A stretch of DNA of 44,145 nt, taken from a virus. Under the pieces are notes generated by a model. The model saw nothing but the letters and a program-made list of their open reading frames with translations. It had not been told where the DNA came from and ran no database searches. The DNA lies in IMG/VR virus record IMGVR_UViG_3300046167_000686, positions 1-44,145 of that record; one strand, written 5' to 3'. The position numbers and the translations under genes were made by a program. Each line of letters opens with the position of its first letter. Position 1 is the stretch's first letter. Positions 1 through 44,145 of the stretch are shown piece by piece.

Positions 1-418
1 TACGTATATGGGCCGAGCGCAAATCCCCCCATCGGCCAACGCTGCCATCAGCCAAATTTTCGACCAATTTACCGTCAAAATTACCGTTTCGATGCGCGAT
101 AATCATATAAATAAGGGGCAGGGGGGTACATTCAACAGTTATCACAACTGTTACCAGCAAGAATCAGGCGCATTCCGAGCCGTTGCGCCCGCTTTCTTTT
201 GCCTCTCTTTCTCTCCTCTAGTCGTTTTGCAAATCGCCACAATCACATCGCAATCACTATTGACGCGATACTCATAGCCTGCATTGTTTATAAATGCATA
301 ACCAAAATTAGTCACTCATTTATTACGCTCGTCACCCTTGATTTCACATTCACTAGTCGACTTAAGTTGTAATGGCACGGGGTCACTTCCGACGCCGCCA
401 ACAGAAGGAAATCTCAAC
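1..418. other. Non-coding left-end leader
   Basis: No reading frame here is kept between the two copies, so I see no gene. The first 90 bases carry short repeated words (TTACCGT twice near 68-88), then a 19-bp palindrome, then AT-rich sequence. The last 75 bases before the first gene contain a conserved block with TTGATT and GGCACGGGGTCACTTCC present in both copies. This is where host RNA polymerase promoters for the early genes are expected in a T7-like phage. I cannot assign a convincing -35/-10 pair. Confidence 0.6.
134..152. promoter_or_regulatory. Conserved 19-bp palindrome, candidate operator
   Basis: AACAGTTATCACAACTGTT is a perfect 7-bp inverted repeat around ATCAC. It is conserved base for base at 40901-40919, although the flanks have diverged. 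The symmetry and position upstream of the early genes suit a dimeric repressor or a host regulator site; which protein binds is unknown. Confidence 0.45.
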
Positions 419-757
419 ATGGGCTACCACAAACAAGCCGCCCTCGCCGCAGATGACCTGAACTGGTTCTTAGAGTCCGCCCGGGCTGGCACCATCGACG
501 AATACTACTGGTCACTCGAAGGCACACCTACGAGCCGCATGATGGCCATCGACACTAGAGGTACACTCGAAGAGCAAGAAGGTCTTCTTTATCGCTTGAG
601 CAATGTAGCAGTCTTCGTACCGGACCACATCTTCGGCATGACACAACCAATCGTTGAGCAGCTGCGTTACAAACGAGCAACGCCAGCAGCTATCTTGCCA
701 TTCCCTGCCGATGATGAACCCACAGGTTATCACGGCCTCAACATGTCCGACCTTTAG
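419..757 (+). CDS. Early protein of unknown function, 112 aa
   Basis: Hypothetical protein of 112 residues; I do not recognise a family. The ATG follows AGAAGGAAA at normal spacing. The same start is used by the second copy at 41174, whose protein has the same length and differs at about 12 positions, which supports real coding and this start. The protein is soluble-looking, acidic, has no membrane segment, and contains an aromatic-rich N-terminal part (DLNWFLES, EYYWSLEG). It is the first gene of the early cassette, where T7-like phages keep small host-takeover proteins, so a host-modifying role is possible but only inferred. Confidence 0.85.
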   Translation: MGYHKQAALAADDLNWFLESARAGTIDEYYWSLEGTPTSRMMAIDTRGTLEEQEGLLYRLSNVAVFVPDHIFGMTQPIVEQLRYKRATPAAILPFPADDEPTGYHGLNMSDL

Positions 758-833
758 TTCGTCGTCACGGTTTCACTATTGATTGAAAGCCGCTGGCAAC
801 GACATCTGCAAACATCTTTTGAGGAGAACTCTA

Positions 834-1013
834 ATGCGTAAAGAAATCACAAAGGGCCAATACACGGCCAAAATCGACGCCAACAACTTCGTCATGCTGG
901 TTCACAACGATGGGAGCCAACATGGCCGCGTCGTGAATTACCCAGCACCGAAGACCTATGCAAACCGCAAAACTGCTGAGCGTGGCGCTAAAGCCATGCT
1001 GGCCAAAGTTTAA
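834..1013 (+). CDS. Early protein of unknown function, 59 aa
   Basis: Hypothetical protein of 59 residues. GAGGAG lies just upstream of the ATG. The open frame extends further upstream, but the second copy (41575) aligns only from this ATG, so this start is preferred. The two copies differ at just two residues near the N-terminus, making this the most conserved early protein in the window. It is basic at its C-terminus (NRKTAERGAKAML), has no cysteine and no membrane segment. Strong conservation against a diverging background suggests a constrained function; none can be named. Confidence 0.85.
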   Translation: MRKEITKGQYTAKIDANNFVMLVHNDGSQHGRVVNYPAPKTYANRKTAERGAKAMLAKV

Positions 1014-1030
1014 TCTTGAAGGGAAATCCA

Positions 1031-1225
1031 ATGACAATCATGACAACTCGCCTCGCCAACCTGGAAGAAGGCACCATGTTCCGCACTTCGGCCAAGTCAC
1101 AATTCTACTATGTGGATGGCTACGACCGCTTATCGCGGCGCTATCACATCACGGCTGCCAACGGCGACATCTGCCAAATGCGCCCGAAGATGAAAGTCTA
1201 CACCTTAGATGAAGCCTCGTACTGA
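1031..1225 (+). CDS. Early protein of unknown function, 64 aa
   Basis: Hypothetical protein of 64 residues. The ATG follows GAAGGGAAA and matches the start of the second copy at 41772; the proteins differ at about eight positions. The core has alternating aromatic and charged residues (YDRLSRRYHIT) that look like a small beta-rich domain, but no family is recognised. It sits 17 bases after the preceding small gene, so the two are probably co-transcribed. A conserved hairpin follows the stop codon. Confidence 0.85.
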   Translation: MTIMTTRLANLEEGTMFRTSAKSQFYYVDGYDRLSRRYHITAANGDICQMRPKMKVYTLDEASY

Positions 1226-1235
1226 ACTGCCCTGA

Positions 1236-1280
1236 CCTATCGGTGTCCAGCAGTGTGCGCCCCTGCTGGCATCCCATAGG
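1236..1280 (+). other. Conserved long RNA hairpin between early genes
   Basis: CCTAT, GGTG and CCAGCAG on the left pair with CTGCTGG, CATC and ATAGG on the right, with a one-base bulge and a small internal loop. In the second copy (41977-42021) the stems are kept, one base change gives a G-U pair, and the apical loop is altered. No T-run follows, so it is not a standard terminator. An RNase III processing site, as in T7 early mRNA, or an RNA switch are possible readings. Confidence 0.6.
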
Positions 1281-1322
1281 CCACGAAGACCTATGAATTT
1301 GGAAACTTTCACAGGAAATTAC

Positions 1323-1718
1323 ATGGAAACTTTACGAGACAGGGCAACAGCCCTTTTGAACGACGAAATGGGCGCTTTTTATGTGTCCAAATCGCAAGCC
1401 ACGCCGGAGCTACCCTCTGGCGCTTACATAACTGACGATGACCCGTGGACAACAGGGCGGATGCTCCATTGCCTAGCAAACATCAACACAGCCGAATTGA
1501 GCGACTACGCGGCATTGGTTGAAGTGTCGGACTTAACTCAAGAGTTCATGTTCGATGCCTACGAACAGGATGGCGATAACGGTTATAATGCGGTCATGGA
1601 ACATGCAGAACGCCTTGGCGTTTTCAGCAAAGAAGCTGGCTGGGTGCATGAGACCCCTAAAGGCCGCACTGTCCTTAGTGAACTCTTTTGGGAGGGTCTG
1701 ACTATTGAACCCAGTTGA
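1323..1718 (+). CDS. Early protein of unknown function, 131 aa
   Basis: Hypothetical acidic protein of 131 residues. An in-frame ATG exists 30 bases upstream, but the start here has AGGA at good spacing and corresponds to the start of the second copy (42064). The two copies are strongly diverged at the N-terminus and C-terminus. They share a central core with YITDDDPWT or YVQDDTPWT, then VSD, then DGDNGYNAV or DGDNGYDAI and ERLGVF. This pattern suggests one conserved domain with fast-changing ends, as seen in phage proteins that meet variable host targets. No family is recognised. Confidence 0.8.
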   Translation: METLRDRATALLNDEMGAFYVSKSQATPELPSGAYITDDDPWTTGRMLHCLANINTAELSDYAALVEVSDLTQEFMFDAYEQDGDNGYNAVMEHAERLGVFSKEAGWVHETPKGRTVLSELFWEGLTIEPS

Positions 1719-1866
1719 AGCAATGGAAATGGATGACCTTCTGTATGATTTAGAGGGCATGGCTGATTATCTGCGCGCGGTTTACTACGAGCATGAGGTC
1801 GCAGATGACATGGATAAAGCGTGCAATACCATCGCTGCTCTAATCAAGAGGCTCAAAGCGGCATGA
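1705..1866 (+). CDS. Small acidic early protein, 53 aa, TTG start
   Basis: Small hypothetical protein. I chose a TTG start because GGAGG lies nine bases upstream and because the second copy uses an ATG at the matching codon (42471). An internal ATG a few codons later is the alternative. The sequence (MDDLLYDLEGMADYLR) is acidic and helical, with a lysine-rich end. It overlaps the end of the preceding gene and shares ATGA with the next one, so the three genes look translationally coupled. Function unknown. Confidence 0.7.
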   Translation: MNPVEAMEMDDLLYDLEGMADYLRAVYYEHEVADDMDKACNTIAALIKRLKAA

Positions 1867-2393
1867 TTGATTCGGTTTCAGCACCCAAAATGGCACCATA
1901 TGTTGTTAACAAGACGTTAACAAAACCATATATAGTACATTTTGTGCATGTTTTGTCGGTAACTTTACATCGCAAAGCAATGAAATCCGAATTTTATTAT
2001 CGTTTAAAAACAATGGTGGCGACCGTGAACAGGTCGTCAACCCCATTTATTTCATTTGCATTTAACGGTTTTAGGTTCATCCCCTTTTTCCGCCAAGCTA
2101 TAGTCTTGCCAGCACTACCAAATTCAACTGGTCAGACACCAAAAGCACCCATTCGTGGGAACGGGAAAGGTTTGTCTGGCGCATATAAAAGGACGCTGGC
2201 AATGCGTAGCAGACTATTGAAGGCAACTACTGGCATTAAAGAAATCGACATCTTTGTTCAAAAAGAACACGGGCGGATGCCCACAGTTTTGGACATTCAG
2301 CGACACCAACCCCGCCAATGTGAAAGCGGCATGGTAACAGATTATGAGTTGCGTTATCTGCGCACCGTGATATATGCTTCAATAGTGAAGTGA
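1863..2393 (+). CDS. Early protein of unknown function, 176 aa, upstream part uncertain
   Basis: Open frame of 176 residues starting at an ATG overlapping the previous stop. The second copy (42629) is also open throughout and its net length difference is a whole codon, which argues for coding. The conserved part is the C-terminal 90 residues, from TGQTPKAPIRGNGKG to YLRTVIYAS, with a basic stretch (AYKRTLAMRS) and a DIFVQKEHGRMPT segment. The N-terminal half is AT-rich and poorly conserved, and contains a hairpin at 2017-2039. A shorter protein starting at the TTG or ATG codon of LSGAYKR or MSGAYKR is possible. It lies between early and integration genes; no function is recognised. Confidence 0.6.
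   Translation: MIDSVSAPKMAPYVVNKTLTKPYIVHFVHVLSVTLHRKAMKSEFYYRLKTMVATVNRSSTPFISFAFNGFRFIPFFRQAIVLPALPNSTGQTPKAPIRGNGKGLSGAYKRTLAMRSRLLKATTGIKEIDIFVQKEHGRMPTVLDIQRHQPRQCESGMVTDYELRYLRTVIYASIVK
2017..2039 (+). other. Hairpin with T-rich downstream sequence
   Basis: GGCGACC and GGTCGTC pair around a seven-base loop, with one G-U pair. In the second copy (42783-42805) the stem is a perfect GACGACC/GGTCGTC and is followed by TTTTTCTTTGTTTTT, so there it looks like an intrinsic terminator. It lies inside an open reading frame, so either the frame is not translated this far upstream or the hairpin is a coincidence of coding sequence. Confidence 0.4.
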
Positions 2394-2405
2394 AATCAAA
2401 AATGA

Positions 2406-3689
2406 TTGGACCTTGATTTGGACCAGAAACAGACCATTGCGTTTAACGGCTTGAATTATGTCGCTGCTTTTAGAGGTGCATTCTCGGAAGCAAGCGTCAA
2501 AGAGCGTGTGTCTATTGAACATATGGAAACCTTTTTCTTCATGATGACTGCTCATAATCAAGATGGTGTTGAACTTCGGCGACTACAAAAAGCCCTTGGA
2601 TACGCACAGGCTAAGATGCATCGCACCGCTGCCGTTCTGGAAACTTTGGGTTGGATTGTAACTCGGGATTCAGCCGTAGATGCACGACAAAAAGAAGTGT
2701 TTCTCACCGATAAAGGCCATGCATTCTTTGATAAGATTGCAAACTCACTGTCCGAAAACGGGAATGACAGCATCTTTGTTAAGCGCAGTGAAGACATGCG
2801 TGACATCATTGAAGAAGATAAAGCAATTCGCGACATGCGCGTTGTTCAATTACAGAGCGGCAAACCCAGCGTGGATGCCACAGTGTTGGTGGAAGGTGTC
2901 GCAGCTAAAGGTGAAGCTGGAAGGGGCAAGACACAAGCCGAGCATTCAGCAGAAATACATGATGCTTATCAGCGAGCAAAAATAGACGAGCAACTTCAAA
3001 AAGACGCGGCATTAGCAAAGGCAAAGGCACGGCACGACAAGCACCGCGCTCGGCTTCGTGATGCCATAGCGGTTCTTGAAGATGGTCCAATTGAGGTTGG
3101 TGCTAACTATGTGAAAACCAGCCGTGGCATTGTCACATTTGCTGTACTTTTAAGACGCATCAACGATTACGACCCTACACTCAAAGCGCGGTCTATTGCT
3201 CAAATTGGCCTGACAATCGCTACAATGAGTGAGCAGGATTACGCTAAATTAATGACCCCAAGCCCGAAGACTAAACTTAAACGCTTGGAAGTAGAGTTGC
3301 TCGATTTGAAGCATAGGATAGAGGCTACAGAACGCCTAGGTGGGCATGACGGGCCAGCCCATATTCAAGCAGAGATGAACCGACTGGCACAGCGTTGGCA
3401 CGCAACAAAATATGAACTTCAGGCTCTCGAAGCTAAAGAACGCTACCAAGATATGATGTCTGATACCGATGAAGACGGTAATGACTTTGTGCTAGGGCAA
3501 AATGGTACGGAAATGGCCGATGGAAGCTGGGTCTATACAACACAAGGCGAATACACCGAAGAGCAAGCACAGATTGATGATGCGGATGAAGAACACAACC
3601 CTGCTTTACAGCGTATATTCTCACGCGCTATCGAACGTAATGAGCGCGCAAAAAGTTCCACAACTGATGAAGATGGTAGCGAGGCGTGA
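2406..3689 (+). CDS. Winged-helix (MarR-like) protein with long coiled-coil tail, 427 aa
   Basis: Likely DNA-binding regulator; not a named gene. Residues about 35-115 read as a MarR-type winged helix: HMETFFFMMTAHN, then LRRLQKALGYAQAKMHRTAAVLETLGWI as the recognition region, then an ARQKEVFLTDKG wing. From about 175 onward the protein is charged and helical with coiled-coil character, interrupted by a well-conserved segment (GPIEVGANYVKTSRGIVTF), and ends in an acidic tail. Start TTG is the first possible codon and has no clear ribosome site, so an internal start is possible. The gene abuts the first integrase, overlapping by a base, which suggests a role in lysogeny control. The second copy (43169) has an extra insertion of roughly 20-25 residues near 43620-43690. 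Confidence 0.65.
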   Translation: MDLDLDQKQTIAFNGLNYVAAFRGAFSEASVKERVSIEHMETFFFMMTAHNQDGVELRRLQKALGYAQAKMHRTAAVLETLGWIVTRDSAVDARQKEVFLTDKGHAFFDKIANSLSENGNDSIFVKRSEDMRDIIEEDKAIRDMRVVQLQSGKPSVDATVLVEGVAAKGEAGRGKTQAEHSAEIHDAYQRAKIDEQLQKDAALAKAKARHDKHRARLRDAIAVLEDGPIEVGANYVKTSRGIVTFAVLLRRINDYDPTLKARSIAQIGLTIATMSEQDYAKLMTPSPKTKLKRLEVELLDLKHRIEATERLGGHDGPAHIQAEMNRLAQRWHATKYELQALEAKERYQDMMSDTDEDGNDFVLGQNGTEMADGSWVYTTQGEYTEEQAQIDDADEEHNPALQRIFSRAIERNERAKSSTTDEDGSEA

Positions 3690-4730
3690 TGCAAATACCA
3701 AAAGGCATTACCCATAAACTCAATGGCAAGTTTGCTATCCAGACTATGTTGAGTGGCCAGCGCCTCAACGGCACGGCAGACACCCTAGAAGAAGCCATTG
3801 TCATCAAGAAGCGTATGAAGGCTGGCACATACTGTGGTGAGGCTACGGCAACTGCAATTACACTGTCAGACGCTCTCACCGCTTACATCCAGCGCAGAGT
3901 GTCTACCAGTACCTCCGATAAGACATCAGCACAGACGTTCGAATGGTATCGCAAGACCATCATTAATTTCTTTGGCGCATCCACCAAGCTGGATAATATT
4001 AGCGCCGCGAGAGTAAACCTGTTTCAAGACCACATGACAGACAATGAGTGGGCTAACACAACAATCAACTATGTCGGCTCTCTGCTATACGGGACAATGT
4101 CCGACGCGCATCAGCGTGGGCAGATGAAGACGCCCCCTACTCGCATGAAGAGCCTCAAGGCCGAGAATGGTCGCATCAGGTTCCTCACGCTTGAGGAAGA
4201 GGCCCGTGTTGTTGATTGGTTCGAACAGAACAACCATGATGATTATCGTGACCTCGTTTTGTTTTACATTGAAACCGGATTGCGCAAATCAGAAGCACTA
4301 GAACTCAAGTGGTCAGACCTAGACCTCCATCAAAAGCGCATCACAATCTGGAAAACCAAATCGAACTTTCCACGGTCAGTCAGCATCACTCCAATGGTGC
4401 TAGAAATCTTACAGCGACTGCAGAGGCGTCAACACAACCTTCCTCGGCACGACCAGCGTGTCTTTGGTCATATCGCCGAGCGTCACTTCGGTCGCACTTG
4501 GGTTGCCATGAGAGAGGGTCTTGGACCTTCAGGATGACACTCAGTTTGTGGTCCACGCTCTGCGCCACACTTGCTGCACACGGTTGGTTTCAGCGGGTAC
4601 TGACCTGAGAACTGTCATGGAGTGGATGGGTCATGCCAGCCTCGAGATTACCCAGCGGTACTCACACTTCATCCCGAAGCGTATGGATACGGCTGTCAGT
4701 CGATTGGTGTCCCTTAGAGTAAAGCAGTGA
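3689..4730 (+). CDS. int: Tyrosine-family integrase 1 (frameshifted)
   Basis: Site-specific recombinase of the lambda-integrase family, about 347 residues, expected to join the phage att core to a host tRNA gene. An N-terminal arm-binding region and a SAM-like core-binding domain (about 60-150) precede the catalytic domain. Visible catalytic residues are R of TGLRKSEAL (about 199), K of WKTKSNF, H and R of HALRHTCCTRL (about 288-291), H of MGHASL and the nucleophile Y of QRYSHF. One frameshift near 4510-4530 separates the last two boxes from the rest. The ATG overlaps the preceding stop. A second, unrelated-looking integrase lies across the attachment core. Confidence 0.9.
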
Positions 4731-4781
4731 GCCAACTGCTCGTTCAACGAACGGATATACGCTAATCATTTCGGGGTTGCG

Positions 4782-4794
4782 CGAGGGACTAAAT
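4782..4794 (+). repeat. 13-bp direct repeat, left of att core
   Basis: CGAGGGACTAAAT occurs here and again, identical, at 4966-4978. The two copies bracket the tRNA-like core at about 80 and 35 bases distance and point the same way. This is the usual layout of integrase arm-binding sites around an attP. Confidence 0.6.
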
Positions 4795-4875
4795 ACTGAT
4801 TCACTCCCTCTTGTACGGAGAAGCGTTTAGTTTTCAGTTAAAAACTCAACATTTCGACAAACTGAGTGATGTCCG

Positions 4876-4930
4876 ACTGTAACTCCCTCGCGGAGACGCA
4901 CGCCTGGTTCGATTCCAGGGTCGCCCACCA
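4876..4930 (+). other. Attachment core (attP or junction att) resembling the 3' end of a tRNA-Tyr
   Basis: The sequence reads as the 3' part of a tRNA. It has an anticodon-loop-like CTGTAAC (GTA anticodon), a long variable arm, a T arm CCTGG-TTCGATT-CCAGG, the acceptor strand GTCGCCC, then A and CCA. The long variable arm with a GTA anticodon fits tRNA-Tyr. The 5' half is absent, so no complete tRNA gene is encoded. Phages that integrate into tRNA genes carry exactly such a 3' fragment to restore the gene. The neighbouring integrases and flanking repeats agree. Confidence 0.85.
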
Positions 4931-4965
4931 CTTCTAATCAGTTGTCTTAATGTCACAGTTTCCAA

Positions 4966-4978
4966 CGAGGGACTAAAT
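4966..4978 (+). repeat. 13-bp direct repeat, right of att core
   Basis: Second exact copy of CGAGGGACTAAAT, placed between the tRNA-like core and the second integrase gene. It is a candidate arm-type binding site for one of the two integrases. Confidence 0.6.
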
Positions 4979-5005
4979 TTTTCTTCCTAATTTTTGGAGA
5001 GAAAA

Positions 5006-5842
5006 ATGGACGAAACTTACACTTTTTTAGAATATGCTGATGATGAAGCTGCTCGTATGTGGAACGGAAAACATAAAGAACGGTCCATCAAAATGGCCGA
5101 AAAGTTCGACGCTTTTGGCGACTTTGGCACAAGACCCATCACCAAATATAAACCCAGAGACATCCACAATTTCCTAGATTATCTCACCGACGAATGTGGC
5201 TTGAGCAACAACACAGCCAACCATTATGCCGCAATGATAATTAAGGTTTTTAAACAGGCGTACAAAAACCAAGACATCGAACGCATCCCCGACTTTACGT
5301 GGAAGAAAGTCCAGAATGCACACCGCATGTCGTACTTCACGCCCGAGCAAGTCGACCAAATCGTGGAGTATTTTCAAAAAGCCCCTAAGCACAATTGGAT
5401 GGCACAAATGGTACTCATAGCCGCAAATACAGGGATGCGCGTTGGTGAGATACTCTCCATCAGCCCGAACACCATTTTTGAGAACACAGAGGGCAAGCCA
5501 TACGTTCACTTGCAGTACACAAAGAACGGGGACGAACGGTACGTCTACCTAAATGCAAAAGCGCGCCAAGCACTGCGGGAACTCGATGACTGCCCTAAAA
5601 ACTACTACATTATGTACAACTTTTACGCCGCATGGAAATGCATGCGTAGGGACGTTCTTAATGGCGACGAGCGGCTCGTCTTCCACTCACTTCGGCACAC
5701 CTTTGCCACAAGGCTGGCCAATGAGTTTAGGCTCAACAACACGGTCATTGCCAAAATTATGGGACACCGCAGTCTCGTCACGACTAGCAAATATGTGAAG
5801 CTGATGCCTGAGGTGCAGCAGTCCGTCTGTGATGCGATGTAG
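5006..5842 (+). CDS. Tyrosine-family integrase 2, intact
   Basis: Second tyrosine recombinase, 278 residues, with an uninterrupted frame. GGAG sits seven bases before the ATG. Residues 1-90 form the core-binding domain (LDYLTDECGLSNNTANHY). The catalytic domain shows R of NTGMRVGE (145), K of TKNGD (173), H and R of HSLRHTFATR (227, 230), H of MGHRS (254) and Y of SKYVKL (263), so all key residues are present. It shares little sequence with integrase 1 beyond the catalytic boxes. It starts about 75 bases after the att core and precedes the RNA polymerase gene. It may be the integrase of the right-hand phage, a partner recombinase, or an acquired extra gene. Confidence 0.9.
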   Translation: MDETYTFLEYADDEAARMWNGKHKERSIKMAEKFDAFGDFGTRPITKYKPRDIHNFLDYLTDECGLSNNTANHYAAMIIKVFKQAYKNQDIERIPDFTWKKVQNAHRMSYFTPEQVDQIVEYFQKAPKHNWMAQMVLIAANTGMRVGEILSISPNTIFENTEGKPYVHLQYTKNGDERYVYLNAKARQALRELDDCPKNYYIMYNFYAAWKCMRRDVLNGDERLVFHSLRHTFATRLANEFRLNNTVIAKIMGHRSLVTTSKYVKLMPEVQQSVCDAM

Positions 5843-5878
5843 ACATTAATCACCCTTACTAGCTCACCAAAACGCAAC

Positions 5879-5910
5879 TGCCCGTAGTGAAAGCTATGGG
5901 CATTTGCATT
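5879..5910 (+). terminator. Probable weak terminator after integrase 2
   Basis: TGCCCGTAG pairs with CTATGGGCA around TGAAAG, followed by TTTGCATTT, a modest T-rich tail. It would separate the integrase transcript from the RNA polymerase gene. The remaining 170 bases up to that gene carry no visible gene; a host promoter for the polymerase is expected there but I cannot pin it down. Confidence 0.5.
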
Positions 5911-6086
5911 TATTACCGTCAGTTCGCTAAGAAATCGTGAATTTAATAAAAGATTTTGCACCTCTGGCAACAGTTAGTGGGCACCTCGTCGCAGTCCTGA
6001 CTAATTGAAACCGCCTCAAAAGTAAATACATTGGACTGGTGGGACACCCCTGCCCTGCATTTGCGCCAACAACCTAAAGGATACGC

Positions 6087-8549
6087 ATGACAGATTTATA
6101 TACCATCCAAGAAGCCATCGAAAAAAAGTCACGAGCCACAACGATTGAAAAATTCAACAGTGAGCTTGCAAAAAAGCAGACGAAGCATGAAGAGACGGCA
6201 ACTTACTACGGCTCACCACTTTTTAAACGGGCTATTGAGCCTGTTGCAACACTGGTGGCACAGAAAGTTGCTGCTGCAAAAAAAGGACGAGCAGGCAACG
6301 CGAACATTGCGGTGAAATATATTTCCCTGCTCAAGCCTGAGCATGTTGCTTACCATACCGCTAAAGTCATCGTTGATCGGCTCATGTTTAACAAATCGAT
6401 CCAAGACACAGCTATCGGAATAGCGACCAGTCTTGAGGATGAACTGCGATACATCTCGTTCGACAACCAGCATCCACATTTATTCAAAAAAATTGTGAAT
6501 GAAACCGCCACTAATGGTCAACGCCGTCGGCAAACAATCCTCGCAGCTTACAATCGCTACTGTGAAACGTGGGTGTCTTGGTCAAAAACTGACAAAGTGC
6601 ATCTTGGTATGGCGCTCATCTCTCTGTTCATCGAAGCAACAGATTTTGTCTCTCAACATTACCTTGCACGTGGCAAGAACAAGACAGACATAGTGCTGAG
6701 GCCAACACAAAAGGTGCTGGATTTTATTGAGCAGAACCGAGAGTTCGCCAGCCTGCTAAATCCAGTTCATTTACCGATGGTTGTGCCTCCACGCGATTGG
6801 ACATCGCCAACCGAAGGTGGCTACCTCACGCCTTATTCGCCTCAAATGCCCTTAATCAAGGTGCGTAACAATCCGCAAAGCCGAAACTATTTTGACGATT
6901 TGAGCAGTCTTACCAACAGCATGGATACCGTTTACCACTCCGTCAACGTGCTTCAAAAGACAGCGTGGCGCATCAATCCATTTGTCTTGGACGTGTTTAA
7001 GGAGATCCATCGTTTGGGATTACCTGTCGCCACCTTGCCGAGCGTCGAAGACATACCGCCATCCCATCACCTTTGAGCAAAAACCAAAAGACAAACGAGT
7101 TGAACGAACAGCAAAAGGAGCAATTCAAAGCGTGGAAGCGCAAAGAGGTAGAGCGCCATGATGCAAATTTTGCCATGCAGTCAAAGCGACTCATGGTCGG
7201 CACAATCGCCAGAATTGCCAAGAATATGCACAATATGATGCCATCTATTTTCCACACATCATGGATTTTAGAGGGCGTCTCTACCCTGCCCCGATGTTTT
7301 TAAACCCACAAGGCAACAAGCTGGCCAAGGGTCTGCTTGAATTTGCAGAAGGCAAAGCCATTGGCTCTAACGAAGCCGCGTTTGAATTGGCGTACACGGG
7401 GCAAACTGTTTTGGCTACGACAAAGGCACAATGGACGAGCGAATTGATTGGGTTGAGGAGAACACCGACAGAATATTGCAGGTAGCTGCTGACCCAATGG
7501 CAGACCTGTGGTGGGCCAAAGGAAGCCGATAGTCCATGGTGCTTCCTTGCATTTGCAAAAGAATGGGAAGGCTTTCAGCGCGACGGCTACAGCCACGTCA
7601 GCCATATCCCAATTGCAAAGACGGAAGCTGTTCTGGCTTGCAGCACTTTTCGGCCGCTTGCGTGACCCAGTGGGCGCAATGGCAACCAATCTTCTGCCCT
7701 CAGAACAGCCTGAAGACATTTATCAACGGGTAATCGATCCACTAAAGATAAGGTCGCGCTAGATTTAACGGTGACAAAGCGAGCCTTGCACAAGCTTGTC
7801 TAGATTATGGGCTGTCACGAAAAGCCGCCAAACGTAGCACAATGACAAGGGTCTACGGCTCGACCTTATATTCGCTCACGCTCGTTTGTGGGAATATTTC
7901 AAGAAACTGATGCACAGCGCAAACAAGAAGACCCAATTATGTCAGCCCATTACACGGACATGAGTTTCAAGCATCGTTGTACCTAGCCAAGCATATCTGG
8001 GACAGCATCAACGAGACAGTAATTGCAGCAAAAGAGGGGATGGATTGGCTTCAAAGCTGCGCACGATTGCTAGCAGATGAAGGTTCACCGACAAGTTGGA
8101 CAACCTTGGATGGGTTTCCTGTCCTGCAGTATTACCCCAACACTACACGCAACCGCATCAAAACTAAGTTAGGAGACAAAAAGGTCTACGTCAGCTTGCG
8201 TACCAGACTGGCGGACATCGACAGAAAAAACAATCGAACAGCATCAGCCCAAACTGGGTTCACGCGAACGATGCTTGCCACCTACGGATGACAGTCAATC
8301 TCGCAGCGGCCAACGGAGTTTCTAGCTTTGCGATGATACACGACAGCTTTGGGTCTCATGCTGCAGACATTCCGATGTTGAGTGCTTGCCTGCGCGAGAC
8401 TTTCATTGAGCTATACCTCGACAACGACCCACTCGAAATGTTTCTAAACCAAGCACAGATACTGACCAATGCTGAGTTGCCCGAGCTTCCTGCAAAAGGG
8501 CACTTTGGACATATCTGCAGTTCGCAAGTCGGAATTTTTCTTTGCGTAA
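6087..8549 (+). CDS. Single-subunit DNA-directed RNA polymerase, T7 gp1 family (multiply frameshifted)
   Basis: T7-type RNA polymerase of about 820 residues that transcribes the phage middle and late genes. The ATG follows AAAGGATA. Conserved parts appear in order: the N-terminal domain, MDFRGRLYP, LNPQGNKLAKGLL, KDGSCSGLQHFSA (carrying the D537 equivalent), KRSTMTRVYGS (K631 and Y639 equivalents), DGFPVLQYY, MIHDSFGSHA (D812 equivalent) and the terminal FFFA after PAKGTLD, like the FAFA end of T7. At least six frame changes occur (near 7070, 7235, 7450-7510, 7660, 7740-7880, 7960, 8280, 8510). All catalytic residues survive in the right order, so I favour sequence error over decay. Length is slightly below T7 gp1 (883). 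Confidence 0.93.
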
Positions 8550-8571
8550 TGCATTTACTTTTGATGAGAAA

Positions 8572-8594
8572 TCAAAGGTTGCACCATAGCTATA
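8572..8594 (+). promoter_or_regulatory. Candidate phage RNA polymerase promoter, middle genes
   Basis: TCAAAGGTTGCACCATAG matches the copy at 40329 at 17 of 18 positions, and a shorter TTGCAC version lies at 18111. Aligned to the T7 promoter, the shared CAC-N-ATAG falls exactly at the CACTATAG initiation box. It lies directly after the polymerase gene, where T7-like phages place class II promoters. Confidence 0.65.
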
Positions 8595-8612
8595 ATAGGA
8601 AGGAGACCCCAA

Positions 8613-8738
8613 ATTACACCACAAATAGAAACCCTTATCCATGTCGCCGAATACCTCACAAAATACGGACAGCCAGTACCGCTAGACACTCTTACCCGAC
8701 TTCTGGAAGCGGGCATCGACATCAAAAAGTTTACATAA
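8613..8738 (+). CDS. Small protein, 41 aa, possible ATT start
   Basis: Short open frame between the polymerase and the single-stranded DNA-binding protein gene. AAGGAG lies at good spacing before an ATT codon; there is no ATG, GTG or TTG in position. Either a rare ATT start is used or a base call hides an ATG. The peptide is helical (TPQIETLIHVAEYLTKYG, then TRLLEAGIDIKKF) and resembles a small helix-turn-helix-like or adaptor peptide, but no family is recognised. It follows the candidate phage promoter directly, so it would be the first phage-polymerase-driven gene. Confidence 0.5.
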   Translation: MTPQIETLIHVAEYLTKYGQPVPLDTLTRLLEAGIDIKKFT

Positions 8739-8748
8739 AGGAACCTAC

Positions 8749-9368
8749 ATGGCTCAAACACAAATCAAAATCGTCAGCCCAAGAGGCATTGCAGTTTACC
8801 CTTGGTTAAACCGCCCTGACACAAAGTTCTCCGCAGATGGAGACTTTAAGGTCACGCTGAAGGTGGATGCCGCAGAAGCATCCCCCTTAATCAAAAAATT
8901 GGATGACATCATCAGCGATTACCAACAGCAACAATCCAAAGCTGACCCTAAGGTAGCACGCTATAGTGTGTGACCCAGCCTTATGAAGAGGAGATGGATG
9001 ACCAAGGAAATTTGACAGGCAACTATCTGTTCAAGTTCAAGCAGAAGGCTAAGATACATACCAAAGACGGTCGTACCATCGATATGAAAGTGGCATTGGT
9101 TGATGCGTCTCGCACTCCAACGACCGTCATTGTTGGCGGTGGCAGCGAAATTAAGATTGCAGCAACCGTTTTCCCGTACGCAATGAACACTAATAAAACC
9201 ATCGGTCTGTCACTTCGGCCAAATGCTGTTCAAATCCTCTCTTTGGTCTCAAACCAATCAAATGTGGTCTCCATGTTTGATGATGAAGATGGCTTCAAAA
9301 CAGAAGCTGCCCCAGCTGCCAATGAAAACTACAGTAGCCCTGAGTTGGAAACAGCAGCTGACTTCTAA
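8749..9368 (+). CDS. Single-stranded DNA-binding protein, T7 gp2.5-like (frameshifted)
   Basis: Protein of about 206 residues that should coat single-stranded DNA and coordinate polymerase and primase-helicase at the fork. The N-terminal part (VYPWLNRPDTKFSADGDFKV) has the typical pattern of T7-like phage single-stranded DNA-binding proteins, followed by an OB-fold-like beta-rich body. The end is acidic with a terminal phenylalanine (ELETAADF), the feature that in gp2.5 contacts its partners. One frameshift near 8965 joins the two frames. The ATG follows AAAGGAACC. The position between RNA polymerase and endonuclease I matches T7 gene 2.5. Confidence 0.85.
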
Positions 9369-9370
9369 AC

Positions 9371-9795
9371 GTGGACGGGTACCACCCTCCCAAACTGAAC
9401 TACGAAAAAACGCAATTAAGAACGGATGGCGGTCAGGGCTTGAAGAAAGTCTTGCCGCCTACCTTTCTGGCAAAGGCATCACGTTCCAATATGAAGAGAA
9501 CAAACTCACGTATGCCGTGCCGCAGCGCCAAGCCACCTACACGCCTGATTTCTACGTCACCACCAAGAGTGGTAAAGTTATCGTAGTTGAGACCAAGGGA
9601 CGGTTCGTTACCGCAGACCGCCAAAAGATGTTGCTCGTGAAAGACCAGCATCCTCACCTTGATATTCGGATGGTCTTCTCCAACCCGAATACCAAAATCT
9701 CAAAAAAATCACAGACCACTTATGCAGATTGGTGCGAGAAGCATGGCTTTCTCTATGCCAAGCAGCTGGTCCCAGAAAGTTGGCTCGATGAATAA
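9371..9795 (+). CDS. Endonuclease I, Holliday-junction resolvase, T7 gp3-like (frameshifted)
   Basis: Junction-resolving nuclease of about 141 residues that debranches replicating DNA and helps degrade host DNA. The catalytic set of the family is visible: E in GLEESL, E in QYEEN, D in YTPDF, E and K in VVETKG. HPHLDIRMVFSNPNTK and YADWCEKHG also match the family. A GTG just after the previous stop begins MDGYHPP, resembling the MAGYGAKG start of T7 gp3. A frameshift in the A-run near 9405-9412 then moves to the main frame. It overlaps the amidase gene by eight bases. Confidence 0.85.
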
Positions 9796-10228
9796 AGAAG
9801 ACGTTAAATTTATCATCGTCCATTGCTCATACACCCCGCCCAAAATGGATATTGGCGTCAAAGATATTGACCGCTGGCATCGTGAACGTGGCTGGATGGG
9901 CTGTGGCTATCACCTAGTAATCAAGCGTGATGGTACAGTTGAGCAAGGGCGAGAACTAAGCAGACAAGGCGCTCACGTGAGAGGACAAAACTCTCGCAGC
10001 GTTGGTATCTGCCTTGTTGGGGGCATGAGACCCAAGTCCCCAACCCCAGAAATCAACTACACCGATGAGCAGATGGCAGCACTACGCTCAACCATCGACA
10101 ACCTCATCGCTGAAGAGTTCCCCGCCGCCCAGGTGAAGGGACATACTGATTTCGACAAGGGCAAAACCTGCCCCAACTTCAATGCTGGCCTTTGGTACGA
10201 GACGGACGAAATTGTCTCCACCATCTAA
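9788..10228 (+). CDS. N-acetylmuramoyl-L-alanine amidase, T7 lysozyme (gp3.5) type
   Basis: Zinc amidase of 146 residues that cleaves the amide bond between muramic acid and peptide in peptidoglycan, giving lysis. In T7 the same protein also inhibits the phage RNA polymerase. Zinc ligands are visible: H in IIVHCSYTPP, H in VKGHTDFDKG and C in KTCPNF. WHRERGWMGCGYHLVI is the family core. Length is close to T7 gp3.5 (151). It has no signal peptide, so release depends on a holin, for which a candidate lies at 37929. A terminator follows. Confidence 0.93.
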   Translation: MNKEDVKFIIVHCSYTPPKMDIGVKDIDRWHRERGWMGCGYHLVIKRDGTVEQGRELSRQGAHVRGQNSRSVGICLVGGMRPKSPTPEINYTDEQMAALRSTIDNLIAEEFPAAQVKGHTDFDKGKTCPNFNAGLWYETDEIVSTI

Positions 10229-10269
10229 AGCATCACCAATCACGACACATCACCAACCACTACCCAGAA

Positions 10270-10294
10270 GGCTCACCATTCGGTGGGCCTTTTT
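10270..10294 (+). terminator. Intrinsic terminator after the amidase gene
   Basis: GGCTCACC pairs with GGTGGGCC (one G-U pair) around ATTC, followed directly by TTTTT. It closes the unit of single-stranded DNA-binding protein, endonuclease and amidase. Confidence 0.85.
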
Positions 10295-10325
10295 CATTTA
10301 CACCTGACAACAAGGAAACCTCCAT

Positions 10326-10523
10326 ATGACACAATTGGAAATCGTAAATCACCACCTCGCAACCCATGGCCGCATTACGCCTCTCGAAGCGCAATCAAAC
10401 TATGGCATCTGGCGGCTTGCTGCCGTCATCCACAAACTCAAGAAGAGCGGCTTGGACATCCACAGCCGATTGAAGACAGCACCAAGCGGTAATCGCTATG
10501 CGGTCTACAGCCTTGCTGGCTAG
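10326..10523 (+). CDS. Small helix-turn-helix protein, 65 aa
   Basis: Small basic protein with a helix-turn-helix pattern across most of its length: EIVNHHLATHGRITPLEA, then YGIWRLAAVIHKLKKSG, then the short strand SRLKTAPSGNRYAVYSL. This arrangement matches the small helix-turn-helix domain proteins found beside primase genes in many T7-like phages. The ATG follows AAGGAAAC. It overlaps the primase-helicase start by 26 bases. Its role, whether transcription control or a replication accessory, is unknown. Confidence 0.8.
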   Translation: MTQLEIVNHHLATHGRITPLEAQSNYGIWRLAAVIHKLKKSGLDIHSRLKTAPSGNRYAVYSLAG

Positions 10524-12146
10524 CGAAAGCGAATACCTCCGCAAAGAACCGTGTCCATCCTGTGGGTCATCTGACGCCAGAGCCATCTACAGCGATGGAC
10601 ACACCTATTGTTTCTCCTGCACCACCCGCACACGCGGCGATGGCGAGGAGCCTTCAAGAAGTGGACCTCGAATGCCGCAAGACCTAATACCGTTTGGGGA
10701 AGCCCAAGCGTTGCCTAAGCGTGGCATTACCGATGAGACCTGCCGCAAGTTTGGCTACACCATTGGTGAACACCACGGCGAACCAGTACAGATTCGCAAC
10801 CTATCGTGATGCAACTGGCGCACCCGTCGCCCAGAAACTGCGCTTCAAAGACAAGCAATTCAAATTCATCGGCGATACGAAAAAGGCTGGCCTTTATGGG
10901 CAACACCTTTGGCGTAACGAGGGTGGTAAAATGTTGGTTATTACGGAGGGCGAGGTTGATGCACTGAGCATGAGCCAAGTCCAAGGTAACCGTTTCCCTG
11001 TTGTGAGCGTTGGAACAGGTGCAGCAGGCGCAAAGAAGGCTGTCGCTAACTCACTAGAGTTTGTCGAAAGTTTTGACCGTGTTGTTATCATGTTCGACAA
11101 CGACGAGGCTGGCCGCACGGCAAGCCAAGAAGTCGCAGCAATGCTGTCAGTAGGTAAGGCGGCTATCGCCACCCTGCCCCTCAAAGACGCCAATGAAATG
11201 CTCATGGCTGGCAAAGGCGCAGACCTTATCTCGGCAATGTGGGACGCAAAAATCTATCGTCCTGATGGCATCATCGATGGTCAGAACATGTGGGAAACCA
11301 TCATGGCTGACGATGATGCTGAGAGCATCGACTATCCGTTTCGATGGTTTGAACCAGAAAACATTAGGGATGCGGCGCGGCGAACTGGTCACAATAACGG
11401 CTGGCTCTGGCGTGGGGAAATCCCAAGTCTGCCGCGAGATTGCCTACGAACTACTGAACCGTGGCGAGAGCATTGGCTATATTGCGCTTGAAGAAAACAC
11501 CAAGCGCACAGCTTTGGGCCTGATGGGCCTATCACTGGAAAAGCCGTTGCATCTATCCAAGGAAGGCATCTCTGAGGCGGTCATGCGTACCGCATTTGAT
11601 GAGACTGTCGGCAGTGGACGGGTGTTTCTTTACGACCACTTCGGTTCACTGGCCACAGACAACCTGCTGAACCGTGTTCGTTACTTGGCCAAGGCTTGCA
11701 ATGTTGGTTGGGTCATCCTCGACCACCTAAGTATCGTGGTCTCGGGCGTTGATAACGGCGATGAACGCAAGGCAATCGATGTCATCATGACTAAGCTGCG
11801 TTCGCTCTGCGAAGAAACGGGCATTGGCCTCATCCTCGTATCCCACCTCAAGCGCCCCAGTGGTGACAAGGGATGGGAGAATGGCCTCGAAACCAACCTC
11901 AATTCCCTGCGTGGTAGTGCGGCCATCGCCCAGCTGAGTGACATCTGCTTGGGCGTCGAGCGTGACCAGCAAAGCGACAACCCAAATGTCTCAACAATCC
12001 GTGTACTCAAGAACCGCTTCACGGGTGAAACAGGTGTGGGCTGCTTCGTTCATTACAACAAAGAAACAGGTCGCATGGTCGAAGTCGAAGACCCAACAGT
12101 CTTTGCCGATGAGACAAACGACGGAGAAGTCACAGAAGACTTTTAA
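10498..12146 (+). CDS. DNA primase-helicase, T7 gp4-like (two frameshifts)
   Basis: Bifunctional replication protein of about 549 residues (T7 gp4 is 566). The N-terminal zinc-binding motif has CPSCGS and CFSC pairs. The TOPRIM primase core shows EGEVDALSM and MFDNDEAGR. After a linker, the RecA-like hexameric helicase has Walker A GSGVGKS, EENTKRT, a Walker B strand VILDHLSIV and LVSHLKRP. The end is acidic with terminal DF, as in T7 gp4, where this tail contacts the polymerase. Frameshifts near 10800 and 11375 split primase from helicase in the raw frames, but every motif is intact. The ATG lies inside the preceding small gene. Confidence 0.92.
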
Positions 12147-12171
12147 CAGCTAGTCGAAAGGGACAGCATAC

Positions 12172-13956
12172 TTGAAGAACATCTTATTTGATATTGAAAC
12201 CAATGGACTTCTACCAAAACTAAGCGACGTGTCACTCGCTGGTTATGCTAGATGTCGATACAGACGAAATGGTATCCTGCGCAGACCAAGAAGGATACAC
12301 TCCCATTGCTGAAGGCTTGGACATCCTCGCCAAAGCAGAACGCCTTATCGGCCACAACATCCAAGCCTTCGATTTACCAGCACTGAATAAAATATACGGC
12401 TTCACCTACCACGGTGAACTGCATGATACGCTGATATTATCACGGCTAGTCTGGTCAGACTTGAAGCAAAACGACTTTGCGTTTGCCAAGAAGAACAAAG
12501 AATTTCCCATGAAGCTGGTAGGCTCTCACTCGCTTGGCGCTTGGGGCCACCGCCTGAGCAACCATAAGATTGAATATACAGGTGGCTGGGCTGCTTGGTC
12601 TGAGGAAATGCAGACCTATTGTGAGCAAGACATCTACACGAACCTGACGCTCTACAATAAAATCCTAAGCAAAGAGCCTACGCCTGACAGCATCGCTCTG
12701 GAACATGACTTCGCTGCAATCATACGCAAGCAGGAAGACCATGGCTTTCCATTCGATGTGACCAAGGCAAATGCTCTACTGGCCAAGCTACAATCTCGCA
12801 AAGCCTCATTGGAAGCTGAACTGCAAACCGCCTTCCCACCTTGGGAGATACGTGAGCCGTTCATTCCAAAGGTTAACAACAAGACCCGTGGCTATGTGAA
12901 GGGTGTCATGACGCACAAAGTTAAGACCGTCGTCTTTAACCCCGCCTCACGTGACCACATCGCAGACCGCCTCAAAGCCGTACATGGTTGGAAGCCCACA
13001 GACTTTACGGCCAATGGAAAACCAAAGGTCGATGAGGATGTGTTGAAGCAGCTGGATTATCCAGAGGCTGTACTTCTCAATGAGTTTCTACTGCTCAACA
13101 AACGCATCGGACAGCTGGCAACAGGCGCTAATGCTTGGCTCAAGCTGGAACGCAAAGGCAAGATGCACGGTCAGGTCATAACGTCGGGGACTGCAACTTT
13201 CGCTGCACCCACAACAGGCCCAACGTCTCCCAAACGCCGAGTGTCAACGCACCCTATGGCAAGGAGTGTCGTGAATTGTTCCATGCACCCAAAGGCTCAA
13301 AGCTCGTCGGTGCTGACCTCTCTGGATTAGAGCTACGCTGCCTCGCCCACTACATGGCGAAATTTGACGATGGTTCCTATGGCGAAGAGGTCGTTAATGG
13401 AGACGTGCATACAGCCAACCAAAAGGCTGCAGGTCTGCCGACACGCAACAACGCCAAGACGTTTATCTATGGCTTTCTCTATGGCGCTGGCCCAGCAAAG
13501 ATTGGGTCAATCGTTGGGGGAAGCGAAGCCGAGGGCAAGAAACTCATCAGCAAATTTATGAAGGCGACACCTGCCATCAAGTTGCTGCGTGAAGCTGTGG
13601 TCAGGACTGTCAAAACCAAAGGCCATCTCAAGGGACTGGATGGGCGAACACTGCCTATCCGTTCAGAACATTCTGCACTAAATATGTTGCTGCAATCGGC
13701 CGGAGCAATCCTCGCCAAGAAAGCAACGGTCATCCTGTACGAGAACCTGACCCGCATGGGTTATGTCTTCGGCAAAGACTATGCGCTTGTTGCTCATGTC
13801 CATGATGAGGTGCAGCTGATTACCAAAGAGGAAATCTCGACCATTGTCGGACAACAAGCCGTCACCGCCTTTAAAGAAGCGGGTGAATACTACGGCTTTA
13901 GATGCCCCATCACGGGGGAATTTAAGGTCGGCCAAACGTGGGCGGACACGCACTGA
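12172..13956 (+). CDS. DNA polymerase I family (polA), T7 gp5-like (two frameshifts)
   Basis: Replicative DNA polymerase of about 594 residues with a 3'-5' proofreading domain. Exo I is FDIETNG, Exo II lies near IGHNIQAFDLPAL, and YCEQDIYTN is Exo III. Polymerase motif A is GADLSGLELRCLAHYMA, motif B is NNAKTFIYGFLYGAG and motif C is HVHDEVQ. The terminal TWADTH resembles the NWAICH end of T7 gp5. TTG is the likely start: it gives KNILFDIETNG at the correct distance and has AAAGGGA upstream. Frameshifts lie near 12240 and 13195. It is about 100 residues shorter than T7 gp5, as in many small podoviruses. Confidence 0.93.
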
Positions 13957-14230
13957 GGCTCAACGCCGAAAGCGAAACGCCAGACGTCAGGACTTGGTTC
14001 AATACAAAGGTGGCATCTGTGAGCGGTGCAATGAACCACATCACTACGTTGCCTTTGACTTTCACCACCAAGACCCAAGCGACAAGGCTTTCCCACTATC
14101 CCAGCGGCACATGAGCCGTGTGTGGGGCGACCTGATTACCGAAGCGGATAAGTGCCACCTGCTCTGCGCAAATTGCCACCGCATTGTTCACTTCGAACAA
14201 GACCCAACTTTCCTAAAACCCAAATCATAA
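13844..14230 (+). CDS. HNH endonuclease, start uncertain
   Basis: Nuclease of the HNH family. The domain shows paired cysteines CERCNE, the HH of FDFHHQDP, then CHLLCANCHRIVH, giving a metal-bound beta-beta-alpha fold. A strongly basic stretch (RTRTEAQRRKRNARRQ) precedes it. No ATG is available. The listed TTG overlaps the polymerase end by 113 bases; a TTG at 13992 would drop the basic region. The true start is probably between 13937 and 13992 or masked by an error. HNH genes next to polA in T7-like phages are often homing endonucleases, which is the likely role here. Confidence 0.8.
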   Translation: MSDNKPSPPLKKRVNTTALDAPSRGNLRSAKRGRTRTEAQRRKRNARRQDLVQYKGGICERCNEPHHYVAFDFHHQDPSDKAFPLSQRHMSRVWGDLITEADKCHLLCANCHRIVHFEQDPTFLKPKS

Positions 14231-14240
14231 AGGATGCTGA

Positions 14241-14879
14241 ATGATAGCAGTACAGTACATGAGTTCCATGGGCGACGATAACCTTGTTGTCGATGCCGCA
14301 AGAGTTTCGTTTGACAAACAGGCTGAGAATTTTGGCCCACGTCAGAACGAACGTCTGATAAACTTTTTAGCAAAAGAGAAGCATACCGCCCCATTTACCC
14401 ATCCGACTGTCTCATTCAGATGCAAGGCTCCAATCTTCATGGCCCGTCAACTTGCCAAACATCAGGTTGGCGGGACTTGGAATGAGGTCAGCCGCAGATA
14501 CGTCAAGACAAGCCCAGAGTTTTGGAAGCCCGACTTCTTTCGAGCAGCTGCTGATGACGTGAAACAAGGCTCGTCTCCTGACCCACACCGTCGAAGCGAT
14601 GAGTTCCTCGAAGAATACCTCGACATCTGCATCGATGCCGTTGCCGCTTACAACAAGATGGTCGCTCTTGGCATCTGCACAGAGCAAGCCAGAGCCATCC
14701 TACCACAAGCCGCGATAACCGAATGGGTATGGACGGGTTCCCTACTCTTCTGGTCTCGCGTCTATGACCTGCGCAGTGCGGACAACACGCAAGCGGAGAC
14801 CCGTGAGTTTGCTGATTTGCTTGATGAGCAGATGACAGCGTTATTCCCAATCTCTTGGGAGGCGTTGCTGAATGGATGA
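14241..14879 (+). CDS. thyX: Flavin-dependent thymidylate synthase ThyX
   Basis: Makes dTMP from dUMP using methylene-tetrahydrofolate, FAD and NADPH. It is 212 residues, the usual phage ThyX length. The ThyX signature is present in its phage form, RQLAKHQVGGTWNEVSRRY (about 73-91), which binds dUMP and flavin. The N-terminal VDAARVSFD and the C-terminal QARAILPQA with the following tryptophan-rich helix are also typical. The ATG follows AAAGGATG. It is part of the nucleotide supply set with NrdJ, MazG and the DUF3310 protein, and it overlaps the next small gene by eight bases. Confidence 0.95.
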   Translation: MIAVQYMSSMGDDNLVVDAARVSFDKQAENFGPRQNERLINFLAKEKHTAPFTHPTVSFRCKAPIFMARQLAKHQVGGTWNEVSRRYVKTSPEFWKPDFFRAAADDVKQGSSPDPHRRSDEFLEEYLDICIDAVAAYNKMVALGICTEQARAILPQAAITEWVWTGSLLFWSRVYDLRSADNTQAETREFADLLDEQMTALFPISWEALLNG

Positions 14880-15075
14880 CCATGATTATGAAATCGCAGT
14901 TCTCGCAACCATGTCTGAGTGTATCTCAAGATTGGTGAAGGCATCCTCCAAAACAGAGGATGAGCACATGAAAGCCATTACATCTACGGCTGCTTCCATT
15001 TGCATGAACCTGATGCTCTCCACCCAACGCAAACCAGCAGACGTCCACAGTATCAACGGGGAGACCATGCAATGA
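14872..15075 (+). CDS. Small hypothetical protein, 67 aa
   Basis: Small acidic, mostly helical protein with no recognised family. GGAGG is located nine bases before the ATG. It overlaps both neighbours (ThyX and exonuclease) by a few bases, the usual sign of translational coupling in this block. There is no strong membrane segment, although AITSTAASICMNLML is moderately hydrophobic. It probably belongs to the replication and nucleotide operon. Confidence 0.7.
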   Translation: MDDHDYEIAVLATMSECISRLVKASSKTEDEHMKAITSTAASICMNLMLSTQRKPADVHSINGETMQ

Positions 15076-15821
15076 AGTTCCTAATTGATGCAGACATAGT
15101 TGCTTTCAAGGCGGCATCAGCTGTTGAGCAGCCTGTTAACTGGGGCAACGGTCTGTGGACACTCCACAGTTTTGAGCATGAAGCTATCGACCACTGTATG
15201 GCTTACTTCGACAAGCTGAGAGAAACGCTTGGTGATGGCGAATTAAAACTCTTTCTGACTGGCAAGAACAACTGGCGCAAAGAAATCTTGCCCAGCTACA
15301 AAGCCAATCGGAAGGACAAGCGGAAGCCCATGCTTCTGCTGTTTTTGCGCAACTGGATGCGAGCGCAATTCAATGCCGTTATCGAAGACGGCTTGGAAGC
15401 AGACGACCTGCTTGGCATTCACGCAACTGCAAACCCTGATGACACACTAATCGTCAGCGAGGACAAAGACCTCAAGACTATCCCTGCACTACTCTTCAAC
15501 CCAGCTAAAGATACTTCGCCCAAGCGCATCACAGAGTTCGAGGCTGACTACAATCATATGCTTCAAACCTTAACTGGCGATGCCGTCGATGGTTTTGCTG
15601 GCTGTCCTACAGTCGGCCCGAAAACTGCCGAAAAAATTTTGAAGGATTGCACCACAAGTGCTGACCTTTGGGACGCAACTTTGGCCTCATTCAAAAAACA
15701 GAAACTCTCAGAAGAAGTGGCACTAGTCCAAGCGCAAGTCGCTCGTATCTGCCGTGACACAGACTTTGACACTAACACGAGGAAAGTCATTCCATGGACA
15801 CCCAATTTTCAGACCAGATAA
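15072..15821 (+). CDS. 5'-3' exonuclease, T7 gp6-like
   Basis: Flap/5'-3' exonuclease of 249 residues that removes RNA primers and degrades host DNA to nucleotides. The N-terminal metal-binding aspartates lie in FLIDADIVAFKAA. YKANRKDKRKP matches the helical arch basic region; EADDLLGIHA and VSEDKDLKTIP carry further metal ligands. TGDAVDGFAGCPTVGPKTAEKIL is the helix-hairpin-helix part. The ATG overlaps the previous stop. The single frame is intact and the length is slightly below T7 gp6 (300). Confidence 0.9.
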   Translation: MKFLIDADIVAFKAASAVEQPVNWGNGLWTLHSFEHEAIDHCMAYFDKLRETLGDGELKLFLTGKNNWRKEILPSYKANRKDKRKPMLLLFLRNWMRAQFNAVIEDGLEADDLLGIHATANPDDTLIVSEDKDLKTIPALLFNPAKDTSPKRITEFEADYNHMLQTLTGDAVDGFAGCPTVGPKTAEKILKDCTTSADLWDATLASFKKQKLSEEVALVQAQVARICRDTDFDTNTRKVIPWTPNFQTR

Positions 15822-16045
15822 TTCAACCTGCACACTACGCACAGTATGCGGTGGAACCTATTGAGTTCATCATGGTCAATGACATGGACTTCTGGCGCGG
15901 CAACGTAATCAAATACGTTAGCCGTGCTGGCTCTAAACTCTATGACGGCCAAGACGAAACTCAATCTGAAATCACAGATTTATGTAAAGCCATTCGATAC
16001 TGCGAAATGCGTATCAACATGCTCAACGAAGAGGGCATTTTATAA
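15794..16045 (+). CDS. DUF3310 protein, related to the C-terminal domain of T7 gp1.7
   Basis: Protein of 83 residues with the DUF3310 pattern: PAHYAQYAVEPIEFI at the N-terminus, then FWRGNVIKYVSRAG. In T7 this domain is part of gp1.7, a nucleotide kinase that affects dideoxynucleotide sensitivity; the stand-alone short form is common in phages and its activity is not settled. It overlaps the exonuclease end by 28 bases and touches the MazG gene, consistent with a role in nucleotide metabolism. Confidence 0.85.
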   Translation: MDTQFSDQIIQPAHYAQYAVEPIEFIMVNDMDFWRGNVIKYVSRAGSKLYDGQDETQSEITDLCKAIRYCEMRINMLNEEGIL

Positions 16046-16374
16046 TGGTCGTCGAACTCAACGAGTATCAAAAGCAAGCAGCAAACACCGCCGTCTACCC
16101 AGACAAGTCAGCACTTGAATACCTAACGCTGGGCCTACTGGCAGAAGCGGGTGAACTAGCAGGGCATTATGCCAAGTGGCTGCGCAAAGACAGCAGGCTG
16201 CAACCCTATCCCGCTGAAGCTGTGATGGCTGAAGCAGGTGATGTGCTGTGGTTCATCTCAGAACTTGCACGGCTGCATAACAAATCTCTCTCCAACCTCG
16301 CTCAAGAAAATTTAGACAAACTCGCCTCTCGCCAGAAGCGCGGGAAACTCAAAGGAAATGGTGACTATCGATGA
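16045..16374 (+). CDS. MazG-like nucleoside triphosphate pyrophosphohydrolase
   Basis: All-alpha NTP pyrophosphatase of 109 residues. The metal-binding pattern is present: LLAEAGELAGHYAKWLRK with two glutamates, then MAEAGDVLWFISELA. Phage MazG proteins hydrolyse dNTPs such as dGTP and dCTP, or modulate (p)ppGpp-linked signals; the exact substrate cannot be read from sequence. The start overlaps the previous stop, and the end overlaps the NrdJ start by four bases, so all are in one operon. Confidence 0.88.
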   Translation: MVVELNEYQKQAANTAVYPDKSALEYLTLGLLAEAGELAGHYAKWLRKDSRLQPYPAEAVMAEAGDVLWFISELARLHNKSLSNLAQENLDKLASRQKRGKLKGNGDYR

Positions 16375-18075
16375 ACAAAAACCACAATCAACCTTACGGG
16401 CCATCCCTGCCCATCTCGGAGGAGATTGATAAGACCAAGTACCGCCAGACTGGTGAAGACTTTTATTCCAAGGTCGTGCGCATCGCCAACGCATTGAAGG
16501 ACAGCCCCCAGCACTTTGAGGATTTCAAGGATGCCATGCGCTACATGCGATTTCTCCCAGCTGGCCGTGTGCAAAATGCGATGGGCGCAGCACGTCAAAC
16601 CACAGCGTATAATTGCTTTGTGTCTGGCACTATCGACGATAGCATGGACAGCATCATGCAGCGTGCAACCGAAGCAGCTGAAACGATGCGGCGTGGTGGT
16701 GGCATCGGATACGACTTCTCTCGTCTGCGACCTAGAGGTGACCGTATCAAATCGCTAGACAGTAAAGCCTCAGGCGCTGTCTCATTCATGCAAATCTTTG
16801 ATGCAGTCTGTCAGACCATTGCATCATCTGGTCACCGCAGAGGCGCACAGATGGGTCGTCATACGCATCGACCACCCCGACATCGAACAGTTCATCACCA
16901 CCAAGAATGACGGCACCTCGCTGTCAGGTTTCAATATCTCAGTCGGCGTCACCGATGAGTTCATGGAATGCCTCGAACAAAAGAAACCATTCCAGCTGCG
17001 CTTTGATGGGGAGGTCCACCGTGAGGTAGACCCAGTGGCACTGTGGGACATGATTATGCGGTCAACTTGGGATTGGGCAGAACCCGGGGTTCTGTTCATC
17101 GACACCATCAACAAGATGAACAACCTCTACTATTGCGAGACCATTGAGGCCACCAACCCTTGTGGTGAGCAGCCCCTGCCACCGTATGGTGCGTGTTTGC
17201 TTGGCTCGTTTAACCTCGTGAAGTACGTCGAGGACGGTGGATTTAATCAGCGTCAGTATGAAGAGGACATCGCCACCGTGGTTCGCGCCATGGATAACGT
17301 CATTGACCGTACCATCTACCCGCTACACGCACAGGAACTTGAGGCTAAGAACAAACGCCGTATGGGCTTGGGCATCACAGGCTTGGCTAATGCGGCTGAA
17401 ATGTGCGGTATGCCCTATGCCTCACCTGAGTTCATGGACTTTGCTGAGACTATACTGGCCACGCTTCGTGACCATACATACTTTACCAGTTCAACACTGG
17501 CGGCTGAGAAAGGGTCATTCCCGCTCTACAATGCAGACAAGTTCTTGAAGAGTAAGTTTGTGCAGTCGCTGCCCGATTGGGTGCAAGCAAAGATACGGGT
17601 CAATGGGATACGCAACTCACATCTGACTTCGATTGCACCAACAGGCACAATCAGTCTCACGGCTGACAACGTGAGTAGTGGTATCGAACCACCCTTCTCT
17701 CTTTTCTACGACCGAACCATTCAACAGTTTGATGGCTTCCAAGTGGAACGGGTCGAAGACTATGCGTACCGCCAAGGCGTTCATGGCCGAACTGCCAACG
17801 AGATTAGTGCGCGAGACCATCTTGCGGTTCTCGCTCTATCATCACAATTCGTGGATAGCGCAGTTTCAAAGACCTGCAATGTTGGCGAAGGCGTGAGCTA
17901 TGATGAGTTTAAAAACCTATACTTCGATGCGTGGAAAACAGGATGCAAAGGCATCACGACCTTCCGCGCAGCGGGTAAACGCTATGGGATTTTGAACGAG
18001 GTCAAAACTGAAGAAAAGCCAAACGCAGAGGCTTGCTACATTGACCCAAACACTGGCCAGAAAAGCTGCGAATAA
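16371..18075 (+). CDS. nrdJ: Class II (B12-dependent) ribonucleotide reductase NrdJ (one frameshift)
   Basis: Reduces ribonucleotides to deoxyribonucleotides with adenosylcobalamin; about 567 residues. Visible parts are [13 protein letters not shown] (first active cysteine), [15 protein letters not shown], the catalytic [21 protein letters not shown] with the radical cysteine, [15 protein letters not shown], and [10 protein letters not shown]. There is no NrdB partner, in keeping with class II. The C-terminal [13 protein letters not shown] gives a cysteine pair for electron transfer. One frameshift near 16855 separates the N-terminal third. With ThyX and MazG it makes a dNTP supply module common in marine podoviruses. 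Confidence 0.92.
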
Positions 18076-18081
18076 CAAAAG

Positions 18082-18112
18082 ACTTGTCCTTTAATTAGGG
18101 CAAGTTTTGTTT
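18082..18112 (+). terminator. Intrinsic terminator after nrdJ
   Basis: ACTTGTCCT pairs with AGGGCAAGT around TTAATT (one G-U pair) and runs into TTTTGTTTG. It separates the replication and nucleotide block from the virion block. Confidence 0.8.
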
Positions 18113-18127
18113 GTTGCACTAAAGAGG
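18111..18127 (+). promoter_or_regulatory. Candidate phage RNA polymerase promoter, virion genes
   Basis: TTGTTGCACTAAAGAGG shares TTGCAC and AGAG with the stronger candidate at 40329. It lies right after the nrdJ terminator and just before the virion operon, where a phage promoter is expected. The match is weaker than between the other two candidates. Confidence 0.45.
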
Positions 18128-18134
18128 ATAACAA

Positions 18135-18314
18135 ATGTTTCCATATACTTCCGAAGAACTCTTAAACGAACTCGACGAACGCTTCCCTGAGAAATCACCT
18201 ACATTAGATGAAACCTATGAAACCCTAATGTGGCGTGGCGGTCAGCGTTCCGTGATTCAGTTTTTAAGACAACAATTCGAAGACCAATCCAAACGACAAT
18301 TAACAGGAGAATAG
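18135..18314 (+). CDS. Small hypothetical protein, 59 aa
   Basis: First gene of the virion block. ATG with AGAGGATA upstream gives 59 residues, acidic and helical (SEELLNELDERFPEK, then SVIQFLRQQFEDQ). It is soluble, without cysteines. In T7 the corresponding position holds small accessory genes (6.5-7.3) of mixed or unknown function. No family recognised. Confidence 0.75.
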   Translation: MFPYTSEELLNELDERFPEKSPTLDETYETLMWRGGQRSVIQFLRQQFEDQSKRQLTGE

Positions 18315-18317
18315 CCG

Positions 18318-18619
18318 ATGTGCTTTTTCAGTACTCCGAGTATGCCAGCACCAGCGGCAGTTGACCCCGACGCCACCGCCCCCCCGCACCACCTGCTCCG
18401 CCACCTGTGATGGGCTCATCCACTACAATGAGTAGCAGCGGTGGAAGTCAGAACCCAGTGATGTCTAACATCTATGACCCCTCAAATCCTGAGAGCGGTG
18501 TTAACGCTGAAAAAGGTGCGACACTGAAGAAGGCTAAGGGTACTTCACAACTTAAAGTTGACCTAGACCCAGTGGTCGCAAACATGGCCAAACAAACTGG
18601 TCTCCAAATTAGCAAGTGA
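18318..18619 (+). CDS. T7 gp7.3-like tail/virion assembly protein (frameshifted)
   Basis: Small low-complexity protein of about 100 residues directly before the portal gene. The N-terminus MCFFSTPSMPAPAA is followed by a proline-rich stretch. The frame breaks in the C7 run near 18380; removing bases there restores APAPPAPPPVMGSS and the rest. The C-terminus (KKAKGTSQLKVDLDP, then MAKQTGLQISK) resembles the glycine-rich ends of gp7.3-type proteins, which in T7 are needed for tail assembly and adsorption. Assignment rests on position and this weak C-terminal likeness. Confidence 0.6.
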
Positions 18620-18627
18620 GAATATAA

Positions 18628-20174
18628 ATGAGTATGGGAAACGCCGAAGAGCGTTACCGCGCTCTTGAACACTCACGTCAATCCTACCTTGATAGGGCTA
18701 GAGATTGTTCCCAAATCACCATTCCAAGCCTAATACCACCTGATGCTCACAACGAGACATCAGATTTGTATACGCCCTTCCAAGGCATCGGCGCTCGTGG
18801 TGTGAACAACCTAGCCTCTAAACTTTCGCTGGCATTACTGCCACCGAATGCACCGTTCTTTCGTTTCATGGTTGAGCCGTACACGCTTAAACAAATGGCC
18901 GAAGAACCCGAAGCACGTACCAATGTTGAGAAACAACTTGGTGAATATGAACGTGCGGTGATGAGTGAGATTGAAAGTGCTGGCGATAGAGTTGCGGTAC
19001 ACGAAGCACTAAAGCACCTGATTGTAGGTGGTAATGTGCTATTACACGTCGGACCAGATAAAGTCCGAGTGTTCCATTTAGATAGTTATGTCGTCAATCG
19101 GTCCCCTAGCGGTGACGTGCTTGAGGTCATCACAGTTGAACATGTCAGCCCTAATAGTTTGGACAAAGCGACCGCCGCTAAAATCCAAGGCAAACTCGAA
19201 GGCGACGAAAAGACACTTGAAGTCTACACCTACGTTGAGCGTAAGAACCAATTCTTCCACGTTTACCAAGAGGTCAAAGGCGAGGTCATACAAGGCTCAA
19301 AGGGTAAGTACCGCGAAGAAAGCGTACCATTCTTGCCTCTCCGCTTCTCTCGCATTGACGGGGAAGACTATGGCCGAGGCTTTGTAGAAGAACTCCTGGG
19401 CGACCTTCGCTCACTAGAGGCGCTCTCACAGGCTATCGTCGAGGGTGCAGCCGCTGCCGCCAAAGTTCTGTTTATGGTTAATCCAAACGGCACGACGCGG
19501 ATGCGGACAATCGCTCAAGCAGAGAACACAGCAATCATAGAAGGAAATCGACAGGATGTTTCCGTTTTACAAATGGACAAGTACAATGACTTTCGAGTGG
19601 CCTACCAAGCTATGCAAGGAATTGAAGAACGACTTATCTCAGCAATTTATGCTTCAGTCTTCAGTTCAACGAGACGCAGAACGAGTCACAGCAGAAGAAA
19701 TCAGATACCTCGCAAGCGAGTTAGAAGACACCCTCAGCGGTATCTACAGTATCTTGTCGCAAGAGTTTCAGCTGCCCTACGTGAACCGCAAGGTGGACGT
19801 ACTTACCAAAGCCAACAAGTTACCAAAACTGCCAGACGATGTTGTGAAACCTACAATCGTCACAGGTATGGAAGCTCTTGGCCGTGGCCACGACCTACGC
19901 AAATTAGACTTATTCATTCGCGGTATGACCTGAAGCCTTAGGGCCAGAAGTCCTGCAGCGTTACATCAACCTACAGGATTACATCAAAAGACGTGCGACT
20001 GCCCTCGGCATCGACACAGAAGGATTGATTAAATCCGAAGAACAAATCGCCCAAGAACAGCAACAGGCACAGATGCAGCAAATGATGCAGCAAGCTGGGC
20101 CGAATGCAATTCAAGAAGGCGTGAAGCAATTAGGAAGCCAATATGAGCAAGCCCAAGCCAACCCCCAAGCCTAG
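18628..20174 (+). CDS. Portal (head-tail connector), T7 gp8-like (frameshifted)
   Basis: Forms the dodecameric portal through which DNA is packaged. About 515 residues, close to T7 gp8 (536). Typical segments: RQSYLDRARDCSQITIPSL, TPFQGIGARGVNNLASKL, ALLPPNAPFFRF, GNVLLHV, YGRGFVEELLGDLRSLEALS and RDAERVTAEEIRYLASELE. The C-terminal part is glutamine-rich (QEQQQAQMQQMMQQAGP). Frame changes lie near 19650 and 19930; the tail is only found by reading past the second one. The ATG follows GTGAGAATATAA, with only a weak ribosome site. Confidence 0.93.
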
Positions 20175-20238
20175 CCCTGCGCCCCAAAAGCCAGAGCCAG
20201 TAAAGACCCCCCGTGAAAACACGAGGATTGATTACTAA
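20143..20238 (+). CDS. Tiny Lys/Pro-rich protein, 31 aa, overlapping the portal end
   Basis: Short open frame starting at an ATG inside the last codons of the portal gene, with AGGA about seven bases upstream, and ending just before the scaffold start. The peptide MSKPKPTPKPSPAPQKPEP has a Lys-Pro repeat and is basic. Basic proline-rich tiny proteins are seen between portal and scaffold in other podoviruses, but this one could also be chance. Confidence 0.4.
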   Translation: MSKPKPTPKPSPAPQKPEPVKTPRENTRIDY

Positions 20239-20239
20239 C

Positions 20240-20965
20240 ATGGCAGACAGCGTAACAATCACCGACCAACAGACTGGCCCTGAGGCCCCGCCCCCCACAG
20301 CGGAAGCGCAGCAGGATAACTCGACTGACAATCGTCCAGATTGGTTACCAGAGAAGTTTCAATCACCCGAAGATTTGGCAAAGTCATATGCAGAATTGGA
20401 AAAGAAACTGTCCGCACCACAGGAAGAAACTGCAGATGCTGACCAAGCAGATGTGGAAGAACAACCTAAAGGTGAAGCGGTTAGCTTTGATAAGTTCGCA
20501 GAAGAGTTTTCCAGCAAAGGGGAACTAAGCTCTGACAGCTTCGCTGAGTTAGAGCAAATGGGTTACCCCAAAGAGATGGTGGAAACATACATCCAAGGAA
20601 TGCAGGCTTCATCGACTGCTGATGTGGATGCAGTCATGGAAGTGGCTGGTGGCACAGACGGTTATCAAGAGTTAACCGACTGGGCAAAATCCAACATGCA
20701 GAGCAACGAACTCGAAATGTACAACAACATGGTTGGTACGGGTACAGACAACGCCAAGATGGCTGTTGAATGGCTCATGTCAAAGCGTGAAGCAATCGAG
20801 GGCGTTGAGCCTACGCTTGTCACTGGCAAAGCAAAAGCTGCCGCCAAGGATGAGTTTAGGTCCACGGCTGAGGTTGTGACTGCAATGAAAGATAAGCGGT
20901 ACGGCAAAGACCCTGCATATACAAAAGATGTTGAGCAGAAGCTGTCCCGTTCAAGCGTATTTTAA
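20240..20965 (+). CDS. Capsid assembly (scaffold) protein, T7 gp9-like
   Basis: Scaffolding protein, 241 residues, that guides capsid assembly and is then lost. It is strongly acidic with a proline and glutamine-rich N-terminus. DWLPEKFQSPEDLAKSYAELEKKL is the well-known motif of this family, followed by a helical middle and a basic C-terminal segment for binding the capsid protein. The ATG follows ATTACTAAC; an upstream in-frame start exists but lies in the tiny Lys/Pro-rich gene. Position between portal and capsid supports the call. Confidence 0.9.
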   Translation: MADSVTITDQQTGPEAPPPTAEAQQDNSTDNRPDWLPEKFQSPEDLAKSYAELEKKLSAPQEETADADQADVEEQPKGEAVSFDKFAEEFSSKGELSSDSFAELEQMGYPKEMVETYIQGMQASSTADVDAVMEVAGGTDGYQELTDWAKSNMQSNELEMYNNMVGTGTDNAKMAVEWLMSKREAIEGVEPTLVTGKAKAAAKDEFRSTAEVVTAMKDKRYGKDPAYTKDVEQKLSRSSVF

Positions 20966-20977
20966 AAGGAATTTAGG

Positions 20978-21037
20978 ATGCCAAAAGGTAAAGGGACTTA
21001 CGGTAAAAAAGTAGGTCGTCCCACAAAGAAAAAGTAA
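20978..21037 (+). CDS. Tiny basic protein, 19 aa
   Basis: AAAGGAATTTAGG precedes an ATG giving MPKGKGTYGKKVGRPTKKK. Very short Gly/Lys-rich proteins beginning this way are recurrent between scaffold and capsid genes in podoviruses, so I regard it as real despite its length. It may bind DNA or capsid; function unknown. Confidence 0.65.
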   Translation: MPKGKGTYGKKVGRPTKKK

Positions 21038-21044
21038 ACAATCT

Positions 21045-21066
21045 GGCGGGGGTTTATCCCCCCGTC
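21045..21066 (+). other. GC-rich hairpin between two tiny genes
   Basis: GGCGGGGG pairs with CCCCCCGTC (one bulged C) around TTTAT. No T-run follows, so it is not a standard terminator. It could stabilise or process the mRNA just upstream of the next gene. Confidence 0.5.
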
Positions 21067-21088
21067 AATTTCCAAAAGGGATACAATT

Positions 21089-21220
21089 GTGAAAAAAGGT
21101 TTATATGCAAACATCCATGCAAAACGCGCTCGCGGCGGCAAACCCCGTAAGGTAGGCTCCAAAGGCGCACCGACGGCCAAAGCCTTTCGGGATGCTAAGA
21201 AAACCGCGAAAAAAACTTAA
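21089..21220 (+). CDS. Small basic protein, 43 aa, GTG start
   Basis: AAAAGGGA precedes a GTG giving MKKGLYANIHAKRARGGKPR and a lysine/alanine-rich tail (AKAFRDAKKTAKKT). The opening MKKGLYANIxA is a recurring start of small basic phage proteins located near the capsid gene. Its role is not established; DNA or RNA binding or a minor virion role are plausible. Confidence 0.75.
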   Translation: MKKGLYANIHAKRARGGKPRKVGSKGAPTAKAFRDAKKTAKKT

Positions 21221-21229
21221 GGCTTATCC

Positions 21230-21475
21230 TTGACCCAACTCCAAACCATATCGAACAACCATCTCTCATTTGAATGTAAGTGCGGCCACGCACCGAACGT
21301 GCCTGTGACGCAACTGATGGAACGCTATGGCAAAGAGATAACGGTCAAGGAAGTCATGAAGAAAGCTAGATGCTCCAACTGTGGGCAGAAGAACCAATTT
21401 GAATTTCGGATTATCTATATCGGCGGTAGTAATAATGCGATGCTTGGTGGTCAAACTAGAGCGAAAAAACCATAG
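21230..21475 (+). CDS. Small zinc-ribbon protein, 81 aa
   Basis: Small protein with two CxxC-type pairs, CKCGH (about 16-20) and CSNCGQ (about 48-53), giving a likely four-cysteine zinc ribbon. The rest is a short helix and a beta-rich C-terminus. TTG is the only start in range, ten bases after the preceding stop. The 135 bases after it, before the capsid gene, have no gene visible. It may be a small nucleic-acid-binding or regulatory protein; nothing more specific can be said. Confidence 0.7.
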   Translation: MTQLQTISNNHLSFECKCGHAPNVPVTQLMERYGKEITVKEVMKKARCSNCGQKNQFEFRIIYIGGSNNAMLGGQTRAKKP

Positions 21476-21610
21476 AACGCCTTAACGGGTCAGATGTCAT
21501 GCCTCTTTAGGCAGACGGACTAAGTAACGAAAACATAGGCCACATGCGTGTGACAACCCTGTTAGTAGAAACGACGGTCATTTCCCAATCAAAATTAAGG
21601 ATATACAACT

Positions 21611-22575
21611 ATGGCAAACGCAACAGCGTCCCGCTTAGGTGTAGTCAATGGCGCAACGCCAACCGATTTTGCGAGTGCGAATAACCTATTTCTTAAGGTG
21701 TTCGCTGGTGAAGTCCTGACTGCATTTGACGAAAACAACGTGATGAAAGACCTTCACACGTCTCGAACAATTCAAAGCGGTAAGTCCGCTTCATTCCCAG
21801 TAATGGGCAAAACATCGGCAGCATACCACACCGTTGGTACACCGCTGCTCGGTACACAATCAGTCAACCACAATGAAGTCGTCATCAACATCGATGACCT
21901 GCTCGTGGCTGACACATTCATCGCAGACATTGATGAAGCCAAGAACCATTACGATGTACGTGCAGAATACTCACGTCTCCTTGGTATGGCTTTGGCCAAA
22001 GAGTTTGACACACGCACAATGCGCGTAGGTCCTTCTCGCAGCCCGTTCTGCGGCAACAGTATCAGGAGGGAATGGTGGTTCTGCTATCGTATCTGCAAAC
22101 GCTAAAACAGCGGGTGCTGACTTGGCTGCTGCTATCTTTGACGCGGCTCAAGCAATGGACGAAAAAGATGTTCCAGAGAATGAGCGCGTGGCTTTGGTTA
22201 AACCTGAGCAATATTACAACCTTGTCCAAACCACGGATGTTATCAATCGTGATTTGGGGCGGTGCTGGTGTATACGCTGATGGTTCTGTACTTCGCGTGG
22301 CTGGTGTTCAGATTGTAAAGACAAACAACCTGCCAACAACAAACGTGACAGCCGTATCAGGCGAGAACAACACCTATAATGGTGACTTCTCAAACACCGC
22401 TGCACTCGTAATGCAGAAGCAAGCTATCGGCACAGTGAAGCTGATGGACTTGGCAGTTGAGCAGACAACTGGCGACTTTAACATCATGTACCAAGGCACT
22501 CTTATGGCTGCAAAATATGCAATGGGCCATGGCGTCTTGCGTCCAGAATGTGCTGTCGAAATTAAGACTGCATAA
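21611..22575 (+). CDS. Major capsid protein, T7 gp10-like (frameshifted)
   Basis: Main shell protein of HK97 fold, about 321 residues (T7 gp10A is 345). Family segments: FLKVFAGEVLTAFDENNVM, TRTIQSGKSASFPVMGKT, VNHNEVVINIDDLLVAD, then PENERVALVKPEQYYNL, GSVLRVAGVQIVKTNNLP and HGVLRPECAVEI. Frame changes occur near 22030-22110 and 22200-22250; the restored order is collinear. ATTAAGGATATACAACT precedes the ATG. A strong terminator follows, matching the T7 layout with a terminator after gene 10. Confidence 0.93.
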
Positions 22576-22582
22576 TTACTTT

Positions 22583-22611
22583 GGGTCAGCTTTCGGGCTG
22601 GCCCTTTTTTT
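22583..22611 (+). terminator. Intrinsic terminator after the capsid gene
   Basis: GGGTCAGC pairs with GCTGGCCC (one G-U pair) around TTTCGG and is followed by TTTTTTT. It corresponds in position to the T7 late terminator downstream of gene 10. Confidence 0.9.
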
Positions 22612-22626
22612 ATCTTCGAGGGCATC

Positions 22627-23217
22627 ATGACTAAACCAACATCAATGACCGAACTAGAAGCGGTCAACGTGCTACTCACGACCATTGGTGAAGCCCCTGT
22701 AAACACACTTACAGGTAACCAAGTGACAGACGTCACAGTTGCCAAACAGGTTTTGCTAGAGATTAGCCGCGAAATTCAATCACAAGGTTGGCACTTCAAC
22801 ACAGAATACGGTGTGAAGCTGGCCCCTGATAATAACAAAAACATTCTTATTCCTGCTGACACTGCTCGCATTGATGCACCAGATTACAACGTCGTCATCC
22901 GTGAGAGTAAGCTGTTTGACCTGCGGGAACGTACCTATGAATTTTCTGGTACCATAAAGGTCGACATTGTTTACTTCCAAGATTTCGCTGTTCTGCCAGA
23001 TGTAGCTAAACGCTACATTACAGCACGTGCAGCACGCATTTACGCTGACCGACTACTCAACAGCGAAACAATCCACTCTATGGCATTACGCGACGAACGC
23101 TCTGCCCTTGTAGATTTACGCCAATTTGAAGGCGAAACCGCTGATTACTCTATGATGGACAGCTACTCCGTTGCCCGTGTGATGAACCGTGGGTTTAACC
23201 ATAGGATACTTCCCTGA
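22627..23217 (+). CDS. Tail tubular protein A, T7 gp11-like
   Basis: Adaptor ring of the tail, joining portal to nozzle; 196 residues, the same length as T7 gp11. MTELEAVNVLLTTIGEAPV is the classic start of this family, followed by SREIQSQGWHFNTEYGVKL and the C-terminal RAARIYADRLLNSE. The frame is intact. Its stop overlaps the tail tubular B start by one base. Confidence 0.93.
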   Translation: MTKPTSMTELEAVNVLLTTIGEAPVNTLTGNQVTDVTVAKQVLLEISREIQSQGWHFNTEYGVKLAPDNNKNILIPADTARIDAPDYNVVIRESKLFDLRERTYEFSGTIKVDIVYFQDFAVLPDVAKRYITARAARIYADRLLNSETIHSMALRDERSALVDLRQFEGETADYSMMDSYSVARVMNRGFNHRILP

Positions 23218-25561
23218 TGCCACAAATTAGTTCTGCTATTCCAAACCTCGTACAAGGGGTGTCACAGCAGTCACCCTCCTTGCGCCTAAGCTCGCAAGCA
23301 GAACTGCAGGAAAATGCCTTTAGCTCGCTTGTTGAAGGCTTACACAAACGACCACCGTTAGAATACGTGGCAACGATGAAGAACACAGTCACTTCTGGTC
23401 AGGCTGTTCACCTTATCAACCGCGATGTAAATGAACGCTACTTCGTGTTTATCGACGCTAGTAACAACATTGCTGTCTATGATTTGGCAGGAAACGCTAA
23501 AACGGTCACCTACCCGAATGGCACGTCTTATTTGAATACCACCACACCAGCTACCAGCTTTAAGTTTGTGACTGTGGCTGATTATACTTTTGTTCTAAAC
23601 ACAGACGTCACAACTGCGATGGATACTCAAACCACGCCGAACTATCCGTTTACTGGCCTAGTTGCTATTAAGCAGGGTGACTACAATCAACGATATACAA
23701 TATACCTTGATGGCTCGATTGCTGCTAACATTACCACAAGCGCAACCGACCAAGTTGAAACACGAACAGATGAAATCGCAACAAGACTTTCCACTGCGAT
23801 TAACACAGTCAGCGGATTCACAGCGCGAGCCGACGGCTCAACCGTTGTCATCAACAAGTCTGGAAACGCTGCCTTTGACCTCGCCACTTATGACAGCCTT
23901 GGTGATACAGGATTGGATGCGACCGTAGGTGTCGTACAACGCTTTGACGACCTCCCACGACAAGCACCACATGGCTACATAGCAGAAGTACAAGGCGACC
24001 AAACCAATGACTTCGATAATTATTACGTAAAATTTGAAGCTCAGAACGCAGGGCAAAACCTCAGTTCTGAAGGCACTTGGGTTGAGTGGGTGAAGCCCGG
24101 AATACCCTATGAATTTGACAGAACGACAATGCCTCATCTGCTTATAAGGCAATCTGATGGCTCATTTACATTTGAGCAAGGTGACTGGGGCGACCGTGCC
24201 GTTGGTGATGAGAGCAGTGTACCTCAACCAACCTTTATTGGCGCGAAGCTGTCTGACATCTTCTTTTTTCAGAACCGCCTTGGCGTACTTGCTGGTGAGA
24301 ATGTGGTGATGTCTCGGACATCTGAATATTTTGATTTCTTCGCAGCCACTGCCCGAACACTTTTGGACACAGACCCTATTGATGTAGCGGCTTCACACAC
24401 CAAAGTCTCATTCCTCCAACACGCAATACCGTTTGACCGAAAGTTGCTGCTGTTCAGCGACCAGACCCAGTTCATTCTCAAAGGCGGAGACTTTCTAACT
24501 CCAAAGAATACGTCCATCGCGCAAACAACCGAATATGAGGCAAGCACAGCATCGCGTCCTGCAACGGCAGGCAACGTGGTCTACTTCCCAGCCACCCGTG
24601 GCGGCTTCACCTCCGTGCGAGAGTATTATGTCATCGACGATACGGACCGATCAGATGCTGTCGATGTTACCTCACATGCTTCAAAGTTCATTCCTGATGG
24701 CGTCTACGACATGGCAGCATCAACAACAGAAAACGCACTCATCTGCCTCTCAACACAACAAGACAATTCAATGTTCGTTTACAAATGGCATTGGTCTGGC
24801 CGTGAGAAGATGCAGTCAGCATGGTTTAAATACACCTTTCAATGGGCTGGAAATCTTAAACGCTGAGTTCATTGAAAGTGCGCTTTACGTTGTTGGGAAC
24901 AAGTCGGGCAAGACGATACTCTACAAAATTAACTTTGACGAAGGGCGGTCGGACACTGACCAAGATTATGTGACACGTCTGGACCACAGAATTACTGAAG
25001 CTGATTGCACAGTAACCTATGACAGCGTGGCAAATACAACGACCTTCACGATACCCTTTCGAGCTATCCAATCCAGCGGTTGTCACTCGCGGCACAACAC
25101 AGGGTGAGATTATACCTGTGACGTCTAGCACCTCCACACAAGTTGTAGTGAGTGGTGATAAGTCGGCCAGCAACGTCTATCTGGGTGAGCGTTATACAAT
25201 GCGCTACGAGTTCTCTGAGCCAACGCTCAAAGAGGACACACCCGCAGGTGGACGAGTAGCTATCGCTGGTGGCCGTCTACAGATTAAACACTGGCTGCTA
25301 CGTTACCAAGACAGCGGTGAGTTTGATTGCAAAGTGGAAAGCAAGGTCGGTGGTAATACTGCGCAGACCTACTCTTTCACTGGGCGTCTTATCGGCGGCG
25401 GTGAGAACATCATCGGTGATACAGTTTTAACATCAGGTGATTTTAGGTTCCCAGTGATGATTAAATCAGTACGCGCCAAGATAACTATCGAAAGTGACAG
25501 TCACCTACCCTGCCAGTTCTTATCGGCGGAGTGGGAAGGGCAACTTACACCTCAGGTCTAA
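23217..25561 (+). CDS. Tail tubular protein B (nozzle), T7 gp12-like (two frameshifts)
   Basis: Forms the distal tail nozzle; about 781 residues (T7 gp12 is 794). The start ISSAIPNLVQGVSQQSPSLR is the family hallmark, followed by LQENAFSSLVEGLHKRPP. RNLG-type beta-propeller segments include FFFQNRLGVLAGENVVMSR and TEYEASTASRPATAGN. The C-terminal part (EFDCKVESKVGG, QFLSAEWEGQL) completes the nozzle. Frame changes lie near 24845 and 25070. The frames are collinear with the family, so this is one gene. Confidence 0.92.
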
Positions 25562-25567
25562 TCGACG

Positions 25568-26040
25568 ATGAATAAATACTTACGTCCAACGACAGTTGAA
25601 GATGTAATGTTTCCTTGCACCAAACCTAAGACAAGCCGACCGAAACGAATGCCTAGCGGCCACAGGACGTGAGCCGCTGGGTGTTCTTCTCAGATGGCCT
25701 ACGGCTGGCAGATAAGACGATGACGATGGTGGCTCCGACAGGCATTCCTGTTGGAATAGTCGGTGTTGGCAAGTCGGTAATAAAAGACGCAGGGGTCATT
25801 TGGTTGTGTGCGACAGATGACATTGAAAAATATCAGATGACCTTCCTGCGCAACTCCAAGAAAGTTTTAAGCCTTCTTCAACACGACTATTTGGCTCTAC
25901 ACAATTGTGTCGACGCCCGTAATGAACTCCATATTAAGTGGTTAAAATGGATGGGTTTTACGTTCATTAACAAACATGAGAGTTGGGGTGTTGGGCAGAA
26001 ACCTTTCCTTGAATTTATAAGGATAAAACAACATGTGTGA
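25568..26040 (+). CDS. Internal virion protein A / acetyltransferase-fold protein, T7 gp13-like (frameshifted)
   Basis: About 157 residues. MNKYLRPTTVEDV begins one frame, which should continue as LAPNLRQADRNECLAATG in the next frame after a break near 25610, and then as SDGLRLADKTMTMVAPTG in a third frame after about 25690. NLRQADR with the following GIPVGIVGVG and a C-terminal KWMGFTFINKHESWG is the pattern of the gp13/DUF2833 GNAT-like family located after gene 12 in T7-like phages. In T7, gp13 is needed for proper virion assembly. It overlaps the next gene by eight bases. Confidence 0.8.
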
Positions 26041-26575
26041 CCCAGTTTCTTTAGCGGTAGCATCATTAACAATACAGGGCGTGACTGCCGTTGCCGGAGC
26101 ATCTGCAGCAGCTGACGTGGCGGCTAAAAAGAACCAAGCCTACATTGAAAATACACGCTCTGCCAAAGATGCTTACTTTCTTAAAACGAAGCAGTCGAAC
26201 TTGCGAGTTCAGCAAGAACAGCGACGCACGACACAGCAACAGATGGATGCCGATCTTAAAGCTCGTAAAGCATCAGCCACAGCTATTGCAGCTGCCGCTG
26301 GCGCAGGGGTTCAAGGCGCTAACGTCGAACAGCTGCTAAATGACTTTGAGCGTTCTGAGGGCATCTACAATGACCGTACAGACCAACGGCTTGAAGACAT
26401 CCAACAACAAACAGCAATGAACCAACTCGGTTACCAATCCGAAAGTATATCACGCATCAATTCAATGCAGCCTGTCGGCTTTGCCGAAACACTCTTTGCA
26501 GTGGCAGAGCCGTTTGCTGACTTTGGTGTTTCTTATTTTGACACGAAGGCGCGATATGCGAGTTTGGAGGGATAG
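26033..26575 (+). CDS. Internal virion protein B, T7 gp14-like
   Basis: 180 residues (T7 gp14 is 196). The N-terminus has a hydrophobic, alanine-rich segment (SLAVASLTIQGVTAVAGASAAADVAA), in keeping with outer-membrane insertion of gp14 during DNA ejection. A long coiled coil (QSNLRVQQEQRRTTQQQMDADL) follows. AAAGAGVQGANVEQLLNDFERSEG is a recurrent motif in this family. Intact frame. It is the first of three ejection-channel proteins in the expected order. Confidence 0.88.
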   Translation: MCDPVSLAVASLTIQGVTAVAGASAAADVAAKKNQAYIENTRSAKDAYFLKTKQSNLRVQQEQRRTTQQQMDADLKARKASATAIAAAAGAGVQGANVEQLLNDFERSEGIYNDRTDQRLEDIQQQTAMNQLGYQSESISRINSMQPVGFAETLFAVAEPFADFGVSYFDTKARYASLEG

Positions 26576-28214
26576 ATGGCTAGACCAGTTGTAGGAAACC
26601 CCTTTGATAATCAAATCCCGACCACATCGCCTGTAGCAACACCAGTTGATACCTTCGTTCGTGGTGTGGAAAAGCGCAGTTCCATGGCTGGAATTGCTGA
26701 GACACTTAACCGTTTTCAGCCGCAAGGCGGCCCCTGCCCTCCAACGCTTGGAACAACAGGCAGCGGAGAAAGAACTACTTGAAGGCCAACGGCTCTACCA
26801 AGAGAACCGTGTGGCTATCGGTGAAGCAGTAAAGAGCGGTTTGATTGAAGAAGGCGCAAGCCCATATCTCCGTAAGGGATACCGCATTAGCCAGATGAAC
26901 ACGCTGGCGACACGCTATGCCGAAGAGCTTGAGACCAATCTCATAACTCAGAAACTATACACGAATGGCGACCCTGAGCGCATTGAGAGCTATACACAGA
27001 AGTTCCAAGAAGATTTCGTCAATGCAAACGGCATGGCCGATTTCACCGACTCTGAAATGGCTGAATACTTTGGACTGAGCGCAGGTAAAGCTGACGAAGC
27101 GTTTCGTTCTGCATGGCGCTCCAAGCACGTGGCTTGGCAAAAGGAACAGCAATACAAAGCCTTTGAAGGTGAAGTGGCGACTGTAGTTCAAACTCTCATT
27201 CGCCCTGATATGACGGATGAAGAACAAGACGCCGCCTATGCGAAGGCTGCTGACTGGCTACAGACCCAAGCGAAACTTCGGAACGTAGATGGTCAGGACA
27301 ACAAGCGTGTTCTGGATAGTATGGTAAATGGCATCTTGTTTGCTGCCACACAAAACCAAGACCCCGAGTTGTTGGACGTTTTGCTGCGAACTCAGATTGG
27401 CACCGATGTAATCGGCAAGTCTGTGTCTCGAATGAAGCAAGTCTTCGACACCAAGGTTACCATAGCTCGTCTACAAGAAGCTGAATCAAGGCGCATCAGC
27501 ACAGAATTGACCGCTGAACACGAGGCTCTTGCTGGTGAAGTGAGCGCCGCAGTCTTCGCTAATATTCATAGTAGCAACTACGACCCAATATTTGTGAACA
27601 CTCAGATTGCGAGGTTGACTGCAACGAAAGATGAGAAGCTGGTTAACGAAGCCATCACTCTCATGAATTACCAAAACGCTACGAATAAGTTGGTAAACTC
27701 AAGTCTGTTCACGCCAGAACTATTTGCTCAGGCAGATGATATGATGGCTGCTCAGACTACCCGCTCAGGTGCTATGGAAGCTGCTCTAAATTTCGTTCAA
27801 CAAAATGACCTTGGCACTCAAGACCTCAATAAGTTGATGAGTGACTGGGAGCAGAACTATAAACCTAGCGGTGACGAATATGGATTAAAGTTTAACACCG
27901 CCTCAACCCCTGAGGGTTCTTTGGTTTCGCGGTTGCGCAAGGTCTCATACGGAAGCGAATTTGCAGAAGATTATGCCAATGAGGAAAAGGCGGATACCTT
28001 TCGACGGGCCAGACGTTATGCTCAAAGTCAAATTCGCGCGTATGTACAAAAATACCAAACAGACAACAATGTTGATGAGATACCTGAGGATATACTGGAG
28101 GATTTCATTTTTGGCATTGAAGGGCAGATACTCACAATGATTTCAGCTGACGCTCAAAGTACATCTGAGAGCTTAGTTGAGCTAACTTCAGGTCCGCCTG
28201 TCCCGAATTTTTAA
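26576..28214 (+). CDS. Internal virion protein C, T7 gp15-like (frameshifted)
   Basis: Ejected core protein of about 546 residues, shorter than T7 gp15 (747). The N-terminal MARPVVGNPFDNQIPTTSPV leads into SSMAGIAETLNRFQP; after a break in the GC-rich run near 26735 the frame continues with LQRLEQQAAEKELLEG. The rest is mainly helical, with LRKGYRISQMNTLATRY resembling the family core. In T7, gp15 and gp16 line the trans-envelope channel and help pull DNA in. Assigned by position, size and composition. Confidence 0.82.
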
Positions 28215-28226
28215 AAAGGCACTCAA

Positions 28227-31200
28227 ATGGTAGAAACAGTTAACGACGCTCAGGCGGCGAAAGAATTTCTTTTGCAGACACCTGATGCCATTGATGCTTT
28301 TGATCAAAAATATGGCCAAGGTTCTGCTAACGCAATTTTAAACAATACGTACTCAACACCAGCAGAACTCGAAGCATCCATTGCTGAACGCGAAGCTGCA
28401 CAAAACGAACCCTCAGGGTTTCTCGAAAACGCCACTGACATGGTTCAAGGCGTGTTCGCAGGTGCAGAAGCTGCGATTAACGAGACGGCACAAACCTTCA
28501 ATTCATTAAATATGAAACTCGAAGAAGCCACTGGTATGGGCAGGATTGTCTGGGATGACAGCGATGGCGATGGGAAGATTGATATAATCCCCAGCTATTG
28601 GCCACGTGAAAAAGTGCTGGAAAATGCACACCTGCTAGACCAAGACGTTATCTCCAAGTTTGTGGAAGAGATTGATTATGTACCTGACGCACAGGGAACC
28701 CCCGGCCAAGTTGTCCAAGGTATTGCACAATTTGTAACGGGCTATGCCACGCTTTCTAAGGCCACTGGTATTGCGAACGGGTTTTGGAAAGCACTGGCAA
28801 AGGGTGCAGTGGTCGATGCCACTGTATTTGACCCGTATGAAGCCAACCTATCGGCAACCCTTCAAGAATTTGAATGGGCAAAACCATACGTGGTCGATGC
28901 GCTAGCGACTGACCCATCAGGCTCTGAATGGGAAAACCGTCTTCGTAACTCTATTGAGGGTGGCGCATTAGGCGTCGGCACCGATGCAGTCGTCAAACTC
29001 GTTAAATTCGTAGCTCTGGGTCGCAAGGCCAAGCAAGAAATTAGCAGTATTGGACGGATTTCAGACGATACAGCAGCTGAACTTGATGAAGTTAATGATG
29101 CGTTGCTTGAGATTTCCGAGGAGGCACAGAATGCTCCAAAGGGTTTAACGGCTAGACCAGATGGAAACTTCCAAACACCAGAAGGTTTGGTCTACGCACC
29201 TGAGGGTGAGACACTCCAACTCGTAGGGTCTCGATATAAAACCACTCGATTTGCCCTGTTGGTGGACCAGTCAGCCGCTTAGACGCCCCTCGCCCTGCAG
29301 GAGACGCACCAGAGGTCATCTCAACAGCGAATCGACGGCACAGACGCCCGAACCACCATTGAAGCACCTACAGCGCCCACAGTGGAAGCTGTTGCGCCCA
29401 AGGTACCGCTCATAGACGCTGACGTGTTTAAACAGTCATTGTCACGAATAAACGATATGTCCGACTTCGACCTCCGAAGCATGGAAGAAGGCGGTTGGTT
29501 CAATCTGGAACGTATGGAAGGTCCAGTAGAAGCAGCCAAGGTTATCGATGAGTTTCAGAACATCCTAAGTGACACCGATGTTACAAAGAAGATGGGAATT
29601 GATAAGCCTGAGACGCTTCAGCAAACTATGGAGAAATCCATTAAATACGTTTCTGAGGTTACAAATACAGACGCTAATACCCTCGTTCGTGACCTCAACA
29701 TTACTGAGACAGTTACACGCGATTTGGCCACTAAAATCACAGCGGGTCGGATGGCTCTGCAGCATACTGGCAGAGAGGTTACAAAGCTCGCTGGTAAAGT
29801 AGATGCAGCTGTGAACTCTGGCGCTGGCTCAGAAGAGCTAGAAAGAAAATTGCTTGAAACCATGCAGCTACACGCTGAACTTCAAGCAAACGTGAAGGGC
29901 ATCCAAACGGCTGCTGCACGTGCTACGTCGGCGGGTAGAATTGCTACTGCAGACACAGACCTATCAAACACACTTGATAGCCTATCAGCCTTTGGCGGTT
30001 CCGAGAAACTGCGCACTATGGCCAAGCAACTCAAAGATATTACCGACGATGCGGCTACTGCTAAGTTTGTGAAGAAAGCAACTGAGCGGAAATTTCTAGG
30101 CGTACTGAACGAATACTGGATTAACCAGATTTTAAGTGGCTACAAAACTCATATGCTCAACATGACATCGAACGGTATTAACCTGTTCCTTCTACCAGCA
30201 GAGCGTATGGCTGGCGGTCTGTATCAAGGCGTTACAAGCGGTGACTATGCGCAAGCCAAGATGGCTGCGAAGCAGTACAAATACCTCGTTTCATCAATGT
30301 ATGAGTCAATTCAACTGGCCGCAAAAACTGGTTGGACCGAAAAGCCTACGCTCGATAACAGTCTAAAAGTTGATATAAATAACGGTGGTAAAGCAATATC
30401 GGCAGAAAACCTTGGAATTAAAAACCGAGGATTAGGCGCTACTGTAAACGCCATCGGCAAAGTCTTCCGTCTACCTTCACGCTTCTTAATGATAGAAGAC
30501 GAATTGTTTAAACAGCTTTCATTTAGAGCGCGACTTAAAGCTATGCTGGAAGTTGATGCGGATGGGATGACAGCGGATGAGTTGGCACAATCGGGTTACT
30601 CAACCAAAAATGAGTTCTTCGAAGCTGAACTTGAGAAAGCGTTAGTCAGTCAGACCGATGCTCTTGAACGCTATCAAGAGTTAGTCGCAATGGGTAAAAT
30701 CATTGACGACGCTGAGATAAAAGAGAAATTCGTCGAAGACGCAATTGGCTCTTATAATAAGAACTCAACCTATGCCGTCGAAGCTCTTCGCGAGGCACGC
30801 AACACAACCTACACGAACCCTCTCGAAAAAGGGACATTCAGCTACAACGTACAGCAGATGGCCAATAGGCATCCTCTCCTTCGTCAAATCATACCTTTCA
30901 TTCAAACACCAATGAACGTGATGAATGCAGCGTTTGACAGAACTCCTGGCCTAAACCTCCTGCGCAAACAATACGTCGAAGCGTTGAAGTCTCCTGACCC
31001 TGCCATTCGTGCTGAGGCCCAAGGTAAGATAGCAACAGGTACTGCCATCGTCAGCACGCTTACGTTTATGGCGATGGACGGACGCATCACAGGCGGCGGT
31101 CCAACAGACCCTAAGAAAGCAGCGTTCTGGCGTAATTCCAAAGACTGGCAGCCCTATTCAATCAATGTTGGGTCACATGAAGACCCTCAATGGATAAGCA

Positions 31201-32078
31201 CTGCCCGTCTTGACCCGCACACAACTCTGTTTGGTATCATCGGTGATATTGCTGAAATGAAAGCATATGCCGACAGCACACCTGACGTCGATGCGTCCAC
31301 TCTGTTTGCTATGACTATTGCAGCGGTTGGCAACAACGTGGTCAGCAAGACCTATATGCAAGGCATTGCAGACACCGTTGGCATCCTCAACTCTAAAGAT
31401 ACGCCATGGAAAGTTGACAATTTCTTCGCTCAGAAGGTTGCGTCTATGGTTCCATTCTCATCCCTACAGGGACAGATTGGTGCCGCCACTGATGAGCATT
31501 TGCTCGAAGCACGTGGCTATATTGATGCTATCAAGAAGCGCACACTGGCGTTTCGTGATGACTTACCTGTCAAACATGACTGGCTCACTGGTGAGGCTAT
31601 GGAAGGCCCAGACAGCCTTTACTTGCTGCCACACATTGAGCGCAAACGGTTAAACCCTGCGGATAAGAATGTTGCACTTGTGCAGTCCGAAATCCGTAAG
31701 ATTAACTATGCCCCTGCTGGACCTGATAGAAAAATCGGTGGCGTTGAACTGACGGGCGTACAATATCATCGCTGGAACGAGTTGATGGGTACTGAGAAGC
31801 TGGGTCGCAAGACCCTTGTCGAACGCCTTGCCCAGCGCATTCAGAGCAAACGGTATCAGGCTCATGACAGTACGCATGGTGAGTTTTCAGTATCAGAAGA
31901 CCCCCGTGTGAATGAGTTAAAGGTCATTATTGCAGACTACAAAACGAGAGCGCGTAAGAAACTTCTACGCGAGTTCCCTGAGCTTAATGAAGCCGTGCGT
32001 GAATACGAGCGGTACAAAAAGCTGGCCCGACGTGGCCGACAAGGCGAGCGACCAGTTCTCGACATGAACCTTAGATAA
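28227..32078 (+). CDS. Internal virion protein D, T7 gp16-like (frameshifted)
   Basis: Largest ejection protein, about 1283 residues (T7 gp16 is 1318). I do not see a clear lytic transglycosylase motif (catalytic E in an ES-type box) at the N-terminus, unlike T7 gp16. Central and C-terminal parts contain amphipathic helices and conserved-looking blocks such as GYKTHMLNMTSNGINLFLLP, HPLLRQIIPFIQTPMNVM and GKIATGTAIVSTLTFMAMDG. A frame change near 29280 joins the two frames. The end is highly basic. A terminator lies ten bases after the stop. Confidence 0.88.
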
Positions 32079-32087
32079 CCCCTCAAG

Positions 32088-32109
32088 CCCCACCTAGCGT
32101 GGGGTTTTT
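32088..32109 (+). terminator. Intrinsic terminator after gp16-like gene
   Basis: CCCCAC pairs with GTGGGG around CTAGC, followed by TTTTTCTTTCTTTTT. It sits just before the tail fibre ribosome site. Confidence 0.88.
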
Positions 32110-32130
32110 CTTTCTTTTTAGGAGACATTT

Positions 32131-34743
32131 ATGGCCACGATTGTGACTTACACAGGCGATGGTACTACAACAGAATATGCTGTCACGTTTGATTACATCT
32201 CACGTGCCAACGTAGTTGTAGAAATTGATGGTGTGGCAAGTCCGTTTACCTTTGTGAATGACAGCACCATCAACATAACCACCGCTCCTGCAAGTAATGC
32301 AGAAATAATTATTAAGCGGTCTACGCCGCTCACGGCTCTCGTGGACTTCACAGATGGCTCTACCCTGTTTGAAGCAGATTTAGACCTTGCCAATCAGCAG
32401 TCGCGATACCTAGCCGAGGAAGCGAGAGATATTGCAAACGATGCAAAGTCCACGGTTGATGCAAACATTGACGACGTACTAACAGTCGCAAGTATTTCGA
32501 CGGATGTGACGAAGGTTGCTAATATTGATAGCAACGTCACCAGCGTCGCCAATAATAATGCGAATGTGACGACAGTCGCGGGTATAGACAGTGATGTCAC
32601 AGACGTTGCTGGTATTGCTGGAGACGTTACAGCTGTAGCCACAAATGAGGCTAACGTAACGACCACTGCAACTAGCATTGCCAATGTGAATACAGTGGCT
32701 GGTATTGATGCCAACGTCACGACAGTGGCTGGTATCAGCGGGAATGTCACAACAGTTGCGAACAACGACGCGAACATAACCACAGTTGCAACTAACGATG
32801 CCAATATCACGACTGTAGCTGGCATTAGTGGAAACGTAACAACAGTTGCTAACAATGATGCAAATGTTACCGCTGTTGCTGGTAACGCGGCGGACATTTC
32901 AACCGTTGCGGGGAATAATGCTGCTGTTTCAACAGTTGCTACAAACAACGCAAACGTCACGACAGCTGCAACAGATATTGCTAATATCAACACGGTTGCT
33001 GGGAATATCACAAACGTAAACAACGTCGGAACAATTGATAACGATGTGACTACTGTTGCAGGTGTTAGCGCAGCTGTAACAACTGTTGCTGGTATCGCTT
33101 CTGACGTCTCTACAGTTTCAACCAACAACGCCAATGTGACAGCAGTTGGTGGCTCGATTGCCAACGTAAATACAACAGCTGGCGCAATCGCAGACGTCAG
33201 TACAGTTGCGGGTGCCATCACAAACGTGAACACCGCTGCATCTGACATCGCAAATATCAATACAGCCGCAACAAACATTGCGAATATTAATACTGTTGCT
33301 GCTGCGGTCACAGATGTTTCAACAGTATCGGATGACATTGCTTCTGTTATCACTGCTGCAAATGACTTGAACGAAGCGGTATCTGAAATAGAGACTGTCG
33401 CAGGGTCTATTGCGAATGTTGATACGGTTGGCACTAATATTACCAACGTAAATACAGTCGCAGGAATTAACAGTAATGTGACGACTGTTGCTGGTAATAC
33501 TACTAATATCAACACGGTTGCTGGAAATGACACGAATGTCACCACGGTTGCAGGCATTTCAGGCAACGTCTCTACAGTTGCAGGAATTGCGTCAGATGTC
33601 ACAGCTGTAGCGGCAGATGCAGCTGACATAGGTACAGTCGCTACAAATATATCAAATGTTAATTCTGTAGCTAGCAATGCAACTAATATTAATGCCGTCA
33701 ACGCTAATGCAACTAACATTAACACCGTAGCGGCGGACGCAACTGATATTGGGGCTGTGGCAACTGATATTACCAGCGTGAATACGGTAGCTGGTTCAAT
33801 TAGCAACGTCAGTACAGTCGCAACAAACATTAACAACGTGAATGATTTCTTTGATGTCTACCGTGTTGGCTCCGCAGACCCGTCCACTAGCAATGATACA
33901 GGGGATTTGTTTTACAACACGACCAGTGGAACGCTAAAAGTTTATACTGGCTCTGCGTGGGAGCAAGGCGTTACGGCTGGCTCTGGCTTCATGCCTTTAA
34001 GCGGTGGGCAATTTAACGGCAATCTGACTTTCTCTGGAACAGAAACTGTTGACGGTCGTGACTTGTCGGTTGATGGCGCAAAGCTCGACGGCATTGAGGC
34101 TGGCGCTACCGCAGATCAGACAGCGGCACAAATTAAAGTCGCATACGAGAGTAATTCAGACACGAATGAGTTCAGTGACGCAGAGCAAAGTAAGCTGGCA
34201 GGTATTGAAAGCGGTGCCACTGCTGACCAAACTGCATCTCAGATTAAAACAGCATACGAAAGCAATTCAAATACGAATGCGTTTACTGATGCACAGCAAA
34301 CGAAGCTGTCTGGCATTGAGGCAAATGCTACTGCTGACCAAACCAAGTCAGACATTGACGGTCTTGGGATTGCAGCAAGCACAGCAAACACACTAGCCAC
34401 AGCAAGAAACATTGCGCTGTCTGGTGATGTTTCTGGCTCCGCATCTTTCAATGGTTCATCAAACATAACCATCACTGCTACGATAGCTGATGACAGCCAC
34501 AACCATACGATTTCAAACGTAGATGGCTTGCAAACACAGCTTGATGCAAAGGCTTCATCCACAGCACTCACTACAGCAATCAATGGCCTTGGCACAGCGT
34601 CAGCACTCGATGTTGGCACAGGAGCAAACCAAGTAATGCAATTAGATGCCAATGGTAAAGCACCAGCGGTGGATGGATCAAACCTCACGGGCATACAGGC
34701 TGGCGTTAGTGCTGCCAAAGTCCATTTTTTAGCTACGGCATAG
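32131..34743 (+). CDS. Tail fibre with T7 gp17-type N-terminus and long repeat stalk
   Basis: 870 residues in one frame. Residues 1-120 are the T7 tail-fibre N-terminal domain that docks onto the tail: YTGDGTTTEYAVTFDY, ITTAPASNAEIIIKR, DGSTLFEADLDLANQQ. About residues 120-570 are repeats of NVTTVAGIxxxVTTVA type that should fold into a fibrous stalk. Then come a GDLFYNTTSGTLKVYTGSAW collar, three repeats of KLxGIEAGATADQT, and a beta-rich C-terminus. It ends with GANQVMQLDANGKAPAVDG, a common connector. AGGAGA precedes the ATG. The following genes may supply the receptor-binding tip. Confidence 0.9.
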   Translation: MATIVTYTGDGTTTEYAVTFDYISRANVVVEIDGVASPFTFVNDSTINITTAPASNAEIIIKRSTPLTALVDFTDGSTLFEADLDLANQQSRYLAEEARDIANDAKSTVDANIDDVLTVASISTDVTKVANIDSNVTSVANNNANVTTVAGIDSDVTDVAGIAGDVTAVATNEANVTTTATSIANVNTVAGIDANVTTVAGISGNVTTVANNDANITTVATNDANITTVAGISGNVTTVANNDANVTAVAGNAADISTVAGNNAAVSTVATNNANVTTAATDIANINTVAGNITNVNNVGTIDNDVTTVAGVSAAVTTVAGIASDVSTVSTNNANVTAVGGSIANVNTTAGAIADVSTVAGAITNVNTAASDIANINTAATNIANINTVAAAVTDVSTVSDDIASVITAANDLNEAVSEIETVAGSIANVDTVGTNITNVNTVAGINSNVTTVAGNTTNINTVAGNDTNVTTVAGISGNVSTVAGIASDVTAVAADAADIGTVATNISNVNSVASNATNINAVNANATNINTVAADATDIGAVATDITSVNTVAGSISNVSTVATNINNVNDFFDVYRVGSADPSTSNDTGDLFYNTTSGTLKVYTGSAWEQGVTAGSGFMPLSGGQFNGNLTFSGTETVDGRDLSVDGAKLDGIEAGATADQTAAQIKVAYESNSDTNEFSDAEQSKLAGIESGATADQTASQIKTAYESNSNTNAFTDAQQTKLSGIEANATADQTKSDIDGLGIAASTANTLATARNIALSGDVSGSASFNGSSNITITATIADDSHNHTISNVDGLQTQLDAKASSTALTTAINGLGTASALDVGTGANQVMQLDANGKAPAVDGSNLTGIQAGVSAAKVHFLATA
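32485..33845 (+). repeat. Coding tandem repeats in the tail fibre stalk
   Basis: A stretch of about 1.36 kb encodes several dozen degenerate units of roughly 13-14 residues, most of the form N-V-T-T-V-A-G-I/N-x-x-x-V-T/D. DNA copies differ by many silent changes, so the repeat is old or kept variable. Such arrays can expand or shrink by recombination and alter fibre length. Confidence 0.85.
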
Positions 34744-34753
34744 GAGAAATAAC

Positions 34754-36301
34754 ATGGCAAGTGGCCGTTTAGGGTCTGCATTAATACCCGCAAAAAGAAC
34801 AACAGTAGTGTATGACAATACGAGTGGCGGCTCTGCGGCTATATCTCTAATGGCAAAGATGCGTAGCAGTACGTCTAATGGTACAATTTCCATTTTGTTA
34901 GATAGTAGTAGTACAGCTGCTGAGACAACAACTCAGATTGACTCAAATTCGTACACTAAAAACGAAGTTAAACTAACGTATAACTCCCCTACTCCAGCAT
35001 CTGTTTCTAGTGTTACAGGTAAAATAGCCTATACCACATATGGGTCCGCGACTAAAACTCTTACCGTAACTGACCTTTCTGATAATTCGGTAACGAGCAG
35101 TAGCAACACCCTTTATGGCAACCCACAGTGGATGTCTTCTGATTACCCAGATTGGGGATTAATTGCTACACATATCGCTAGGCCAAATGCATCAGACAAT
35201 AGTGGTTATGTAAAGTTTGTAACCCCTGCGCAACAACAGAGTGAAGGCTTAAATTGGTTTAAATCCAACATAAACTCAGGTGTTAGTATTAGCTCTTCCT
35301 TTAATAGTCAGATTAGCTATGGAAACAATTATGGCAGTACAGACCTATACTGTGACATGGTACCTTCTTTTTATACTAATACTAGTGCTTATATGGCTAC
35401 GGTTTACTTAAATGGTACATCAGGTGGTACCCATCAAAGAACCTCAAATAGTTTAATTTATAGTTATATAACCAGCAGTGACCCGGGCTCAAGCTATAGT
35501 GAAAATAAGCACATTCATGCTTCTGGTGGTATTGTTATCTTTAATCACCGAAATCATCCATACTCTTATATTGTTTGTTATGGGCGTAGGGTACCTACTA
35601 CTCAACGCATAGAAAACGTAATAGAAAATAACCCAACTTCATTTGGTAGCACTTATCCTTATCATTATAAATATTCTCACGATAATTACGAGAGCAACAC
35701 TAATATAATGAACACAACTTTCTTTGAGTATAATCCAAACACGGGTTATTCTTACGGTGTGTTATATTGGGATGGAAAGAGAAGGCTGCTAGAGTTTGAT
35801 GTGGATGCGTGGGAAACAGCGTTAAGTAACGATAATGGTTCTACAGGAAACACAATACAATCTTTCGATCAGACTGTATCTGCTGGACTTATTACTGACA
35901 TATCAAGTGTTGCTCCCACAATTATGCTTGAGGACGATACTCGAATGGCAGGTCCAATAGTAAGGTCCGGTAAGAGTAATTGGATTATCCCTCTAAGGAC
36001 ACTTTCTGGTTCATATGAAACTTACGAAACAACAGATTTTAAAAGCTACACCTTGTATGATAATACGCAAAACTATTCTGAACTTCTTTCTGATGAAATA
36101 AGTGTGTCATCTACAGGTTCAGTTACAAACAAACTTACAAGTAACTATAGCTCACTAGATAAAAGTGGCACCATCGAACATGACACCAGTTTTAATCAAC
36201 TTGAGAGGACAGGTTTAGTTATCTCTAATAATGATAGGGTTGTTGTAAGGAACAATGGCGACTCTGATTTAGCTGTTCAAGTGATGGGGTATGAAGAATG
36301 A
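34754..36301 (+). CDS. Probable distal tail-fibre / receptor-binding protein, 515 aa
   Basis: Start ATG after TAGGAGAAATAAC. The protein is rich in Ser, Thr, Asn and Tyr, with few charged residues and no membrane segment, typical of a trimeric beta-structured virion tip. The N-terminus (GRLGSALIPAKRTTVVYDN) resembles the docking end of appendage proteins that attach to the preceding fibre. The sequence is visibly AT-richer than the neighbouring virion genes, suggesting recent exchange of the host-range module. No enzyme motif is recognised. It overlaps the next gene by four bases. Confidence 0.65.
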   Translation: MASGRLGSALIPAKRTTVVYDNTSGGSAAISLMAKMRSSTSNGTISILLDSSSTAAETTTQIDSNSYTKNEVKLTYNSPTPASVSSVTGKIAYTTYGSATKTLTVTDLSDNSVTSSSNTLYGNPQWMSSDYPDWGLIATHIARPNASDNSGYVKFVTPAQQQSEGLNWFKSNINSGVSISSSFNSQISYGNNYGSTDLYCDMVPSFYTNTSAYMATVYLNGTSGGTHQRTSNSLIYSYITSSDPGSSYSENKHIHASGGIVIFNHRNHPYSYIVCYGRRVPTTQRIENVIENNPTSFGSTYPYHYKYSHDNYESNTNIMNTTFFEYNPNTGYSYGVLYWDGKRRLLEFDVDAWETALSNDNGSTGNTIQSFDQTVSAGLITDISSVAPTIMLEDDTRMAGPIVRSGKSNWIIPLRTLSGSYETYETTDFKSYTLYDNTQNYSELLSDEISVSSTGSVTNKLTSNYSSLDKSGTIEHDTSFNQLERTGLVISNNDRVVVRNNGDSDLAVQVMGYEE

Positions 36302-36915
36302 GTAGGGTCGTAAAGCTAGCCGGGGCATCTGGCGCTGGCGGTGGTGCTAGTGCTGGCTTATCTACAGCAGACGTAACTAAATTAGTCCAAGACAATAGTG
36401 ACTGGTCCTTATTAAAAAGGTACGAACTGACATCTAATATAGGTAACTTCACATTCCCAGCCGGTGACTTTGACTTTGATAATAACTGGTCTTGGAAGAT
36501 GGTGTTCCCAAACAATCATAGGCACGGAGCAGGCCATTTTTATTGGTACTTTCCCCAAGGCAGTTGCTCTAACGTAGGTAGAAACTCTGGTGGGTCGGGT
36601 ATACAAAACAACAGTACGACTAGTGTTTATGGTGCTACAACTAGCCACCCCGCAAACTCCGGTTTCTTCCATACTTGCGAGATGGTTAGAGATACAAATA
36701 ATCACAGATGGCAGTTAAGATGGAATACAGGAATGGGCCTTGGCGGTGGTTATTGGAGTAACGCAGCTTGGGGTTATGCCACACTTGAGGGTAGTACACC
36801 TGCAAATATTCGTTCTAATGGTATGACTATGAATAGTGTAAACATTGGACCAAGTTCTAATGGCAACAACTATATATATCTTTACGGTAGCAACACGACT
36901 AAAGGTGAAGAATGA
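36298..36915 (+). CDS. Probable tail-fibre-associated virion protein, 205 aa
   Basis: Glycine, asparagine and serine-rich protein. The start has a KLAGASGAGGGASAGLSTADV linker, followed by aromatic-rich beta strands (WSWKMVFPNNHRHGAGHFYWYF, then NHRWQLRWNTGMGLGGGYW) that look like a lectin-like jelly roll. The AT-richer composition matches the preceding gene, so both probably moved together as a receptor-binding unit. Family not recognised. Confidence 0.6.
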   Translation: MSRVVKLAGASGAGGGASAGLSTADVTKLVQDNSDWSLLKRYELTSNIGNFTFPAGDFDFDNNWSWKMVFPNNHRHGAGHFYWYFPQGSCSNVGRNSGGSGIQNNSTTSVYGATTSHPANSGFFHTCEMVRDTNNHRWQLRWNTGMGLGGGYWSNAAWGYATLEGSTPANIRSNGMTMNSVNIGPSSNGNNYIYLYGSNTTKGEE

Positions 36916-37181
36916 CAACATTATATAAACAAGTTGGTAGCAATGTTGTTGAAATGACAGCGGAAGAAGTTGCACTTAACGACACTGCTCAAACAGAAGC
37001 TAATACATATTTTAATCGTGAGAAACGCAATCAGCTGCTTGCTGACAGCGATTGGACGCAGTTCAACGACAGCCCACTTACAGGCGACGTGAAGACCTCT
37101 TGGGCGACCTACAGGCAAACACTACGCGACATTACATCGACAGATGCATGGCCTAACGTATCGTTCCCAGATACGCCCTAA
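36912..37181 (+). CDS. Small tail-fibre assembly-like protein, 89 aa
   Basis: The C-terminal half shows the pattern of phage tail-fibre assembly and related small proteins: RNQLLADSDWTQFNDSPLT, then WATYRQTLRDI and a terminal WPNVSFPDTP. These proteins act as chaperones for, or are encoded right after, fibre genes. The first residues (TLYKQVGSNVVEMTAEE) also fit. The gene overlaps the neighbours by a few bases on both sides, indicating coupling. Confidence 0.75.
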   Translation: MTTLYKQVGSNVVEMTAEEVALNDTAQTEANTYFNREKRNQLLADSDWTQFNDSPLTGDVKTSWATYRQTLRDITSTDAWPNVSFPDTP

Positions 37182-37447
37182 TGACTACCCAAGACGGCTG
37201 GCACATAAGCCGAAGTGTCCCCGCAACTCTCCTCCTCGGACTTATCACACAAGCTGCTGCAATCATCTGGACTGTATCGATGATGATGGCAGATATTCAG
37301 CAGAACGCAGAAAACCTAATAGCGTTCTCTGAGCGGCTTAATAAGGTCGAGGATATGGTCCAGAGCCAAGCAATTAGCATGGCTAGGATAGACGAAAATA
37401 TTATGCACATACGCAAGAGCGTCGAACGGATGGCTCTGTCGCGTTAG
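37181..37447 (+). CDS. Small membrane protein with coiled coil, possible lysis protein
   Basis: 88 residues with one predicted membrane helix (VPATLLLGLITQAAAIIWTVSMMMA, about 13-37) and then a helical coiled-coil part (AFSERLNKVEDMVQSQ, then IMHIRKSVERM). This single-span-plus-coiled-coil build is shared by inner-membrane spanins and by small phage membrane proteins of unknown role. It lies just before another membrane protein and a holin candidate, so a lysis function is likely but not proved. Confidence 0.65.
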   Translation: MTTQDGWHISRSVPATLLLGLITQAAAIIWTVSMMMADIQQNAENLIAFSERLNKVEDMVQSQAISMARIDENIMHIRKSVERMALSR

Positions 37448-37456
37448 GAGAAATCA

Positions 37457-37919
37457 ATGCTTGCTGAATTAGCCGCGTGTAACGCAGCTTTCGGCATCGT
37501 CAAAAAATTTGTGCAGAACGGCAAGTCGATTGCAGACTGCGCAAAACAAATAGGCATCATTGTCGAAAGCAAAGACAAACTTCAGAAAAAAGTACAGAAG
37601 AAGCGCAGCGGCTTTATGGGTGCGCTGAGACCCCAGCTAGCAACAGACCTCGAAGAGTTCATGGCATTAGAGTCAATCAAGGAAGCTGAAGGCCGATTTG
37701 AAGCAGCTGATGATTTACACAGGTCGGCCTGGGCTATGGGATAGCTGGCTGATGTTTCAAAAAGAAGCGCGAGTAAATCGCAGAGAAGCTGAAAAGGAAG
37801 CCAAGCGCCTACGCGAGGAACTGTTATTTAAAGTGTCGGTAGGCGTTGCCATAACAGTTTTTGTCAGTGGCCTAGTTGGGCTTTTCTATTTTGTACTTTT
37901 TATAAAATCTCAAATCTAA
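37457..37919 (+). CDS. Membrane-anchored coiled-coil protein (frameshifted), lysis region
   Basis: One gene of about 153 residues across two frames. The first frame has an N-terminal part (AFGIVKKFVQNGKSIADC) and ends in KEAEG; removing a base near 37690 gives EADLKQLMIYTGRPGLWDSW and continues to the end. The C-terminus has a basic, helical REAEKEAKRLREELLFK segment followed by a membrane helix (VGVAITVFVSGLVGLFYFVLFI). The TGRPGLW segment with such a C-terminal anchor recurs in marine podovirus and cyanophage proteins near the lysis genes. Exact role unknown. Confidence 0.65.
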
Positions 37920-37928
37920 GGATATACT

Positions 37929-38321
37929 ATGAACCTCAGTTCCCTCGGCGGCGTAGTCGATGGGCTTGCGAAAGGTTTAGACGAACTCTTCACATCCGAA
38001 GAAGAGCGGGAAGCTGCGAAGCTAAAATTAGCTACGCTTATGCAGCAACCGCACATGCTCCAAGCAGTGGCAAATATTGAAGGTGCAAAGCATCGCTCAA
38101 TCTTTGTCGCTGGGTGGCGTCCAGCTATCGGCTGGGTCGCTGCCCTTGGCTTGGGGTATCAGTTCCTAATCCTACCCTTCGCTGGCCTTATTAACGCATA
38201 CGCCCAGCTACCCACAGAATTGCCCGTTCTAGCGGGCGAGCAACTCATGAGCCTAGTCATGGCCCTCTTAGGTCTTGGCGGCATGAGAACATTCGAGAAA
38301 TACAAAGGCGCATCCAAATGA
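37929..38321 (+). CDS. Holin, three-TM GTA-type
   Basis: 130 residues matching the GTA_holin_3TM pattern. It has an amphipathic, charged N-terminus (GLAKGLDELFTSEEEREAAK), then RSIFVAGWRPAIGWVAALGL as the signature, a second hydrophobic segment (YQFLILPFAGLINAYA) and a third (LMSLVMALLGLGGMR), and ends basic. Holins open the inner membrane so the amidase at 9788 can reach the wall. The ATG follows AAGGATATACT. It overlaps the terminase small subunit by four bases, as the T7 lysis gene lies next to gene 18. Confidence 0.88.
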   Translation: MNLSSLGGVVDGLAKGLDELFTSEEEREAAKLKLATLMQQPHMLQAVANIEGAKHRSIFVAGWRPAIGWVAALGLGYQFLILPFAGLINAYAQLPTELPVLAGEQLMSLVMALLGLGGMRTFEKYKGASK

Positions 38322-38551
38322 CAGACAAAGAGATGATGGCCCTGCTGCATAAAACGCTGGCAGAGAACCTACTTCTTCGCATTCAAGACCCAGAGGCAAA
38401 ATCGGCTGACCTAAACGTCGCCCGACAGTTCTTGAAGGACAACGGTATCGAAGCATTAGCAGTCGAGGGTTCACCTCTAAGCAGCCTAGTGGCCACCCTG
38501 CCCGACTTTAGCGATGCAGATTTTGATGTGAGTGAGTTGAAGGCGCACTGA
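38318..38551 (+). CDS. Terminase small subunit, T7 gp18-like
   Basis: 77 residues (T7 gp18 is 89). Helical N-terminus (MMALLHKTLAENLLLRIQDPEAKSADL), then NVARQFLKDNGIEA, a pattern shared by gp18-type small terminases, and an acidic end (PDFSDADFDVSEL). It binds concatemer DNA and the large subunit to start packaging. The start lies within the last codons of the holin gene, and its stop overlaps the large subunit start. Confidence 0.88.
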   Translation: MTDKEMMALLHKTLAENLLLRIQDPEAKSADLNVARQFLKDNGIEALAVEGSPLSSLVATLPDFSDADFDVSELKAH

Positions 38552-40278
38552 TGTTTAAAGCAACAACCTCGCTTGGCATCCCCATAGCGAATGACCCGCT
38601 TTCAGATTTCAGAAAGTTTCCTCTTCGTTATCTGGAAGCACCTCAACCTCCCCGACCCTACCCCAGTTCAATATGACATCGCCTACAACCTACAGCATGG
38701 CGACAAGCGAATGATTATCGAAGCATTCCGAGGCGTTGGTAAGTCATGGGTCACATCAGCCTACGTGGTCTGGCTTCTGTACATGAACCCACAGCTAAAC
38801 ATCTTGGTCGTTTCAGCGTCTAAATCTCGCTCAGACGACTTTCACTACGTTTACCTTGCGGCTCATTAACGAGATTGAAGTATTGGCCCACCTGCGGCCA
38901 AAGCCTGACCAAAGACAGTCCAAGATTAGCTTTGATGTAGCACCTGCTGCTGCGTCTCACGCACCCTCAGTGAAATCTGTGGGTATATCAGGCCAATTGG
39001 CTGGCTCTCGTGCAGATGTAATCGTCGCAGATGACATCGAAGTACCGAACAACTCTATGACACAGGGAATGCGGGATAAACTGTCAGAGGCTGTGAAGGA
39101 ATTTGACGCTATTCTTAAACCAGATGGGCGTATCATCTACCTTGGGACACCACAGAACCAAGAGAGCTTTGTATAACAAACTGCCTGACCGTGGATATAA
39201 GGTCAGTATCTGGCCAGCTAGGTATCCAAATCCAGAGCAGATGGTGGGATATGGTAGTAAATTAGCACCGCTCATCAGTAATGCATTGGCTGTCGACGCT
39301 ACCATTGTCGGTGAACCTACAGACCCAAACCGCTTCTCAGATTTTGACTTGTTGGAGCGAGAAGCAAGCTACGGTCGCAGCGGCTTCGCACTACAGTTTA
39401 TGCTCGATACGAGACTCTCTGATGCGGAAAGATACCCCCTCAAGGTGTCTGACCTAATCATCATGGATATACCCACTCAGGAAGCCCCTGAGAAGGTCTC
39501 ATGGTCATCTGACAACCAGTATATTGTGGAAGAATTACCGAACGTAGCGTTCAACGGTGACCACTATCACAAGCCTATGTTTATGAGTTCTGAGTTCGTC
39601 GAATATACAGGCTCAGTCATGAGTATTGACCCCTCAGGACGCGGTAAGGATGAAACTGGGTATGCAGTCGTAAAGATGCTCAATGGCTACCTATACGTCC
39701 GTAGATGCGGTGGCATTGCAGGCGGATACTCAGAGGAAGCACTCCAGAAACTTGCAGTCATCGCAAAGGAAGAACAGGTCAATGAAATTATTGTTGAGTC
39801 AAATTTTGGTGATGGGATGTTTAACCAGTTGTTTATGCCTGTGCTGAACAAAGTCCATCCTGTCACAATGAGCGAGGTCCGTCACAATACGCAGAAGGAA
39901 CGCCGTATCATCGATGTTCTTGAGCCTGTGATGAACCAACATCGTCTCGTGGTGGACAAGAAGGTCATCCAGAAGGACTTTGATAGCTGTCAGCACCTGC
40001 CCCCTGAGCAGGCTCTACGTTACCAGTTGATGTATCAGCTAACCCGTCTGACAGCCGACAGAGGCGCATTGACTAACGATGACCGCTTAGATGCTCTGGC
40101 TATGGCTTGTCAGTATTGGGTTGATGCAATGGCTCAGGATGTCGAGCAGCGTATGGGTGTGCGAAAAGAAGAGCTGATGGCAGCTGAAATAAATAGACTG
40201 CGTGAGCAGGCTTCTATGGGTTTCGCTGTGATTACGGGTCACCAGAGTGAGAAGACCAATCAAGGTCTGCGCTGGTGA
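38551..40278 (+). CDS. Terminase large subunit, T7 gp19-like (frameshifted)
   Basis: DNA-packaging ATPase and nuclease of about 575 residues (T7 gp19 is 586). Walker A is EAFRGVGKS, Walker B is DVIVADDIE, and the coupling motif is YLGTPQ. The nuclease domain shows [25 protein letters not shown] and [11 protein letters not shown], giving the three acidic metal ligands. Frame changes lie near 38627, 38848 and 39165. ATG overlaps the previous stop. It cuts concatemers at the genome ends, which should lie in the following non-coding region. Confidence 0.94.
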
Positions 40279-40328
40279 CTATAGGTCTGGTGCCGCTGAT
40301 GTAGAAACTCATATTTATATGACCAATT

Positions 40329-40351
40329 TCAAAGGTTGCACAATAGAGAGG
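40329..40351 (+). promoter_or_regulatory. Candidate phage RNA polymerase promoter at the right end
   Basis: TCAAAGGTTGCACAATAG followed by AGAGG. Laid base for base on the 23-bp T7 promoter, it matches in the initiation half (CAC, ATAG, GAG) and differs in the specificity loop region, as expected for a related polymerase of different specificity. The position after the terminase matches the T7 right-end promoter, which is linked to replication and packaging. Confidence 0.7.
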
Positions 40352-40370
40352 TAATAGAAATGAAACTTAC

Positions 40371-40477
40371 CCTATAGGTTAAACACAGAGTTATCCCTAA
40401 ATTTGGGGATAAAGTTATGACAGCGACAGCACCAATCCATAGCAGAGCTAATAGTAACAAGTGGTTTAACCTTTAGG
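40371..40477. repeat. Imperfect inverted repeat flanking a hairpin near the genome end
   Basis: CCTATAGGTTAAACAC on the left is the reverse complement of GTGGTTTAACCTTTAGG on the right apart from one mismatch and one extra base. About 74 bases separate the arms. The inner hairpin TTATCCC/GGGATAA lies between them. This could extrude as a cruciform or fold as a long RNA. A role in concatemer processing is inferred. Confidence 0.6.
40417..40476 (+). CDS. Possible 19-aa peptide
   Basis: ATG eight bases after GGGGA gives MTATAPIHSRANSNKWFNL and a stop. It lies between the arms of the inverted repeat. No counterpart is available for comparison, so this may be chance. Confidence 0.2.
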   Translation: MTATAPIHSRANSNKWFNL

Positions 40478-40514
40478 CGGGTCCAACTTTGCTCGCCTCG
40501 CTCGTTCGGCAAAA

Positions 40515-40550
40515 CTGGCGGCCTGCTTATCGGTTGCCAGCGTTTTTTTT
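40515..40550 (+). terminator. Terminator-like hairpin with T8 run
   Basis: CTGGC pairs with GCCAG across a 16-base loop and is followed by CG and then TTTTTTTT. It would stop rightward late transcription where it meets the convergent minus-strand gene, whose stop codon lies in the loop. Confidence 0.5.
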
Positions 40551-40700
40551 CGAAGCTAAGTCTGCTCGCTTCTGAATGTCTTCCGTTGACTGTATCTTGC
40601 GCATAATTATCCCGCGACCTTTTGATAGGTCGCTACGGCCCATACCAATCAAACCTGAACCGCCCTTTTTAAGCTGTGGGCCTGTGTTGTTTTTCCCCAT
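40527..40700 (-). CDS. Minus-strand small basic protein, 57 aa
   Basis: The only convincing minus-strand gene. Read on that strand, AAGGAG lies eight bases before an ATG giving MGKNNTGPQLKKGGSGLIGM and 37 further residues (GRSDLSKGRGIIMRKIQ, then STEDIQKRADLASKKNAGNR). It is basic and Gly/Lys/Arg-rich, with no cysteines and no membrane segment. An upstream extension of the frame lacks a ribosome site. It lies between the terminase and the second early leader, convergent with all late genes, so it probably has its own promoter in the leader side. Function unknown; regulation or nucleic-acid binding would fit the charge. Confidence 0.65.
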   Translation of the reverse strand: MGKNNTGPQLKKGGSGLIGMGRSDLSKGRGIIMRKIQSTEDIQKRADLASKKNAGNR

Positions 40701-40765
40701 CGCCAAGCTCCTTTTGACAATCATACCGCAATCAAAAAGTTTACGCAAAAAAATCCGAGGGGGTA

Positions 40766-41173
40766 TACGTATATGGGCCGAGCGCAAATCCCCCCATCGG
40801 CCAACGCTGCCATCAGCCAAATTTTCGACCAATTTACCGTCAAAATTACCGTTTCCGATACGCGATAATCATATAAACATGGGGCATGGGGGTCATATTT
40901 AACAGTTATCACAACTGTTACCAGCAAGAATCAGGTGCATTTTGAGCCATTGGCGGCTTTCTTTTGCCTCTCTTTTTATTCTCTATCGTTTTGCAAATCA
41001 CCATAATCATATCCAATCACTATTGATACGATACTCATAATTCATTGTTTATAAGTAATAACCAATATTAGTTACTCATTAAATGCGCATCACCCTTGAT
41101 TTCACCTCACAAGTGACTTAGGTGTAATGGCACGGGGTCACTTCCGACGTCGCCAACAAAAGGAAACGCACAC
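40766..41173. other. Non-coding leader of the second early region
   Basis: About 400 bases with no supported gene. They begin with the near-identical 89-base block, followed by the conserved palindrome and an AT-rich part diverged from the left copy by substitutions and indels. TTGATT and GGCACGGGGTCACTTCC are again present before the first gene. A 10-bp palindrome TATACGTATA straddles the start of the block. Confidence 0.6.
40901..40919. promoter_or_regulatory. Second copy of the 19-bp palindrome
   Basis: AACAGTTATCACAACTGTT, identical to 134-152. Here one more flanking T-A pair extends the symmetry. Conservation against changed flanks supports a protein-binding site. Confidence 0.45.
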
Positions 41174-41512
41174 ATGGGCTATCATAAACAAGCCGCAATC
41201 GCCGCAGATGACCTAAACTGGTTCTTAGAATCCGCACGGGCTGGCACCATCGACGAATACTACTGGTCACTCGAAGGCACACCCACAAGCCGCATGATGG
41301 CCATCGATACACGCGGTACACTCGAAGAGCATGGTGGCCTTGTCTATCGCTTCGAGGATGTAGCAGTCTTCGTACCTGACCACATCTTTGGCATAGTACA
41401 GCCAATCGTTGAGCAGCTGCCTTACAAACGAGCAACGCCAGCAGCAGTCCTGCCCTTCCCTGCCACTGATGAACCGACAGGCTATCACGGCCTCAACATG
41501 TCCGACCTTTAG
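41174..41512 (+). CDS. Early protein of unknown function, 112 aa, second copy
   Basis: Homologue of the protein at 419, same length, about 100 of 112 residues identical by my count. Differences cluster in the middle (EEHGGLVYRFEDVA versus EEQEGLLYRLSNVA). AAAAGGAAA precedes the ATG. The same start in both copies supports the gene model. Function unknown. Confidence 0.85.
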   Translation: MGYHKQAAIAADDLNWFLESARAGTIDEYYWSLEGTPTSRMMAIDTRGTLEEHGGLVYRFEDVAVFVPDHIFGIVQPIVEQLPYKRATPAAVLPFPATDEPTGYHGLNMSDL

Positions 41513-41574
41513 TCGGCCCCAATACAATCACTTTTGACCGGAAATCAAAGGTCATAACTTTAAGGAGAACTTCG

Positions 41575-41754
41575 ATGACTAAGACAATCACCAAAGGCCA
41601 ATACACCGCCAAAATCGATGCAAACAACTTTGTAATGCTGGTTCACAACGATGGGAGCCAACACGGCCGAGTTGTGAACTATCCAGCACCAAAGACATAT
41701 GCAAACCGCAAAACAGCAGAGCGTGGCGCTAAAGCCATGCTGGCCAAAGTTTAA
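41575..41754 (+). CDS. Early protein of unknown function, 59 aa, second copy
   Basis: Homologue of the protein at 834 with only two changes (MTKTITKG versus MRKEITKG). AAGGAG precedes the ATG. TCAAAGGTCATAACTTTAAGG just upstream partly resembles the phage promoter motif but lacks the CAC-ATAG box, so I do not call it a promoter. Confidence 0.85.
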   Translation: MTKTITKGQYTAKIDANNFVMLVHNDGSQHGRVVNYPAPKTYANRKTAERGAKAMLAKV

Positions 41755-41771
41755 TTTCGAAAGGAAACACA

Positions 41772-41966
41772 ATGACAATCATGACAACTCGCCTCGCCAA
41801 CCTTGAAGAAGGCACCAAGTTCCGCACTTCGCGCAACTCAGCTTTTTACTTCGTGGACGGCTATGACCGCTTATCGCGGCGCTATCACATCACGGCTTCC
41901 AACGGCGACATCTGCCAAATGCGGCCGAAGATGAAAGTCTATGTCCACGACGAAGCCTCATACTGA
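41772..41966 (+). CDS. Early protein of unknown function, 64 aa, second copy
   Basis: Homologue of the protein at 1031, same length, about eight substitutions (for example FRTSRNSAFYFVDGY versus FRTSAKSQFYYVDGY). GAAAGGAAA precedes the ATG. Followed by the conserved hairpin, as in the left copy. Confidence 0.85.
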   Translation: MTIMTTRLANLEEGTKFRTSRNSAFYFVDGYDRLSRRYHITASNGDICQMRPKMKVYVHDEASY

Positions 41967-41976
41967 CCTGCCCTGA

Positions 41977-42021
41977 CCTATCGGTGTCCAGCAGCTTGCG
42001 CCTCTGCTGGCATCCCATGGG
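41977..42021 (+). other. Second copy of the long conserved RNA hairpin
   Basis: Same stems as at 1236-1280: CCTAT/ATGGG, GGTG/CATC and CCAGCAG/CTGCTGG. The outer stem carries a change that still pairs (U-G), and the loop is CTTGCGCCT instead of TGTGCGCCC. The pattern, stem kept and loop free, is what a functional RNA structure would show. Confidence 0.6.
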
Positions 42022-42063
42022 CCATGAAGACCTATGATAACGGAAACTGTAATAGGATTTAAA

Positions 42064-42474
42064 ATGACGGCATTAACATTAGTGACAAACGAAAACGGGG
42101 CGAAAGCCCAACCAACAAACTCTGGGCCTGCAATCTATGTTTCGCCAAAGGATGCGACCCAAGAAATACCTGCTGGCTTTTATGTGCAGGACGATACACC
42201 GTGGACCATAAAGCAAATGGTTTACTGTCTGCAGCGCATCCCCAAGACCGATTTGAACGACTATGAAACCATGGTTGATGTCTCCGATATGGCTGAAGAG
42301 TTTTGTTTTGATGCTTTAAGGTCGGATGGTGACAATGGCTACGACGCCATCATCAATGAAGCGGAGCGCCTCGGTGTATTCACCGAAGATGGCTGGGTTC
42401 ATAACACTGCAAAAGGCCAAGCCACACTCCTGCGCATGTATAACGAGGCGCAAGATGGGACGACACGCTCATGA
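42064..42474 (+). CDS. Early protein of unknown function, 136 aa, second copy
   Basis: Homologue of the protein at 1323. The N-terminal 25 residues and the C-terminus are almost unrelated to the left copy, while the core (YVSPKDATQEIPAGFYVQDD, VDVSDMAEEFCFDAL, DGDNGYDAI) is conserved. AGGATTTAAA precedes the ATG. The stop overlaps the next start (ATGA). Confidence 0.8.
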   Translation: MTALTLVTNENGAKAQPTNSGPAIYVSPKDATQEIPAGFYVQDDTPWTIKQMVYCLQRIPKTDLNDYETMVDVSDMAEEFCFDALRSDGDNGYDAIINEAERLGVFTEDGWVHNTAKGQATLLRMYNEAQDGTTRS

Positions 42475-42632
42475 ACGCTGCAGAGGAGATGGAAATGGAT
42501 GACCTGCTCTACGATATGGAGGGCATGGCTGATTATTTGCGTGATGTTTATCACGAGCATGAGGTCGCAGATGACATGGATAAGGCGTGCAATACCATCG
42601 CTGTCTTAATCAAGAGGCTCAAAGCGGCATGA
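42471..42632 (+). CDS. Small acidic early protein, 53 aa, second copy
   Basis: Homologue of the protein at 1705; here the start is an ATG (MNAAEEMEMDDLLYDMEGMA), which supports the TTG start in the left copy. The remainder is nearly identical. It overlaps both neighbours by four bases. Confidence 0.75.
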   Translation: MNAAEEMEMDDLLYDMEGMADYLRDVYHEHEVADDMDKACNTIAVLIKRLKAA

Positions 42633-43156
42633 TTGATTCGGTTTTAGCATCCAAATTGGCACCATATATTGTAAATCGTACCTTACAAAAGCAAGATATA
42701 GTATGTTTTACGTATGTTTTGTGTATGCCCAATTGTGTCAAAGCCAAAAAATCGAAAAATAATTATCGTTTAAAAACAATGCTGACGACCGCAAACAGGT
42801 CGTCAAGCAATTTTTCTTTGTTTTTGCCTACATATAGTAGGTTCATCCCTTCTTTCCCGTCAGATATAGTCTTTCCAGCACTACAAAAATTAACTGGTCA
42901 GACACCAAAAGCACCCATTCGTGGGAACGGGAAAGGTATGTCTGGCGCATATAAAAGGACGCTGGCAATGCGTGGACTATTGAAGGCAGCACTTCGTGCA
43001 AAAGACATCGACATTTTTGTTCAAAAAGAACACGGGCGGATGCCCACAGTTTTGGACATTCAACGGCACCCACCCCGCCAATGTGAGGGCGGCATAGTAA
43101 CAGATTATGAGTTGCGTTACCTGCGCACCGTGATATATGCTTCAGTAGTGAAGTGA
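42629..43156 (+). CDS. Early protein of unknown function, 175 aa, second copy
   Basis: Homologue of the protein at 1863. The C-terminal 90 residues are conserved (TGQTPKAPIRGNGKG, DIFVQKEHGRMPTVLDIQRH, YLRTVIYAS). The N-terminal half is AT-rich and weakly conserved, though the frame stays open. Here an ATG starts the conserved part (MSGAYKR), immediately after GGGAAAGGT, so a shorter product is possible. Confidence 0.6.
   Translation: MIDSVLASKLAPYIVNRTLQKQDIVCFTYVLCMPNCVKAKKSKNNYRLKTMLTTANRSSSNFSLFLPTYSRFIPSFPSDIVFPALQKLTGQTPKAPIRGNGKGMSGAYKRTLAMRGLLKAALRAKDIDIFVQKEHGRMPTVLDIQRHPPRQCEGGIVTDYELRYLRTVIYASVVK
42783..42805 (+). terminator. Hairpin followed by T-runs, second copy
   Basis: GACGACC pairs perfectly with GGTCGTC around GCAAACA, extended by a T-A pair, then AAGCAATTTTTCTTTGTTTTT. 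It looks like an intrinsic terminator although it lies within an open frame. The left counterpart is at 2017. Confidence 0.4.
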
Positions 43157-43168
43157 AATCAAAAATGA

Positions 43169-44145
43169 TTGGACCTTGATTTGGACCATAAACAGACCAT
43201 TGCGTTTAACGGCTTGAACTATGTCGCTGCTTTTAGAGGTGCATTCTCGGAAGCAAACGTAAAAGAGCGTGTGTCTATCGAACATATGGAGACCTTTTTT
43301 CTTCATCATGACGGCGCACAATCAGGACAGCCTTGAGCTGCGGCGGCTACAAAAAGCCCTTGGTTACGCACAAGCTAAGATGCACCGTACCGCTTCCGTA
43401 CTGGAAACCTTGGGTTGGATTAAAACTAAGGATTCAGCCGCTGATGCACGGCAGAAAGATGTGTTTCTTACGGATAAAGGTCATGCATTCTTTGATAAAA
43501 TTACAAACTCACTGTCTGAGAAACAAAACGACAGCATCTTTGTTAAACGCAGTGAAGACATGCGTGACGTCATTGAAGAAGACAAAGCAATCCGTGATAT
43601 GCGTGTTATCGAATTACCTAAAACGGACCCAGAAGCACTGAAAAGACTTCAAATGCTTACCGAACAAATCAAGAGTGCTACGCCCAGTATGGACGCTACA
43701 GTGATGGTGGAAGGTGTCGAAGCGAAAGGTGAAGTTGGTCGAGCAAAGACACAAGCAGAGCACAGTGCGGAAATACACGATGCTTATCAGCGAGCAAAAA
43801 TAAACGAACAAATCCAAAAAGATGCGGCGATAGCAAAGGCGCGGCAGGACAAGCATAAAGCACAGCTCCGAGATGCAATTAGTGTTCTTGAAGATGGTCC
43901 AATCGAGGTGGGTGCTAACTATGTGAAAACCAGCCGTGGCATTGTCACCTTTGCTGTACTGTTAAGACGCATCAACGCTTATGACCCTACGCTTAAGGCG
44001 CGGTCTATTAGTCAAATTGGCCTCACAATCGCTACTATGAGTGAAGAAGACTACGACGATTTGATGACCCCTAGTCCAAAGACCAAGGTTGCACGTTTAG
44101 AAGCAGAGTTAAGTACGTTGAGTAACCGGATAGAGGCCACAGAAA
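43169..44145 (+). CDS. Winged-helix coiled-coil protein, second copy (partial, frameshifted)
   Basis: Homologue of the protein at 2406, cut by the window end. An extra T in the run near 43298-43304 shifts the frame after MET compared with the left copy, where the run is shorter. Past that point the reading continues in another frame with the winged-helix segment and the charged helical tail. Near 43620-43690 it has an insertion (PKTDPEALKRLQMLTEQIKS) absent from the left copy. GPIEVGANYVKTSRGIVTF is identical in both. Confidence 0.7.

Follow-up and report, generated by a model that had tools for sequence, protein, structure and literature searches.

Among the closest described systems, phage T7 reportedly requires 15 promoters genome-wide, compared with three to five in the phage group treated here, and two promoters, with the sequence ATTGGGCACCCGTAA, have been reported for the cyanophage Syn5 (PMC3950665). 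Like the phages of the present group, Syn5 is marine and T7-like and has very few promoters, but its promoter sequence is a different one and its RNA polymerase (RNAP) is only 25–29% identical to those of the group. The temperate-type T7-like phage LUZ100 (PMC10134795) has a MarR-like gene, an integrase and, immediately 5′ of the RNAP gene, a phage promoter, as do several relatives of the phage under study. It differs in having eight promoters, which were mapped experimentally, and a recognisable pre-RNAP site, which the window lacks at the aligned place (about 5915–5950).

The window, i.e. the whole 44,145-nt stretch of DNA that was analysed, belongs to the Autographiviridae (roseophage group near CRP-125), with a single RNAP gene, T7-like replication genes and the portal, tail tube and terminase gene order. 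The isolated phages closest to it are the Roseobacter phages CRP-125, -361, -114, -227, -113 and -171. Promoters are not mentioned in the paper on the roseophage isolates (PMC11092137), and in the forms searched the motif was not found printed in the open-access papers covered. Very probably, the phage's own T7-type single-subunit RNAP uses the sites as promoters, and these belong to a family, apparently undescribed but of an ordinary kind, that is found in T7-like phages of the ocean. With them, a widespread group of marine T7-like phages would gain the promoter map it has lacked.

Motif copies and neighbouring signals in the window

Two exact copies of TCAAAGGTTGCACNATAG were located on the + strand of the window, at 8572 and 40329, where the initial annotation had placed them. 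With up to three mismatches allowed, 0.10 matches were expected in the window against the two found, and no shuffled sequence contained two. The putative middle promoter (8572–8589, +, covering −17 to +1 in T7 numbering; TCAAAGGTTGCACCATAG, predicted start G8589) is situated 22 nt past the RNAP stop, the RNAP reading ending in EFFFA* at 8547–8549. The putative right-end promoter (40329–40346, +, −17 to +1; TCAAAGGTTGCACAATAG, predicted start G40346) follows by 50 nt the end of the terminase large subunit ORF, the C-terminal part of which was identified at 39103–40278 (+; phrog_38/15524, PF22530).

A third site, described initially as a weaker relative at 18111, is indeed a weaker copy with its core beginning at 18112, but it is more than that, namely a conserved putative late promoter (18107–18124 as the T7-style −17 to +1 box, +; TTGTTTGTTGCACTAAAG, predicted start G18124). 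It is located 3′ of the ribonucleotide reductase gene and 5′ of a small ORF and the portal gene (portal start 18628), ahead of the portal-containing virion block. On the window alone the site is non-significant (three core matches at ≤1 mismatch against 0.99 expected, with 7% of the shuffles reaching three), and only its retention at the corresponding position in relatives makes it convincing. The presence of just two strong copies and of a third within chance might suggest that an 18-mer was simply repeated at random; the count of two against 0.10 and the fixed-place conservation in many relatives refute this, and its probability is practically nil.

The earlier placement of the three sites after the polymerase, before the virion block and at the right end agrees with the positions of the RNAP, portal and terminase genes. 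Neither the window nor the six complete isolate genomes contained a copy before the capsid gene, in line with what had been noted.

The T7-type single-subunit RNAP gene (6087–8549, +; phrog_414 and PF00940 matches) is frameshifted in this record. The window thus encodes the enzyme in fragments, and it was argued from the intact 823-amino-acid polymerase of L003/L004 and from other relatives, in which the gene is intact with its catalytic residues (D537, K631, Y639 and D812 kept; 35% identity to T7 RNAP; PDB hit 1aro, E-value 7e-128). The window readings of the RNAP, primase, DNA polymerase and integrase all change frame, those of the relatives being intact, and the frameshifts are likely sequencing or assembly indels. 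Moreover, the left arm is present twice, at positions 1–3332 and 40766–44145, in copies that are about 80% identical to each other, of which the first 90 bases are identical and each of which is 81–84% identical to L004. The record probably contains many errors and is over-extended or chimeric. Its promoter sites lie outside the duplicated left-arm part and were confirmed in independent records. An AlphaFold model of the L004 RNAP built from seven sequences was set aside at a mean pLDDT of 49. In L005 and L006, a sequence like a tRNA 3′-end (reverse complement) was observed just upstream of the RNAP gene, which may represent a phage attachment site.

Other signals are merged with the promoters. 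An intrinsic-terminator-like hairpin (18082–18113, +; stems 18082–18089 with 18098–18105; RNA fold −15.6 kcal/mol, z −5.1) has a T-run that overlaps positions −17 to −11, i.e. the AT-rich half, of the late site, and it is kept in relatives with changed stems. The ribosome-binding sequence AGAGGA with its ATG (18123–18137, +; ATG at 18135) starts from the +1 region and would leave a very short late leader; AGGAT follows +1 in nearly all pre-portal sites of the relatives. Terminator hairpin, promoter and ribosome-binding sequence are hence packed in about 45 bp ahead of the late genes (18082–18124). At the right end, a terminator-like hairpin followed by T8 (40515–40540, +; −14.9 kcal/mol, z −3.6) is situated about 170 nt after the predicted start. 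No clear gene was observed between this promoter and the hairpin at 40515, and a short right-end RNA is possible.

We infer recognition by the window phage's RNAP, initiation at the final G and an order of expression. The host RNAP would transcribe the left genes, the RNAP gene among them, and the phage RNAP would then initiate after its own gene to transcribe the middle and replication genes. It would initiate a second time before the portal gene, where a single promoter, closely preceded by a terminator, might serve the virion block of roughly 20 kb, and a third time past the terminase, at the right end.

Conservation in relatives

Relatives were collected via RNAP, portal and terminase similarity. 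In the six complete genomes of isolated roseophages, the core GTTGC(A/C)C(C/T)WWAG gave 26 matches on the coding strand and none on the opposite strand. All 26 predicted starts fall between annotated genes, where intergenic DNA accounts for only about 6% of these genomes. The sites occupy five fixed position classes (before RNAP, after RNAP, after lysozyme, before portal, after terminase), and 134 distinct sites were counted over these classes. Three promoters were counted in the 41.6-kb relative G011 and four to five in the isolates, terminal variants included, which bears out the suggestion that such a phage uses very few.

The post-RNAP site is found at the same place in the relatives, 25–26 nt past the aligned RNAP end, and the post-terminase site likewise in L004/L136, L137, L138, G011/L142, L143–L148 and the CRP isolates. 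The late site is identical or near-identical in L056, L057, L084, L107, G003 and G011, with an equivalent in most portal relatives. In L003/L004, a promoter-like site GATTAGGTTGCAGTATAG also precedes the RNAP gene (L004 8622–8639). Relatives with the same polymerase, absence from which was to count against the motif, thus do carry it.

The element could instead be the binding site of another regulator, such as a MarR-like, replication or packaging protein, with no promoter function. A gene for a MarR-like protein is present upstream, LUZ100 has been proposed to have a MarR operator next to one of its phage promoters (PMC10134795), and the post-RNAP copy overlaps an inverted repeat, ACTTTTGAT-GAGAA-ATCAAAGGT (8557–8579, +; fold −7.7 kcal/mol, z −4.5), the right arm of which equals promoter positions −18 to −10. 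However, this repeat is limited to the post-RNAP class, the other classes having the motif without it, and the conserved part of the motif matches the start box of the T7, SP6 and K11 promoters, with one site per operon on the coding strand; a regulator site is therefore very unlikely. As a conserved RNA structure the repeat is a lead only: the pairing energies of its own arms beat most of those obtained with arms swapped between promoter types, and pair counting and formal covariation were not significant (209 of 500 shuffles).

Host sigma-70-type promoters, or parts of them, were considered in view of a TATAAT that follows the 8572 copy in the window and in L004. There is no −35 box at the usual spacing, and the hexamer is absent from the remaining sites within the same genome and, in L011–L013 and the CRP isolates, from the post-RNAP position as well, which makes this explanation exceedingly improbable. 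The reading as promoters for the phage's own RNAP is favoured also by scans of IMG/VR in which loci were chosen by motif only. With the TCAAA form TCAAAGGTTGCACNWWAG, 13 of 37 loci adjoin a T7-like RNAP or terminase gene in the expected orientation, those beside RNAP being typically 25–26 nt past its end. With the ATTAGG form ATTAGGTTGCACYWWAG, whose loci were likewise chosen by motif, 69 of 88 sites among the matches listed adjoin the expected T7-like genes, and a reversed-motif control gave none of 22 in sense orientation beside T7-like genes.

Eleven ATTAGG matches outside T7-like phages were rejected as chance: they share one common sequence, within an open reading frame of 88–229 codons, and look coding. 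A position-weight matrix trained on the isolates only was dropped as evidence, its −17 to −13 part being too narrow and its null poorly behaved; with it, the window sites scored no better than expected at random (best null p about 0.2), because their −17 to −13 differs. A prophage search of bacterial genomes, by RNAP and by motif, returned nothing.

Copies in an unrelated phage lineage

The remaining 24 TCAAA loci were without T7-like genes. Seven of them (L189, L196, L198, L199, L202, L208 and L221) belong to one unrelated marine lineage, with genes for a Holliday-resolvase/VRR-type endonuclease, dATP/dGTP pyrophosphohydrolase, family-A DNA polymerase, exonuclease and SNF2-type helicase. The promoter is the only DNA similarity of this lineage to the window and L004, and it amounts to 26 bases identical with L004 (TTTCAAAGGTTGCACCATAGCTATAA, −19 to +7). 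Exact copies of the 26 bp were identified before the replication operon in L196 (6271–6296), L202 (46–71), L208 (5191–5216) and L221 (4353–4378). The site is located 3′ of a GC-rich hairpin and 19 nt before the first replication gene, and in L360, L362, L368 and L371 the same hairpin and gene start are found without the insert. L359 has T for G at −12 and L189 has T for C at −4, and each of these changes is also found among the sites of the T7-like family.

A search for PF00940 RNAPs detected the L004 enzyme, included as positive control, but none in the promoter-bearing contigs, which are only 4–13 kb, or in 13 relatives, including the 41,886-bp G025. With contigs of this size, the promoter-bearing members may have an RNAP elsewhere in their genomes. 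Tentatively, the promoter could be a portable cassette between unrelated phages, through which a co-resident T7-like phage might, by means of its RNAP, activate the replication genes, although on the sequence comparisons at hand we hold this to be somewhat doubtful. If the copy is functional, the replication of one phage would be wired to the polymerase of another.

The other 17 TCAAA matches, outside both T7-like gene context and this lineage, are probably mostly chance. In L218, a 45-kb record in which no T7-type RNAP was detected, TCAAAGGTTGCACTATAG was observed between the small and large terminase genes (10652–10669, −).

Putative recognition block, polymerase loop and comparison with known promoters

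In T7 numbering, the family sites consist of an AT-rich variable part at −17 to −13, a recognition block (G/A/T)GTTGCAC at −12 to −5, C or T at −4, and a melting and start box WWAG ending at +1; the invariance of −11 to −5 across the 134 sites is partly built in, as the search pattern fixes those columns. The start box CAC-N-WWAG (−7 to +1) is thus set within an asymmetric element of about 18 bp, which is repeated on the coding strand, between genes and at operon starts. Start box, layout over 18 bp, position in the genome and presence of a T7-type RNAP together assign the sites to the T7-class promoters, and the initial annotation of a T7-class motif at T7-like positions is upheld by start box, strand, intergenic placement and relatives alike.

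The upstream half had also been regarded as a new specificity half, which does not hold. The TCAAA at −17 to −13 varies when GTTGCAC is constant, and the new element comprises two base pairs, not a half. Within a single record (G009), TCAAA was found after RNAP, AATTA before RNAP, and a T-rich CGTTA/TTGTTA type before portal, and TCAAA in one phage stands against TTGAT at the same place in another, with RNAPs 86–89% identical. Positions −17 to −13 seem to be an AT-rich stretch that is read with little stringency.

In T7 RNAP, N748 contacts −10/−11, R756 contacts −9 and Q758 contacts −8 (PMC5937735). The specificity loop of the family RNAPs has an invariant Lys748, as in K11 (Arg in SP6), and an invariant Tyr758 (Gln in T7, Ser in SP6), position 756 being variable. 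A fit of these loop residues to GG at −12/−11 and TG at −9/−8 is plausible, as a correlation drawn from the sequences of few lineages.

The promoters used for comparison were taken directly from reference genomes. The family has GGTTG at −12 to −8, in place of the type-specific bases of T7 (CGACT), T3 (ACCCT) and K11 (GGGCA). In the pelagiphage HTVC019P (L184), checked as a sister group, the roseophage-family motif was not found; a different repeated motif, TTACACTWTTAG, was observed at 341, 7348, 17075 and 31037, after RNAP and before portal genes, and is a candidate for the sister-group promoter.

The T7 promoter TAATACGACTCACTATAG has the start box and the −17 to +1 layout in common with the family, and T7 phi1.1A is situated directly after the RNAP gene, like the post-RNAP site here. 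As the initial overlay on T7 had indicated, CAC-N-ATAG coincides; the window site matches the T7 consensus at 11 of 18 positions, and loop residues 748, 756 and 758 differ. The K11 promoter (Klebsiella phage K11 phi1.05, AATTAGGGCACACTATAG) agrees with the best family members at 15 of 18 positions, and both polymerases have Lys748, but K11 has GCA at −10 to −8 where the family has TTG, and the RNAPs are 34–37% identical.

The closest match is to the promoter of Salmonella phage SP6 (NC_004831), AATTAGGTGACACTATAG, with which the family form AATTAGGTTGCACTATAG (L247 and L262, after terminase) agrees at 16 of 18 positions, although the polymerases are only 29–33% identical. In place of the SP6-type GGTGACAC at −12 to −5, the family has GGTTGCAC, with TG instead of GA at −9/−8 in every member. 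In commoner family forms such as AATTAGGTTGCACTATAG the differences are confined to these two positions, and the window copies differ also at −17 to −14 and −4. The family would hence offer a candidate RNAP/promoter pair, in which recognition differs from that of SP6 at essentially two base pairs, matching the loop changes, and which could serve as a clean test of how such enzymes read −9/−8.

Follow-up and report, generated by a model that had tools for sequence, protein, structure and literature searches.

The window, i.e., the whole of the IMG/VR record analysed here (44145 bases), contains the early region of a T7-like marine phage twice, in copies that belong to two different strains. We put a probability of roughly three in four on the junction being a product of assembly and not a real phage fusion: the assembler would have run through a shared end repeat, from the right end of strain A into the left arm of strain B. 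Positions 1-40765 appear to be one unit genome of strain A, a T7-like, integrase-bearing phage, starting exactly at the left end of the virion DNA. The size of this unit genome is ordinary (CRP-114: 40413).

The gene content is that of a T7-like phage (Autographiviridae), with its own single-subunit RNA polymerase and with T7-type maturases A and B in a conserved, collinear gene order. The genes and sites that bear on the argument are the following.

2406-3689, plus strand: early gene with weak MarR/winged-helix similarity (Pfam MarR_2, 21.3 bits, below the cut-off of 27; the homologue in L048 has 422 amino acids)
3686-4727, plus strand: tyrosine integrase 1 with one frameshift near 4525 (PF00589; homologous to the CRP-114 integrase and to an intact 357 amino acid protein of L048)
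4880-4931, plus strand: attP-like core resembling a tRNA 3' end, ...GGTTCGATTCCAGGGTCGCCCACCA (from the sequence; the core is identical in L047, L048, L015, L005 and L006)
4994-5842, plus strand: tyrosine integrase 2 (PF00589; a 95% identical homologue lies at the same place in L048)
6087-8546, plus strand: T7-type single-subunit RNA polymerase, its frame broken in the record (PF14700; tblastn to the CRP-114 RNA polymerase)
38318-38542, plus strand: DNA maturase A, the small terminase (tblastn to CRP-114 gp48, 72%)
38551-40275, plus strand: DNA maturase B, the large terminase, interrupted by three frameshifts as recorded (CRP-114 gp49 matches successive frames by tblastn; PF22530)

The integrase and, after it, an attP core like a tRNA 3' end near 4880-4931 had already been recognized in the first-pass annotation, and we find the same. 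Between 3686 and 5842, two different tyrosine integrases flank this core, a layout that recurs in L047 and L048. ARAGORN and Rfam detected no complete tRNA or Rfam RNA at the core, and the protein of the early gene 2406-3689, used as a query, yielded no confirmed relatives.

Roseobacter Autographiviridae (CRP-114, CRP-227, CRP-361 and relatives; PMC11092137) share with the window the order of early genes, integrase, RNA polymerase, replication, capsid/tail, and maturases A and B. The maturases are 72-75% identical to theirs at the protein level, and the DNA of the maturase region is 76-77% identical. The window differs from these phages in having two integrases instead of one, other early genes, the arm of a second strain at its end, and many frameshifts. 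About 18 frameshifts relative to CRP-114, mostly +1, fall in essential genes (portal, capsid, polymerase, primase and maturase B; e.g., at 18628-20156, 21611-22572 and 38551-40275). They reflect errors in the reads or the consensus and not biology; since these genes must be intact, they mark the record as a consensus of limited quality.

Such errors do not account for the difference between the two early regions. A blastn comparison of the window with itself gives one long match, 1-3332 (copy A) against 40766-44144 (copy B), with 79.9% identity, 521 mismatches and E = 0, and the gene order in the aligned copies is identical. The differences include 324 transitions and 283 transversions. In three genes, the changes at third codon positions number 25 of 39, 40 of 53 and 55 of 88. 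Because the changes crowd into third positions, the copies are the product of evolved strain divergence, and sequencing error is ruled out as the source of the 20% difference.

1-3332, plus strand: left arm (early region) of strain A (80% match to 40766-44144); base 1 is the predicted physical left end of the phage genome, corresponding by motif to the left edge of the direct terminal repeat (DTR) of Syn5, P-SSP7 and T7
40856-44145, plus strand: strain B left arm, truncated where the record stops at 44145 (alignments to A and L048)
43618-43671, plus strand: 54-nt in-frame stretch (18 codons) found in B only and absent from A (alignment)

These results bear out the earlier description of an early region that recurs at 40766 in the same gene order with clear divergence, and likewise its deduction that the copies come from different strains, a pattern that neither one circular genome nor one genome with terminal repeats can yield. 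The differing N-termini and the insertion near 43620 that it listed are also real. The former belong to the open reading frames 1293-1718 (A) and 42034-42474 (B), an early gene in which A and B diverge far faster than in the neighbouring genes. The latter is the stretch at 43618-43671; L047 and L048 have extra sequence at the matching position, and copy A may therefore be the deleted one. The gene at 2406-3689 runs unbroken across position 3332. This is the one observation that bears on whether 3333-40765 is also strain A, and we would assign the entire stretch to it.

The second copy does not begin at an arbitrary place. The early region restarts 490 bases after the end of maturase B (40275), at what would be a terminase cut site.

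40740-40804, plus strand: candidate terminase cut/packaging site TTTACGCAAAAAAATCCGAGGGGGTA^TACGTATATGGGCCGAGCGCAAATCCCCCC, where the break would fall between 40765 and 40766 (the motif occurs in 50 IMG/VR contigs; DTR edges of Syn5, P-SSP7 and T7; kept in the chromosomal satellites of L059 and L060)

Around the joint the sequence reads AAAAATCCGAGGGGGTA/TACGTATA. The pattern AAAATNNGANGGGGTATACGTATA is present in 50 IMG/VR contigs (L138-L187), nearly always 3' of maturase B. A cultured relative, CRP-125, has the motif at 37436, where the genome end would be expected to follow GGGGGTA. A 26-nt weight matrix built from the IMG/VR contig sites has its top window in the record with the cut at 40766 (31.4 bits; the next scores 12.5), and it recovers the exact repeat edges of Syn5 (45978) and P-SSP7. 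These two cyanophages have linear genomes with direct terminal repeats of 237 bp (Syn5) and 206 bp (P-SSP7), and in both the right terminal repeat starts directly after the 26 bases that correspond to the motif. The ends of P-SSP7 come from sequenced ends (PMC3350473); the repeats of Syn5 and T7 were read from the ends of the deposited records. T7 aligns at the cut site as CCATAAAAATCTGAGTGACTA/TCTCACAGTG; there, AAAAATCTGAG...TA^T precedes the 160-bp repeat and CCCCC lies about 25 nt past the cut, as in the window. The combination TTTTGGNNNAAAAATCTGARGGGGTA^TACGTATA, with CCCCC about 20-25 nt further on, appears to be the genome-end mark of marine T7-like phages. Judged by sequence only, 40740-40765 is a sequence-specific genome end adjoining a direct terminal repeat, and the motif suggests that base 1 and 40766 each represent the physical left end/concatemer cut site of a T7-like genome.

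The order of genes across this site is known from relatives. L048, L043 and L010 contain maturase B, the joint, the early genes and the RNA polymerase, each in one copy. This one-copy order, together with the cut-site motif, identifies 40766 as what appears to be a normal concatemer joint, in an autographivirus that bears integrases and is close to the Roseobacter phages. What sets the window apart from P-SSP7 and Syn5, where one phage lies on both sides of the joint, is that its right side belongs to another strain. A related switch is seen between L047 and L048, which come from two samples: on the right of the cut site their identity is 98.6%, and on the left they have diverged (L047 1-250, L048 2100-2420). 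The linkage of right end to left end across the joint thus varies between contigs elsewhere too.

At the joint the two strains share a block of exact identity. This block, as well as the position of base 1 and 40766 at the genome-end cut site, was overlooked in the first-pass annotation.

1-90, plus strand: first copy of the 90-bp exact repeat block, with which the presumed direct terminal repeat would begin (the copies have their first 90 bases in common)
40766-40855, plus strand: second copy of the block, the bridge from the right end of strain A to the left arm of strain B (A and B 100% identical here, 81% afterwards)

Immediately past the block, the identity of A and B falls to about 81%. 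The next-longest identical run between the copies is 47. Judged by the tail of the remaining runs, a run of 90 at the first position has a p-value of about 5e-5. This value overstates the surprise, since constraint on the packaging site may cause part of the identity: satellites too retain the block's first 39 bases. Over the arm, A, B and L048 are equidistant (81.0%, 82.3% and 82.7%). Within the block, A and B are each 57% identical to L048, against 82-83% past it. That A equals B in the block although the three are equidistant over the arm points to shared sequence and not to ordinary divergence. An exact 40-mer of the block has no match in IMG/VR. The repeat length of strain A was sought from contig ends past the motif in other contigs, and no cluster was found. 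As for an identical repeat at both ends of one genome, the window shows 90 identical bp and then the strain switch; only these 90 bp are shared by its copies, compared to a repeat of 160 bp in T7.

A search of bacterial genomes with maturase B led to large chromosomal contigs of two Planktomarina metagenome-assembled genomes (L058, L059) and of Rhodobacteraceae IMCC1909 (L060). Each holds an element of several kb with maturases A and B and an integrase, and the maturase B proteins are 88-96% identical to that of the window.

L058, about 6400-14900; L059, 2080-14190; L060, about 6400-16821: satellite-like elements

The phage cut site was found in the elements of L059 and L060, and the tblastn scan revealed no RNA polymerase, capsid or tail genes. 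A GMC oxidoreductase gene lies on one side of the elements and tRNA-Ser(CGA)/ribosomal protein S9 on the other; both flanks were recognized in L059, and in L060 the GMC gene was. The tRNA-Ser(CGA) was considered as the source of the phage att core and rejected, the core resembling a different tRNA. Relatives of the elements occur among IMG/VR contigs (L005, L006, L008 and L039). Two of them have the exact phage att core (window 4907-4931), at L005 3233-4090 and L006 5620-6060. In L005 a GMC oxidoreductase gene follows the core, and for this reason the element seems to be integrated at the phage's own site. These elements are probably satellites of the T7-like phage group that keep the DNA-cutting genes and the site of their helper. 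The marine satellites known as PICMI, which use headful-like packaging, lack packaging genes of the terS type (PMC10803314), in contrast to the Planktomarina-type elements with their maturases A and B and cut site.

How could an early region of strain B come to follow a genome of strain A? T7-like genomes have the same direct repeat at both ends, and assemblers routinely pass from the right end through the repeat to the left end. Six of ten Roseobacter autographiviruses were assembled as circles (PMC11092137), and P-SSP7, with its 206-bp DTR, was twice wrongly assembled as a circle through the repeat (PMC3350473). Where strains A and B share at least 90 bp at the repeat, the assembly path would have left the right end of A and gone on into the left arm of B, and the link would have been made by the assembler and not by a physical molecule. 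A 90-bp bridge would be compatible with a merge of the JGI type, whose minimum overlap is near 80 bp; we do not claim it for this record. Some considerations weigh against the assembly join. If the repeat of A had the 160-240 bp known from T7, P-SSP7 and Syn5, the strain change at base 91 would lie inside it. In addition, a contig that opens precisely on the cut site is easier to explain by reads from real virion ends than by a collapsed short-read repeat. Finally, part of the 90-bp identity may stem from the constraint on the packaging site and not from a shared read.

Both the start at the cut site and the strain switch just past a cut site would be accounted for by a mixed concatemer, which we regard as an unlikely alternative. 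The terminal repeats of A and B would have recombined or annealed in a co-infected cell to give the right end of A, the repeat and the left arm of B, and terminase would have cut at the left end of A (base 1) and not at 40766, the molecule being sequenced before packaging. T7-like concatemers do arise by recombination at terminal repeats (PMC3350473), and L047 and L048 show a like switch at the joint. Such a molecule, however, exceeds one genome in length, which a virion genome cannot do; as a short-lived intermediate, it would be rare compared to normal genomes; and the indel load of the record suggests a consensus of imperfect reads. The first-pass annotation rightly listed both this possibility and a chimeric assembly as alternatives. 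The reading it favoured was a tandem prophage, with 1-4880 as the right end of one prophage joined at the tRNA-derived att core to a second at 4930-44145. The two integrases and the att core agree with it, and in L059 two related small elements are indeed integrated in tandem at a tRNA gene. We consider it improbable, more so than the concatemer. It leaves the 90 identical bases unexplained, as well as base 1 and 40766 falling to the base on a T7-type cut site; a prophage contig would start there only by chance, about 1 in 44,000. The border it places at 4880-4930 is not needed, as in L048 and L047 the whole stretch 3686-10066 belongs to one single-copy phage, its two integrases and attP core arranged just as in the window; this weakens the border, although a hybrid att would look alike. 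Phage genes run end to end across the 44145 bases with no host flank, yet the record may be a fragment. A search of bacterial genomes with integrase 1 found no match and hence no close prophage, and the sole close matches to maturase B were the satellites.

It is hardly conceivable that one virion genome has these copies as its two ends, its terminal repeats having diverged over time. Their position and order fit a terminal repeat, but repeats of the T7 type are copied in each packaging cycle and stay identical; known ones measure 160-237 bp, and a stretch of 3.3 kb that is only 80% identical and differs in its coding sequence falls well beyond this. The divergence pattern of A and B already contradicts such drift. 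The earlier argument that T7-type repeats, as copies of one another, would be identical stands. Repeats would be involved all the same, as the bridge that joins the strains.

If the mixed concatemer were nevertheless true, the window would show two T7-like phages, 81% identical, linked via a packaging site common to both and captured after one end had been cut, and marine strains that infect the same cell would be seen to exchange their terminal repeats. The assembly join that we favour implies that, in T7-like contigs crossing the genome joint, a right end and a left end from different strains can become linked. Early regions that are duplicated or in tandem there should not be taken as biology without read support. 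The motif itself appears to mark the genome ends of marine autographiviruses to the base. It would place the ends in many contigs without experiments and would flag misjoins of this kind.
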